Position numbers and translations under genes: made by a program. From the NCBI GenBank assembly GCA_026196575.1, contig JAPHSX010000046.1, forward strand, positions 24,270-88,269: a stretch of DNA of 64,000 bases, read 5' to 3'. Of the stretch, positions 1 through 64,000 are shown one piece after another (within the stretch, counting starts at the first letter, position 1; each line of letters starts with the position of its first letter). The DNA is from Gammaproteobacteria bacterium (GTDB lineage Bacteria > Pseudomonadota > Gammaproteobacteria > Thiohalomonadales > Thiohalomonadaceae). Under the pieces are notes generated by a model. That model was not told the origin of the DNA. It ran no database searches and was given only the letters and a program-made list of their open reading frames with translations.

Positions 1-1
1 T

Positions 2-757
2 AGCGCACTACTCAACAAGCAGATCCGTCTGGCACTGAAGAACAACCAGCTGCGTCTGCTGTTTCAGCCCATCGTCAGCATCAAGGGGGACAGCAACCAC
101 AATTATGAAGTGTTCGTGCGCATGAGCGATGAGAGTGGCAACGACATTGCCCCCGGGCTCTTTCTGCCCGCCGCCGAAGAGGGCGGCCTGATGGTCGCCA
201 TTGACCGCTGGATCCTGGCCCACGCCATCAAGGCAGTGGCGGAACAGCGCCACGCCGGCAAACCCGCCGTGCTCTTCGTCAAGCTCTCCGGCGCCTCCCT
301 CAAGGATGACAAACTGCTGCCGTGGCTGCGCGACATCCTCAAGGCAGCGCACGCCGCCCCTGACTCACTGACGCTGTCGGTGAGCGAAAGCATCGCCACC
401 AACAACCTCAAGGCACTGAAAATACTGTTGGAAGGTCTCCAGCAGTTGCATGTGCGCCTGGCACTGGATCACTTCGGCGTGGCGCCGAACTTCAGCAACC
501 TGTTGAAACACTGCGATGCCGACTTTCTGAAACTCGACGGCTCGATTATCGCCAAACTCAGCAGTGACAAGGAGGCCCAGGAGAGGGTGAAAGCGATCAC
601 CGATCTGGCGGCCGCGCACAACAAAAGGGTGATCGGCAACTCGGTGGAGGACCCCCATACCCTGGCCACCATCTACGCCACCGGCATCGACTACATTCAG
701 GGCTACTTTCTGCAGGAGCCAACCGCCACCATGGAGTATGATTTCGACTCGATGTAG
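2..757 (+). CDS. Degenerate EAL-domain protein, C-terminal part (5' end outside window), FimX/LapD-like non-catalytic c-di-GMP effector candidate
   Basis: Open frame runs from position 2 to the stop at 757. Translation has an EAL-fold pattern (LFQPIVSIKGD...YEVFVRM...FLKLDGS...IQGYFLQEP), but catalytic signatures are altered (EVF for EAL, VKLSG for VNLS, LDHFG for DDFG, GNSVED for AEGVE). Confidence 0.75.
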   Translation, partial: SALLNKQIRLALKNNQLRLLFQPIVSIKGDSNHNYEVFVRMSDESGNDIAPGLFLPAAEEGGLMVAIDRWILAHAIKAVAEQRHAGKPAVLFVKLSGASLKDDKLLPWLRDILKAAHAAPDSLTLSVSESIATNNLKALKILLEGLQQLHVRLALDHFGVAPNFSNLLKHCDADFLKLDGSIIAKLSSDKEAQERVKAITDLAAAHNKRVIGNSVEDPHTLATIYATGIDYIQGYFLQEPTATMEYDFDSM

Positions 758-825
758 CACCCGGCCCAACCGCGTCATGCCCCACTATACCGACATAGCC
801 CGAGGAGCAGCTAACGGCAAGCCAC

Positions 826-2424
826 ATGAACCGGCAACACAACAACAATCAACTCCTGGAGCAGGCAGCCTCCGGGCTTCTGTCAGCCGTGGCGCGGGGG
901 CGTGCCCTGCGCCACGCGTTGAGCGCGCGCCGGCTCCTGCTGCGCGCCTGGTGGCGGCGCCAACTCCCCGACTACATCCCCATCGCCGTCAAGCTCGCCC
1001 TCTTCTTTGCCCTGCTCATCACCCTTGGCATGGTAAGCCTGGGTATCGTCATCGGCGCCAAACAGTCAGTGCAACTGAGCGAGCAGATCGACAAATTCGG
1101 CACCACCCTGGTACAGCGCATGGCCGAGACGGCACGCGAGCCGCTGCTCGCCAACGACACCCTCAACATGGAGCTTATCGTCAACACCCTTAGTGATGAT
1201 GCCAATATCGACGGCGCCGCCATCTTTGCCGACGACTACAAACTGGTGGTGCAGGCCGGCATGATCCCGCCCGCCACCCGCCTGCCCGGCGTCGGCAGTT
1301 ACCGTGACAGCGCCCCCGCGCTGATCTACTGGCAACATCAAAAAGGGGGGCTGCAAGAGCCCGCCTACGTCTCCTTCATCACCCCCATCATCTTTCGCGA
1401 TATTACCGTCGGCTATGTGCTGCTGAGCTTCGACCACTCGGTGATGACCAAGGCCAGGCGCGACACCCTCGCCACGGTGATCGGCGTCACCCTGTTGATG
1501 CTGCTGGCCGCCATCATCGCCTCGTTCTATCTGGGACGCCGCCTCACCCGTCCCATCGAGCAGCTACTGGCGGCCAGCAGCGCCTTCTCCCAGGGAAAAT
1601 TCGAGTACCGCATCCAGGACAAACGCAACGACGAGCTTGGCGTACTGATGCAATCGCTCAACACCATGGGTGAGGGGCTATTGCGCAAGGAGCAGGTGGA
1701 GCAGGTCTTCTCCCGCTATGTCTCGCCACAGGTGGCGCGCCAGGCGATTCGCGACCTCGACAGCGTGGAGTCGCTGCAGCTGGGCGGCCGCCATGTCGAG
1801 GCCAGCGTGCTGTTCGCCGATATCGTCGACTTTACCGGTATGTCCGAGGGGATGAAGCCGCAGGAGGTAAGCGCCCTGCTCAACCTCTACTTCGGTCACA
1901 TCGCCGAGGTGGTGCGCTTCTGCCATGGCCACATCGACAAATACATGGGTGACTGCGCGATGGTCGTCTTCGGCGTGCCCGAGGAGCATGAGGAGCATCC
2001 CTTCAAGGCCATCGCCTGCGGCTGGATGATCCTGCAACTGGTCGAGGTAATGAACCGTCAGCGCCTGCGCAATACGGAGCCTACCGTCGAGTTTCGCATT
2101 GGCGTCAACTGCGGCACCATGCTGGCCGGCAACATGGGCTCGACCGAACGCATGGAGTACACCGTGGTGGGTGATGCGGTCAATCTCGCCTCGCGCCTCT
2201 CCCACGCGGGTGCCCCCGGTGAGGTGGTTCTCACCGAGGAGATGCTGGGCCATCCCCTGCTGCACAAACGCATTGCCACCCATGAACATGGCACCATCAA
2301 GCTGCGCGGCAAGAAAGAGCCGGTCTCCCTCTTTATCATCGATGAGATCCGCGATCCCTTCCGCGAGGAGATGATGCAGGAGATCCGCCGCATCCTCGTG
2401 CGCTCCACCACGGTTGCCGCATGA
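826..2424 (+). CDS. Membrane adenylate/guanylate cyclase with HAMP domain (class III CYCc)
   Basis: 532 aa; N-terminal TM, periplasmic region, second TM, HAMP (LGRRLTRPIEQL), cyclase core (EASVLFADIVDFTGMSE...CGTMLAGNMGSTERMEYTVVGDAVNLASRL). Confidence 0.9.
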   Translation: MNRQHNNNQLLEQAASGLLSAVARGRALRHALSARRLLLRAWWRRQLPDYIPIAVKLALFFALLITLGMVSLGIVIGAKQSVQLSEQIDKFGTTLVQRMAETAREPLLANDTLNMELIVNTLSDDANIDGAAIFADDYKLVVQAGMIPPATRLPGVGSYRDSAPALIYWQHQKGGLQEPAYVSFITPIIFRDITVGYVLLSFDHSVMTKARRDTLATVIGVTLLMLLAAIIASFYLGRRLTRPIEQLLAASSAFSQGKFEYRIQDKRNDELGVLMQSLNTMGEGLLRKEQVEQVFSRYVSPQVARQAIRDLDSVESLQLGGRHVEASVLFADIVDFTGMSEGMKPQEVSALLNLYFGHIAEVVRFCHGHIDKYMGDCAMVVFGVPEEHEEHPFKAIACGWMILQLVEVMNRQRLRNTEPTVEFRIGVNCGTMLAGNMGSTERMEYTVVGDAVNLASRLSHAGAPGEVVLTEEMLGHPLLHKRIATHEHGTIKLRGKKEPVSLFIIDEIRDPFREEMMQEIRRILVRSTTVAA

Positions 2425-3509
2425 GAATAGTCACCTCCTCGCTTCTCATTTTCATCGCCCTGCTGCAGGGGGGGTGTCTCGTTGTCACCACTTTCACCAA
2501 ACTCGAACCGCAACTTGAACAGTGGACGAGTGAACGCCAGTATGGCCGCACCCTCGACGCCCTGAGTCAGATCGACCCCAGGGATCCCGACTATGCCAGG
2601 GCCTCGGCACTGCGCAAACAGGTGGAGAAACAGGCGGCAGACTACGAACAACAGGTACGCAGGGAGACGGCCCAGAAGTTGAGCAAGGGCGACTGGGCGG
2701 CGGCGCTTGACCAGTACGACGAGGCACTGGGCCGACATCCCAAGAGCGTGGTGATCCGGGATGGGCTGGCAAAACTGCATCAACAGCAGCGCGAGACCCT
2801 CGAACAGCTGGAGCGCAAGCGCCTGATCCAGCATGGCGTATGGCTGCGCGAGGTGCTCCCCATCCACCGCGAGATCGCCCGCGTCGACCCACGCAGCAAC
2901 GAGGCGCAAGAGCGGCTCAGGCGCATCATCGGCGAGGCGGAGAAGATCGGCCAGGAGCTGGCCCTGATCGGCAACAGGGCGCTGGCCGACAACGAACTCG
3001 CCAGCGCCGAGGAGACGCTGCCACTGGCCTATGAACTGAACAAGGCGCCGCTGATTGAGGAGAGCCTGAAGACGCTGCGCGGCAGGCAGAAACTTGTCAC
3101 GGAGCAGCAGCGCACCGCGCGTCGCAAGAGCGAACAGCAGGCAGAAAACGAACGACAGAAGCGGGAACGCACCCTGCGTGCCATCGTCAAACGTTACAAG
3201 ACCGCCTTTGCCAAGCAGGAGTTTCTGGCGGCGCGGGAACAACTGGCCGAGCTCGAAAAGACCGATCCCGGCTACAGCGAGCTGGCAGCAATGCGAGGCA
3301 GGCTGCAACAGGCGATTGACCACAAGGCGTCACAGCTGTTCGACGCCGGGGTCAGCGCCTACAGCCGCGGTCAGTTCGAACAGGCAGCGCGGGAATGGCG
3401 CGACGTGCTCAAACTCGATCCCGACCACCAGCAGGCCCGGGAGAATCTGGAGCGGGCCGAAAAGGTGCTGAACAAACTCGAAAGTCTGAAACAGAAACAG
3501 GGCGGATAG
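2421..3509 (+). CDS. TPR-containing lipoprotein, overlaps the cyclase gene (ATGA)
   Basis: 362 aa; lipobox-like LLQGGC, helical TPR repeats (GDWAAALDQYDEALGRHP; GQFEQAAREWRDVLKLDPDHQQARENLERA). Confidence 0.75.
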   Translation: MRIVTSSLLIFIALLQGGCLVVTTFTKLEPQLEQWTSERQYGRTLDALSQIDPRDPDYARASALRKQVEKQAADYEQQVRRETAQKLSKGDWAAALDQYDEALGRHPKSVVIRDGLAKLHQQQRETLEQLERKRLIQHGVWLREVLPIHREIARVDPRSNEAQERLRRIIGEAEKIGQELALIGNRALADNELASAEETLPLAYELNKAPLIEESLKTLRGRQKLVTEQQRTARRKSEQQAENERQKRERTLRAIVKRYKTAFAKQEFLAAREQLAELEKTDPGYSELAAMRGRLQQAIDHKASQLFDAGVSAYSRGQFEQAAREWRDVLKLDPDHQQARENLERAEKVLNKLESLKQKQGG

Positions 3510-3531
3510 CCCCCCTCTGCGCCCGCCGCGC

Positions 3532-5787
<2,256 letters not shown>

Positions 5788-5871
5788 CGATAAAATAGTT
5801 CAGATTGGTCTTTGTCTTATATGGTTGGTACGGTTGGTACCGCTTGCACCGGCAACGCCCCCACCACGGTA

Positions 5872-7539
5872 CTAGTGCATACGCCACTCGGAGTTGCCCA
5901 GCAGCTGGGTGATCGCCTTACCGTCAACGGGCGGGCTGATGTGGTGTCCCTGCGCCAGGTTACACCCCCATACCGTCAGCTTTTTCAGGATTGCCGCCTC
6001 GGCAACCCCCTCGGCGATCGCCGTCATGCCCAGATTATGGGCCAGCCCGATAGTAGCATGAACGATAACCGCATCATTCTCGTTTTCCAGCATTCCCATG
6101 ACAAACGACTGATCAATCTTGATCTCCGAAACCGGCAGGCGGCGCAGGTAGGCCAACGAGGAGTAGCCGGTACCGAAATCGTCAATCGAGATGCGCACCC
6201 CGATGCTGGAGAGATGGCTGAGCAGCTGTAGGGCATACTCCTGATCCTCCATCAGCGAGCTCTCGGTGATCTCCACCACCAGTCGTCCCGCGGCCAGACG
6301 GTGCTGCCGCAACAGCGCCTCAAGCCTCTCCGGAAAGGTACTATCAAGCAAGACACTCACCGGCACATTTACCGCCACGTCGATGGTAAAACCGTGTGTC
6401 TGCCACGCCGCGCACTGCTTGAGCGCCTCCCCGATCACCCAGTAGGTGAGCGGGCGGATAAGACCGGTACGCTCGGCCAGGGAGATAAACTCATCGGGCG
6501 GCAACATGCCGTATTGCGGGTGTTGCCAGCGTACCAGCGACTCCACGGCAACGATGCGATGGCTGGAAATATCGACCTTGGGCTGATAGTGCAGAAGCAG
6601 GCCGCCGTGGTCGATCGCCTGGCGCAGCTCACCAAGCAGGGTCAGGCGGCGGGTGCTGTGCTGGTCGTTTTCCGGTGAGTAGACCTCGATGGAGAAGCCC
6701 TTGGTCTGTTTGGCCAGATAGAGGGCTACCTCGGCCTTCTGCAGCAGGGTATCCACATCGCCCCCGTGCTCCGGAAAAAAGATAACGCCGATGCTCATCA
6801 GCATATTCAGATTGATGCCGCCGAGGATGAACTCCCGCTCCATCGCCTGGCACAGCTTGCGCGCGACGTGGATGGCATCATCCTTCTGTCTGATCTCCGG
6901 CAGCAACACCGCAAACTCATCGGCGCCGAGCCGGGCCACCGTATCGATCTCCCGCACCGAGGCGCGCAGGCGCGAGGCCAGCTGTTTGAGCAACATGTCA
7001 CCGCTAAAGTGGCCCAGCGTGTTGTTGACCTCCTTAAACTCGTCCATATCCAGCACCAGCAGCGCCATGATCTCCTGGTTACGTTTGGCATTATTGATCG
7101 CCTGCTCAACGCGGTCATGGAACAACATGCGATTGGGCAGATCGGTAAGGCGATCATAGGTGCTGCCATGCAGTACCTGCACCTCCAGCGCCTCGGTCTG
7201 GGTGCGCAACTTGCTGGTCTGGTCCACCACCAGGGCCCCGGCCTCGAAGGCGAGCAGTGAGCCGATATACTGCCCCCACAGGCCGAAGATCACCGGCATC
7301 GTATCGAGCACCCAGAGGGCGTAATTTTTCCGCTGCGCCTCACCAATCGCCCCGATCGAGAGCTCGCCGGCGGACATGTAGGCAACAAAGAGGGTCGATG
7401 CGATCACCGCCAGGATCGCCAGCAGGATCCCCCAGTTAGCCTGCCGCGTTACCGTGGATCGGAGTGCGCGGCTGAACTCGGTAAAAATCTGAATCGTACT
7501 AGCCATTGATATCAGGGGTTCCCGAAAGTGGTGTGACAT
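5872..7539 (-). CDS. GGDEF-EAL domain protein (GADEF variant; EAL residues largely conserved)
   Basis: 555 aa; N-terminal TMs, RLGADEFAVLLPEI, then ESLVRWQHP...VVEITES...IDDFGTGYSSLAYLRRLP...EIKIDQSFV...IAEGV. Confidence 0.9.
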   Translation of the reverse strand: MSHHFREPLISMASTIQIFTEFSRALRSTVTRQANWGILLAILAVIASTLFVAYMSAGELSIGAIGEAQRKNYALWVLDTMPVIFGLWGQYIGSLLAFEAGALVVDQTSKLRTQTEALEVQVLHGSTYDRLTDLPNRMLFHDRVEQAINNAKRNQEIMALLVLDMDEFKEVNNTLGHFSGDMLLKQLASRLRASVREIDTVARLGADEFAVLLPEIRQKDDAIHVARKLCQAMEREFILGGINLNMLMSIGVIFFPEHGGDVDTLLQKAEVALYLAKQTKGFSIEVYSPENDQHSTRRLTLLGELRQAIDHGGLLLHYQPKVDISSHRIVAVESLVRWQHPQYGMLPPDEFISLAERTGLIRPLTYWVIGEALKQCAAWQTHGFTIDVAVNVPVSVLLDSTFPERLEALLRQHRLAAGRLVVEITESSLMEDQEYALQLLSHLSSIGVRISIDDFGTGYSSLAYLRRLPVSEIKIDQSFVMGMLENENDAVIVHATIGLAHNLGMTAIAEGVAEAAILKKLTVWGCNLAQGHHISPPVDGKAITQLLGNSEWRMH

Positions 7540-7641
7540 TCATTGATTGAGCATAGCCCGATCACCCGCAACTACCACCCAACTGGCAATCTGCCGGCCC
7601 TCTTCTCGCCTCAGCAGCGCGGCATGGACCGTGGCTCACCG

Positions 7642-7917
7642 CTACCGCATCGCATCTTGCCAGCCCCGCAACCAGTCAATAATATCCGCCGACTCGTAGA
7701 GCCAACGCACCCCCTCCGGCCCCTCGATGCGCAGACAGGGCACCTGCATCTTGCCCCCCTCCACCGCCAGCTGGCGGTGGGCGGCAGGGTCGCGCAGCAG
7801 GTTCTTCATCGGCAGCGTTATCCCCAGACGCCACGCCGCAAAGCGCACCCGCCAGCAGAAGAGGCAACCGGGAAGCTGGTAGAGGGTAACCCCCGCAAGC
7901 TGTGGCGAAGAGGACAC
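7642..7917 (-). CDS. Glutaredoxin / GST N-terminal domain-like small thioredoxin-fold protein
   Basis: 91 aa; VTLYQLPGCLFCWRVRFAAWRLGI with CxxC motif, VPCLRIEGPEGVRWLYESADIIDWL. Confidence 0.7.
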   Translation of the reverse strand: MSSSPQLAGVTLYQLPGCLFCWRVRFAAWRLGITLPMKNLLRDPAAHRQLAVEGGKMQVPCLRIEGPEGVRWLYESADIIDWLRGWQDAMR

Positions 7918-7920
7918 CCG

Positions 7921-9807
7921 TTATACCTCGGCCAGATGGCCCTTGCTCTCCAGCCACGCCTTGCGGTCGGGGGAGCGTTTTTTCGCCAGCAGCATGTCCA
8001 TCATCTGGTTGGTCTCATCTCCCAGCTCGATGGTGAGCTGCACCAGACGGCGGGTATCGGGGGCCAGCGTGGTTTCACGCAGCTGAATGGGATTCATCTC
8101 ACCCAGCCCCTTGAAGCGGGTCACCTGCACCTTGCCCCGCTTCTTCTCCGCCTCGATACGGGCCAGCACCCCCTGCAGCTCGGCATCGTCGAGCGCATAG
8201 TAGGTCTCCTTGCCGACGTCGATGCGATAGAGCGGAGGCATCGCCATATAGACGTGGCCGGCGGTCACCAGCGGACGGAAGTGGCGCACAAAGAGGGCAC
8301 ACAGCAGGGTGGCGATATGCAAGCCATCGGAGTCGGCGTCGGCGAGGATGCACACCTTGCCGTAGCGCAGACCGTTGAGGTCGTCGGAGCCGGGGTCGAC
8401 GCCGATGGCCACGGCAATATCGTGCACCTCCTGCGAGGCGAGCACCTGGGTCGATTCGACCTCCCAGGTGTTGAGGATCTTACCGCGCAGCGGCATGATC
8501 GCCTGAAACTCCTTGTCCCGCGCCTGCTTGGCCGAACCACCCGCCGAGTCCCCCTCCACCAGAAAGAGCTCACCGCGCATCGGCTCATTGGAGGAGCAAT
8601 CGGCCAGCTTTCCCGGCAGGGCCGGACCCGCGGTGACCCGCTTGCGCGCCACCTTCTTGCCGGCGCGCAGCCGTGACTGCGCATTGTTGATCGCCAGCTC
8701 GGCGATCTGCTCACCCAGGTCGTGGTGCTGGTTGAGCCACAATGAAAAGGCATCCTTCACCACACCGGAGATAAACGGCGCACACTCACGCGATGAGAGC
8801 CGCTCCTTGGTCTGACCGGAGAACTGCGGATCCTGCAACTTCACCGAGAGGATATAGGAGACCTTGTCCCAGACATCGTCCGGGGCGAGCTTGACGCCGC
8901 GCGGCAGCAGGTTGCGAAACTCGCAGAACTCGCGCACCGCCTCGGTCAGTCCGGTGCGCAGGCCATTGACGTGGGTCCCCCCCTGGGCGGTGGGTACCAG
9001 ATTGACGTAACTCTCCGCCACCCCCTCGCCCCCTTCGGGGAGCCAGACCACGGCCCAGTCGGCCGCCTCGGTGGTGGCGGAGAAGGTGCCGACAAAGGGC
9101 TCTTCCGGCAGGCATAGCGCCCCCGCCAGCTCACTCACCAGATAGTCGGTGAGGCCATCCTCATAGAACCACTCCTCGCTCTCGCCGCTCGCCTCGTCCC
9201 TGAAGGTGATGCGAAGACCGGGGCAGAGCACCGCCTTGGCGCGTAAAACGTGTTTCAGCCGCGACAGCGAGAATCGGGGCGAATCAAAGAAGCTGGCCTC
9301 GGGCCAGAAACGGACGGTGGTGCCGGTATTGCGTCGGCCGACCGTGCCAACCTCCCTCAACTCGGAGACCTTCTTGCCCTGCGCAAAGGCGATGTGGTAC
9401 TCCTTGCCCTCGCGCCGCACCCACACCTCCAGACGCTGCGACAGGGCGTTGACCACCGACACCCCGACCCCGTGCAGGCCGCCGGAAAACTGGTAATTAT
9501 TATTGGAGAACTTTCCACCCGCGTGCAACTTGGTGAGGATCACCTCGACCCCCGGGATCCCCTCGCGAGGGTGGATATCGACCGGCATACCGCGTCCGTC
9601 GTCGCTCACCTGCAGCGACTGATCGCGATAGAGCACCACCTCGATGGTGGTGGCGTGACCGGCCATCGCCTCGTCCACCGAGTTGTCGATCACCTCCTGC
9701 GCGAGGTGGTTGGGACGCTCGGTCTGGGTGTACATGCCGGGGCGCTTGCGCACCGGCTCCAGGCCGCTAAGAACTTCAATCGAGTCTGCTGTGTAGTCGT
9801 TTGCCAT
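7921..9807 (-). CDS. parE: DNA topoisomerase IV subunit B
   Basis: 628 aa; GHKL ATPase motifs (EVIDNSVDEAMAGHA, VSDDGRGMPVDIHP, GGLHGVGVSVVNALS) and TOPRIM (LFLVEGDSAGGSAKQARDKEFQAIMPLRGKILN). Confidence 0.96.
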   Translation of the reverse strand: MANDYTADSIEVLSGLEPVRKRPGMYTQTERPNHLAQEVIDNSVDEAMAGHATTIEVVLYRDQSLQVSDDGRGMPVDIHPREGIPGVEVILTKLHAGGKFSNNNYQFSGGLHGVGVSVVNALSQRLEVWVRREGKEYHIAFAQGKKVSELREVGTVGRRNTGTTVRFWPEASFFDSPRFSLSRLKHVLRAKAVLCPGLRITFRDEASGESEEWFYEDGLTDYLVSELAGALCLPEEPFVGTFSATTEAADWAVVWLPEGGEGVAESYVNLVPTAQGGTHVNGLRTGLTEAVREFCEFRNLLPRGVKLAPDDVWDKVSYILSVKLQDPQFSGQTKERLSSRECAPFISGVVKDAFSLWLNQHHDLGEQIAELAINNAQSRLRAGKKVARKRVTAGPALPGKLADCSSNEPMRGELFLVEGDSAGGSAKQARDKEFQAIMPLRGKILNTWEVESTQVLASQEVHDIAVAIGVDPGSDDLNGLRYGKVCILADADSDGLHIATLLCALFVRHFRPLVTAGHVYMAMPPLYRIDVGKETYYALDDAELQGVLARIEAEKKRGKVQVTRFKGLGEMNPIQLRETTLAPDTRRLVQLTIELGDETNQMMDMLLAKKRSPDRKAWLESKGHLAEV

Positions 9808-9878
9808 CTGCTGTTTTTATCTGGGTTCCGTCTTCGCCGCACCGGTCGGCGCAAAAATTCGGGCCATCATAACGCAAA

Positions 9879-9910
9879 ACGCCCGATCGAACGAAGGTCG
9901 AATCAGGCGT
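9879..9910 (-). terminator. Probable intrinsic terminator downstream of purC
   Basis: Imperfect inverted repeat acgcccgatcgaacgaaggtcgaatcaggcgt just past the purC stop; on the minus strand followed by a short T stretch (TTTTGCGTT). Confidence 0.45.
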
Positions 9911-9934
9911 CCTGAGGGCAGATAAAGGACGGAT

Positions 9935-10648
9935 TTAGTCGAGCTTCACGCCCAGGCGGTGCGCCACCTCTTCATAGGCCTCGACCACGCCGCCGAGCCC
10001 CTGACGGAAGCGATCCTTGTCGAGCTTGTTGCGGGTATCGGCATCCCACAGGCGGCAACCGTCGGGGCTGAATTCGTCGCCGAGAATCACCCTTCCCTGG
10101 TAGCGGCCGAACTCCAGCTTGTAGTCGACCAGCAGCATCCCGGCATCGGCGAAGAGCCGCTTCAGCACCTCGTTTACCTTGAAGGTAAGCGCCTTCATCT
10201 GCGCCACCTCCTCGTCGCTGGCCCAACCGAAGGTGCGGATGTGATAGTCGTTGATCATCGGGTCGTGCAGGTCATCATTCTTTAGAAAGAACTCGAAGGT
10301 GGGCGGATTGAGATCCATGCCGTCCGGCACACCGAGACGACGCACCAGCGAGCCGCTGGCGATGTTGCGCACCACACACTCGATGGGGATCATGTCGAGC
10401 TTCTTCACCAGCGATTCATCATCGCCGAGGAGCTGGATCTGATGGGTCTCCACCCCCGCCGCCTCCAGTTTGCCCATAATGAAGGCGTTGAACTTGTTGT
10501 TCACCATCCCCTTGCGCTCAAGCTGCTCGATCCGCTCGCCATCATTCATCGAGGTGTCGTTGCGAAAGTGCAGGATCAGCTTGTCGTCCTCATCGGTGGT
10601 ATAGACCGACTTGGCCTTGCCCTTGTAAAGTTCAGCCTTTTTTTCCAT
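9935..10648 (-). CDS. purC: Phosphoribosylaminoimidazole-succinocarboxamide synthase
   Basis: [33 protein letters not shown]... typical SAICAR synthetase; start set at the MEKK Met rather than the longer ORF start. Confidence 0.95.
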
Positions 10649-10680
10649 CGTCATCTCCTCGAAAAATAAAAGTGATCTGT

Positions 10681-11454
10681 TTACTGAATTTCGCGCCAGT
10701 CCAAACCGTAATCCTGGGTGGCAAGTGCGATCCACTCCGGTTCGCAACCCAGTACCCCGCTCAGGGCCGCGCTGGCCAGCTCCGGACGGTTATTCTTCTC
10801 GCTGATATGCGCCGCCACCAGGTGTTGCAATTTGGCGGTATCCAGACGGCTCAGCAGCGCCGCCGACTGATTGTTGCTCAGGTGCCCCAACTCGCCCCCC
10901 ACTCGCGCCTGCAGCGCGGGGGGATAGGGGCCATCGGCCAGCATCTGTGGGTCATGGTTACACTCCAGGATCAGCGCATCACAGCCGCTAAGGGACTCCT
11001 CGATATGCGGGGTGCTGCGTCCGGCATCGGTCAAAATTCCCAACGTCTTGTCCCCGTCCCCCAGCAGCAGCTGACACGGTTCGCGGGCATCATGCGGCAC
11101 GGGGAAGGGTTGCAGCTCCAACTCGCCGATGGCAAAGCGCTGATGACAGTTAAGGGTGTGCCGTTGCGGCAGCTCCCCCAAACGCCGCTGCGCGGCGCGG
11201 TAACTGCCATGACTCAACCACACCGGCAGGCGGTATTTTCTCGCCACGGCACCGACCCCGGCAATATGGTCGTTGTGCTCGTGGGTCACCACAATCGCAC
11301 TCAGCGCCGCCGCCGCCATTCCCACGTTGGCAAGTCGCCGCTCCAACTCGCGGGCGGAGAAGCCGCAATCGACAAGCAGCGCCGTCTTACCCTTGACCAC
11401 CAGGGTGGCATTGCCCCGGCTGCCACTACCGAGCAAGGCGAAGCGTATCGCCAC
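10681..11454 (-). CDS. MBL-fold metallo-hydrolase (YycJ/WalJ-like)
   Basis: 257 aa; [13 protein letters not shown] metallo-beta-lactamase motif; [37 protein letters not shown]. Confidence 0.85.
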
Positions 11455-11460
11455 CGGCCG

Positions 11461-12543
11461 TTATTTCAACTCTTGTTGCAGGCGCTGCAGCAGATCAGCG
11501 GCCAGCTCGTCTTGCCGCGGGGTGCCATCCATATTGCGGATCACAAGGCGGGTCAGCGCCTCATCACCACGCAGCAGGATCTGCAGCTGCGGGGAGTCAC
11601 CCGGCTTCCCCTCTCCGGAGACGAAGAGCGAGCTAAACCATCCCTTGCCCTTGCCTTTGCCCTTACCCTCCGGTGAGGCCTGCAGGTCGATCTGGCCGAT
11701 GTAGTAGATCCCCTCGCTGCGATCACGATCCTCAACCACTACCCCGAGGGTGTCGAGGGCGATACCGGTACGGCGCCAGCTGCGGGCAAAGCCTTCGCTG
11801 AGCAGCAGCTCATCACCCTCGATACGGGCACGCTCAGGTTCGGCCTGCACCGCCGCCTGCACGGAGGTTGCCGCCTGCGTGCTGCCACCAAGGTAGAGCA
11901 CCAAACGGTTCATCACCTCATTGGCCAGCTCACGGTCGGAGGGACGCACCTCCCAGGCGGTCTCGATAGTGATATCCGAGGGCCGGGAGGCGACCACCTC
12001 CTTCAGTCCGTAGTGGGTCAGATAGAGTTCGGTAACCCCGTTGTCGCCGCGCTCCAGGCGCAAGCGGTACTTGTCGCGGGTACCGGCCGAATAGGCATTC
12101 TTGAACACCGACTTCACCAGGTCGGTGAGAAAACCGCTGGGGGCATCGGCACGGTTCTCGGCCCAGGCGGTCTCCATGATCCCCAGCTCCGGCCGGTCGA
12201 GGCGCAACTCCAGCCCGAGGGTGGCCCAGAAGGTGCGCAGCCGCGGCCACACCTCGTCGGCCGGCATATCGATCAGCAGCCAGCGCTCGGCACCGTCACG
12301 AGCAATACGCACGCGTTCTGCCCTTGGCAGCACAACACCGGCCTGGCTGCTTCCAGTACCGCCAAGCGCGGGCAGCTCGGTCTCGCCGCTGTTCTCGGGG
12401 GCGACCAGATCGGGGGGGACATCAAGCCCCTCCAGGCTCTTCGCCTCTTTGTAGTCGAGGCGGCTGTTGCCGGCACCACCACTACAGGCGGTGAGGGAAA
12501 ACAGCAGGGCAAACGCCAGCAGGCGCGAAGTCGAAATAATCAA
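11461..12543 (-). CDS. bamC: Outer membrane protein assembly factor BamC (NlpB) lipoprotein; likely TTG start overlapping dapA stop
   Basis: [39 protein letters not shown]: lipobox and NlpB/DapX N-terminus; located immediately downstream of dapA; ttga overlap at 12540-12543. Confidence 0.8.
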
Positions 12544-13430
12544 AGGGGTTTCCCCTGGAGTAGACCGGCGCTTTGCAGCGCCTGGCGTACGGTATCGTGA
12601 TAGGAAGCGGAGAGCGGCGTCAGCGGCAGGCGGATACCGGCGGGGATCAGCCCCATCTCGTGCAGCGCCCACTTCACCGGGATGGGGTTGGCCTCGACGA
12701 AGAGCCTCTGGTGCAACGGCATCAACCGCTGGTTGATAGCGGCGGCCGTCTCGTAGTCGCCGGCCAGGGCGGCGGCGCACATCTGGTGCATCTCACGCGG
12801 GGCGACGTTGGCGGTGACCGAGATCCCCCCCTTGCCGCCGAGCGCGATCAGCTCCAGCGTGGTGGCATCGTCACCACTATAGATATCGAGGCGATCGCCG
12901 CACCGCTCAATCAGCTCCTTGCCCCGCACCATGTTACCGGTGGCATCCTTGATGCCGACAATATTGGCGATGGAGGCCAGGCGCTCCACGGTGGCATTCA
13001 CCATATCGCAGGCGGTACGCCCCGGCACGTTGTAGAGGATCTGCGGCACCGGCACCGCCTCGGCCACCGCCCTGAAATGGCGGTAGAGCCCCTCCTGGGT
13101 CGGCTTGTTGTAGTAGGGGGTGACCAGCAGACAGGCATCGGCCCCCGCCTCCATCGCACAGCGGGTCAGGGTGATGGCCTCGGTGGTAGAGTTGGCGCCG
13201 GTGCCGGCGATCACCGGCACCCTTCCTGCCGCCATCTCCACCACACGGCGAATCACCAGGCAGTGCTCCGCCTCGTCCAGGGTGGCCGATTCGCCGGTGG
13301 TACCCACCGCTACGATGGCATCGGTACCGCTCTCCACATGGAACTCCACCAGCCGGGCCAGGCAGTCGAAATCGACCGCACCGTCCTCCTGCATGGGGGT
13401 CACCAGCGCAACCATACTGCCGTGAAACAT
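12540..13430 (-). CDS. dapA: 4-hydroxy-tetrahydrodipicolinate synthase
   Basis: [51 protein letters not shown]...[11 protein letters not shown]...GIKDATGN. Confidence 0.96.
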
Positions 13431-13639
13431 AGCTCTCTCCGCCGGGAAAATCGAAACGTGCATGGTACTTGCGCGGCACGTTGAAGACAAGCCGCGCTCG
13501 GCCCCACGGCGTGGCCCGAGGGCAGCAAGAAAAGGAAGACGCACGCACGCTGAATGGTGCTAGACTAGCCCGAAAATCACTTTGTTCGCCCTGGCCACCA
13601 GGCGCTAGACACAGAGCCATACGGAGCCCCGTAAACACC

Positions 13640-14182
13640 ATGAGTTCACCGGCAAAGCAGTACCTGGTCATCTCCGCCCTGGGGCAGGATCGCCCGGGTA
13701 TCGTTAAAAACCTCACCCAACCCATCAGCGAGAGCGGCGCCAACATCCTCGACAGCCGCATGACCATCCTCGGCGGCGAATTTGCCGTCTTGATGATGGT
13801 CGAGGGTGGGTGGGACACCATCGCCAAGCTGGAGGCGCAGCTGCCGGCACTGGAGCAGCGGCTGGGGCTGACCATCGTCGCCCGGCGCACCACCAGCCAG
13901 CAACCGCAGGCCAACGCCATCCCCTACTCGGTCAACGTGGTGGCGCTGGATCACCCCGGCATCGTCAACCAGCTGGCCGACTTTTTTTCCGGGCGCCACA
14001 TCAATATCCAGGATCTCTTCACCGACTGTTACAACGCCGCCCACACCGGCACCCCGATGTTCACCGCCACCCTCGTCGTCAATATCCCCGGCGATATCTC
14101 CATCGCCCGGCTGCGCGAGGAGTTTTTTGACTTCTGCGACAGCCTTAATCTCGACGGCATCATTGAGCCGGCCAAGGGCTAG
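13640..14182 (+). CDS. gcvR: Glycine cleavage system transcriptional repressor-like ACT-domain protein
   Basis: Two ACT-like repeats (ISALGQDRPGIVKNLTQPISESGANILDSRM; VVALDHPGIVNQLADFFSGRHINIQDLFTD); adjacent to bcp. Confidence 0.75.
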   Translation: MSSPAKQYLVISALGQDRPGIVKNLTQPISESGANILDSRMTILGGEFAVLMMVEGGWDTIAKLEAQLPALEQRLGLTIVARRTTSQQPQANAIPYSVNVVALDHPGIVNQLADFFSGRHINIQDLFTDCYNAAHTGTPMFTATLVVNIPGDISIARLREEFFDFCDSLNLDGIIEPAKG

Positions 14183-14220
14183 GGTTATCCTCCCCTCACC
14201 CCCCAGTACGAGGAGAGACC

Positions 14221-14688
14221 ATGAGCGCCCCCAGCATCGGCAAGAAAATACCCGCCTTCAGTCTGCCCGCCACCGGGGGGCAGACTATCGCCCTCAAGGA
14301 TTTCAAGGGCAAGAATCTGGTGCTCTATTTCTATCCCAAGGACTCGACCCCGGGCTGTACCACCGAGGGACAGGAGTTCCGTGACCTCTACCCACAGTTC
14401 CAACAGCTCAACACCGAGATCCTGGGTGTCTCCCGTGACAGCCTCAAGGCGCACGAAAACTTCAAGACCAAACAGGCGTTCCCCTTCGAACTGCTCTCTG
14501 ATCAGGAGGAAACGTTGTGTGCCCTCTTCGATGTCATCAAAGAGAAAAAGTTGTATGGCAAAACATACATGGGCATCGAACGCTCCACCTTCCTCATCGA
14601 CACTAAAGGTGTGCTGCGCCAGGAGTGGCGCAAGGTAAAGGTGGCGGGCCACGCCGCGGCGGTACTGGAAGCGGTAACACACCTTTAA
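14221..14688 (+). CDS. bcp: Thioredoxin-dependent peroxiredoxin (Bcp)
   Basis: 155 aa; LVLYFYPKDSTPGCTTEGQEFRDLYPQF peroxidatic Cys motif. Confidence 0.93.
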   Translation: MSAPSIGKKIPAFSLPATGGQTIALKDFKGKNLVLYFYPKDSTPGCTTEGQEFRDLYPQFQQLNTEILGVSRDSLKAHENFKTKQAFPFELLSDQEETLCALFDVIKEKKLYGKTYMGIERSTFLIDTKGVLRQEWRKVKVAGHAAAVLEAVTHL

Positions 14689-14718
14689 TATCAGACCACA
14701 CCACAACAGGGTTTAGCG

Positions 14719-16128
14719 ATGAACGATACGCCACCGGGAAAACGCCTCTTTGTCCTTGACACCAATGTGCTGATGCACGACCCGACCGCGTTGTTCCGCT
14801 TTCAGGAACACGATATCTACCTGCCGATGGTGGTGCTGGAGGAGCTGGACAACAATAAAAAGGGGCACTCCGAGGTGGCACGCAACGCCCGTCAGGCGAG
14901 CCGATTTATGGACGAGCTGATGAGCGACATTGCCACGGCGGAGATCCAGAACGGTATCCCGCTGGAACAGAACTCCCCGCTCAACAGCGCCAAGTCACCG
15001 CACGGTTGCCTCTTCTTCCAGACCCGCATTATGGATGCCGCCCTCCCCTCCACCCTTCCCGGCAGCAAATCCGACAACACCATCCTCGGCACCGCACTGG
15101 CGCTGCAGCAGGAGCAGCCGGGGCGCAGCGTCACCCTCGTCTCCAAGGACACCAACATGCGCATCAAGGCGGCGATCCTCGGTATCCACTCCGAGGACTA
15201 TCGCAACGATCAGGTGCTGGAGGATGTGGAGCTGCTCTATCGCGGCATGCAGGAGCTGGGCGGCGACTTCTGGGAGCAGCACAGCCAGACCATGGCCTCG
15301 TGGCAGGAAGAGGGACGCACCTTCTACCGCCTGAGTGGTCCGGCGGTGGAGAACTGGTACCCCAACGAGTTTCTGTCGCTAGAGGGGGATGACAATTTCC
15401 AGGCGGTGGTACGCGGCATCGAGCAGGGCGAGGCGATCATCGAGACGGTACGCGACTATCACAGCCCAGGGCACAACGTCTGGGGCATCAACGCCCGCAA
15501 CCGTGAGCAGAACTTCGCCCTCAATATCCTGATGGATCAGGAGATCGACTTTGTCACCCTGGTCGGCCAGGCCGGTACCGGCAAGACCCTGCTTACCCTC
15601 GCCGCCGGACTGGCGCAGACCCTCGATCAGAACCTCTATAACGAGGTGATCATGACCCGTGTCACGGTGCCGGTGGGCGAGGATATTGGCTTCCTCCCCG
15701 GCACCGAGGAGGAGAAGATGACCCCGTGGATGGGGGCGCTGATGGACAACCTGGAGGTGCTCACCCAGTCGGAGCACAACAGCGAGTGGGAGCGCGCCGC
15801 CACCCAGGAGCTGCTCAACAAACGCATCAAGATCCGCTCCCTCAACTTCATGCGCGGGCGCACCTTCCTCAATAAATACATCATTATCGACGAGGCGCAG
15901 AACCTCACCTCCAAGCAGATGAAGACCCTGATTACCCGTGCCGGCCCCGGCACCAAGGTGGTCTGCCTGGGCAACATCGCGCAGATCGACACCCCCTACC
16001 TCACCGAGACCAACTCCGGCCTCACCTACGTGGTCGATCACTTCAAAAACTGGGAGCACAGCGGCCACATCACCCTGCTGCGCGGTGAGCGTTCGCGCCT
16101 CGCCGACTTCGCCTCGGAAGTACTCTAA
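14719..16128 (+). CDS. PhoH family protein with N-terminal PIN domain
   Basis: 469 aa; RLFVLDTNVLMHDPTALFRF (PIN), GQAGTGKTLLTLAAGLAQ (Walker A), IIDEAQNLTSKQMKTLITRAGPGTKVVCLGNIAQID. Confidence 0.93.
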   Translation: MNDTPPGKRLFVLDTNVLMHDPTALFRFQEHDIYLPMVVLEELDNNKKGHSEVARNARQASRFMDELMSDIATAEIQNGIPLEQNSPLNSAKSPHGCLFFQTRIMDAALPSTLPGSKSDNTILGTALALQQEQPGRSVTLVSKDTNMRIKAAILGIHSEDYRNDQVLEDVELLYRGMQELGGDFWEQHSQTMASWQEEGRTFYRLSGPAVENWYPNEFLSLEGDDNFQAVVRGIEQGEAIIETVRDYHSPGHNVWGINARNREQNFALNILMDQEIDFVTLVGQAGTGKTLLTLAAGLAQTLDQNLYNEVIMTRVTVPVGEDIGFLPGTEEEKMTPWMGALMDNLEVLTQSEHNSEWERAATQELLNKRIKIRSLNFMRGRTFLNKYIIIDEAQNLTSKQMKTLITRAGPGTKVVCLGNIAQIDTPYLTETNSGLTYVVDHFKNWEHSGHITLLRGERSRLADFASEVL

Positions 16129-16147
16129 CCCCGCCCCAAGGACGGAC

Positions 16148-16831
16148 ATGACACTCATCACCTACCAGCTACAGTACCAGAGCGGCAACGAGCGCCGCTT
16201 CGAGATTGATATCGAGCGGCCGGATCGGATGGCGGAACAGAACCGGGAAGAGCACCCGGCATGGACCCTGCTCGGCACCAATCAGTGTCCCAACTGCCCC
16301 CTCGACCCGGCGCAGGTGCGCTACTGCCCGGCCGCCATCGAGATCGCAGAGATCGCCGCCAACTTTGCCGACACCACCTCAATCGAACGCACCGATGTCT
16401 GGGTTCACACCGCAGATCGCAGCTTCTTCAAGAATACCGACATGCAGAGCGCGCTCAAATCGCTGTTCGGCCTGATCATGGCCTCCGGCCCCTGCCCCAT
16501 CCTCTCGCGTCTCAGGCCACTGGCCCACTTCCACCTGCCGTTCGCCACTTTGCAGGAGACGATTCACCGCCTGGTGGGTACCTATCTCATTAACCAGTAC
16601 CTGCAGCACAACGACGGCGGGCGGCCCGACTGGGAGCTGCACGGGATCGAGGAGCTCTATCGCGAGCTTAAACAGGTCAATCTGCAGCTGATGAAACGCA
16701 TCCGCCTCGCCTCCAGGGAGGACGCCAGCATCAACGCCATCCAGACCTTCATCTCCCTCGCCAGCATCGTCGAGATGGGGGTCGACGACATTATCGGGAA
16801 GATGGAACCGCTCCTGCGCCGGGGGCTATAA
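16148..16831 (+). CDS. Conserved hypothetical protein with Cys-rich CPNCPL...YCPAA motif
   Basis: Start at ATG 16148; 227 aa; cysteine motif CPNCPLDPAQVRYCPAAIEIAEI and second GPCPILSRLRPLAHFHLPF; no function recognised. Confidence 0.7.
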   Translation: MTLITYQLQYQSGNERRFEIDIERPDRMAEQNREEHPAWTLLGTNQCPNCPLDPAQVRYCPAAIEIAEIAANFADTTSIERTDVWVHTADRSFFKNTDMQSALKSLFGLIMASGPCPILSRLRPLAHFHLPFATLQETIHRLVGTYLINQYLQHNDGGRPDWELHGIEELYRELKQVNLQLMKRIRLASREDASINAIQTFISLASIVEMGVDDIIGKMEPLLRRGL

Positions 16832-16857
16832 TCCGCCCCGCATGAATTGGCGCGCAC

Positions 16858-16871
16858 TTGATATGTGTCAA
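16858..16871. promoter_or_regulatory. FNR/DNR-type binding site upstream of norCB
   Basis: TTGATATGTGTCAA, one mismatch to TTGAT-N4-ATCAA, about 100 bp upstream of the norC ATG. Confidence 0.7.
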
Positions 16872-16972
16872 GGATATAGTCATAGTGTTTTGCTCTAATT
16901 TTCGCGAGCTTTTACCAAGTCAGACCGCAGCACCCTAACAAGAGCGGTTAATGCCGCAAGGAGGTAGTAAAT

Positions 16973-18809
<1,837 letters not shown>

Positions 18810-18850
18810 ACCATCATCTGTCAGTGAACCTTAACTGACATGTCGCAGCA

Positions 18851-18881
18851 AATGGGGGAGTCTGACTCCCCCATTTTTTTT
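18851..18881 (+). terminator. Rho-independent terminator after norCB
   Basis: aatgggggagtctgactcccccatttttttt: perfect GGGGGAGTC/GACTCCCCC-type stem plus T run. Confidence 0.92.
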
Positions 18882-18906
18882 CCGTGAAATAACCATTGAT
18901 TTTATA

Positions 18907-19494
18907 ATGATGAACCCGAATTCCCACACGACACCCACCACCAATTCGCCCCCCGGAGATCTGGCCATCTGGGTCTTCATCCTGGCGGAGCTGGCGGTGT
19001 TTGGTGTCCTGTTCGCCGTCTATGCCTTTGCGCGGCGTTATAATCTGGAACTGTTTGATCTCCATCAACAGCACCTGAACCGGACCGCCGGTCTTGTCAA
19101 TACCGTCACCCTCATCACCAGCAGCTATTTTGTGGTGCGCGCGGTGGCGGCGATAAAAGAGGGCGACGCCAAACGGTGCGGCCGCTGGCTGTGGAGCGCC
19201 AACGCCCTCGGGCTGCTCTTTATCCTGGTCAAGGGGGTGGAGTATCAGCACCACTTCAGCCAGGGGATTGGTCTCAGTACCAATCTGTTCTACACCTTCT
19301 ATATTGGCATGACCTTTTTCCATTTCATGCATGTGTTGATGGGGATGGTGATCCTCTTTGTGGTGGCACACAAGGCCGGCCGCGGCGGTTACACCGCCAG
19401 CGAACACACCGGGGTCGAGACCGGTGCCTCCTACTGGCACATGGTCGATCTGGTCTGGATCATCCTCTTCCCGCTGGTCTATGTGATGCACTAG
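18907..19494 (+). CDS. norE: Cytochrome c oxidase subunit III-like protein NorE
   Basis: 195 aa; GDLAIWVFILAELAVFGVLFAVYAFAR...FFHFMHVLMGMVILFVVAHKA...YWHMVDLVWIILFPLVYVMH. Confidence 0.88.
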   Translation: MMNPNSHTTPTTNSPPGDLAIWVFILAELAVFGVLFAVYAFARRYNLELFDLHQQHLNRTAGLVNTVTLITSSYFVVRAVAAIKEGDAKRCGRWLWSANALGLLFILVKGVEYQHHFSQGIGLSTNLFYTFYIGMTFFHFMHVLMGMVILFVVAHKAGRGGYTASEHTGVETGASYWHMVDLVWIILFPLVYVMH

Positions 19495-19504
19495 GAGAAC
19501 GAGC

Positions 19505-19783
19505 ATGGAAAAACCGCACCACGGGGGCCTGCGTCCCTGTACACTCATCTGGCTGTTGCTGCTCGCCCTCACCGTTGCCACCTACGCGGCGGCCCAACTG
19601 GGGCTGCAGGGCAAGGGGCTGATCCTGGGCGTACTTGTCCTCGCCATCATCAAGGGGCAACTGGTCGCCGACCACTTTATGGGGCTGCGCCGGGTGGGCA
19701 GCTTCTGGCGCCCCCTGCTCGGGGGCTACCTCTTTATTGTCGGGGCGCTGATCGCAACCGCCTTTCTTCTGCCACAAGGATAA
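19505..19783 (+). CDS. norF: NorF-like / cytochrome c oxidase subunit IV family small membrane protein
   Basis: 92 aa; three TM, LILGVLVLAIIKGQLVADHFMGLRRV; directly follows norE. Confidence 0.65.
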   Translation: MEKPHHGGLRPCTLIWLLLLALTVATYAAAQLGLQGKGLILGVLVLAIIKGQLVADHFMGLRRVGSFWRPLLGGYLFIVGALIATAFLLPQG

Positions 19784-19787
19784 CGCC

Positions 19788-20612
19788 ATGAACACCAACT
19801 CCCCGATTAAAGAGCAGGCTGGCAGTGACGAGCAGACCCTCCCCTTCTACCGGCCGCAAGGCAACGAGTGCGAACTCTTCGAATACGCCTGGCGCCACCA
19901 GCTGCCGGTACTCATCAAGGGGCCGACCGGCTGCGGCAAGAGCCGTTTTATCAACTACATGGCGGCGCGGCTGGCACGCAAGCTCTACACCGTCGCCTGT
20001 CACGATGACCTCACCGCCGCCGACCTGGTGGGGCGCCACCTCATCGGTGATGGCACCACGGTGTGGAACGACGGCCCGCTCACGCGCGCCGTGCGCGAGG
20101 GGGCGATCTGCTATCTGGACGAGGTGGTGGAGGCGCGCAAGGACACCACCGTGGTGCTGCACCCCCTTACCGACGATAGGCGCATCCTCCCCATCGAACG
20201 CACCAACGAGCTGCTGCACGCCCCAAAGGATTTCATGCTGGTGGTCTCCTACAACCCCGGCTACCAGAACCTGCTGAAGGGGATGAAACCCTCCACCCGC
20301 CAGCGTTTTGTCGCCCTGCGCTTCGGCTACCCATCCCCCGAGCTGGAGCAGGCGATCATCGAGGGGGAGACTGGCATCGACACGATGACGGCCAAACGGC
20401 TGGTGTCACTGGGCAACGCCCTGCGCGCCCTCAAGGATCACGACCTGGAGGAGGCCGCCTCCACCCGCCTGCTGGTCTACGCCGCCACCCTCATTCACGG
20501 CGGCTACGACCCGGTCGAGGCGTGCCGCGCCTCACTGGTGGAATCGCTGACCGATGACGAGGAGACCGCCAGTGCCCTGATGGGGGTGGTCAGCGCCACC
20601 TACGGTCGCTGA
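19788..20612 (+). CDS. norQ: NorQ/CbbQ AAA+ ATPase (MoxR family)
   Basis: 274 aa; LIKGPTGCGKSRFINYMAARLARKLYTVACHDDLTAADLVGRHLI; YLDEVVEARKDTTVVLHPLTDDRRILPIERTNE. Confidence 0.94.
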   Translation: MNTNSPIKEQAGSDEQTLPFYRPQGNECELFEYAWRHQLPVLIKGPTGCGKSRFINYMAARLARKLYTVACHDDLTAADLVGRHLIGDGTTVWNDGPLTRAVREGAICYLDEVVEARKDTTVVLHPLTDDRRILPIERTNELLHAPKDFMLVVSYNPGYQNLLKGMKPSTRQRFVALRFGYPSPELEQAIIEGETGIDTMTAKRLVSLGNALRALKDHDLEEAASTRLLVYAATLIHGGYDPVEACRASLVESLTDDEETASALMGVVSATYGR

Positions 20613-20619
20613 GCCCACC

Positions 20620-21015
20620 ATGTCCACGCCTGACCCCAACAACGACAAGAGACTGGCCGTCATGGCCGAGATGCTCTACCTGTGCAACCTGCTGCTGTTG
20701 CCGGGGATCGCCTTTATCTGGTTACTGCTGCTAAATATCCGCCGCAGCAGCGTGGCCTCGCCACTCGCCCTCTGCCACCTGCGCCAGACGCTGGCGGCGA
20801 GTATCTGGGCCGGGGTACTGCTGATCCCGATCACCGCTCTTAGCATCCTGATGGGAGGCTATCAGAGTGTCACCGGCTGGACGGTGGCGATCCTCTACTT
20901 TACCGTCTGCCACGCCTCACTGGTGCTGCTGGGGGTGGTCGGGCTGGCCAAGGCGATGGCCGGGCTAAGCTGGCGCTACCCGCTAATCGGCCCGGTCTGC
21001 GGTACCCGCCCATGA
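20620..21015 (+). CDS. Small membrane protein of unknown function within the nor accessory operon
   Basis: 131 aa; three to four hydrophobic segments; overlaps the next gene (ATGA). Confidence 0.65.
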   Translation: MSTPDPNNDKRLAVMAEMLYLCNLLLLPGIAFIWLLLLNIRRSSVASPLALCHLRQTLAASIWAGVLLIPITALSILMGGYQSVTGWTVAILYFTVCHASLVLLGVVGLAKAMAGLSWRYPLIGPVCGTRP

Positions 21016-21998
21016 GGCCCCGCTCCCTGCAAGGGCGCCGCTTGCTGACGCGCAGCGCCTTTTTCCTGCTGTTCGTCCTCGCCCCGCCACTCGATATCTT
21101 CCGTCTCGACCTCAACCTGGGCCACTTCATCCTCTTCGGCTACAACTGGACCCTGGGACTCGACCCCCTCCTCGCCGGCGAGATCGGCCCCGGCGAGGCG
21201 GCGGTAAACATCATCCTGCGCGGTTTTCTCCCCATCGCCATCGGTGCCGCCCTCTTCATCTGGATCGCCTGGCGCTGGGGCCGCCTCTACTGCGGCTGGC
21301 TCTGCCCCCACTTCTCGGTGGTGGAGACGATTAACGGCCTGATGCTGCGCACCCTGGGCAAACCGACCCTGTGGGAGCGCCACCGCCTGGAGGGGGTCGC
21401 CGCTGACCGCCGTTACTGGCCGCTGACGCTGCTGGCGGTGGTCGGTTTCGCCTTTGTCTGGGCGCTGAGCCTGCTCACCTACCTGCTGCCGCCGAGCGAA
21501 ATCTACCCCAATCTGCTGAACGGCGAGCTGACCCGCAACCAGGGCACCTTTCTTGCGGTAGCCACGGCCGTCTTCTGCATCGAGTTTCTGCTGGCGCGTC
21601 ACCTCTTCTGCCGCTTCGGCTGCGCCGTCGGCCTGTTCCAGAGCCTCGCCTGGATGGGCAACCACAAGGCGATGGTGGTCGGTTTCGACACCCGGCGCAC
21701 GGCCAGCTGCATCGACTGCAACGCCGCCTGCGACAACGCCTGCCCGATGCGCCTCAAGCCGCGCAGCATCAAACGGCGCATGTTCACCTGTACCCAGTGC
21801 GCCCGCTGCCTCGACGCCTGCGAGGCGGTGCAGGCCCCCCATCAGCAGCCGCCACTGCTGCGCTGGCTCGACGGCGAGTGCGCACGCCACGTCTCCGAGC
21901 GCGACTTTGGCCACCACCCCACGATCCCCGCCGACTGTTTCGACCAGCCGCGGCCATTACCCGGCACGCCTGACCGCGCCAACAAGGGGAGCAGATAA
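21012..21998 (+). CDS. Membrane-bound polyferredoxin-like protein (NosR/NapH/CcoG-type)
   Basis: 328 aa; YCGWLCPHFSVVE and FCRFGCAVGLFQS plus two 4Fe-4S motifs (CIDCNAACDNACPM; CTQCARCLDACEA) and TM helices. Confidence 0.85.
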   Translation: MRPRSLQGRRLLTRSAFFLLFVLAPPLDIFRLDLNLGHFILFGYNWTLGLDPLLAGEIGPGEAAVNIILRGFLPIAIGAALFIWIAWRWGRLYCGWLCPHFSVVETINGLMLRTLGKPTLWERHRLEGVAADRRYWPLTLLAVVGFAFVWALSLLTYLLPPSEIYPNLLNGELTRNQGTFLAVATAVFCIEFLLARHLFCRFGCAVGLFQSLAWMGNHKAMVVGFDTRRTASCIDCNAACDNACPMRLKPRSIKRRMFTCTQCARCLDACEAVQAPHQQPPLLRWLDGECARHVSERDFGHHPTIPADCFDQPRPLPGTPDRANKGSR

Positions 21999-22000
21999 CG

Positions 22001-23869
22001 ATGGAGGAGTGGGTAGGGCAGATCTGGCACAAGATCATCACCCGCGTCGCCGACGACCACTACCCGGAGGCAGTAGTCACTCTGGAGGAGGTATCACAGC
22101 CGGTCGGGGTGCTATTTCGGGCCCTCGGTGGCGACGGCGCGCTGCGGGTCACGGCCTGCGAGGCCACCGCCAATCGTGCCCGGCGCAGTTGGTTACAACG
22201 TATTGCCGGCACCCATCAGGGGGTGGAGCTGGCGTGGCGTGACGAGCAGACGCTGCGCCTGCCGCCACGCATCGACCTCTTTCCCGAACGCCAGCTCAAC
22301 CGGCAGCTCTATCGCTGGCTCGCCGCGATGGCCGCACGACAGGGGTACCAAGGGGGATACCAGGGGGGAGAGCGACCCGGCCAGCCGCCCCGGTCCTGGC
22401 TGCAACACAACCAGCAGCTGACCCGCGAGCTGTTGCACCACTACCCCGGCCTCGCCCCGCTCTACGCCGAACTGCTAGAAGCACAACTGGCACGCCGCCC
22501 CGACCCCGAGACCCTGCCAGCCGAGGAGGCACGACTGGAGCGGGCCATTCAACAGGCACTGCGGGAGCCGGGCAGCGTGAAGGAGGCGTTTGCCCTCATA
22601 CGCCCGCCCCAGCCGGTTCACCTCTGGCTCCACCCCTCACCGCCGCTAACCCCCGAGGCGCTCGCCACCCGCCGCCATGATCCCGACGAGCCGCAGGGCG
22701 GCGGCTCTACCCACGATCCCGAGGAGCAGCGCCAGCGCCGCGCCGAACGCACCGAGGCACCGGAGGAGAACCAGGGGCTGCTGGCGATGCGCATGGAGTC
22801 GATCATGGGACAGGCGGAGTATGTCAAGGTCGACCGCGGCACCGAGGATGAGGAGGACATGACGGCGGCCAAGGCGGCGGCCGATGACATGGAGTTTCTC
22901 AGCGTCACCCAGGGCAAGACCAGCGCCAGCCGCATCCGTTTTGATCTCGACCTCCCCTCCGCCGCCGATGATGATCTCACCCTCGGCGAGGGGATCTGGC
23001 TACCGGAGTGGGACTACAAAAAACGGCTGATGCGCGAGGATTACTGCTGCCTGCAGCCGATGTTGGCCCGGGACGCCCCGCCCATGCCGCTGCCCGATCA
23101 CCTGCGCAAGACCTCACTACGTCTGCGCAACCAGTTCCAGGGGTTGGCCCCGGCACGCATCTGGTACCGCGGCCAGGAGGACGGCAGCGAGATCGATCTC
23201 GATGCCTACGAGCGTTTCGTCACCCAGCGCAGCCGTGGCGAGGTGGCCGAGGACGGCCGCCTCTATCGCGAACTGCGCCAGGGGGGGCGCGACCTCAGCT
23301 GCCTGCTGCTGGCCGATCTCTCGCTCTCCACCGACGCGGCGATCAGCAATGACGCCCGCATCATCGATGTGATCCGCGACTCCCTCTACCTCTTCGCCGA
23401 TGCCCTGGAGGCGACCGGCGACCGCTTCGCCCTCTACGGCTTCTCCTCGCGGCGCCGCGACCATGTGCGCTTTCACCTGTTAAAGAATTTCGATGAGAGA
23501 TATGGCGCGAAGATCCGCGGCCGCATCGCCCAGATAAAACCGGGTTACTACACCCGCATGGGCGCCGCCATTCGCCATTCGACACGACTGCTGGCGGCGC
23601 AGGGGGGCAGCCAGAAACTGCTGCTCATCGTCACCGATGGCAAACCCAATGACCTCGACCAGTACGAGGGGCGTTATGGGGTCGAGGATACCCGCATGGC
23701 CATTCACGAGGCACGCCGCCAGGGGCTGCGCCCCTTCTGCGTCACCATCGACAAGCAGGGGCGCGACTACCTGCCCCACATCTTCGGCAGCAGTGGTTAT
23801 GTGGTGATCCGTCGCCCATCGGAGTTGCCCAAACAGCTGCCCCTGCTCTATGCGCAGCTTACCGCCTGA
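22001..23869 (+). CDS. norD: NorD, VWA-domain nitric oxide reductase activation protein
   Basis: 622 aa; LSCLLLADLSLSTDAAISNDARIIDVIRDSLYLFADAL (MIDAS) and LLLIVTDGKPNDLDQYEGRYGVEDTRMAIHEARRQGL. Confidence 0.92.
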   Translation: MEEWVGQIWHKIITRVADDHYPEAVVTLEEVSQPVGVLFRALGGDGALRVTACEATANRARRSWLQRIAGTHQGVELAWRDEQTLRLPPRIDLFPERQLNRQLYRWLAAMAARQGYQGGYQGGERPGQPPRSWLQHNQQLTRELLHHYPGLAPLYAELLEAQLARRPDPETLPAEEARLERAIQQALREPGSVKEAFALIRPPQPVHLWLHPSPPLTPEALATRRHDPDEPQGGGSTHDPEEQRQRRAERTEAPEENQGLLAMRMESIMGQAEYVKVDRGTEDEEDMTAAKAAADDMEFLSVTQGKTSASRIRFDLDLPSAADDDLTLGEGIWLPEWDYKKRLMREDYCCLQPMLARDAPPMPLPDHLRKTSLRLRNQFQGLAPARIWYRGQEDGSEIDLDAYERFVTQRSRGEVAEDGRLYRELRQGGRDLSCLLLADLSLSTDAAISNDARIIDVIRDSLYLFADALEATGDRFALYGFSSRRRDHVRFHLLKNFDERYGAKIRGRIAQIKPGYYTRMGAAIRHSTRLLAAQGGSQKLLLIVTDGKPNDLDQYEGRYGVEDTRMAIHEARRQGLRPFCVTIDKQGRDYLPHIFGSSGYVVIRRPSELPKQLPLLYAQLTA

Positions 23870-24088
23870 CGGCGTCTGGCTGCCCGAACGAAACTCCCGG
23901 TCACGACAAAAAACCAGCCTGTCCGCGCGCCGCCATGCCGGCAAGCACTATTTTTTATCCCCCCATCAAAAATAGATGCCACGCGGCCGACACAGTGAAA
24001 AATTACTGTAATTCATATGGTTATGCGGAAGAGTTGCTGAATTCCTTCTATCCTGTTGCCTGTACGTTACTGCAATCCTGACGTGAAC

Positions 24089-24102
24089 TTGATGTGCATC
24101 AA
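24089..24102. promoter_or_regulatory. FNR/DNR-type binding site upstream of nirS
   Basis: TTGATGTGCATCAA, perfect TTGAT-N4-ATCAA palindrome 74 bp upstream of the nirS ATG. Confidence 0.85.
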
Positions 24103-24175
24103 GGCCCATCCTTGGGCGAATGCTCACAGTGTGTGTGAAATTTTGGTTTTCATTCCATACAAGGAGAAAAGCAAC

Positions 24176-25813
24176 ATGAGAAAAGCACTAGCACAGATGA
24201 CGGCCGTCAGCCTGGCCGTAGGATTGGCGCTTGGTGGCGCCACCTTGGCACAGGCGGCTGAAGAGAAACAGGCCCCCAAACTGACCAAGGCAGAATTTGA
24301 TCAGGCCAAGACCCTCTATTTCCAACACTGCGCCGGATGCCACGGCGTACTGCGCAAGGGGGCGACCGGCAAAAGTCTGCAGCCGGAAGAGACCATGAAG
24401 AAGGGCACCAAGCGGTTACACCGCATCATCCAGCTCGGTACCGAGGGAGGGATGAACAACTTCGACAATATTCTGTCGGCAAAAGAGATTGAATTGCTGT
24501 CAAAATATATCCAGCACGAGCCGCCGAAGCCGCCGGAGATGTCGCTGGCACTGATGAAGGAGCGCACCAAGGTGCATGTGCAGCCGAAGGACTACCCGAC
24601 CAAACCGCTGCACGGTCGTAACTGGGAGAACTTCTTCGTCGTCATCGAGCGTGACGTGGGCAAGGTGGCCATTATCGACGGCGACAAGCACGAGGTGGTA
24701 GCCCATATCCCCACCGGTTACGCGGTGCACGTCATCAAGGGCAGTGAGCATCACAATGTCCTCAAGTCCAAGGATACCGGACGCTTCTGGTACACCATGG
24801 GCCGCGACGGCAAGATGACCAAGATCGATCTCTGGCAAAAACCCGAAAAGATGCTGGTGGCCGAGACCCAGGTCGCCTATGACGCCCGCGATGTCGCCGT
24901 CTCCGGCGATGGCAAGTACGTCATCGGTGGCGGTTACTGGCCGCCCCATGCGGTGATCGTCGATGCCGTCACCATGGAGCCGCTCAAGGTGATCTCCTCA
25001 CGCGGTGTTAATGTCGATGGAGATTATGTCGAAGAGTCGCGCGTCGCCGCCATCTACGATACCCCCAACGAATCCTCGTGGCTGGTCTCGATGAAGGAGC
25101 TGGGCCAGGTGTGGCAGGTGGACTACTCCGATATCGACAACCTGCGCGTCGACAAGATCGACTCCGCCAAGTTCCTGCACGACGGTTTCTTTGACCCCAC
25201 CGGTCGTTACTTCCAGATCGCGGCCAACGCCTCCAACAAGATGGTGGTGGTAGACACCAAGGAGCGCAAGCTGGAGGCGATGATCGATGTCGACAAACTG
25301 CCCCACCCGGGTCCCGGTGCCAACTGGATCGATCCAAAGTGCGGCCCGGTCGCCGGCACCACTCACCTCGGTGTAGGCAAGGTCACCGTCTGGGGTAACG
25401 ACCCGGCAGGTCACAAGGCGCAGGCGTGGAAGATCTGTTACGAGGTTCAGACTGACGGCGCGGGTCTCTTCATCCGCACCCATCCCAAATCACAGTATGT
25501 GTGGGCCGATCAGACCAAACACCCGGAGCCTGAAGTTCAGCAGAGCATCAAGGTATTCGACAAGAATACCCGTGAGGTGGTGAAGACCATTCGCCTCACC
25601 GAGAAGCCCGGCCAGGCGGCGGTACATATGGAGTTCAATCACGACGGCTCCGAGGTCTGGGTCTCGGTCTGGAACCTGAAGGACAGTAAAGAGCCCAACG
25701 GTGAGATCGTGGTGTTTGATGCCAAGACGCTCAAGGAGAAGACCCGCATCAAGGGTCTCTACGCGCCGACCGGCAAGTTCAACGTCCACAACCGTGTTAA
25801 CCATGTAACCTGA
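24176..25813 (+). CDS. nirS: Cytochrome cd1 nitrite reductase
   Basis: FQHCAGCHG heme c site, signal peptide, and 8-bladed cytochrome d1 propeller repeats (FFVVIERDVGKVAIIDGDKHEVVAHIPTGYAVHVIK; NWIDPKCGPVAGTTHLG). Confidence 0.97.
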   Translation: MRKALAQMTAVSLAVGLALGGATLAQAAEEKQAPKLTKAEFDQAKTLYFQHCAGCHGVLRKGATGKSLQPEETMKKGTKRLHRIIQLGTEGGMNNFDNILSAKEIELLSKYIQHEPPKPPEMSLALMKERTKVHVQPKDYPTKPLHGRNWENFFVVIERDVGKVAIIDGDKHEVVAHIPTGYAVHVIKGSEHHNVLKSKDTGRFWYTMGRDGKMTKIDLWQKPEKMLVAETQVAYDARDVAVSGDGKYVIGGGYWPPHAVIVDAVTMEPLKVISSRGVNVDGDYVEESRVAAIYDTPNESSWLVSMKELGQVWQVDYSDIDNLRVDKIDSAKFLHDGFFDPTGRYFQIAANASNKMVVVDTKERKLEAMIDVDKLPHPGPGANWIDPKCGPVAGTTHLGVGKVTVWGNDPAGHKAQAWKICYEVQTDGAGLFIRTHPKSQYVWADQTKHPEPEVQQSIKVFDKNTREVVKTIRLTEKPGQAAVHMEFNHDGSEVWVSVWNLKDSKEPNGEIVVFDAKTLKEKTRIKGLYAPTGKFNVHNRVNHVT

Positions 25814-25912
25814 CAGTACCGCGTGTACTGACGGCGGCAGGCAGGGATGCACCATTCCCTGCCTGACCGCTACACCCAATTCCGTTACATCCAGTTCGGC
25901 GAAGGAGTGAAG

Positions 25913-27661
25913 ATGTCTACCAGCGTGAACAGCCTGCGTAAGTTACTAAATCGCAAAGTTATCATGGGTGCCACCGCCGGTGCCGCGCTCTTCTTTATGC
26001 TGATGGGTGTGATCTTCTGGGGCGGTTTTAACACCGCCATGGAAGCGACAAATACCCTGGATTTTTGTATCTCCTGTCACGAGATGGAGAACAATGTCTA
26101 CCAGGAGTACAAAAAGACCATCCACTTTGCCAATCGCAGCGGGGTCAGGGCCACCTGTTCCGACTGCCATGTGCCACGCGACTGGACACACAAGGTCATC
26201 CGCAAGATCCAGGCTAGCGGTGAGGTCTTCCACAAGGTGATGGGCAGCGTCGACACCCCGGAGAAGTTCGACAACAAACGCCTCACCCTGGCCAAACGGG
26301 TCTGGAACACAATGAAGTCGACCGACTCCCGGGAGTGCCGCAACTGCCACGACTTTGGCTCAATGGATCCCGCCGATCAGAAGCCGCGTGCCCGCAAGCA
26401 GCACTTTAATGCGATGAAGAGTGGCCAGACCTGCATTGACTGCCACAAGGGGATCGCCCACACCAAGGTCAGCGACCGTCTCACCGATCAGGATGCCGAA
26501 CAGCTGGAAAAGCCGAACCCCTCGCTGATCAAACCGATCCCGGTACAGTGGCAAGCCTTCTTTGATGGCAACGGCGACAGCGCCAGCGACGCCGAACCTG
26601 CGGCTGCCGCCACGCCACAGGAGAGCGCCGCCGAGGACGAGCCCTCCCCCGCCGCCAGTCCGGCACCAGCACCAGCCCCCGTCACCTCGACAGGCGCCGG
26701 CGTTGACAGCGGTATCGACTGGGCCAAGGCCCCCACCACCGAGATCACCATTTTCTACCCCGGCCAGGCCTCGATGGAGTGGGTACTTAACGGGCGGGAT
26801 CACGGTGGCGCCCGCCCCCTCAACGCCGGCGACCGCTGCTTTGACTGTCACGGCGAAGAGGCTGCCGATATGGGAGAGAAGATCGTCAGCGGCGAGAAGC
26901 TTGAACCGCAGCCGATCGTCGGCAAACGCGGCAGCATTGCGGTCGCGGTACAGGCCACCCACGATAACGACTATCTCTACATGCGTTTCCTCTGGGACGA
27001 CACCCCGCATGTCGCGGTACCCTTTGTCGAAAGCGGCAAGATGGATGCACAAAACCCGAGCAAGCTGGCAATGATGCTGGCCAGCGATGATATCGAGTAT
27101 GCCGACCGTTCCGGCTGCTGGATCACCTGCCACAATGACATGAAGGGGATGCCCGATGCGCCACCCGCCGAGGTACTGGCGGGAAATGCCCACGCCAAGG
27201 AGCTCAACTGGGCGAGCGGCGTCACCAAATACCTGCCGGAGAGCCGCACCGAGATGGAGATCAAGGGCGGCAGCGACAAGCCGCGCGGTGGTTGGGACAA
27301 GCTCAAGGAGAGCAGCGAGATCCAGAGCGAGCTGGAGGCAGGGCATTACCTCGACCTGGTGCGCTACAAGATCGGCGAAGGACTCAGCGAGAACGGCCAC
27401 GTCCTTGATTCACGTCACATGGATGGGGGCGAGGGCGCCGAGTTCAGCGGCGGCCTGAGCAACGGCCAATGGGCAGTGGTGATGCGGCGCAAGCTCAGCA
27501 CCGAACAGCCGGGTGACATCAGTCTGGCGACCGATCAGCTCTACAACCTGGGCTTCGCCATTCACGACGACCACAGCGCCGGTCGCTTCCACCACGTCTC
27601 CCTGGGCTACAAACTGGGGTTCGATAACGACGAGGCCGAGATCAACGCCGTCAAACAGTAA
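25913..27661 (+). CDS. NapC/NirT-type tetraheme cytochrome fused to a C-terminal ethylbenzene dehydrogenase-like heme-binding domain
   Basis: Start at MSTSVNSLRKLLNRK. N-terminal TM plus four CxxCH (CISCH, CSDCH, CRNCH, CIDCH), Ala/Pro-rich linker, then CFDCH, CWITCH (CX3CH) and EB_dh-like beta domain (WDDTPHVAVPF...LGFAIHDDHSAGRFHHVSLGYKLGF). Confidence 0.85.
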   Translation: MSTSVNSLRKLLNRKVIMGATAGAALFFMLMGVIFWGGFNTAMEATNTLDFCISCHEMENNVYQEYKKTIHFANRSGVRATCSDCHVPRDWTHKVIRKIQASGEVFHKVMGSVDTPEKFDNKRLTLAKRVWNTMKSTDSRECRNCHDFGSMDPADQKPRARKQHFNAMKSGQTCIDCHKGIAHTKVSDRLTDQDAEQLEKPNPSLIKPIPVQWQAFFDGNGDSASDAEPAAAATPQESAAEDEPSPAASPAPAPAPVTSTGAGVDSGIDWAKAPTTEITIFYPGQASMEWVLNGRDHGGARPLNAGDRCFDCHGEEAADMGEKIVSGEKLEPQPIVGKRGSIAVAVQATHDNDYLYMRFLWDDTPHVAVPFVESGKMDAQNPSKLAMMLASDDIEYADRSGCWITCHNDMKGMPDAPPAEVLAGNAHAKELNWASGVTKYLPESRTEMEIKGGSDKPRGGWDKLKESSEIQSELEAGHYLDLVRYKIGEGLSENGHVLDSRHMDGGEGAEFSGGLSNGQWAVVMRRKLSTEQPGDISLATDQLYNLGFAIHDDHSAGRFHHVSLGYKLGFDNDEAEINAVKQ

Positions 27662-27708
27662 CCACGATTTTTTCGCCAGGGACGGCGACTTATCTCTAAC
27701 GACGAAGT

Positions 27709-28041
27709 GTGATGATAAATAGAGCGATCAGCAGAGTCAGCCTCACCCTTGCCATGCTGTGGTGTAGCCATGCCGCCCTGGCGCAGGAGGTTGTCGACAT
27801 CGAGATCAAGGCATTCCGCTTCACACCGGCAACCGTCACCGTCGCGGTGGGGAGCACCGTGCGCTGGACCAACCGCGAGAAGCGCCAGTATCACAACGTC
27901 TGGTTCGAGGCACTGGGTGAGGAGGAGCCCGACTATCTCTTTCCCGAGGAGAGCTATGAAAGAGTGTTTCCCGAGCAGGGGGAGTACCCCTATCGCTGCG
28001 GCCCACACCCGGAGATGCAGGGGGTTATTCATGTGCGCTAA
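27709..28041 (+). CDS. Periplasmic cupredoxin (plastocyanin-like)
   Basis: 110 aa; signal peptide, VDIEIKAFRFTPATVTVAVGSTVRWTNREKRQYHNVWF, YRCGPHPEMQGVIHV (Cu ligands H, C, H, M). Confidence 0.85.
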   Translation: MMINRAISRVSLTLAMLWCSHAALAQEVVDIEIKAFRFTPATVTVAVGSTVRWTNREKRQYHNVWFEALGEEEPDYLFPEESYERVFPEQGEYPYRCGPHPEMQGVIHVR

Positions 28042-28390
28042 CCGCGCCATGCGTTACGCGATTGGTGGCCTCCTCGCCCTGCTCCTGCCGGCACTCGGCA
28101 CCTCCCCTGCCGTCGCCAATGCCGGGGAGTTGTCCACGACCCGCAAGGCCGAACTGCTGCACCTGCTGCAGCAGGATTGCGGCTCCTGTCATGGCATGAC
28201 CTTAAAGGGGGGGCTGGGGCCATCACTGCTGCCGGAGCGTCTCAACCTGTTGCCACCCGAGTTTCTCATTGAGACCGTGCTGGAGGGACGACAGGGAACG
28301 GCTATGCCGCCGTGGAAGACGATGTTAAGCCGCGAGGAGGTGCGCTGGATGGTGGAGCAACTGCAAAGGGGGCATGTCCATGTACGCTAA
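28031..28390 (+). CDS. nirC: NirC-like periplasmic monoheme cytochrome c
   Basis: Start ATG 28031 overlapping cupredoxin end; signal peptide, LLQQDCGSCHGMTLKGGLGPSLLPERL; located before nirF. Confidence 0.75.
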   Translation: MCANRAMRYAIGGLLALLLPALGTSPAVANAGELSTTRKAELLHLLQQDCGSCHGMTLKGGLGPSLLPERLNLLPPEFLIETVLEGRQGTAMPPWKTMLSREEVRWMVEQLQRGHVHVR

Positions 28391-29567
28391 ACAGCTACGT
28401 CCCCTGGCCCTGCTGCTCGCCCTGCTTGCCATGGCCACGCTGCTCCCCGGCTGCACCACGCTGCGCGGCACCGGCGATATGGGGGTCGTCATCGAGCGGG
28501 CCGCCGGCAGCCTGCAGATCATCGAGACCAGCCAGCGCACCGCCCTGGCACGGGTCGAGGGGCTGGGCGATCTCTCCCACGCCTCGGTGGTCTACTCGCG
28601 CGACGAGCGTTACGCCTTTATCTTCGGCCGCGATGGCGGCCTGAGCCGCGTCGATATCCTGGCGGGCAAGGTCACCCACCGCATTATGCAATCGGGCAAC
28701 AGCATCGGCGGGGCGATCTCGCAGGACGGCTCGCTTGTCGCCGTCTCCAACTACGAGCCGGGCGGGGTGCGCATCTTTGATGCCGCCACCCTCGCCCCGG
28801 TGGCCGAGATCCCGGCCGAGTATGGCGGCGGCCTCCTCTCCAAGGTGGTGGGGCTGGTCGATGCCCCCGGCCAGCGCTTTGTCTTCAGCCTGTTCGATGC
28901 CGGCGAGATCTGGGTGGCCGATATGCGCACCCCGCAAACACCGGTGATCACCAAATTCCGTGACATCGGCCGCCAGCCCTACGATGCCCTGCTCAGCCCC
29001 GATGGCCGCTACTACATCGCCGGTCTCTTCGGCGAGGATGGGCTGGCCATGCTCGACCTGTGGCACCCCGAAAGAGGGGTGGAGCGGATACTGGCGAACT
29101 ACGGCCGTGGCGAGGAGAAGCTGCCGGTCTACAAGATGCCCCACCTGGAGGGGTGGGCGATGGCCGGCGGTTACGCCTTCCTCCCCGCCGTAGGGCGTCA
29201 CGAGGTGCTGGTGGTGCGCCTCAGCGACTGGCAGGAGGCAGGTCGCATTGCGGTGCATGGCCAGCCTGTGTTCGTCATGGCCCGCCCCGACGGACGCCAG
29301 GTGTGGGTCAACTTCGCCCACCCGCGCAATGACACGGTGCAGGTGATCGACAGCGAATCACTGCAGCTCATCAACACCCTCACCCCGGGCAGGGCGGTGT
29401 TGCACATGGAGTTCACCCCGCGCGGCGAGCAGGTCTGGATCTCGCTGCGCGACGAGAACCGCATCGCCATCATCGACACCGAAAGCCAGCGCACCGTCTC
29501 GACCCTCCAGGCCGACAAGCCCAGCGGGATCTTCTTTACCTCCCGCGCCCATCAAAGCGGACTCTGA
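28374..29567 (+). CDS. nirF: NirF, heme d1 biosynthesis lipoprotein
   Basis: 397 aa; lipobox LLPGC, d1-propeller-type repeats (VSNYEPGGVRIFDAATLAPVAEIPAEY; VLHMEFTPRGEQVWISLRDENRIAIIDTE). Confidence 0.92.
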   Translation: MSMYAKQLRPLALLLALLAMATLLPGCTTLRGTGDMGVVIERAAGSLQIIETSQRTALARVEGLGDLSHASVVYSRDERYAFIFGRDGGLSRVDILAGKVTHRIMQSGNSIGGAISQDGSLVAVSNYEPGGVRIFDAATLAPVAEIPAEYGGGLLSKVVGLVDAPGQRFVFSLFDAGEIWVADMRTPQTPVITKFRDIGRQPYDALLSPDGRYYIAGLFGEDGLAMLDLWHPERGVERILANYGRGEEKLPVYKMPHLEGWAMAGGYAFLPAVGRHEVLVVRLSDWQEAGRIAVHGQPVFVMARPDGRQVWVNFAHPRNDTVQVIDSESLQLINTLTPGRAVLHMEFTPRGEQVWISLRDENRIAIIDTESQRTVSTLQADKPSGIFFTSRAHQSGL

Positions 29568-29569
29568 TC

Positions 29570-30061
29570 ATGGCTGACAGCGCAATCATGCAGACCGCCT
29601 CGACGATGCCACTCGACCCCCTGGAGCAGTCACTGCTCAACGACTTCCAGCAGGGTTTTCCCCTCTCACCCACCCCCTTTGCCGAGATGGCCGCGCGGCT
29701 GGGGGTGAGTGAGGAGCAGGTGATCACCACCCTGGAGCGGCTGCAGCAGCGCGGCGCCGTCAGCCGCGTCGGCCCGGTGTTTCGTACCCACAGCATCGGC
29801 GCCAGCACCCTCGCCGCGATGTGCGTTCCCGAGACGCGGCTGGAGGAGGTGGCCGAACTGGTCAACCGCTTCGATGCGGTGAACCACAACTACGAGCGCG
29901 AGCACCGGCTCAACCTCTGGTTTGTCGCCACCGCCCCCGACGAGGCACACCTGCAACAGGTACTGGCCGAGATTGAAGAGCGCACCGGCATCGAGGTCAT
30001 CGCCCTGCCAATGGTTGAGGACTACCACATCGACCTGGGATTCGACCTGCAATGGACATGA
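29570..30061 (+). CDS. nirD: Heme d1 biosynthesis siroheme decarboxylase subunit (NirD/L/G/H family, Lrp/AsnC-like), first of four
   Basis: 163 aa; LDPLEQSLLNDFQQGFPLSPTPFAEMAARLGVSEEQVITTLERLQQRGAVSRVGPVF...VNHNYEREHRLNLWFVATA. Confidence 0.85.
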   Translation: MADSAIMQTASTMPLDPLEQSLLNDFQQGFPLSPTPFAEMAARLGVSEEQVITTLERLQQRGAVSRVGPVFRTHSIGASTLAAMCVPETRLEEVAELVNRFDAVNHNYEREHRLNLWFVATAPDEAHLQQVLAEIEERTGIEVIALPMVEDYHIDLGFDLQWT

Positions 30062-30642
30062 GAACCCGTCACTACACCCCCCAGCCCGCCGCGACTCCAG
30101 TCGCGGCCCCCATCACACTCGGCGCCGCCGACCTGGCCCTGATCGAGGCGATTCAGCGTGGCCTGCCGCTGGTCTCGCGCCCCTACGCCGCCGTGGCCGC
30201 ACGGCTGGGGTGCGGCGAGGAAGAGGTGATCCGGCGTATCGCCGCACTGCAACAGGCGGGCATCATCAAACGCCTCGGCGTGGTGGTGCGCCACCGCGAA
30301 CTGGGGTATGGCGCCAACGCGATGGTGGTGTGGGACGTGCCGGATGAGGAGGTGGCAGAGCTGGGGCGCTGTCTGAGCGGCTTTGAGTTCGTCACCCTCT
30401 GCTACCGGCGCCCGCGCCGCCTGCCACAGTGGCCCTACAACCTCTTCTGCATGATCCACGGGCGCGATCGCGAGGCGGTAATGGAAAAGTTTCGACTCAT
30501 GATCGAGAGCTGCGGCCTGGAGACGATCCCCAAGGCGGTGCTCTTCAGCCGCCGCCGCTTCAAGCAGCGCGGCGCCCTCTACCGGCCCTCTGCGGTGGCA
30601 CCGGCAACTCGGGCAGACCCTATCGTGGAGGGGAGCTGTTAA
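30052..30642 (+). CDS. nirL: Heme d1 biosynthesis siroheme decarboxylase subunit (NirL-like), second of four
   Basis: 196 aa; DLALIEAIQRGLPLVSRPYAAVAARLGCGEEEVIRRIAALQQAGIIKRLGVVVRHRELGYGANAMVVWDVPDE...CYRRPRRLPQWPYNLFCMIHG. Confidence 0.85.
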   Translation: MDMRTRHYTPQPAATPVAAPITLGAADLALIEAIQRGLPLVSRPYAAVAARLGCGEEEVIRRIAALQQAGIIKRLGVVVRHRELGYGANAMVVWDVPDEEVAELGRCLSGFEFVTLCYRRPRRLPQWPYNLFCMIHGRDREAVMEKFRLMIESCGLETIPKAVLFSRRRFKQRGALYRPSAVAPATRADPIVEGSC

Positions 30643-31088
30643 TGCTCGAACCACTCGACCGCGCCATCATCAACAGACTACAGGGGGAGTTCCCCCTCTG
30701 CGAAGAACCCTATGCCCAGGTGGCAGAGGAGCTGGGTACCAGTGAGGCCGAGCTCATCGCCCGCCTGCAACGGTTGCTCGATGATAAAATTCTCAGCCGC
30801 TTCGGGCCGATGTACCACGCCGAGCGGCTCGGTGGCGGCCTCACCCTGGCGGCGCTGGCCGTCCCCGAGGAGCGGTTCGAGGCCGTGGCCGCGCAGGTCA
30901 ACGCCTTTGCCGAGGTGGCCCACAACTACCAGCGCGATCACCACCTCAATATGTGGTTCGTACTCGCCACCGAGACCCCGCAGCGCATCAACGAGGTGAT
31001 CGGCGAGATCGAACGGCTCACCGGCCTGACAGTGTTCAACATGCCCAAGGAGCAGGAGTTCTACATCGGTCTGAGGTTCGACGCATGA
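30642..31088 (+). CDS. nirG: Heme d1 biosynthesis siroheme decarboxylase subunit (NirG-like), third of four
   Basis: MLEPLDRAIINRLQGEFPLCEEPYAQVAEELGTSEAELIARLQRLLDDKILSRFGPMYHAERLGGG...VAHNYQRDHHLNMWFVLATE. Confidence 0.85.
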   Translation: MLEPLDRAIINRLQGEFPLCEEPYAQVAEELGTSEAELIARLQRLLDDKILSRFGPMYHAERLGGGLTLAALAVPEERFEAVAAQVNAFAEVAHNYQRDHHLNMWFVLATETPQRINEVIGEIERLTGLTVFNMPKEQEFYIGLRFDA

Positions 31089-31600
31089 ATAGCGCAGCAA
31101 CCCCTACCCAGCAGACGAATTCACCCATTGACGAGATCGATCGCGCCCTGATTCAAATGACGCAGCACGGCCTGCCCCTCACCCCGCGCCCCTACCACAC
31201 CCTGGCCGAATGGCTGGGCATTGAGAGCGGGGAGGTGGTGCGACGCATCGAGCGGATGGTGGCCGACGGCATCATCCGGCGCATCGGCGCGGTACCCAAC
31301 CACTATGCCCTCGGTTATAGGGGCAACGGTATGTCGGTATGGAACGTACCTGCGGAGAAGATAGGCGAACTTGGCCCGCGCATCGGCGCACTCGATTTTG
31401 TCAGCCATTGCTACCAGCGCCCACGCCGTCTGCCCGACTGGCCCTACAACCTCTTTGCCATGGTGCATGGCCGTGACCGCGCCGAGGTGGCCGACAAGGT
31501 GGCGCAGATCGCCCGCCTGCTGGGGGCCGATGACCACGGCCACGAGGTGCTCTTCAGCACCCGCATCCTGAAAAAGACCGGGCTGCGTCTCGGCATTTAG
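31085..31600 (+). CDS. nirH: Heme d1 biosynthesis siroheme decarboxylase subunit (NirH-like), fourth of four
   Basis: Start ATG 31085; IDEIDRALIQMTQHGLPLTPRPYHTLAEWLGIESGEVVRRIERMVADGIIRRIGAVPNHYALGYRGNGMSVWNVPAE. Confidence 0.85.
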   Translation: MNSAATPTQQTNSPIDEIDRALIQMTQHGLPLTPRPYHTLAEWLGIESGEVVRRIERMVADGIIRRIGAVPNHYALGYRGNGMSVWNVPAEKIGELGPRIGALDFVSHCYQRPRRLPDWPYNLFAMVHGRDRAEVADKVAQIARLLGADDHGHEVLFSTRILKKTGLRLGI

Positions 31601-31626
31601 CCCCGGCCATCAACAGAGGATCACCC

Positions 31627-32823
31627 ATGTTCCGCATCTCCCAATATATGCAGCTGCTGGCCAATCCCGGGGCGGCCACCGCAGCGCGCCCTGCCGGCAA
31701 ACCAGCCGGCCCGGTGGTGATCTGGAATCTGGTGCGCCGCTGCAACCTCACCTGCAAGCACTGCTACTCCATCTCCGCCGACAAGGATTTTCCCGGCGAG
31801 CTGGCCACCGACGAGATCCATACAGTGATGGAGGACCTCAAGGGGTTTGGCGTGCCGGTACTGATCCTCTCCGGTGGCGAGCCCCTGCTGCACCCCGATA
31901 TCTTCGAGATCTCCCACCGCGCCCGGGCGATGGGCTTCTACGTTGGCCTCTCCACCAACGGCACCCTTATCGACGAATCGAACATCGAGGCCATCGCCGC
32001 GGTCGGTTACAACTACGTGGGGATCAGTATCGACGGCATCGGTGCGACCCATGACCGTTTTCGCCGCATGGAGGGCGCCTTCGACAAGGCGATGCACGGC
32101 CTGCGCCTCTGTCATACGCGGGGGATCAAGGTGGGGCTGCGCTTCACCCTGACCCAGGACAATGCCGCCGAGCTGCCGCAGATCCTCCAGCTGATGGAGG
32201 ATGAGCAGATCGACAAGCTCTACCTCTCCCACCTCAACTATGCCGGTCGCGGCAACAAGCACCGCAAGGATGACGTGGTGCACCAAATCACCCGCCAGGC
32301 GATGGAACTGCTGTTCGAGAGCAGCCTGCGCGACATTCACAACGGCCGCCAGCGCGAATTTGTCACCGGCAACAACGATGCCGACGGCGTCTACCTGTTG
32401 CAATGGGCGCGCCAGCGCTTCCCGCAACAGGCACCGCTCCTGGAACAGCGGCTGCGCCAATGGGGCGGCAACGCCTCCGGCGTCAACATCGCCAACATCG
32501 ACAACCTCGGCAATGTCCACCCCGATACCATGTGGTGGCACTACACCCTGGGCAATGTGCGCCAGCGTCCCTTCAGCACGATCTGGCAGGATCTCTCCGA
32601 CCCGATCATGGCCAAACTGAAGCAGCGGCCACGCCCGGTGGAGGGGCGCTGCGCCGCCTGCCACTACCTGGCGATCTGCAACGGCAATACCCGCATCCGC
32701 GCCTACCAGACGAGCGACAACTACTGGGCAGAAGACCCCGGCTGCTACCTCAGCGACGAGGAGATCGGCCTGGCGCGGGAAGCGTGTGATGCCGTAGCAC
32801 ATCTCAACCAACGCCAGCGTTAA
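31627..32823 (+). CDS. nirJ: NirJ, heme d1 biosynthesis radical SAM protein
   Basis: 398 aa; VRRCNLTCKHCYSISADKDFPGEL (CX3CX2C), SPASM-like C-terminus GRCAACHYLAICNGNTRIRAYQ. Confidence 0.94.
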   Translation: MFRISQYMQLLANPGAATAARPAGKPAGPVVIWNLVRRCNLTCKHCYSISADKDFPGELATDEIHTVMEDLKGFGVPVLILSGGEPLLHPDIFEISHRARAMGFYVGLSTNGTLIDESNIEAIAAVGYNYVGISIDGIGATHDRFRRMEGAFDKAMHGLRLCHTRGIKVGLRFTLTQDNAAELPQILQLMEDEQIDKLYLSHLNYAGRGNKHRKDDVVHQITRQAMELLFESSLRDIHNGRQREFVTGNNDADGVYLLQWARQRFPQQAPLLEQRLRQWGGNASGVNIANIDNLGNVHPDTMWWHYTLGNVRQRPFSTIWQDLSDPIMAKLKQRPRPVEGRCAACHYLAICNGNTRIRAYQTSDNYWAEDPGCYLSDEEIGLAREACDAVAHLNQRQR

Positions 32824-32836
32824 CAAGAGTAAACCG

Positions 32837-34408
32837 ATGAAACCCGCACCCCTCCTCCTTCGCTATCTTGGTCTGCTCGCCCTCTTCAGCATGGCCAGCA
32901 CGGCCACCGCTCAGGCCACCGAAGGCGGTGCGCTGATCCTCTACCAACAGCACTGCGCCGTCTGCCACGGCGAGGAACGACTGGGCGGCATGGGGCCGGC
33001 GCTGCTGCCGGAGAACCTGGGGCGCCTGCGCAAGTCCGAGGCCAGCGAGGTGATCATCAAGGGGCGCGTGGCAACCCAGATGCAAGGCTTTGGCGATCGC
33101 CTGAAGGGCGAGGAGATCCAGGCGCTGGTCGACTTTATCTACACCCCGCTGGCCGAGCTGCCGCACTGGGATCTGGCCGCCACCCGCGACAGTCAGATCG
33201 TCCATCACCGCCTCGACACCCTCTCCGCCACTCCCCTGTTCAAGGCCGACATGCTCAACCTCTTTGTGGTAGTCGAACTGGGCGACCACCACTTCACCCT
33301 GCTCGACGGCGACACCTTCGAGGCGGTGGGACGCTTCCCCACCCGCTTTGCCCTGCACGGCGGCCCCAAGTACTCGCCCGACGGCCGCTTCGTCTATTTC
33401 GCCTCACGCGACGGCTGGATCGCCAAATTCGACCTCTACAACCTCAAGTGGGTGGCGGAGATCCGCGCCGGCATCAATACCCGCAATATTGCCGTCTCCG
33501 GCGACGGGCGCTATCTGATGGTCGCCAACTACCTGCCGCACACACTGGTGCTGCTCGATGCCGAATACCTCACCCCCATCAAGCAGTTCGAGGTCAGGGA
33601 CAGCACGGGGAAGAGCTCGCGGGTCAGCGCCGTCTACACCGCCAAACCGCGCCAGAGTTTTGTCGTCGCCCTCAAGGATGTACCGGAGCTGTGGGAGATC
33701 AGTTACGCCGATACACCGCCCCCCGGTTTTGCCGGCTGGGAGCACTCCTATCACAAGGAGGCGGGGGATCTGCAGCCGGGTGAGCCCTTCCCCCGGCTGC
33801 GCATCCCGGTGGAGGCCCACCTGGACGATTTTTTCTTCAACCAGGGGTACGACCTGCTGATTGGCGCCTCGCGCGAGGGCAAGGGGATGGTGGTATCGCT
33901 TGACGTAAAACGGGTGATCAACACCCTCGACCTGCCAGGTATGCCCCACCTTGGCTCCGGCATCACCTGGGAGTATCAGGGGCACAAGGTGATGGCGACC
34001 CCCAACCTCAAGGAGGGGGTGGTGAGTATTATCGACATGGAGAGCTGGCAGACCATCAAGCGCATCGAGACCCTGGGGCCGGGCTTCTTCATGCGCAGCC
34101 ACGACAACTCCCCCTACGCCTGGGTCGATGTCTTCTTCGGCCCCCACAAGGATGCGGTCCATGTGATCGACAAAAAGAGCCTGGAGATCGTCAAGACCCT
34201 GCGCCCGGCACCGGGCAAGACCGCCGCCCATGTCGAATTCACCCGCGACGGCAAGTACGCGCTATTGAGTATCTGGGAGATGGAGGGGGAGGTGATCGTC
34301 TACGACGCCACCACCCTGGAGGAGGTCAAACGGCTGCCGATGAAAAAACCGTCAGGAAAATACAACGTCTGGAACAAGACCCGCTACGAGGGGGGCACCA
34401 GCCACTAG
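32837..34408 (+). CDS. nirN: NirN, c-type cytochrome / heme d1 protein
   Basis: 523 aa; QQHCAVCHGEERLGGMGPALLPENLGRLRK then d1-type propeller closely resembling nirS. Confidence 0.88.
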   Translation: MKPAPLLLRYLGLLALFSMASTATAQATEGGALILYQQHCAVCHGEERLGGMGPALLPENLGRLRKSEASEVIIKGRVATQMQGFGDRLKGEEIQALVDFIYTPLAELPHWDLAATRDSQIVHHRLDTLSATPLFKADMLNLFVVVELGDHHFTLLDGDTFEAVGRFPTRFALHGGPKYSPDGRFVYFASRDGWIAKFDLYNLKWVAEIRAGINTRNIAVSGDGRYLMVANYLPHTLVLLDAEYLTPIKQFEVRDSTGKSSRVSAVYTAKPRQSFVVALKDVPELWEISYADTPPPGFAGWEHSYHKEAGDLQPGEPFPRLRIPVEAHLDDFFFNQGYDLLIGASREGKGMVVSLDVKRVINTLDLPGMPHLGSGITWEYQGHKVMATPNLKEGVVSIIDMESWQTIKRIETLGPGFFMRSHDNSPYAWVDVFFGPHKDAVHVIDKKSLEIVKTLRPAPGKTAAHVEFTRDGKYALLSIWEMEGEVIVYDATTLEEVKRLPMKKPSGKYNVWNKTRYEGGTSH

Positions 34409-34456
34409 TGGGAGCTTACTCTATCGCCGGGGCATCGGCCGTCCGTGATTCATTCA

Positions 34457-34873
34457 TCAAGCCAAAATCACGTTCACTGCGGCGGCAACCGCGATACCCA
34501 CGGCGATACCGGCGGCAATTTCCAATCGGGTATGGCCCATGCGTTCGCGCAACACCTGATGGTCAGAGGCTTCCACTGCCAACTTGTTGATGGCCACCGC
34601 ATGCTTTCCCACCTCCCGGCGTAGACTGTTGGCATCGAGCATTACAATAAAGGCCAGCGTAATGGCGACACCGAAGGCAGGATGTCCGATACCCTCCTTG
34701 AGGGCAATGAGCGCGGCCATGCTACTGACAATCGCGCTGTGGTTACTAGGCAACCCACCATAACCGATGAGGTTGAACGCAAATTGCCTGGCTTTGACGC
34801 TGTTGATGATGAACTTCGAAACGCCAGCAACGAGCCAGGCCAAAAATGGTGTCAGGGCATAGGAGAAGTCCAT
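34457..34873 (-). CDS. Divergent PAP2 family (YuiD/DUF212) membrane phosphatase-like protein; candidate DPPR phosphatase
   Basis: Start set at MDFSYALTPFLAWLVAGVSKF; YGGLPSNHSAIVSSMAALIALKEGI...MLDANSLRREVGKHAVAINKL...GHTRLEIAAGIAVGI. Confidence 0.82.
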   Translation of the reverse strand: MDFSYALTPFLAWLVAGVSKFIINSVKARQFAFNLIGYGGLPSNHSAIVSSMAALIALKEGIGHPAFGVAITLAFIVMLDANSLRREVGKHAVAINKLAVEASDHQVLRERMGHTRLEIAAGIAVGIAVAAAVNVILA

Positions 34874-34875
34874 GA

Positions 34876-35760
34876 TCACCCCTGTACCGGCCACAATGCC
34901 CAGCCACAAGCGGCCACCCACAGCGCCACGGCAAGCAACAACTGCCAGTCAGCCAGCAGCGCATCGGTGGGCGACTCGCCGTCGTCAAGGGCTTCCACCA
35001 CGAACCAGTAGCGGAACAGGCCAAACAAAACCAACGGTACCGTAATGACCAGTTCAGGCTTGGCCGACATCACAAACATGCTGTAGAAAAGCAGTGCCCC
35101 GGTTGCGGACATCTCTGCATAGCGATCTACCAGCGCGACAGAATACTTCTCAAGCACCTTGCGGCCCTCGGTGCCGTTTTGGCTGAGTTCCTGGCGCCGT
35201 TTTACAGCGGCCAGGTACAGCGCCAGGCAAAGGGTCGTGATGAACATCCATGAGGAGACGGGCACGCCCAGCGCCATGGCACCTGCATAGACGCGCAGGA
35301 CAAAACCGATGGCGATGGTGAAGATATCGACCACAGGCTGATGCTTGAGCACAAACGTGTAGGCCAGGTTCAGCACCAGATAGGCCGCGATAACCATCAC
35401 CACCTTTGGAGCAACAAACCAGCCCCATGCCAGCACGGCGTAGAGACAGGCGAGCAGAAGCAGGGCGACGGGTAGCGAGACGATCCCGGCCGCCAGGGGG
35501 CGGGTTCTGGACTTTCCGGGGTGACGACGGTCACGCTCGATGTCGTGCATGTCGTTGATGATGTAGGTCGCCGACGAGGCGACGCAGAACAGCAACATGG
35601 CCAACAGGGCATGACTGACAGCGTCAACATCCAGAAACGCCCCGGAAAACATCAGCGGAGCCAGTACAAATCCGTTCTTGACCCACTGCTTTGGTCGCAT
35701 CAGCCGGATTAACCCAAGCATCTGCGCTAGAGGCGAGCGAACCATTACGGTATCATGCAT
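34876..35760 (-). CDS. UbiA-family polyprenyl-phosphate phosphoribosyltransferase (DPPR synthase-like, Rv3806c family)
   Basis: 294 aa; LIRLMRPKQWVKNGFVLAPLMF, YIINDMHDIERDRRHPGKSRTRPLAAGIVSLP, VDIFTIAIGFVLRVYAGAMALGVPVSSWMF. Confidence 0.88.
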   Translation of the reverse strand: MHDTVMVRSPLAQMLGLIRLMRPKQWVKNGFVLAPLMFSGAFLDVDAVSHALLAMLLFCVASSATYIINDMHDIERDRRHPGKSRTRPLAAGIVSLPVALLLLACLYAVLAWGWFVAPKVVMVIAAYLVLNLAYTFVLKHQPVVDIFTIAIGFVLRVYAGAMALGVPVSSWMFITTLCLALYLAAVKRRQELSQNGTEGRKVLEKYSVALVDRYAEMSATGALLFYSMFVMSAKPELVITVPLVLFGLFRYWFVVEALDDGESPTDALLADWQLLLAVALWVAACGWALWPVQG

Positions 35761-35788
35761 TATGTTTGTACCTCGGTGATGTCATTGA

Positions 35789-36202
35789 ATGCTTGTCTCG
35801 ACCAAGCTGGCGATTAACTACGTCATTCTCGCACTAATCGCAACTGCGGCAAACATCGGCGCCCAGGACCTTGTCATCCATGTCTACAGCGGCGCCTTCG
35901 ACATCCTGGCCTCGGTCATGGCGGGCACTGGAGTCGGGCTTGTGGTCAAATACATCCTCGACAAGCGCTACATCTTCCACTTTCGTGCGCACAGCGTCGC
36001 CCACGACACCCAGACCTTCGCCCTCTACACCGTCATGGGCCTGGCCACAACCGTAGTCTTCTGGGGTTTCGAGTTTGGCTTTCACTACCTCTTTGGAACC
36101 AGGGAAATGCGTTATCTCGGCGGCATTATTGGTCTTGGCCTCGGTTATCTGATGAAGTATCACCTCGATAAACGCTACGTCTTCCGCGCGGGGGCCCAAT
36201 GA
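35789..36202 (+). CDS. GtrA-family membrane protein (Rv3789-like)
   Basis: 137 aa; four TM helices; VGLVVKYILDKRYIFHF and GLGYLMKYHLDKRYVF typical GtrA motifs. Confidence 0.85.
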   Translation: MLVSTKLAINYVILALIATAANIGAQDLVIHVYSGAFDILASVMAGTGVGLVVKYILDKRYIFHFRAHSVAHDTQTFALYTVMGLATTVVFWGFEFGFHYLFGTREMRYLGGIIGLGLGYLMKYHLDKRYVFRAGAQ

Positions 36203-37500
36203 GACAGGTTACCGCGTGGGGGCGCCTGAGCGCCAGTCCTCATCATGTCATCAACCTGAATGATCCATCCACAGCCAGGTATCTTATTTGTCATGGTATT
36301 CATCCAGGCCTGGCCCACGGCATGGGACGCAGCTACGGTGACGTCTGCCTGAATCCGGAGGGCACACTCTGGGTCACAACCGGGCTCGACCATTTCATCG
36401 CTTTCGACGACTGCACTGGCCGCCTGGCGTGTGAGGCTGGAGTGCTGCTGCGGGACATCCAGCGGCTGGTCATTCCACGCGGCTGGATTCTGCCAGTGAC
36501 ACCGGGTACTCAACTGGTGACCGTTGGGGGAGCCATCGCCAACGATGTGCACGGCAAGAACCATCACGTACTGGGCTCTTTCGGCGATCACGTACAGAGC
36601 CTCACCCTCATTCGCACCGATGGAGAAGTCATCCAGTGCGGCCCGAATGAGCAGCCAGATTGGTTTGCCGCCACTGTCGGAGGATTGGGCCTGACGGGGG
36701 TGATCACACAGGCCGAGATCCAATTGCTCCGTGTGGCTGGACCATGGCTGGAGACCGAGACCGTTCCCTATGCCAACCTGGACGAGTTCTTCCGGCTGGC
36801 GGATGATTCCGAGGCCGAGTGGGAGCACACAGTGTCGTGGATCGATTGCATCTCGGGGGGAGGCGGGCGCGGCTTGTTCCTGCGGGGCAACCCGGCCGAT
36901 GTGGGAGAACAACCGGAGCCCGTGGGGCATAAACTGACCATGCCGATTGTGCCTCCCGTTTCGCTGGTCAATCGGCTTTCACTTCGCCTCTTCAATACAG
37001 CCTACTACCATCTTAAAAAATGGCAGGCAGGACGGACTATCACGCACTACGAACCGTTTTTCTATCCCCTGGATAACCTGTTGGAGTGGAACCGAATGTA
37101 CGGGCCGAAGGGTTTCTTTCAGTATCAAAGCGTGGTACCGCGCGATGTCGGGCAAGATGCGGTTCAGGCCATGCTCAAAGAGATCGCCCGTTCCGGTGAT
37201 GGTTCGTTCCTCGCCGTCCTGAAGACCTTTGGAAACCGCCAGTCAATCGGGATGCTGAGTTTTCCGCAGCCTGGCGTCACCTTGGCGCTGGATTTCCCCA
37301 ATCATGGGGATCGCACGCACAAACTTTTCGAGCGCCTGGATGCCATCGTGCATGAGGCTAAGGGCCGCATCTATCCGGCCAAGGATGCGCGAATGCCCAG
37401 AGAACTCTTCGAGGCGGGCTATCCACGCCTGGCTGAATTCATAAAATACCGGGACCCGGGCATCAGCTCCGGTCTCTCACGCCGCTTGATGGGAAGTTGA
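36199..37500 (+). CDS. DprE1-like FAD-dependent decaprenylphosphoryl-ribose 2'-oxidase
   Basis: 433 aa; GMGRSYGDVCLN, LPVTPGTQLVTVGGAIANDVHGKNHHVLGSFGDHVQSLTLIRTDG, GRIYPAKDARMPRELFEAGYPRLAEFIKYRDP: matches DprE1 landmarks (HGKNHH, AKD(S/A)R). Confidence 0.92.
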   Translation: MRQVTAWGRLSASPHHVINLNDPSTARYLICHGIHPGLAHGMGRSYGDVCLNPEGTLWVTTGLDHFIAFDDCTGRLACEAGVLLRDIQRLVIPRGWILPVTPGTQLVTVGGAIANDVHGKNHHVLGSFGDHVQSLTLIRTDGEVIQCGPNEQPDWFAATVGGLGLTGVITQAEIQLLRVAGPWLETETVPYANLDEFFRLADDSEAEWEHTVSWIDCISGGGGRGLFLRGNPADVGEQPEPVGHKLTMPIVPPVSLVNRLSLRLFNTAYYHLKKWQAGRTITHYEPFFYPLDNLLEWNRMYGPKGFFQYQSVVPRDVGQDAVQAMLKEIARSGDGSFLAVLKTFGNRQSIGMLSFPQPGVTLALDFPNHGDRTHKLFERLDAIVHEAKGRIYPAKDARMPRELFEAGYPRLAEFIKYRDPGISSGLSRRLMGS

Positions 37501-38253
37501 ATGAACAACAAAAAAAGAATCGTCATTATTGGCGCCACCTCGGCAATCGCCGAGCAGTGCGCCAGATTGTGGGTGCAAAACCAGCCGGCCGATCTGACTC
37601 TGGTGGGCCGCGATGCCCAGCGCATTGAGCGGGTTGCAACTGACCTAAAGGTCCGTAGCCCTCAATCCGAAATTCGGGTCGTCCAGGCTGAGTTTCTGGA
37701 TCCCGATGCCATAAACGCCACTGTTGTGAATATCGTCAAATCAGGTCACGTCGACATCGTCCTGATTGCGCATGGGTCGCTGCCCGAGCAGACCGAGTGC
37801 CAGAACGACCTTCAGTCTTGCCGCGACACACTGGAGATCAACGGAGTATCACCCGTCCTCTATGCCGAGGCCTTTGCCAAAGAGATGGAAAAAGCCAACC
37901 ACGGCACCATTGCCCTGATTGGCTCCGTGGCTGGCGACAGGGGGCGCAAGTCCAACTATGTCTACGGTGCAGCCAAAGGACTGGTTACGCGCTACGCCCA
38001 AGGATTGCAGCACCGTTTTGCGGGTTGCGGAGTCAAGGTGGTGCTTATCAAGCCTGGGCCGACTGATACCCCGATGACGGCTCACCTGAAGGGCAAGGGT
38101 GCCAAGCTCGCGCCTGTTGAGGGTGTGGCAAAACAGATTGTTGAGGGCGTGGAATCGGGTAAGCCGGTCATCTACGTGCCTGGGAAGTGGCGGTTAATTA
38201 TGATGGTTATTCGAACCCTACCTGCGTTCGTTTTTAACAAAATGGAAATTTAA
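37501..38253 (+). CDS. DprE2-like short-chain dehydrogenase (decaprenylphosphoryl-2-keto-ribose reductase)
   Basis: 250 aa; GATSAIAEQCARLWVQ, GSVAGDRGRKSNYVYGAAKGLVTRYAQGLQHRF (YxxxK), KPGPTDTPMT; abuts dprE1-like stop. Confidence 0.9.
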   Translation: MNNKKRIVIIGATSAIAEQCARLWVQNQPADLTLVGRDAQRIERVATDLKVRSPQSEIRVVQAEFLDPDAINATVVNIVKSGHVDIVLIAHGSLPEQTECQNDLQSCRDTLEINGVSPVLYAEAFAKEMEKANHGTIALIGSVAGDRGRKSNYVYGAAKGLVTRYAQGLQHRFAGCGVKVVLIKPGPTDTPMTAHLKGKGAKLAPVEGVAKQIVEGVESGKPVIYVPGKWRLIMMVIRTLPAFVFNKMEI

Positions 38254-38328
38254 GATAGCCTCGATGACCGCGGACGCGGATTTAGAACGCCTGAAGAGGT
38301 TTATACTGAAATGGCGCTAGCTGCGTGA
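38254..38328 (+). pseudogene. Remnant of a transposase/integrase C-terminus (IS3-like)
   Basis: Frame gat agc ctc gat gac cgc... tga translates DSLDDRGRGFRTPEEVYTEMALAA*, resembling rve-transposase tails (...SLDDRTPDEVY...); no start or catalytic core present. Confidence 0.4.
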
Positions 38329-38372
38329 ACCGGTGTGACGCACTTATGACTAAAATCCGCGGAATCCGACCC

Positions 38373-40349
38373 ATGAAGAATAAAAGCAATCTCGTAATCC
38401 TTGCTTTGCTAATTATAAGTATGGCGAATATCTTTGCCTCCTATTTGGCAGGGCATTCATTTCACAGTTATCTTTTTAATTCCGACGCCCTTTATCTGCC
38501 AACGTTGTTTTCTGATTTGTTTTCAAATGGAGGCAACATTTCTGATTGGTATCTTACTCCTGCACCATACTTTTTTCCTGACTACATTCTCTTTTTTCTG
38601 GCTTACTTGCTTGGGCCGAGTACGTATAGTCAAGTTGCCATTTTTTCTATAGCGCAACCTGTATTAACTTTTTTCGCAATTTGGTTTCTTGTTAATCAGG
38701 CTTCAAAATCAGGAGGGTTTAAATGTGCTGCCACTGCATCGATTGGGCTGGTTTGGCTTGCCTTAAACTATGATGAGCTATTTAGCCTATCACTTAGCAG
38801 GGCACATCACTATAACGAGACATTTGTTTTTTTTCTTACTAGCGCGCATCATTATGGCATTTTTTTATCTTCAATAGTTTTTGTCGCACTATGGATTCGC
38901 CATGAAAACAAAAAAGAAAAATCGATCAAGTCCATATTGTTTTTGACAATATCCATATTAGCCTTCCTGTCAGCGCTCTCAGATAACCTCTTTATCGTTC
39001 AGACCATGCTTCCATTCGTGGCCACAGCAATCCTTGCAGATATTGCAACCAGAGACTTCTCAGTTAAAAAGGCATTTCTCGCGCTAATTCCTGTATTCTT
39101 TGGTGTATCCGGGTCTGCTTCCTATGAATTGTTCGTTGAAAACGTTACGCGCCATCCTGTCAAGATCGGGGTGGAGAATGCATTCCATAATCTAAATGAC
39201 ATTTACACGATTTTTCACACTGGCATATTAAAAAACCCAATCTATGATGTTTTGTTTGTCATTTATCTTGGGGTGGTTATTTATTCTTGTTATAGCCTAA
39301 TTAAGAAGTCGTCCGCCAGAGGTGCTCCAAGACGACTAGCTTGGCTTGCTTTATTTTCTTTTCTGTCATTTTGCTCGACGCTTGTTGCAGTGATATTGAT
39401 TACCGACATTACAGTCACTACTAGGTATTTTATTCCATTATTTTCTTGGCCTGTTATAATTGTCACCTTATTTTTGAGTCATTATTTTTGTCGGCAATTT
39501 TTCATTATCTCAATAACCATCTCAGTGCTGGCCGTCATCTCTCTTAGCTTTGGCACAACTAAACTCATAAGAACAACCGGATTGAGCGATCGTTACTACC
39601 CAAATAAAATAGCCTGTATCGATGATGCGCTTGAGGAAGCAAGAGTTGTCAATGGGATTGGCCAGTATTGGGATGCTAAATATATCAAAAACTTTAGCAA
39701 GCTTAACTTAAATATTGCACAATACTCTGAAAACCTGGGAGAGATGCGCTGGATTACTTCAAAAAAATACTTTAAACAAAGCTACGGCTTCGCAATTATT
39801 TCAGAAAAAGCTGAGCCGCCATACAAGATATCTACCGAAGAACTATTGCGCATAAACGGCACTCCTGAGAGGGTAGTGAAATGTGGCGATAAGTCACTCT
39901 ACATATATGGAAAACAAAAGCTGCGTACTAGAAAGATAGTAAACGCAGGGGATTTCTACCAATGGAAGGCTTGTGAACTTCCCTCGGTAATTGGTAAAAA
40001 AGCCTCTGAATGTGAGATGCAAAAGAAGGATGTCTCACAATCCGGTTACGTTACATTTGGCCCTTATGAGCAGTTACCATCAGGGCGATACGCTTTCGAG
40101 ATCGCCTACTCAAGTGCCGAAAAAACGAAAGATACCGCGGGTGATTGGGATGTAGTGCTTGCCATTCCCAATGAATCCGAGATATTAAAAAATGGCCCAC
40201 TTGCAGGTACCGATGGCACAATCGTAAAAATCAAAGGTGAATTTACCCTGCATGCTAACCGAAACATGGAAAAAATTGAGATCAGAACACTAGCCCACCA
40301 AGACATGGAACTTAAAGTAAGTTACATCAAAGTTACTCGGGTAGAATAA
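38373..40349 (+). CDS. AT-rich multi-TM GT-C-like membrane protein, candidate arabinofuranosyltransferase (function unassigned)
   Basis: ORF 38325-40349 (alternative starts 38325, 38346, 38373). About 11-12 hydrophobic segments, acidic motif FNSDALYLPTLFSDLF in the first loop, C-terminal soluble beta-rich domain (SGYVTFGPYEQLPSGRYAFEIAYSS). Visibly AT-rich versus flanks. Confidence 0.7.
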   Translation: MKNKSNLVILALLIISMANIFASYLAGHSFHSYLFNSDALYLPTLFSDLFSNGGNISDWYLTPAPYFFPDYILFFLAYLLGPSTYSQVAIFSIAQPVLTFFAIWFLVNQASKSGGFKCAATASIGLVWLALNYDELFSLSLSRAHHYNETFVFFLTSAHHYGIFLSSIVFVALWIRHENKKEKSIKSILFLTISILAFLSALSDNLFIVQTMLPFVATAILADIATRDFSVKKAFLALIPVFFGVSGSASYELFVENVTRHPVKIGVENAFHNLNDIYTIFHTGILKNPIYDVLFVIYLGVVIYSCYSLIKKSSARGAPRRLAWLALFSFLSFCSTLVAVILITDITVTTRYFIPLFSWPVIIVTLFLSHYFCRQFFIISITISVLAVISLSFGTTKLIRTTGLSDRYYPNKIACIDDALEEARVVNGIGQYWDAKYIKNFSKLNLNIAQYSENLGEMRWITSKKYFKQSYGFAIISEKAEPPYKISTEELLRINGTPERVVKCGDKSLYIYGKQKLRTRKIVNAGDFYQWKACELPSVIGKKASECEMQKKDVSQSGYVTFGPYEQLPSGRYAFEIAYSSAEKTKDTAGDWDVVLAIPNESEILKNGPLAGTDGTIVKIKGEFTLHANRNMEKIEIRTLAHQDMELKVSYIKVTRVE

Positions 40350-40410
40350 ATTATGCGATCTATTCTACAGAGTAGACTTGAACTCGGAAGTTTTTTCTAG
40401 ACAAATATAG

Positions 40411-40590
40411 GAGACCCCCCAGCTCTGCTGGGGAGGCATTAGCAGTTTGGCAAATCCGGGAATCTCATAAGAGTAGATCAGCTAAATCTGGTGTAATCGT
40501 TGCCCCCTTGGGGGGCTCAAGGAGCGAATGCTCCGCTTAGGCCGCTTCGAGCGGCTCACAAATTAAAGCCCCCGGCTTTGCCGGGGGGAT
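40411..40590. repeat. Dense cluster of GC-rich hairpins; candidate IS200/IS605-type non-autonomous remnant
   Basis: Five perfect short palindromes: ccccagc-tct-gctgggg (40417-40433), gccccc..gggggc (40502-40516), ggagc-gaat-gctcc (40521-40534), gccgct-tcg-agcggc (40541-40555), cccccggc-ttt-gccggggg (40569-40587). Confidence 0.55.
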
Positions 40591-40611
40591 ACTTACTGTC
40601 CGCCGTAACGG

Positions 40612-41289
40612 CTACTGGCCGTAGGCGCGCAGCTCATCCACATCATGCACCCTGATGTGGAGTCCCTCGACCGAGATCAGCCCCTTGCTGCTGAGGGCAT
40701 TAAGGATGCGTGACAGGGTCTCGGGGGTGATGGAGAGGCGTGAGGCGATGATATTCTTCGCCGCCGGCAGGGTGATCTCCGCCACCTCGTCATCGCAGGC
40801 GGGAATGAGGTGGCTCAGGTAGTTGACCACGCGCAGGGTGGCGTTCTGCAGGGTGAGGGCGTCGATCTCGTTGAGGTGGCGCTTGAGACGCACACTGATA
40901 TCGGCCATCACCTGAAAACAGGTGTCCACCGAGCCGCGAAGAATATCGAGAAACACCCGGTTCTTAATCGCGTAGAGCTCGGTGTTGGAGAGCGCCTGCG
41001 CGTTGACCGGGTAGGCGGGGATATCAAGGAACATCAGCGCCTCGGCAAAGGTCTGGCCGGGGCGGATGATCTCAATCACCTTCTCCTGCCCCGCCGGGGA
41101 GAGACGGTAGAGTTTGATCTGCCCGCTGCAGAGCAGATAAAACTCATCCGCCCGCGCACCTGCCTCGAACAGGTGCTCGCCCGGTTGCAGTGATCTCACG
41201 GTGGTCGCCTCGAACAAGCGCTCCAACTGCTCGTCGCTCAACGCCCGGAACAGATGATTCTCGCGTATTTGTTGTTTTTGTTTCAGCAT
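40612..41289 (-). CDS. dnr: Crp/Fnr-family regulator, Dnr-like
   Basis: 225 aa; cNMP fold (LQPGEHLFEAGARADEFYLLCSGQIKLYRLSPAGQEKVIEIIRPGQTFAEALMFLD) and HTH (IIASRLSITPETLSRILNALSSKGLI); lacks FNR-type N-terminal Cys cluster. Confidence 0.82.
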   Translation of the reverse strand: MLKQKQQIRENHLFRALSDEQLERLFEATTVRSLQPGEHLFEAGARADEFYLLCSGQIKLYRLSPAGQEKVIEIIRPGQTFAEALMFLDIPAYPVNAQALSNTELYAIKNRVFLDILRGSVDTCFQVMADISVRLKRHLNEIDALTLQNATLRVVNYLSHLIPACDDEVAEITLPAAKNIIASRLSITPETLSRILNALSSKGLISVEGLHIRVHDVDELRAYGQ

Positions 41290-41345
41290 GGAGCCGATTA
41301 TCTACGTCGCACACAAATTGTGCAATGAGCGGCTGCCGCACCCTT

Positions 41346-42260
41346 TCAGGAGGGCAAGAATTCGATGGGATACTCAAATTTATAGGGGGGCACCGGTTCC
41401 GCACCAAAGTCGAGCATCGAGATACGTGCCACCAGCTTCTGTTCCAACTCCTCGTCCTGCAGCTCACTGGAGAGCACGCGGCACCTGCTAACCCTACCAG
41501 AGGGGTCAATGGTCAACTCCAGTACCAGCTTGCCGTCCAACAGTGGATTCTTGCGCAGGGCTCGATTATAGATGGCATAGACACGTCCCTTGTTACTGTC
41601 GAGCACCCGCATGACCGTCTCCGCATCACGCAGTCGCGGCTGATTCTTGCGCTTGAACTCCTCCTCGGCCACCGCCACCAGCGAAGGGTTGACCGCCTCA
41701 GCCTGGCTCATGGTGTGATCACCCAGCGCGCCACCGTTGCCAGAATCGCGACTGTAGCCGCTGGTGTCGATGCCGCCACTCCCCCGCGAGGCGCCACTGA
41801 TGATGTTACTGCCCAGGCGCACGGCCTTATCAGCGCCACCCATACTCAGCGTCTGCGCCCCCCGTGCCTTACTGGCGGCATCGGTGGCGCGCAGCGCCGA
41901 GAGCTCATCCGCCAGCGCCAGCAGCCCGCTCTTTTTCGCCCTCTCGCGTGCCGGATTCAACTCCTTTGGCGCCGCCACCCTCTTCACCTCCTCCTTGGGT
42001 TCCTCCAGAGGCTTATCTGCCCTCTTCACCTCAACCTTGGGCGGCGGTGGACGCTGGCGCTCCAGCAAAAACCGGGCGATCCGTGGCGGCACCGCCGTGA
42101 CCTGGTCACGCTCAGGCGCCGGCAGGTCGAACCACGGGACCACCAGCCCCAGCAACAGCGATACCGCCAGCACCATTAACAACGTCTTGAGAAACAGCCG
42201 CTCCTCAACGGTATTGCGATTCCAGGGCAGATAGCCCTGTGCTATCACAGCCGCCGTCAT
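41346..42260 (-). CDS. TonB-like / AgmX-PglI C-terminal domain protein
   Basis: 304 aa; one N-terminal TM, Pro/Lys/Glu-rich spacer, C-terminal VYAIYNRALRKNPLLDGKLVLELTIDPSGRVSRCRVLSSEL. Confidence 0.8.
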   Translation of the reverse strand: MTAAVIAQGYLPWNRNTVEERLFLKTLLMVLAVSLLLGLVVPWFDLPAPERDQVTAVPPRIARFLLERQRPPPPKVEVKRADKPLEEPKEEVKRVAAPKELNPARERAKKSGLLALADELSALRATDAASKARGAQTLSMGGADKAVRLGSNIISGASRGSGGIDTSGYSRDSGNGGALGDHTMSQAEAVNPSLVAVAEEEFKRKNQPRLRDAETVMRVLDSNKGRVYAIYNRALRKNPLLDGKLVLELTIDPSGRVSRCRVLSSELQDEELEQKLVARISMLDFGAEPVPPYKFEYPIEFLPS

Positions 42261-42263
42261 CGC

Positions 42264-42776
42264 CTAGACCTTCTCCCTCGGCTTGCGGCTGACCGCCAGG
42301 GCGATGTTGGTGAAGTTGGCCTCGGTACAGGTAGCCATGATGCGTTTGAGCAGATGATAGGGGAGCGCCCGATCCCCCATGATAGTCACCTCTGCGGTGA
42401 GGGTTTCACCATCGGTGTCCACCCGCAACAACCCCCTGCGGGCGACATGCTGTCTTAACCCATCGAGCAGCTGAGGGATCACTAACCCCTGCTGCTGCGC
42501 AATATCGACAATCCGCACCACCAACTGCCCCTGCAACAGAATGTGATCACCGCTGACCAGCAGCAACAGTGTCTCCTCTGGCAGCCGATCCGAGGTGGAT
42601 TGCGGCAGCTTTACCGACTTGCTGTTGGGCAGCTCCTGCACGCTGGAGGAGTTGACCAACAGAAAGAAGACGAGAATGGTGAAAATATCCATCAGCGACA
42701 CCAGATTGAGCCCGCTGCCACGACTATTGCGTTTGTGGTTGCGCTCCATGCGGCGGGCGCGGCGCGACATTTTCAT
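42264..42776 (-). CDS. ExbD/TolR family biopolymer transport protein
   Basis: 170 aa; LNLVSLMDIFTILVFFLLVNSSSVQELPNSKSVKLP, single TM with conserved Asp. Confidence 0.85.
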   Translation of the reverse strand: MKMSRRARRMERNHKRNSRGSGLNLVSLMDIFTILVFFLLVNSSSVQELPNSKSVKLPQSTSDRLPEETLLLLVSGDHILLQGQLVVRIVDIAQQQGLVIPQLLDGLRQHVARRGLLRVDTDGETLTAEVTIMGDRALPYHLLKRIMATCTEANFTNIALAVSRKPREKV

Positions 42777-43282
42777 CAGTGGGCCGCCCGCTGGCCGGAT
42801 CCCGGTGCGTCACCAATGGAGATCTGGGGAAAGAGCTCCACCTCCACGCTGGTCACGCCGCTTGAGACCCTCTTGCTACGCACCGTATCCATCAGGGTAA
42901 TGAGCGTCTGGTACTCGGTACCGGGCTCCAGCAACAGGGCGATCTCCGTGTGCTCAGGGTACCGTCGCTTCAGTCGGTAGAGGGTATCGGAGAGCGCCTG
43001 GGTGTCCACCCCACCCACCGTGCCGGGCAAACGTTCGAGCGGTTTGTCCGCCGCATTATTAATAATCAACTCGTTGCCGCGCAGGATCAGCTCCAGCTGC
43101 AGCGTTGGCCTCTCCCGCACATCGTCTGCCGCCTCCACCTGCGGCAGATTGAGCTGCAGGATGGTGCTCTGCGAGAAGACTGCCGAGATCAACAGAAACG
43201 GCACCAGGATCACCATCAGGTTCATATAGGAGGTGATATTGAGTTCGCTCTCCGCGGGGCGCCGACGAAAACGTCGTCTCAT
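42776..43282 (-). CDS. ExbD/TolR family biopolymer transport protein (second copy)
   Basis: 168 aa; ELNITSYMNLMVILVPFLLISAVFSQSTILQLNLPQ; note Asn (YMNLM) where ExbD normally has Asp. Confidence 0.82.
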   Translation of the reverse strand: MRRRFRRRPAESELNITSYMNLMVILVPFLLISAVFSQSTILQLNLPQVEAADDVRERPTLQLELILRGNELIINNAADKPLERLPGTVGGVDTQALSDTLYRLKRRYPEHTEIALLLEPGTEYQTLITLMDTVRSKRVSSGVTSVEVELFPQISIGDAPGSGQRAAH

Positions 43283-43938
43283 GCAGCGATATCCTCCTCA
43301 AAGTCGCCACGCGGCACGCTGATAAGATTGAGACACTTCACCGAGGCCATCTCCAGACTATCGACCACCTCGGTGGTCTTGGTCTGCAGCACCGAATGAC
43401 AGATGAGCAGCAGGATCGCCGCCATCAGCCCGAAGGCGGTGGTATTCATCGCCACCGAGATACTCGCCGAGAGGAGGTCTGCCTTCTGCGCGGGATCGGC
43501 CTGGGAGACGACAGTAAAGGCCTGGATCAGACCGATGATGGTGCCGAGTAGCCCCAGCAGTGTGGCCACATTGGCCAGGGTACTTAAATAGTGGGTACGC
43601 CTTTCCAGGCGCGGGAGGATCTCCATCATCCCCTCCTCCATCGCCATCTCCACCTCCTCGCGGCTCTGCTTGTGCTGCACCCGCTCCAGCCCATAGATAA
43701 GGATATTGGCGATCGCGGAGCGGGACTTCTTGGCCTGCAACAGCGCATCGCCAAAAGAGCCCTTGTAGAGGTGCGGCACGATGCGCTCCCACTCCTTGCG
43801 GTTGCGTATCCGCTCGGCACTGAGAAAGATAAAGCGCTCGATGACAATCGCCACCCCGGAGGCAAAGATAAACAGGATGGGATACATGAACTGCCCCCCA
43901 TCCTGAAAGAATTTTATTATGCCGTTAAAGATCTCCAT
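43279..43938 (-). CDS. MotA/TolQ/ExbB proton channel family protein
   Basis: 219 aa; LSTLANVATLLGLLGTIIGLIQAFTVVSQADPAQKADLLSASISVAMNTTAFGLMAAILLLICHS. Confidence 0.9.
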   Translation of the reverse strand: MEIFNGIIKFFQDGGQFMYPILFIFASGVAIVIERFIFLSAERIRNRKEWERIVPHLYKGSFGDALLQAKKSRSAIANILIYGLERVQHKQSREEVEMAMEEGMMEILPRLERRTHYLSTLANVATLLGLLGTIIGLIQAFTVVSQADPAQKADLLSASISVAMNTTAFGLMAAILLLICHSVLQTKTTEVVDSLEMASVKCLNLISVPRGDFEEDIAA

Positions 43939-43986
43939 CGCATCCTCCAGTCGGATCGCCTTGTCTCATCATACTTTCCAATCACC

Positions 43987-44247
43987 TCACTGCCGCCAGC
44001 GCGACCACGCGACATCCAGCTCCAGCTGCTGCGAACTGAGCGGAGTGTAGAGCTCGTCCAGCATACTGTGCGCCGGCAGGAGCGAAAACGCCTTCATGCG
44101 GCTACGTTGCCACGGCACGATAAAGGTCACCCGCGGGCTCGCCTCAATCCCCTTGATCGTCGCCCCTGGCAGTATCACCCGCCGCTCCGGCTCCGCCGCC
44201 AGCGGCCAGGCAAACAGCAACAGTGCGGCCAGCACACCCCGACTCAC
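43987..44247 (-). CDS. Small secreted hypothetical protein in Exb/TPR cluster
   Basis: 86 aa; signal peptide MSRGVLAALLLFAWPLAAEPE; overlaps the next upstream gene end (ATGA-type). Confidence 0.6.
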   Translation of the reverse strand: MSRGVLAALLLFAWPLAAEPERRVILPGATIKGIEASPRVTFIVPWQRSRMKAFSLLPAHSMLDELYTPLSSQQLELDVAWSRWRQ

Positions 44248-44882
44248 TCTCTCCCCCTCTTTACCCGCTGCTCCAGATCGGCGATCCAGAGCTGCACCTC
44301 ACGCTCCTCGCCGCCCACCAGTTCGAGGTAACGGCGGTAATGCGGCAAGGCCTTCTCCCCCTCGCCCAGATAGAGCTCGTAGAGGATGGCAAGGTTGCGG
44401 TGGCTACGGGCATAGGTGTCATCACTGGCCAGCGCCTGTTGATACATCGCCAGCGCCTGCTCGAAACGGGCCTGCTCACGGTAAAAAAACCCCAGCCGGT
44501 TATAGAGCGCGGCCCAACCCGGACGCAACTCCAGTGCCCGCAACCATGTCTGCTCGGCCTTGTCGGCATGGCCCAGTTGCCACTCGATAGTGCCCATGTT
44601 GGCATGGGCGACCGCCAATCCAGGGGAGGCGGCAATCAGCTCCTGCAGCAGCTCACGCGCCGTCTGCCACTCAGCGGCGCGCATCACCTCCAGCACGGTA
44701 TCCAGCGCCTGGCGCTGCGCCTCGTCCAGCGGTGGCGGCATGCTCTCAAGCTGTTGACTCTCGCCACGATCGGTGCTCGGCGGCGGTTGCGCGGGCGACG
44801 GGGGCTGCCCGGTGGTCGCACAACCTGCCAGCAGCAACAGCAACAGCAACCACATGCCGGCAAACGATTTAATCACGGCCAT
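44244..44882 (-). CDS. TPR lipoprotein
   Basis: Start at MAVIKSFAGMWLLLLLLLAGCATT (lipobox LLAGC); TPRs (GWAALYNRLGFFYREQARFEQALAMYQQALASDDTYARSHRNLAILYELYLGEGEKALPHYRRYLEL). Confidence 0.82.
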   Translation of the reverse strand: MAVIKSFAGMWLLLLLLLAGCATTGQPPSPAQPPPSTDRGESQQLESMPPPLDEAQRQALDTVLEVMRAAEWQTARELLQELIAASPGLAVAHANMGTIEWQLGHADKAEQTWLRALELRPGWAALYNRLGFFYREQARFEQALAMYQQALASDDTYARSHRNLAILYELYLGEGEKALPHYRRYLELVGGEEREVQLWIADLEQRVKRGRE

Positions 44883-47658
44883 CGAAGAGCTCCTCACTCA
44901 GCTCCGACTTGGCGTAACGCACAGGGTGCAGCTGCGCCAGCACCGCCAGACTCTGTTTGGTCCACTCATCGAAGAGTCCCTCGGAGATGCGGGCCACGTT
45001 CGCCTCATGCACCTGTAGCGCGCTCTCCTCGAAGGGGTAGGCCTGCTCTTCGAGCAGCAGCTGATACTGCTCCAGCTCCTCCTCATTAAGGTTGGCGGGC
45101 CGCTCCGACTCCAGCAGAGCCTTGGCAAAACGCCGGTGCAACTCGGCGATGTGGTAGCTGGCGTTGGTGGTCGCCTCCGCCACCTGATAGTCGATGATGC
45201 TGGCGTAACGCGCAAGCGCCTGCTCCATCACCGATTTTTTCTGCCGCAGGCTCTTCTGCAGCGGCTCCACCAGCGTCACCCGATCGAAGGCCTCGAACAA
45301 CGGCCGCGCCAGTACCAGTTGTGCCGAGGCGGCAAGAAAACGGCTGCGTGGAGTACCGACCACGCCACTGCCAGCGTAGGCCTTGACCAGGAAGTTAGCC
45401 CAGCGGTCACGTTGAAAGGTATTACCCTGTGCCTCATGGAGTGTGACCAGCTTCCAGCGCATCTCCATCGCCGGCTCCAGCGGCGCGGGAAAATTATTGA
45501 CATAGGCCCGGTAGGTGCGGATGCGTGACGGGGTATCATCGAGCTTTTCGTACAGCTCGGCGGCCAGCCACAGGATTTCACGCTTTTCCCGCTCCTCGCC
45601 CTTGCGCATATAGAGCGCCTCGAACTCCCGCGCCGCCTCGAGGGTGCGCCCCGCCTGCATATAGGCCACCGCCAGCTTGTCGCTGACATCGGTCATTAAG
45701 GGGCTTTTCGGGTAGGTGCGGCGGAACAGCTGCAGTTGCCCTATTGCCGCCTCCCAGCGCCCGGCGGCCAGCAGTGCCGCCGCCGCATCATAGTCCGAGG
45801 TCACCTGAATTTTTGAGCCCGACGCCAGCTCGCCGACGCGTTTAAAATGGTTGGCGGCGCTCTCCAGGTAACCCTGCGCGCGCGCCTGCTCGGCCTGCTT
45901 GTAGATGGCGGCGGCCAACCATTCGAGGCGCTGATGGTAGAGGGCATCGGCAGGCCGGCTCATCGCCAGTACCTGACGGTAGGCCGTCTCGGCCTCGGCG
46001 TAATGGCCCAACTCAAATTCGCTGTAACCCAACACCGTCCAGGCGGCAAGCAACACTGCATGTTCCGGCAGGGGACGGCGGTTCAGCAACCGATGCACGG
46101 TATCGGCGGCGCGCCGGTACAGGTGCATGCCGTAGAGTTCCTGTGCCGCGTTGGCCAACACCCGCGGGGTGCGGGAATCGTCACGGAAGGTATTGACGAA
46201 GTTGAGACTGCTGCTCACCGCCAGCCAGTGCCAGCGCTCCCGGAACTCACCGGCAGGCAGTGTCTGCTCGTGTCGTTCGTAGGCCACCAGCGCGGCATAA
46301 CCGGCCGTGGCGCTGCCCTCGGCACGGGGATAGTGGTAGGCACTGCGCTCGTAGGTGGAGACCGCCTCGTCGTAGCGTTGGTTGGCAAAGAGGGCCTCGG
46401 CCAGCATGAAATTGAGCTGTGCCGACTCGGATTCCGCGGGAAAAGAGTCCAGATAGCGACGGTACCAGTGGATCGCCGTGTCGTAGTCCTCCGCCTTGCC
46501 ACTGCGCTGCGCCAGGGCGTGGGCATTGGCGGCCAGGGCGTGGTTGATCTCCTTCAGATGGGGCTGCAGGAACTCCTGTGCCTTAACCGGCAAAAAACGC
46601 CAGTGCTCCCCCTGTAACCGGTAACGCTCGACAAACTCCTCACGTGCCTGCTGCAGCTGGCGGACAAAACCACCCAAGCGGTAGCTCTCCAGCACCTTGA
46701 GTTGCAGCACCGGGGCATAGGGGTGGCGGGGGATGCGGGTGACAAAGCCAAGTGCCGCCTCGGCCGCGTCGTTGTAGCGCTCCTGGCTGATATAGCGCTC
46801 CACCAGCACCGCATAGAGCAGGTAGGCATAGGGCTTGAGCGTCTCATCCACAAACATGCGACTCAACATGTCCTCGCTGCCAAGGGCGACTGCCAGGGTC
46901 GTGCCACGCAACACATCGGCCACCATCTCGCGCTCACCGCGCATCAGCGGCAGTTGTTCCAGCGGTTCACCGCGGCTCAGCATGGCCGGGGTCAGCTTGC
47001 GCTTCACCAGATGAAAGAAGTCGTCAAAGGCTAATTGCAACTCCATCTGACGCAGCTCGCCCCACGCCTTCTTGTAGAGGGCCTGTTCATAGAAGGGGTT
47101 GAGTGCCCCCTCCTGCAACACCGCCTCGTAGTGCGCCACCGCCTCGCGGTTGTCGCCCCGGCTGAAGAGGTGTTCGCCACGACGGAATAGCAGCTCCGGA
47201 CGATATGCGCTCTCGGGGAAATGGGTAAGAATGTCACCCATCACCTTGAACTGCCTTCCCGCCTCCCCCTGCTGGGCGAAGGCGCGTGCCAGGTTGTAGA
47301 GTACCTGTTCGTTGTCAGGGTGGTCGGGAGCGGCGTCAAGTACCTCAAGGTAACGGGCAATACTGCCGCTGTAGTCATCACCGGCCGCCGCCATCGTCCC
47401 CTCCACCTCCAGGTCGGCGACGCGCTTGGTAGCCTCACGCTGTAGCGCCGGGTCGTGGTGGTGCAACAACACCTCGCGATAGGCCTGTAGCAGCTGCGCG
47501 GCATCACTGTTGAGGGGCATGCTGTCACCGACATAGACATGACGATCACGCAGCTCATCCAGATGCACCGCTTCACCCGAAGGCGTCGATTGCAGGGTGA
47601 CGCAACCGCCAAGCGCAACGGCCAACAACGCAGGGAGCAGGCGGCAAAAGTGGGGCAT
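44869..47658 (-). CDS. Large TPR outer-membrane lipoprotein
   Basis: 929 aa; LLPALLAVALGGCVTLQS lipobox; many TPR-like units (YDEAVSTYERSAYHYPRAEGSATAGYAALVAYERHE; HYAEAETAYRQVLAMSRPADALYHQRLEWLA). Confidence 0.85.
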   Translation of the reverse strand: MPHFCRLLPALLAVALGGCVTLQSTPSGEAVHLDELRDRHVYVGDSMPLNSDAAQLLQAYREVLLHHHDPALQREATKRVADLEVEGTMAAAGDDYSGSIARYLEVLDAAPDHPDNEQVLYNLARAFAQQGEAGRQFKVMGDILTHFPESAYRPELLFRRGEHLFSRGDNREAVAHYEAVLQEGALNPFYEQALYKKAWGELRQMELQLAFDDFFHLVKRKLTPAMLSRGEPLEQLPLMRGEREMVADVLRGTTLAVALGSEDMLSRMFVDETLKPYAYLLYAVLVERYISQERYNDAAEAALGFVTRIPRHPYAPVLQLKVLESYRLGGFVRQLQQAREEFVERYRLQGEHWRFLPVKAQEFLQPHLKEINHALAANAHALAQRSGKAEDYDTAIHWYRRYLDSFPAESESAQLNFMLAEALFANQRYDEAVSTYERSAYHYPRAEGSATAGYAALVAYERHEQTLPAGEFRERWHWLAVSSSLNFVNTFRDDSRTPRVLANAAQELYGMHLYRRAADTVHRLLNRRPLPEHAVLLAAWTVLGYSEFELGHYAEAETAYRQVLAMSRPADALYHQRLEWLAAAIYKQAEQARAQGYLESAANHFKRVGELASGSKIQVTSDYDAAAALLAAGRWEAAIGQLQLFRRTYPKSPLMTDVSDKLAVAYMQAGRTLEAAREFEALYMRKGEEREKREILWLAAELYEKLDDTPSRIRTYRAYVNNFPAPLEPAMEMRWKLVTLHEAQGNTFQRDRWANFLVKAYAGSGVVGTPRSRFLAASAQLVLARPLFEAFDRVTLVEPLQKSLRQKKSVMEQALARYASIIDYQVAEATTNASYHIAELHRRFAKALLESERPANLNEEELEQYQLLLEEQAYPFEESALQVHEANVARISEGLFDEWTKQSLAVLAQLHPVRYAKSELSEELFDGRD

Positions 47659-49133
47659 CAGTCGCGTTCCTGACGGCGCAGGGCCAGGTCGTGATTACGG
47701 GCAATGGCGAGTCGTGCCCGCTCCATGTAGGCAGTGAGGCGCTCATCACGGGCCTGCAGCGCGGCAAGACGGCTACGGCGGTACCACTCCGCGACCGTAG
47801 CGATCTCCCCATCAAGCGTGGCCAGATCGGCGTTAATCCGTGCCGCCGGATCGGTGGCGGGATGGGGCGAGCGTGAACTGGTCTGCAGCGTGTTGCGGAT
47901 GAAGGCCTCGGTACGTTGCGCCACCAGGGCATCCACACCGGTACCGGTGAGCGCATCCGGCTCGGCGTAGACTGCGCGCAGCAGTGGCCACAGCCGCTCG
48001 AAAAAGGCACCCTCATCCAACCCGGTCAGCCCGCTCTCCCCTTCGGCGCTACGCCACTGTTGGCGTAACGCCAGCAGGTGTGCCAGCGCCACCCCGGCAA
48101 CGGAGTGGCGGGCCAGTGGATCCGGTTCATCCGTCAGCACCGCAGCGATAACCTCTGGTGTATAGGGCCGGACGTGGCGCTGGCGCTGCGTGGCCACCGT
48201 CTGACGCCCCTGCTCGAACCGCACCAGCAGACGTTGATAGTGTTCGATTACCCGCTGGCTCGGCCCCTTGCTGGCAATGGCGGCGGCAATGGCCAGCTCC
48301 GCCTCCTCGGCCAGGCTGTCTTCACGCCCCTCCGCCAGCAGCTCCAACCACGGCACCATGGCATACTCCGCACCGCGCAGCGCCAGCTCGGTCCAACCCA
48401 GCGCCAACAACGCATCCCGGCTGTAGGGGCCACTCAGGCGCACCCGCTGCAGGAAATTCCGTGCCTCCCAATGCTCTTGGCGTTGTAACAAGTGGTACCC
48501 CAGCAACAGGTTGGCCCGATCACGCAACGCCGACACGGCGGGAGTCGCCTCGGTATGTCCGGCGATCTCCTGCAGCAGAATCAGCCCGTGTTCAACCCGC
48601 CCGCCACGCAGTAACAGCACGGCATAATTGAGCCGCGCCAGCAGGACGGCGCCCTCCCCACCCTGTACCTGGCCATAGCGCCGCAGCGCCTCATCGACAG
48701 CGCCACGCTCCAGTGCCGAGAGTGCCAACATCTGCTGATGCTCATGCTCCAGCGTTGTATCGAGCTGGCCACCGATAGCCGACAATTGTAGCGTCGCCGC
48801 CGCCCACTCACCGCGCTGGCGGTATTGGCGCGCCAGTAGCAGGCGACCCATATCACCCAGCTGCCGGACAGAGGGGCCGCCCTGGAGTTCATCCAGCGGC
48901 CGCTCGGCCGCCTGTAGCATTCCCATCTCGCAATAGAGTTGCGCCAGCAGCAGCTGCAACCCAGCCAGCCCCTCTGGGGAGATCTCGCCGGGTTGGGCCA
49001 GTCGCTGTTGCAGGGTGTGGTAGAGGGTAAGCTGAGGGGAGAGTGACGTGTGCGGCACCGCAGCCGTCGCCACCGCCGCATGCAGGGCGGTCATAAGCGT
49101 AACACTGAGTATAAATGGCAAATGTAACCGCAT
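47658..49133 (-). CDS. Secreted TPR-repeat protein
   Basis: Start set at MRLHLPFILSVTLMTALHAAVATAA (signal peptide); helical repeat region; abuts next gene. Confidence 0.78.
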   Translation of the reverse strand: MRLHLPFILSVTLMTALHAAVATAAVPHTSLSPQLTLYHTLQQRLAQPGEISPEGLAGLQLLLAQLYCEMGMLQAAERPLDELQGGPSVRQLGDMGRLLLARQYRQRGEWAAATLQLSAIGGQLDTTLEHEHQQMLALSALERGAVDEALRRYGQVQGGEGAVLLARLNYAVLLLRGGRVEHGLILLQEIAGHTEATPAVSALRDRANLLLGYHLLQRQEHWEARNFLQRVRLSGPYSRDALLALGWTELALRGAEYAMVPWLELLAEGREDSLAEEAELAIAAAIASKGPSQRVIEHYQRLLVRFEQGRQTVATQRQRHVRPYTPEVIAAVLTDEPDPLARHSVAGVALAHLLALRQQWRSAEGESGLTGLDEGAFFERLWPLLRAVYAEPDALTGTGVDALVAQRTEAFIRNTLQTSSRSPHPATDPAARINADLATLDGEIATVAEWYRRSRLAALQARDERLTAYMERARLAIARNHDLALRRQERD

Positions 49134-49270
49134 CCCTCCCCCTCGTGTCACCATGCCGGCCACGCCTTCAACACACTAAACCGACAGGTAACATAGTATT
49201 TATTGCTTTTTATTCAGTCAGATAGTCGTGTCCACCGGGATCCACGTGCTTCCGCTGATATTATTGTTTT

Positions 49271-49291
49271 AGCGCCTTCGGCGAAGGCGCT
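49271..49291. repeat. Perfect palindrome in divergent intergenic region
   Basis: agcgccttcg-g-cgaaggcgct, 10-bp arms, between the divergent TPR cluster and nth. Confidence 0.7.
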
Positions 49292-49452
49292 ATAGTCCTA
49301 CAAATCATCCAGCCTGTGCAAATTTTCCGCAGCACAAAACATATGATGCACACTGCCCTGGTAGCGGAATCCATGGGTCACGGTACTAGGCAAACTGGGA
49401 GCCATTCGCTACAGTAGCCACAGCGCCATCACCAATCCCACCACGCCGCCTG

Positions 49453-50088
49453 ATGAATAGAGAGAGACGCCAGCAGATCTTCAGCCGTCTGCGCGCCGAG
49501 AACCCCCACCCCACTACCGAGTTGCACTACACCACACCGTTTGAGTTGCTGGTGGCGGTGATCCTCTCGGCGCAGGCGACCGACAAGGGGGTCAACAAGG
49601 CGACGGCCAGGCTCTTTGCCGTGGCCAACACACCGGAAAAAATAGTGGCGCTGGGCGAGGCGGGGTTGAAGGAGCAGATCAAGACTATCGGCCTTTACCA
49701 CACCAAGGCGGCCAACATCATCAAGAGCTGCCACCTGCTTATCGAACGGCACGGCGGCGAGGTGCCGGCAGAGCGCGAGGCGCTGGAGGCGCTGCCCGGG
49801 GTCGGACGCAAGACCGCCAATGTGGTGCTCAACACCGCCTTCGGCCAGCCCACGGTGGCGGTCGATACCCACATCTTCCGTGTCGCCAACCGCACCCGTA
49901 TCGCCCCCGGCAAGACGGTGCTGGAGGTGGAGAAGAAGCTGCTCAGATTCATCCCCGCCGAATTTCTGCAGGATGCCCATCACTGGCTCATCCTGCACGG
50001 GCGCTACGTCTGTGTGGCACGCAAGCCGCGCTGCGGCGCCTGTATTATTGAGGATCTCTGTGAATATAAATCGAAGGCGATAGAGTGA
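49453..50088 (+). CDS. nth: Endonuclease III
   Basis: 211 aa; HhH (LEALPGVGRKTANVVLNTAFGQPTVAVDTHIFRVANR) and C-terminal 4Fe-4S loop (CVARKPRCGACIIEDLC). Confidence 0.96.
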   Translation: MNRERRQQIFSRLRAENPHPTTELHYTTPFELLVAVILSAQATDKGVNKATARLFAVANTPEKIVALGEAGLKEQIKTIGLYHTKAANIIKSCHLLIERHGGEVPAEREALEALPGVGRKTANVVLNTAFGQPTVAVDTHIFRVANRTRIAPGKTVLEVEKKLLRFIPAEFLQDAHHWLILHGRYVCVARKPRCGACIIEDLCEYKSKAIE

Positions 50089-50522
50089 TGTTTTTCGGAC
50101 AAAATCGCGATCAGTTGCGCCGCTTCTACCTGCAGGCCTGGCGCAAGCACCTTGAGGGGCAGCCCATCGAGCCGCTGGAGGGGATGATTATTGATGTCAT
50201 CACCCTGCACCCGGAGTACCACACCCTGCTGGTGGATGAAGAGCGCGCCCTGAGCCACGACTACAGCCCGGAGCAGAACCAGACCAATCCCTTTCTGCAT
50301 ATGGGGATGCACATCGCGATTCGCGAACAGCTCTCCACCCGGCGCCCCGCCGGCATCAACGACGCCTATGAGGCGCTGCTGAAACAGCTGGGTGGACGCC
50401 ATCAGGCAGAACACCGCATGATGGAGTGTCTGGGCGAGGCGATGTGGCAGGCGCAGCGCAACAACACCGTCCCCGACGAGGTCGCCTACCTGGCCTGCCT
50501 GCAGAAGCTGCCCCGGCGTTAG
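50085..50522 (+). CDS. DUF1841 family protein
   Basis: 145 aa; MFFGQNRDQLRRFYLQAWRKHLEGQPIEPLEGMIIDVITLHPEYH...NPFLHMGMHIAIREQLSTRRPAGI. Confidence 0.8.
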   Translation: MMFFGQNRDQLRRFYLQAWRKHLEGQPIEPLEGMIIDVITLHPEYHTLLVDEERALSHDYSPEQNQTNPFLHMGMHIAIREQLSTRRPAGINDAYEALLKQLGGRHQAEHRMMECLGEAMWQAQRNNTVPDEVAYLACLQKLPRR

Positions 50523-52735
50523 ATCTTTCGCCGTACCTCCACCACGTTGGGCAGTTGGTTAATGCGGCCCAGCACCCGGCTTAACTGATCAATATCGGTG
50601 ATCTCCAGGGTCAGATCGAGGCGCGCGGTGTGGCTCTTTTTGTCGCTCAGGGTGTTGCTGCTGAGGACATTGATCTTGTCGTTCGCCAGCACGGTGTAGA
50701 CATCGATCAGCAATCCCTGGCGATCGATCGCCTCGATCTCGATATCCACCGGATAGGTGGCGTGGCGGCCAAAGCCGCCCCACTCCACCTCAATCAGGCG
50801 GGTGCGCTTGCCCTCCGGCAGGTTGAGAATATTCTTGCAGTCGCTGCGGTGGATGGTGACGCCCCGCCCCTGGGTGATGAAGCCGATAATGGGATCGCCC
50901 AGCGCCGGCCGGCAGCAGCGTGCCATGTTGGTCAGCAGGTTGCCGACACCACTGATCTGAATCTCGCTACCATCACTGACACGCCGCTTGCGCTCGGGCG
51001 GCACTGCCGCCGTTGCTCCCTCCTTCTCCTTTTTCGGTTTTTCCACCAGCCGCTGCACCGCCCCGGCGATCTGCGCCGGGTTGATGTCGCCGCGGCCCAT
51101 GGCAATCAGCATCTCGTTAACGCTGCCAGAGTGGAGGTGATCGCTCAGCTGTTCGAAGGCGAGGTCGCGCACCCCGAGCCGATTGAGTTCGCGCTCCAGC
51201 AGGGTGCGCCCGTCGGCCATGTTCTGCTCGTGGTCCTGCTGCTTGAACCAGCTACGCGCCTTGGCGCGGGCACGCGAGGTCCTGAGGTAGCCGAGTTGCG
51301 GATTGAGCCAGTCGCGGCTGGGGCCACCCTGCCGGGTGGTGAGGATCTCCACCTGCTCGCCGGAGGCAAGCTCGTAGGTGAGCGGTACGATGCGCCCGTT
51401 GACCTTGGCGCCACGGCAGCGGTTACCCACCTCGGTATGCACGTAGTAGGCGAAGTCGAGCGGGGTCGCCCCCTGCGGCAGGTCAAACACCTCGCCGCCG
51501 GGGGTGACGACGTAGACCCGGTCCTGAAACACCTCGGACTTGAAGCGGTCGATAAAGTCACCGGCATCGGCCTCCTCCTCCCGCCAGTCGAGCAGCTGGC
51601 GCAGCCAGGCGATCTTCTGCTCGAAGCCCTTGTCGGAGCGCCCCCCCTCCTTGTAGCGCCAGTGGGCGGCCACCCCGAGTTCAGCATGCCGGTCCATCTC
51701 GTAGGTGCGAATTTGCACCTCCAGCGCCTTGCCGTTGGGGCCAATCACCGCGGTGTGGATCGACTGGTAGTTGTTCTCCTTCGGGGTGGCAATGTAGTCG
51801 TCGAACTCCTTGGGGATATGCGGCCACAGACTGTGTACCGTGCCCAGCACGTGGTAACAGTCGGCGACACTGTCGACCAGCACCCGCACCGCCCGCACAT
51901 CGTAAAGATCGTGAAAATTGAGCCCCTTGCGCTTCATCTTTTTCCAGATGCTGTAGAGGTGTTTGGCCCGCCCGGTGACCTCCGCCTTCACCCCGACGAT
52001 GCCGAGCTGCTTTTGCAGGGTGTCGATCACCTGCGTGATGTAGCGCTGGCGGTCGACACGACGCTCATCAAGAAATTTGGCGATCTGCTTGTAGGTGACG
52101 GGATCAAGGTAGCGAAAGCTGAGATCCTCCAGCTCCCACTTGACCTGCCAGATGCCGAGACGATTGGCGAGCGGCGCGTAGATATCCATGGTCTCGCGGG
52201 CGATGCGTCGCTGCTGCTCCTCGTTGAGGAATTTGAGGGTGCGCATGTTGTGCAGCCGGTCGGCGAGTTTGATCATCACCACCCGCACATCCTCGGCCAT
52301 CGCCAGCAGCAGCTTGCGCAGGCTCTCCGCCTTGATGCTCTCCTTGCCTCCGCCCCCCAGGTGATAGTCGCCGATGGAGCTCATCTTGGTGACACCGTCG
52401 ACCAGACGCGCCACTGCGGGGCCGCACTGCTCGGCGATCTGCTCCAGGGTGACGTCGCTATCCTCCACCACATCGTGCAGCATCGCCGCGGCGATGCTCT
52501 CATGATCGAGGCGCAGCCCGGTGACGATATCGGCCACCGCCATGGCATGGTTGAGATAGGGCTCACCGGAGGCGCGTCGCTGGCTCAGATGGGCCTGGTC
52601 GGCGATCTCGATGGCGGCGCGGATGACCGCCATCTCCTCCTCTTTGCGCCCCTCGGCAATCGAGGCGAGCCAGACGGACTTGATGTCATCACTCTCGTCA
52701 CCGGGTGATGGCAGATGGGATTCCACGTAGACCAT
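50519..52735 (-). CDS. relA: (p)ppGpp synthetase RelA-type RSH protein
   Basis: 738 aa; HD domain (AAMLHDVVEDSDVT), synthetase (KEFDDYIATPKENNYQSIHTAVIGPNGKALEVQIRT), TGS (VYVVTPGGEVFDLPQGATPLDFAYYVHTEVG), ACT. Confidence 0.9.
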   Translation of the reverse strand: MVYVESHLPSPGDESDDIKSVWLASIAEGRKEEEMAVIRAAIEIADQAHLSQRRASGEPYLNHAMAVADIVTGLRLDHESIAAAMLHDVVEDSDVTLEQIAEQCGPAVARLVDGVTKMSSIGDYHLGGGGKESIKAESLRKLLLAMAEDVRVVMIKLADRLHNMRTLKFLNEEQQRRIARETMDIYAPLANRLGIWQVKWELEDLSFRYLDPVTYKQIAKFLDERRVDRQRYITQVIDTLQKQLGIVGVKAEVTGRAKHLYSIWKKMKRKGLNFHDLYDVRAVRVLVDSVADCYHVLGTVHSLWPHIPKEFDDYIATPKENNYQSIHTAVIGPNGKALEVQIRTYEMDRHAELGVAAHWRYKEGGRSDKGFEQKIAWLRQLLDWREEEADAGDFIDRFKSEVFQDRVYVVTPGGEVFDLPQGATPLDFAYYVHTEVGNRCRGAKVNGRIVPLTYELASGEQVEILTTRQGGPSRDWLNPQLGYLRTSRARAKARSWFKQQDHEQNMADGRTLLERELNRLGVRDLAFEQLSDHLHSGSVNEMLIAMGRGDINPAQIAGAVQRLVEKPKKEKEGATAAVPPERKRRVSDGSEIQISGVGNLLTNMARCCRPALGDPIIGFITQGRGVTIHRSDCKNILNLPEGKRTRLIEVEWGGFGRHATYPVDIEIEAIDRQGLLIDVYTVLANDKINVLSSNTLSDKKSHTARLDLTLEITDIDQLSRVLGRINQLPNVVEVRRKI

Positions 52736-52777
52736 GATCTGTTACGACTCCGTTTATCGTGCTGGCGGTGCAGGCCA

Positions 52778-54928
<2,151 letters not shown>

Positions 54929-55059
54929 TGTGATCCGGGCCCTCGGGCCTCTCTCGGCGGCCACACGGAGCGTTTTACTCCGGGCGACAAAATAGCGTAT
55001 ATTTCAAACAGTTGATTATTATACTTCATATAGTTCAAGAAGAACCAAGGAGCCGGACC

Positions 55060-55350
55060 ATGCGATCTCTTTCCCTGACCAGCGCGCTACTGCTGTTCAC
55101 CCTCGGCGGCAGCGCGCCCCTCTTCGCCGAGGTGCTGGAGATGCAACAAACAGGCCCCACCACCCCGGTACCCGCCGGTATGGCGATCCCGGTGCGTGGC
55201 ATGCACATGCAACAGGTGGAGCAGATGTACGGCAAACCGAAATCGATTGAGGCGCCAGTGGGCAAGCCGCCAATCACCCGCTGGGACTATGCGGACTACA
55301 CCGTCTATTTTGAGTACTCCTACGTGATCCAGAGCGTGGTCAAACGCTAA
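55060..55350 (+). CDS. Small secreted protein, SmpA/OmlA-like fold guess
   Basis: Start at MRSLSLTSALLLFTLGG signal peptide; MAIPVRGMHMQQVEQMYGKPKSIEAPVGKPPITRWDYADYTVYFEYSYVIQSVVKR. Confidence 0.65.
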   Translation: MRSLSLTSALLLFTLGGSAPLFAEVLEMQQTGPTTPVPAGMAIPVRGMHMQQVEQMYGKPKSIEAPVGKPPITRWDYADYTVYFEYSYVIQSVVKR

Positions 55351-55378
55351 CCACGCCGGCCCATTCAGCTGAAATCGA

Positions 55379-55404
55379 GGGGGCGTCTGACGTCCCCTTT
55401 TTTT
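55379..55404 (+). terminator. Rho-independent terminator
   Basis: gggggcgtctgacgtcccc followed by ttttttt. Confidence 0.85.
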
Positions 55405-55416
55405 GGAGTCAACACC

Positions 55417-56508
55417 ATGCCCCACTACCACACCCTGCAACAGAGCAACGCCGCGCTGGCGCTTGGTAACCACCCCGCCATCGACGCCGGTTTTCTCGGC
55501 TCCCGCCTCGACCCCGCCGAGGCAACACTACTGCTCATCCCCGTTCCGTGGGAGGCCACCACCTCCTACGGCGGCGGCACCAGCCAGGCCCCGGCGGCGA
55601 TCATCGCCGCCAGCCACCAGCTGGATCTGGAAGACCGGGTCTTCCAGCAGCCCTATCGCGCCGGTATCGCCTTTGTACCGCCGAGAGCAGAGGGCGAAGC
55701 CATCCACGAACTCAACCGCACCGCCCGCGCGGCGGCGCTGCGCGCCATTGACGCCCTGGAACACGGCGCCGGGGCCGCGGCGGATACCGCCACCGTCAAC
55801 GCCGCCAGCGAGCAGCTCAACCGTTACGTCTATGAACAGGCGCGGGCGATTCGCGGTGAGGGCAAGCTGGCCGCCGTGGTCGGCGGTGACCACTCCTCGC
55901 CGCAGGGGCTGATCCAGGCCCTCGCCGAAGAGGGGGAGTTCGGCCTCCTCCACTTCGATGCCCACCACGACCTGCGCGTCGTCTTCGAGGGGTTTAACCA
56001 CTCCCACGCCTCCATTTTCTATAACGTGCTGGAGCACTATCCCACCGTCACCAAACTGGTGCAGGTGGCGATCCGCGACTACTCCCGTGACGAGGCCCGC
56101 TACGCCGCCGACCAGGGGGAGCGGGTCGCCGTCTTCTACGGGCGGGACCTCTTCCGCCGCAAGGCCGAGGGAGAGAGCTTCAAGGCGATCACCCATGCGG
56201 TGATCGCCCAGCTACCGCAGCGCGTCTACATTTCCTTCGACATCGACGCCCTCGACCCGCCCTACTGCCCCGGCACCGGCACCCCAGTGCCGGGCGGCCT
56301 CAGCTTTGATGAGGCCTGCTTCATGCTCGAAGAGCTCGCCCTCAGCGGCCGGGAGATCATCGGCTTTGACCTCTGCGAGGTGGCGCCGGGCAAGAGCGAG
56401 TGGGATGCCAACGTCGGGGCGCGGATACTCTACAAGCTATGCGGGGCGCTGCTCTACAGTCAGGGGGCGATCGGACGCACACCACAGGGCGAAGAGGCAA
56501 CCTGCTGA
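55417..56508 (+). CDS. speB: Agmatinase/arginase (ureohydrolase) family protein
   Basis: 363 aa; [66 protein letters not shown]. Confidence 0.88.
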
Positions 56509-56602
56509 ACACCTTGATGAGAGACAGAGAGATTCGCCCCGCGCAGGACAAATAGATCGCAACGAGATCGCCCGTCAGGGCCGAGTCTGTCAAACTATCG
56601 CC

Positions 56603-59416
56603 ATGAATGCCGCACTACTCCCCATTATCATCCTGCTGCCGCTGCTCGGTGCCCTGTTGCCGGTGCTGGCCATCCGACTGGGACGCACCGCCAGCGCCTG
56701 GTCGGCGGCGGCGTTGAGCGGCATTGCCCTGGGGCTGCTGCTGACGCTGGTGCCGCAGGTCTTCGCGGGCGAGACCCTGCTCTACCGACTCGACTGGCTG
56801 CCAGCCTATGGTTTGAACCTCGCCCTGCGGCTCGATGGGTTGGGAGTGCTCTTTGCGTTGCTGATCCTCGGTATCGGCCTGCTGGTGATCCTCTACGCCC
56901 GCTACTACCTCTCCGAGCACGACCCGATGGGACGCTTCTACGGCTTCCTGCTGCTCTTCATGGCGGCGATGCTGGGGGTGGTGCTGTCAGAAAATTTGCT
57001 GCTAATGCTGATCTTCTGGGAGCTGACCAGCCTGAGCTCTTTCCTCCTCATCGGCTACTGGAAGCACCGCGCCGATGCCCGTCAGGGGGCGCGACTGGCA
57101 CTGACCATCACCGGCGGCGGCGGTCTGGCGCTACTGGCCGGCATCCTGTTACTGGGCCATATCAGCGGCAGCTACGAGCTGTCGGTGGTGCTCGCCTCGA
57201 CCGAGACCATTCAGGCTCACCCGCTCTACCCGGCAACCCTGGTGCTGATCCTGCTCGGCGCCTTCACCAAATCGGCGCAGTTTCCCTTCCACTTCTGGCT
57301 GCCCCACGCGATGGCGGCACCCACCCCGGTGAGCGCCTATCTGCACTCGGCAACGATGGTAAAGGCGGGGGTCTTTCTGCTGGCGCGCCTCTTCCCGGCG
57401 CTGGCGGGCAGCGAACTCTGGTTCTACCTGGTCGCCGGCACCGGCATGGTAACGCTGCTGCTGGGAGCCTACCACGCACTGTTCAAGCATGACCTCAAGG
57501 GGCTGCTCGCCTACTCCACCATCAGCCACCTGGGACTCATCACCCTGCTGTTCGGCCTCGGCACGCCGCTGGGGGCGGTGGCCGGGGTGTTCCATATCAT
57601 CAACCATGCCATCTTCAAGGCCTCGCTCTTTATGGCCGCCGGGATCATCGATCACGAATCGGGCACCCGTGATATGCGCAAGCTCAACGGCCTGTGGCGC
57701 TACATGCCGCACACCGCCACCCTGGCGATGGTGGCCGCCGCCTCAATGGCGGGGGTGCCGCTGTTCAACGGCTTTCTCAGCAAGGAGATGTTCTTCGCCG
57801 AGACCCTGCATCACAGCTGGCTGGGGGCGTGGCACTGGCTGCTGCCGGTCGGCGCCACCCTGGCCGGGGTCTTCGCCGTGGCCTACTCCATCCGTTTTAT
57901 TCACGACGTCTTCTTTAACGGCGACCCCATCGACCTGCCACGCACCCCGCACGAGCCACCGCGCTACATGAAGGTGCCGGTGGAGATCCTGGTGGCGCTC
58001 TGCCTGCTGGTGGGGATCTTCCCGGCCTGGACGGTGGCGCCACTGCTGGCCAGCGCCGCGGCCAGTACTGTGAACGGCACCGTGGGTGGTGCGCTGCCCC
58101 ACTACAGCCTGGCGGTGTGGCACGGCTTTAACCTGCCGCTGCTGATGAGCGTCATCGCCATCGCGGGCGGAGCGCTGATCTATGTACTGCGCCATCAGCT
58201 CTTCGCCCTGCACGCGCGCCTGTTCCGCCCGTTCGATGCCAAGGCGCTGTTCGAACGACAACTGGAGCAGATCATCGGTTATGCCCGCCGTCTTACTGCG
58301 CTGCTGGAAAATGGCTCGCTGCAGCGCTACCTGATGCTGCTGGTGGCCAGCGCCGTGGTGCTGGTGGCCAGCGGACTGTGGGGCAGCCCGTTAAGTGGCC
58401 CGTTACCGGCCGGTGAGGTGGACGCGGTGACCCTTGCCGGTGCGCTGGCGCTGGCGCTCAGCGCAATCACCACCACCCTCTGGCACCGTCGGCGGTTGGT
58501 GGCGCTGATCCAGCTCAGTGTGGTGGGGCTGGTGGTCTCCATCGCCTTCGTCCGCTTTGCCGCGCCGGATCTCGCACTGACACAGCTTTCGGTGGAGATG
58601 GTGACCATCATCCTGCTGATGCTGGTGCTCTACTTTCTGCCACAACAGTCACCGGCCGAATCGTCACCGCTGCGCATCGGGCGCGACCTGCTGCTCGCCG
58701 TGGCGGCCGGCGGCAGCGTCGCCCTGCTGGCGTGGGGGGTGCTGACCCGCCCCTACCAGACCATCGGCGACTACTTCATGGCAAACAGCCTCTCCGGTGG
58801 TGGCGGCAGCAATGTGGTGAATGTGATCCTGGTCGATTTTCGCGGTTTCGACACTCTGGGCGAGGTGACGGTGCTGGGGATCGCCGCTATCGGCATCGTA
58901 ATGATGCTGAGCGGACTGCAACTGAAGATGCCCACCGCCGATGCCGCGGGGCGCCCCTGGGCGCGCGAGCGCTACCCCATGATCCTGGCGGTGATCTCGC
59001 GCCCGCTGCTGCCGTTGGCGCTGGTGGTAGCGATCTATCTGATGCTGCGCGGCCACAACATGCCCGGCGGCGGCTTTATCGCCGGTCTGGTGACCGCCAT
59101 CGCGCTAATCCTGCAATATGTGGCCAGCGGCATCGCCTGGACCCAGCAGCGGATGCACCTCGACTACATCAAGCTGACCGCCGCCGGGGTGCTGCTCGCC
59201 GCCCTCACCGGGCTGGGCAGCTGGGCCTTCGGCTACCCCTATCTCACCAGCAGCTTCGGTCACTTCACGCTGCCGCTGCTCGGCGAGTTCGAACTGGCCA
59301 CGGCGATGCTGTTCGATCTCGGGGTCTTCCTCGCCGTCATCGGCAGCACCCTGCTGGTGCTGGCCAACCTAGGCAAGCTTAGCGTGCTCAAGCACACACT
59401 GAAGGAGGAGCGCTAA
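56603..59416 (+). CDS. mnhA: Na+/H+ antiporter Mrp subunit A with fused MrpB domain
   Basis: 937 aa; MrpA/NuoL-like core ([43 protein letters not shown]) with C-terminal MrpB ([28 protein letters not shown]). Confidence 0.93.
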
Positions 59417-59775
59417 TGGCCCTGCTGGTCTCCCTGCTCATCGGTGTGATGGTGACCTGCGGGGTCTATCTGCTGCTGCGCGCCCGCACCTTTGCGGTGG
59501 TGATGGGGCTCATCATGCTCTCCTACGCGGTCAACCTCTTCCTCTTCGCCATGGGGCGGCTTGCGGCCACGGCGCCGTCGCTGGTGGGGCTGACAGGGGC
59601 GAAGGACGTCGCTGCCGACCCGGTGCCGCAGGCGCTGGTGCTGACTGCCATCGTCATCGGCTTCGCCATGACCGCCTTCGCCGTCACCCTGGCGCTGCGT
59701 GCCAACAGTGAGCTGGGGAGCGACCATGTGGATGGCGCCGCGCCTGACTCCAGTGCAAAGGAGAGCGCAGAGTGA
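59416..59775 (+). CDS. mnhC: Na+/H+ antiporter Mrp subunit C
   Basis: 119 aa; NuoK-like MGLIMLSYAVNLFLFAMGRL...DPVPQALVLTAIVIGFAMTAFAVTLALR. Confidence 0.92.
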   Translation: MALLVSLLIGVMVTCGVYLLLRARTFAVVMGLIMLSYAVNLFLFAMGRLAATAPSLVGLTGAKDVAADPVPQALVLTAIVIGFAMTAFAVTLALRANSELGSDHVDGAAPDSSAKESAE

Positions 59776-61310
59776 ACCACTGGATCATCCTTCCCATCAT
59801 CCTGCCCCTGCTGAGCGGCCTGCTGCTTCTGCTGGGCGGCCGCTGGGCGCAGTCGCGCAAGCGCCTCCTCTCGCTGCTGGCCACCGCCGCGCTGCTGCCG
59901 CTCGCCGTGGCGCTGCTGCTGCAGGTGGGCGATGGCAGCTATCGTGTCTATGCCCTGGGCAACTGGCCGGCCCCTTACGGCATTGTACTGGTGCTGGATC
60001 GGCTGGCCGCGCTCATGCTGCTACTCACCGCACTGCTGGCCCTGCCATCACTCTGGTATGCCACACGCGGCGATGATGGCCACAGCGGACATTTCCACGC
60101 CATCTTCCAGTTCCAGTTGATGGGGCTGAACGGCGCCTTTCTCACCGGCGACCTGTTCAATCTCTTCGTCTTTTTCGAGGTGTTGCTGATCGCCTCCTAC
60201 GCCCTGCTGCTGCATGGCGGTGGCGCCGCGCGCAGTCGCGCCGGGCTGCACTATGTGCTGCTCAATCTGACCGGTTCGAGCCTCTTTCTCATTGCGGTGG
60301 GGGTGCTCTACGGCATCACCGGCACCCTCAATATGGCCGATCTGGCACAGCGGATGGCGCAGGCGGCCCCCTCGGAGGCGGGACTGCTGCACGCGGCGGC
60401 ACTGTTATTGTTGCTGGTCTTTGCCCTCAAGGCGGCGCTGCTGCCGCTCTATTTCTGGCTCCCCTCTGCCTACAGCGCGGCCAGCGCCCCGGTGGCCGCC
60501 CTCTTTGCCATCATGACCAAGGTGGGGGTCTATGCCATCGTGCGGGTCTATACGCTGATCTTCGGCGCCGAGGCGGGAGTGCTGGCGAATCTGGCCAGTG
60601 AGTGGCTCTGGCCGCTGGCACTGGCAACCCTGCTGCTGGGGGCGTTCGGCGCGCTGGCGGCCGGCACGCTGCGTGGCCTCATCGCCTATCTGCTCATCAT
60701 CTCGGTGGGGATACTGCTGGCGGGGGTGGCACTCCACACCACGGCGGCACTGGGTGCCGTGCTCTACTACCTGCCGCACACCACACTGGTGAGCGGCGGA
60801 CTCTTCCTGCTGGCGGGGATCATCCGCGGCCAACGCGGGGCCGATGAGGATCGTCTGGGCAGCGCCGCCGCAATGCCGTGGCAGGCCACGCTGGGGGTAC
60901 TCTTCTTTATTGGCGCCATCGCCGTCGCCGGGCTGCCGCCGCTCTCGGGTTTTATCGGCAAGCTGGTGCTGCTCTCCGCGGTCGCTCCCGGCCCACAACA
61001 GGCGTGGCTCTGGTCGGTGGTGCTCGGTGGCAGTCTGATCACCCTCATCGCCCTGAGTCGTGCCGGCAGCGTCCTCTTCTGGAAGACCACTGGCGGGGCA
61101 AGCGCGACGGTAACCCTGGATCGCCAACAGCTGCTCGCGGCCACGCTGTTGCTGCTGGCGCCGCTGTTGCTGAGCCTCTTTGCGGCACCGCTGCTGGCCT
61201 TTACCGAGGCCACGGCGCAGCAGCTCCACGCCCCGCGGGGCTACATTGCCGCCGTATTAGGCGCAGAGGGCCCGCTCTCGCTGGTCGCGACACAGGAGGT
61301 GGCAAGGTGA
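59772..61310 (+). CDS. mnhD: Na+/H+ antiporter Mrp subunit D
   Basis: 512 aa; NuoM/N-like (MGLNGAFLTGDLFNLFVFFEVLLIASYALLLHG; LKAALLPLYFWLPSAYSAASAPVAALFAIMTKVGVYAIVR). Confidence 0.93.
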   Translation: MNHWIILPIILPLLSGLLLLLGGRWAQSRKRLLSLLATAALLPLAVALLLQVGDGSYRVYALGNWPAPYGIVLVLDRLAALMLLLTALLALPSLWYATRGDDGHSGHFHAIFQFQLMGLNGAFLTGDLFNLFVFFEVLLIASYALLLHGGGAARSRAGLHYVLLNLTGSSLFLIAVGVLYGITGTLNMADLAQRMAQAAPSEAGLLHAAALLLLLVFALKAALLPLYFWLPSAYSAASAPVAALFAIMTKVGVYAIVRVYTLIFGAEAGVLANLASEWLWPLALATLLLGAFGALAAGTLRGLIAYLLIISVGILLAGVALHTTAALGAVLYYLPHTTLVSGGLFLLAGIIRGQRGADEDRLGSAAAMPWQATLGVLFFIGAIAVAGLPPLSGFIGKLVLLSAVAPGPQQAWLWSVVLGGSLITLIALSRAGSVLFWKTTGGASATVTLDRQQLLAATLLLLAPLLLSLFAAPLLAFTEATAQQLHAPRGYIAAVLGAEGPLSLVATQEVAR

Positions 61311-61801
61311 AGGGATTCTCCTGGTTACCCCACCCCTATCTCAGTCTGATGCTGCTCGTCATCTGGCTGCTGCTGGTCAATACCACGGCCCCCGGTCACA
61401 TCGTGCTGGGCACGCTGCTGGCCATCCTGGTGCCGCGCTACACCACCACCTTCTGGAGCGATCCGCCGCGCAAGGTACGCCTGTTGCCGCTCCTGCGTTA
61501 CACACTGGTGCTGATCGGCGACATCATCGTCGCCAACGTGCAGGTGGCAATCCTCATCCTCGGCCCGGCAAGCCGCTTGCGCCCCGCCTTTGTCCACTAC
61601 CCGCTGACGTTGCAGAGCGAGTTCGCCATCACCCTGCTCGCCAGCACCATCTCGCTGACACCGGGAACCGTCACGGCAGACGTTAGCGCCGACGGCAAGG
61701 GGCTGCTGCTCCACGCCCTGGACCTGGAGGACGAGGAGGCGCTGATCCACCACATCCGCGAGCGCTATGAACTGCCGCTAAAGGAGATCTTCGAATGCTG
61801 A
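61307..61801 (+). CDS. mnhE: Na+/H+ antiporter Mrp subunit E (GTG start)
   Basis: Frame from GTG 61307: VKGFSWLPHPYLSLMLLVIWLLLVN...LASTISLTPGTVTADVSADGKGLLLHALDLEDEE. Confidence 0.88.
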   Translation: MKGFSWLPHPYLSLMLLVIWLLLVNTTAPGHIVLGTLLAILVPRYTTTFWSDPPRKVRLLPLLRYTLVLIGDIIVANVQVAILILGPASRLRPAFVHYPLTLQSEFAITLLASTISLTPGTVTADVSADGKGLLLHALDLEDEEALIHHIRERYELPLKEIFEC

Positions 61802-62064
61802 GCCTGGCGATTGAGGCGGCGTTTGCCATGATGACGCTGGCACTGCTGCTCAACCTGTGGCGCGTGGTGCGCGGCCCCGACCTGCCCGATCGCATCCTCG
61901 CGCTGGACACCATGTATATCAACTCCATCGCCCTTATCGTGCTCTATGGCGTACAGCAGAAGAGCGAGTTCTATTTCGAGGCGGCCCTGCTCATCGCGGT
62001 GATGGGATTTGTGGGCACCGTGGCGGTGGTCAAGTACCTGTTGCGCGGCGACATTGTCGAGTGA
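61795..62064 (+). CDS. mnhF: Na+/H+ antiporter Mrp subunit F
   Basis: 89 aa; LLLNLWRVVRGPDLPDRILALDTMYINSIALIVLYG. Confidence 0.92.
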   Translation: MLSLAIEAAFAMMTLALLLNLWRVVRGPDLPDRILALDTMYINSIALIVLYGVQQKSEFYFEAALLIAVMGFVGTVAVVKYLLRGDIVE

Positions 62065-62073
62065 GGCAAGGCG

Positions 62074-62394
62074 ATGATTGAGATCCTGGTTTCGTTTTTT
62101 CTGCTGGTGGGGGCAGCCTTCGCGCTGATCGGCTCATGGGGGCTGGTACACCTGCCCGATTTTTATCTGCGCCTGCACGGCCCGACCAAGGCCACCACCC
62201 TCGGCGTGGGCGGCATGATCATCGGCTCGGTTATCTACTTCAGCAGCCATGGCGAGACCCTGAGCCTACACGAACTGCTGGTCACCCTGTTCCTCTTTAT
62301 CACCGCCCCGGTCAGCGCCCACATGCTGGCCAAGGCCGCCCTGCACCTGCAGCTGCGCAGCGAGGAGAGGACGCGCAACCGCAATGACGTGTAA
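62074..62394 (+). CDS. mnhG: Na+/H+ antiporter Mrp subunit G
   Basis: 106 aa; GAAFALIGSWGLVHLPDFYLRLHGPTKATTLGVGGMIIGSVIYF. Confidence 0.92.
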   Translation: MIEILVSFFLLVGAAFALIGSWGLVHLPDFYLRLHGPTKATTLGVGGMIIGSVIYFSSHGETLSLHELLVTLFLFITAPVSAHMLAKAALHLQLRSEERTRNRNDV

Positions 62395-62423
62395 TCGCCC
62401 GGCAAAGCCCACCCGCAGAGACC

Positions 62424-63737
62424 CTATCTGGCCGCGATCTCCGCCACCACCTGCCCCATCGCCGCCGTCAGCCGGCTTAACTGCACCCCCTCAATAACAA
62501 AGGGCGGCATCACATAGAGCAGCTTGCCAAAGGGACGAATCCACACCCCCAGTTCCACCAGTCGCGGTTGGACCCAGCGCATATCCACCGCCTCGGTTAA
62601 TTCAATAACGCCGATCGCCCCCTTCACCCGCACCTCACGGACGCATGAAAACTCACGGCAGGGAGCCAGCTCACGCCTTAACTGCGCCTCGATGGCGGCC
62701 ACCCTCTGCTGCCACGGCGAGGCGAGCAGCAGGTCTATAGAGGCATTGGCCACGGCACAGGCGAGCGGGTTTCCCATGAAGGTGGGGCCGTGCATCAGCA
62801 CCCCACTGCCGTCGGCACCAATCCCGCGTGCCACCCGTTCGGTGGTGAGGGTAGCAGCGAGGGTCAGGGTACCACCCGTAAGCGCCTTGCCGAGGGTGAG
62901 GATATCGGGAACGATCCCCGCCTGCTCGTAGGCAAAGAGGGTACCCGTGCGGCCAAAGCCGGTGGCGATCTCGTCGAGGATCAGCAACACGTCGCACTCA
63001 TCGCACAGGGCGCGCACCCGACGCAGATAGTCGGGGCAGTAGAAGCGCATCCCCCCTGCCCCCTGCACCAGCGGCTCTAGGATCACCGCCGCCACCTCGT
63101 GCCGGTGCGCACGCAGCAACTGCGCAAACTCGGCGATGTGAGACTCGTCCCATACCGCATCGTCGGCACATCCGGGCACCGGGGCGAAGAGGTGTTGCGG
63201 TAACACCCCATGAAAGAGGCCGTGCATCCCGTTGACCGGATCGCACACCGCCATCGCACCGAAGGTATCGCCATGATAGCCGCCGCGCACCGTAAGCAGC
63301 CGCTGCTTCTCCTGCTTACCCTGGGCGAACCAGTATTGCAATGCCATCTTGATGGCCACCTCTACCGCCACCGAGCCGGAATCGGCGAGAAAGAGATATT
63401 GCAGCGGCTCCGCCGTCATCGCCACCAGCCGCCGCCCCAGCTCCGCCGCCGGCTGATGGGCAAGGCCACCGAACATCACATGCGACATCCGCTGCGCCTG
63501 TGTACTGAGGGCCGCATTCAGCTCCGGGACGTTGTAGCCGTGGATCGCCGCCCACCAGGAAGACATGCCGTCAACAAGCCGGCGCCCGTCGGCCAGCTCC
63601 AGCTCTACCCCACTGGCCGCCACCACCGCAAAGACCGGCAACGGCTCCAGCATCGAGGTGTAGGGGTGCCACAGATGGTCGCGGTCAAACCGCTGCCAAT
63701 CGAAGGGGGAACTGTTGCCAGGGGACATGATAATCAA
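62424..63737 (-). CDS. bioA: Adenosylmethionine-8-amino-7-oxononanoate aminotransferase
   Basis: 437 aa; DRDHLWHPYTSMLEPLPVFAVVAASGVELELADGRRLVDGMSSWWAAIHGYNVPELNAAL; LILDEIATGFGRTGTLFAYEQAGIVPDILTLGKALTGG. Confidence 0.95.
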   Translation of the reverse strand: MIIMSPGNSSPFDWQRFDRDHLWHPYTSMLEPLPVFAVVAASGVELELADGRRLVDGMSSWWAAIHGYNVPELNAALSTQAQRMSHVMFGGLAHQPAAELGRRLVAMTAEPLQYLFLADSGSVAVEVAIKMALQYWFAQGKQEKQRLLTVRGGYHGDTFGAMAVCDPVNGMHGLFHGVLPQHLFAPVPGCADDAVWDESHIAEFAQLLRAHRHEVAAVILEPLVQGAGGMRFYCPDYLRRVRALCDECDVLLILDEIATGFGRTGTLFAYEQAGIVPDILTLGKALTGGTLTLAATLTTERVARGIGADGSGVLMHGPTFMGNPLACAVANASIDLLLASPWQQRVAAIEAQLRRELAPCREFSCVREVRVKGAIGVIELTEAVDMRWVQPRLVELGVWIRPFGKLLYVMPPFVIEGVQLSRLTAAMGQVVAEIAAR

Positions 63738-63794
63738 ACGGCTATGGGTGTCAGGCCATTATCGGTGCCGCGCCCGGCGGACGCAACGTGACAC

Positions 63795-63929
63795 CGGCAG
63801 AGCCGCTCCTACGGGATCGTGGCCGCGACATACCACACCAACGTGATCGTGGCGAAACGCACCACGCCACCGGGATTACGGCAAAACGCACCGACACCAC
63901 CGGGATCGTAGGAGCGCCTCTGGCGCGAT
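63795..63929. repeat. REP-like inverted pair upstream of bioA
   Basis: cggcagagccgctcctac (63795-63812) and gtaggagcgcctctggcgcgat (63908-63929) are near-inverse copies of a GTAGGAGCG-CTCTGG/CCG unit. Confidence 0.55.
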
Positions 63930-64000
63930 GCGGTGGTGACCGTGATGCCGCTGTCGCGGCAAGCCACCCCTGTTTCGGCATACGGTTTGGTGGTGGGGGC

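Follow-up and report, generated by a model that had tools for sequence, protein, structure and literature searches.

The window, i.e., the whole stretch of DNA that was analyzed (64,000 nt of contig JAPHSX010000046.1 from Gammaproteobacteria bacterium GCA_026196575.1), contains a divergent locus at 34457-40349, in which genes for a PAP2-like and a UbiA-family protein on the reverse strand are followed by genes for a GtrA-family protein, a DprE1-like oxidase and a DprE2-like reductase on the forward strand, all open reading frames being intact. A sixth open reading frame falls within the same range and completes a cassette of six genes (Table 1); it opens with GTG at 38325, and its likely start is ATG at 38373. 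The GC content of the sixth gene is 40%, compared to 55-59% in the other cassette genes. A cluster of nirS, nirF, nirDLGH, nirJ and nirN (names assigned by family and gene order) lies directly upstream of the cassette, which makes a denitrifying host likely. No glycan genes adjoin the cassette in the window, and the acceptor is not readable from this context.

Table 1. Features of the six-gene cassette and of its junctions (positions in the window).
Feature	Position	Strand	Evidence
Left junction of the cassette, after nirN	34409..34456		Empty-site comparison with G008, G013, G014, G016
DUF212 divergent PAP2, candidate polyprenyl-P-ribose-5-phosphate 5'-phosphatase	34457..34921	-	PF02681, 113.7 bits
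UbiA-family polyprenyl-phosphate phosphoribosyltransferase (PPPRS/DPPRS-like), NDxxDxxxDRxHPxK	34876..35760	-	PF01040, NF008978, PDB 8j8j
GtrA-family candidate flippase for polyprenyl-P-Araf	35789..36202	+	NF037976, PF04138
DprE1-like FAD oxidase (2-oxidation of polyprenyl-P-ribofuranose)	36199..37500	+	FAD_binding_4, NF053785
DprE2-like SDR reductase	37501..38253	+	SDR family; PRK07102, NF053786
Integral membrane protein, 658 aa, candidate GT-C arabinosyltransferase	38373..40349	+	Topology, cassette context
C-terminal periplasmic jelly-roll domain of the candidate transferase, CBM-like	39915..40346	+	AlphaFold2 and Foldseek
Right junction of the cassette, before a Crp/Fnr-type regulator gene	40350..40611		Same empty-site comparison (G008, G013, G014, G016)

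The UbiA-family protein passes the NF008978 model of decaprenyl-phosphate phosphoribosyltransferase (216.1 bits, cut-off 207), scores just under the cut-off of the sister model NF008977 (225.6 bits, cut-off 234), and is 36% identical to the decaprenyl-phosphate phosphoribosyltransferase of PDB 8j8j, with NDxxDxxxD seen in the alignment. The GtrA-family protein passes NF037976 (185.2 bits, cut-off 50). The DprE1-like protein reaches 361 bits with NF053785, under the 500-bit equivalog cut-off, the next best family scoring 48 bits; its nearest solved relative is DprE1 of M. tuberculosis (E 1.5e-74, well ahead of the next family), to which it is 41% identical over 412 aligned positions. The catalytic and substrate residues H132, K134, Q334, Q336, K367 and K418 are all identical between the two proteins and Y60 is kept too, the substitutions being Y314 to Phe, N385 to Thr and C387 to Ala; in M. 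tuberculosis, benzothiazinones bind to Cys387. For the DprE2-like protein, PRK07102 is the best family (250.8 bits, cut-off 267), and NF053786 yields 168.9 bits, under the 250-bit equivalog cut-off. Its closest solved relative is DprE2 (21gq_C, 101.6 bits compared to 63.7 for the next; E 4.3e-28), and it is 29% identical to the M. tuberculosis enzyme, with the Ser142-Tyr155-Lys159 triad kept. Identities to mycobacterial proteins were taken from printed alignments. Judged by homology, the donor pathway is well supported, with a candidate gene for each step from PRPP to polyprenyl-P-D-arabinofuranose.

These results confirm what a sequence-only reading had observed at this locus and support its interpretation in part. 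The five genes that it named are intact, the UbiA and DprE motifs that it quoted are present, every step from PRPP to polyprenyl-P-Ara has a candidate gene (the nearest solved structures being those of mycobacterial DPPR synthase, DprE1 and DprE2, in each case with a wide lead over the next family), and the adjoining nir cluster fits with a denitrifying host. Neither UbiA nor the DprE1/DprE2 pair falls into an unrelated family.

D-arabinofuranose, the synthesis of which is a target for drugs, is usually regarded as a sugar of mycobacteria. The label “mycobacterial-type” given to the pathway is only partly apt. The cassette and the genes Rv3789-3791 and Rv3806c-3807c of M. tuberculosis encode homologues of one synthase, one oxidase and one reductase, as well as a protein of the GtrA family, for the same inferred reactions. 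The label goes too far in that the identities are only 29-41% (DprE1 41%, UbiA 36%, DprE2 29%), the phosphatase is of the DUF212 type and the carrier lipid is presumably undecaprenyl-P; in addition, Cys387 is replaced by alanine, and, in contrast to M. tuberculosis, no Emb/Aft-like transferase was found in the cassette. The donor pathway is also less exceptional than had been supposed. Of 369 genomes sampled from the class to which the host belongs, 68, representing 57 of 272 genera, have a DprE1-like gene (E <= 1e-60), and such genes are also present in 63 records of plasmids (E <= 1e-30), many of them rhizobial. This wide distribution reduces the surprise over the pathway, and other Gram-negative systems have been described (PMC11127046, PMC12369383). 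In the neighborhood of the best DprE1 matches, one repeatedly finds UbiA, in some cases fused to an extra domain, together with a flippase-like gene and membrane proteins of various kinds. The donor pathway is common in the class and already known elsewhere; what is new here is the arrangement and a probable new family of transferases.

The sequence-only reading left the sixth gene uninterpreted, although it lies within the range described, and overlooked that the cassette was acquired. The encoded protein has no family match in Pfam or NCBIfam. Relatives were detected in Microbulbifer variabilis (52% identity), in two congeneric genomes (26-29%), in genome G039, in Azospirillum brasilense and among replicons of Leptospira interrogans (the last two taxa covered by one replicon each), and a broken copy is present in G311. 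Invariant positions in an alignment of seven sequences include D38, D48, W59, P63, P65, D70, H160, S203, Y352, C415 and D417. The predicted plan has 11 transmembrane helices, N-in/C-out, the helices being placed by eye from a low-confidence model, and K and R make up 13/45 residues in cytoplasmic loops versus 5/117 in short periplasmic loops. Under this plan, D38, D48, W59, D70, Y352, C415 and D417 are predicted to lie on the periplasmic face, as do most conserved residues, the conserved acidic ones being in the first periplasmic loop. The C-terminal 144 residues were modeled by AlphaFold2 as a jelly roll (mean pLDDT 66.7; 70-86 in the last 100 residues), and a Foldseek search placed CBM6, CBM4, CBM16 and CBM35 among the top matches (E about 1e-4 to 1e-3, TM about 0.4-0.57); with a model of moderate confidence and other beta-sandwich folds scoring similarly, the domain is best called CBM-like, i.e., it appears to resemble carbohydrate-binding modules.

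The full-length AlphaFold2 model, built from two sequences, has a pLDDT of 40.8; a profile search with the sixth-protein family against solved structures gave no match, and no sequence or profile link to known GT-C families was found. The GT-C assignment therefore rests on topology and context. In relatives from the same family with clustered D-Araf genes, DprE1 has as its neighbor a GT-C-like protein of the PMT_2 type; profile comparison shows no likeness between these PMT_2 proteins and the sixth-protein family. Four of the five genomes in the class sample with a sixth-family protein also have DprE1 (Fisher P 0.005); counted per genus and with the window left out, the co-occurrence has P 0.11, and G039, with a homologue and no DprE1 match, counts against the pairing. 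In two genomes (G049 and G193), the homologue lies, as judged by eye, in a glycan-assembly locus beside an ABC-2 permease-like gene, with DprE1 elsewhere in the genome. We consider the sixth protein a probable GT-C arabinosyltransferase with a polysaccharide as its acceptor.

The same six genes occur in identical order and divergent orientation in Microbulbifer variabilis, where the sixth gene starts 1 nt behind DprE2; it is the last cassette gene in both hosts. Between the window and M. variabilis, protein identity is 86% for PAP2, 88% for UbiA, 77% for GtrA, 84% for DprE1 and 81% for DprE2, compared to 52% for the sixth protein. In the DprE1 tree, the two sequences are joined with support of 100/99, away from the host's own family and genus; the host genome has a single DprE1 match, and the versions in those relatives that have DprE1 are more distant (40-56% identity) and mostly belong to a differently arranged cluster. 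In four family members, nirN and the Crp-type gene are adjacent, without the cassette. Comparative sequence evidence thus indicates that the cassette is laterally acquired, with a complete set of arabinosylation genes clearly inserted at a site that is empty in these relatives; no target-site duplication was found at the cassette ends. A phage origin was considered and rejected, as DprE1 and the sixth protein have no match in phage records and the sixth protein has none in viral contigs. In the two families tied to Microbulbifer via one flank gene (Microbulbifer may belong to neither), DprE1 was found in 5/180 and 1/21, none with more than 48% identity.

The sixth gene appears to have a separate history. 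Using the NG86 method, we calculated dS between the window and Microbulbifer of 0.7-1.2 for the five donor genes, compared to saturation for the sixth gene, and dN of 0.07-0.13 versus 0.39. The donor genes are under purifying selection (dN 0.07-0.15, dS 0.5-1.2). The sixth gene either evolved much faster or was replaced by another member of its family once the donor module had moved. Its saturated dS, set against that of the donor genes, suggests that the donor genes and the candidate transferase were exchanged independently, by analogy with O-antigen seroconversion. A late stray insertion of an AT-rich gene was rejected, because the gene is equally AT-rich in Microbulbifer (39% GC, compared to 49-55% in the other cassette genes there). 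Similarly, the gtrABC cassettes of O-antigen glucosylation are compact, laterally moving sets for donor, flippase and transferase with an exchangeable last gene; unlike the hexose made by GtrB, the donor here would be a lipid-linked pentofuranose formed from PRPP by UbiA.

The D-Araf cluster PSPA7_6245-6251 of P. paraeruginosa PA7/Pa5196, with TfpW, reportedly also described by Harvey in 2011, is associated with pilin arabinosylation (PMC12369383), and has in common with the present cassette Gram-negative D-Araf donor genes, UbiA, a separate non-HAD phosphatase and a location in a genomic island. TfpW, however, acts on pilin and has its gene at the pilin locus, whereas here the candidate transferase, with its CBM-like domain, is encoded within the cassette. 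Kelly et al. (2024) described three-component pentofuranose systems in Citrobacter youngae O1/O2 with a GT136 transferase; these consist of a UbiA-type synthase acting from PRPP, an optional epimerase, a flippase and a GT-C enzyme, with DprE1/E2 homologues predicted for the Araf versions, and the GT136 founder ORF12 has 11 transmembrane helices and a CBM at 503-652 (PMC11127046). The cassette has a UbiA-type synthase and a flippase candidate by homology and a GT-C candidate by topology and context, and the predicted plan of the sixth protein agrees with that of ORF12, 11 helices with a C-terminal CBM or CBM-like domain. The differences are a separate DUF212/PAP2 phosphatase instead of a fused HAD domain, a candidate GtrA instead of a MATE flippase and, in a comparison via published residue numbers only, an Asp in the first loop with an R-Y pair and without the D-x-x-E-Y implied for ORF12.

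We propose, with a probability of about 0.6, that the six genes form a cassette, acquired laterally and complete in itself, for D-arabinofuranosylation of a periplasmic glycan. The sequence shows which genes are present, the families they belong to, the retention of catalytic residues, the lateral acquisition and the CBM-like domain. In this scheme, in which we infer the reactions, the direction of flipping, the transferase, the acceptor and the linkage, the DUF212/PAP2 protein would take off the 5-phosphate, DprE1 and DprE2 would invert C2 to yield polyprenyl-P-D-Araf, GtrA would aid its transfer to the periplasm, and the sixth protein, of GT-C type with a CBM-like C-terminus, would place D-Araf onto a periplasmic glycan, most likely the O-polysaccharide or another exported polysaccharide. 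A polysaccharide acceptor is favored by the presence of a CBM-like domain and by the location of two homologues in glycan loci, next to an ABC-2 permease-like gene. A PF04932 protein (O-antigen ligase/polymerase type) is encoded in another glycan locus of the host.

It is conceivable that the sixth protein only travels with the cassette or has some other part in glycan assembly, and that a different GT-C enzyme of the host uses the donor. The deviating GC content, the homologues away from DprE1 clusters and the lack of a match to known GT-C families are compatible with this. Conversely, the terminal position of the gene in two hosts, directly behind DprE2 in Microbulbifer, its equally low GC content there, which argues against a recent stray insertion, the mostly periplasmic placement of conserved residues, and the PMT_2-type protein in a comparable place in relatives make such a role unlikely. 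A further alternative, which we regard as quite improbable, is that the donor serves a type IV pilin, as with TfpW, through a transferase encoded elsewhere. Among the uses of the sugar in Gram-negatives, pilin arabinosylation has been studied best (PMC12369383, PMC11841053), and pilA of the host is followed by a gene for a 637-aa protein rich in transmembrane segments, with weak TPR matches and possibly GT-C. The cassette does not lie beside pilA, which is on another contig with this transferase-like gene of its own; next comes a gene similar to GT2 polyprenyl-phosphate-sugar synthases (matches of AglJ/dolichyl-P-hexose type), so the pilA-linked membrane protein probably uses another donor, whereas the cassette has its own candidate transferase with a CBM-like domain, a pairing kept in Microbulbifer. 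That the product is a polyprenyl-P-pentose other than D-Araf, or that synthesis halts at ribose with the DprE pair acting on another substrate, is equally doubtful: DprE1 and DprE2 score under the NCBI equivalog thresholds and three-component systems are known for ribose and xylose too, but DprE1 retains its active-site lysines, histidine and glutamines and DprE2 its SDR triad, and Kelly et al. found that Araf systems contain homologues of DprE1/E2 and Xylf systems another epimerase, ORF13 (PMC11127046).

Returning to a self-contained cassette with a periplasmic glycan acceptor, a bolder version, for which we see somewhat less than an even chance, is that the protein encoded at 38373-40349 is the founding member of a new lipid-linked D-arabinofuranosyltransferase family (11 transmembrane helices and a CBM, with homologues in Leptospira and Azospirillum), and that the cassette is a seroconversion kit, in which a fixed donor module moves between distant bacteria and the transferase is swapped separately to suit the host polysaccharide. 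This names a concrete, testable family, and its confirmation would provide a new arabinosyltransferase for glycoengineering and help to predict glycans bearing D-Ara. It should be noted that a mosaic is also seen in another genome, G005 (L013), where PAP2, UbiA and GtrA are 57-65% identical and DprE1/DprE2 only 42-45%, and where a PMT_2 protein is encoded between GtrA and DprE1.

Beside the six-gene cassette of Microbulbifer variabilis, which has the same gene order as that of the window, there lies immediately behind PAP2 a flippase-like protein of the LPG_synthase_TM type (PF03706, TIGR00374), and proteins assigned by similarity to the same type also lie near DprE1 at six other loci (L018, L020, L060, L062, L064 and L066). 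Proteins of this type, found beside D-Araf clusters, may be an alternative to the candidate flippase in moving the lipid-linked pentose. At the contig end, behind the Microbulbifer cassette, a short ORF resembles, by eye, the start of an IS3-type transposase.

Other DprE1/DprE2 clusters are arranged differently. In genome G306, PAP2-UbiA is divergent from DprE1, and three ORFs, including a 1138-aa ORF that is NRPS-adenylation-like by eye, separate DprE1 from DprE2. A repeated variant (L081, L067 and L072) comprises UbiA, DprE1 and DprE2, together with NAD-dependent epimerase-like, NAD(P)/FAD oxidoreductase-like and GtrA-like genes; the L081 copy is on the conjugative plasmid pDG3-1a of Agrobacterium salinitolerans, and in the L067 copy, near a contig end, UbiA was not seen.

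In Leptospira interrogans, an uncharacterised homologue (about 26%) of the candidate arabinosyltransferase adjoins an MBOAT acyltransferase gene. Genome G311 has a transferase homologue interrupted by stops, yet its UbiA (67%), DprE1 and DprE2 are intact at another locus (L094).

In the host genome, the neighbourhood of pilA is a candidate pilin glycosylation module, separate from the cassette; the TM-rich protein encoded after pilA gave weak TPR matches. In the window, an ORF adjoining a cytochrome cd1 nitrite reductase gene is a fusion of two heme-protein domains.

Positions of the features in the window and in the loci examined
Sequence	Positions	Feature
L026, Microbulbifer	5218-6195	LPG_synthase_TM protein
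L026, Microbulbifer	12007-12108	Short transposase-like ORF
L058, G306	7902-15871	DprE1/DprE2 cluster
L077, Leptospira	11980-13545	Transferase homologue
L078, Leptospira	7917-9482	Transferase homologue
L093, G311	339-1914	Split transferase homologue
L084, host (G000 C4)	5968-9303	pilA, then 637-aa TM-rich protein and GT2 polyprenyl-phosphate-sugar synthase-like gene
Window	25847-27661	Single ORF, NapC/NirT-type cytochrome c (PF03264) and ethylbenzene-dehydrogenase-like heme (PF09459) domains
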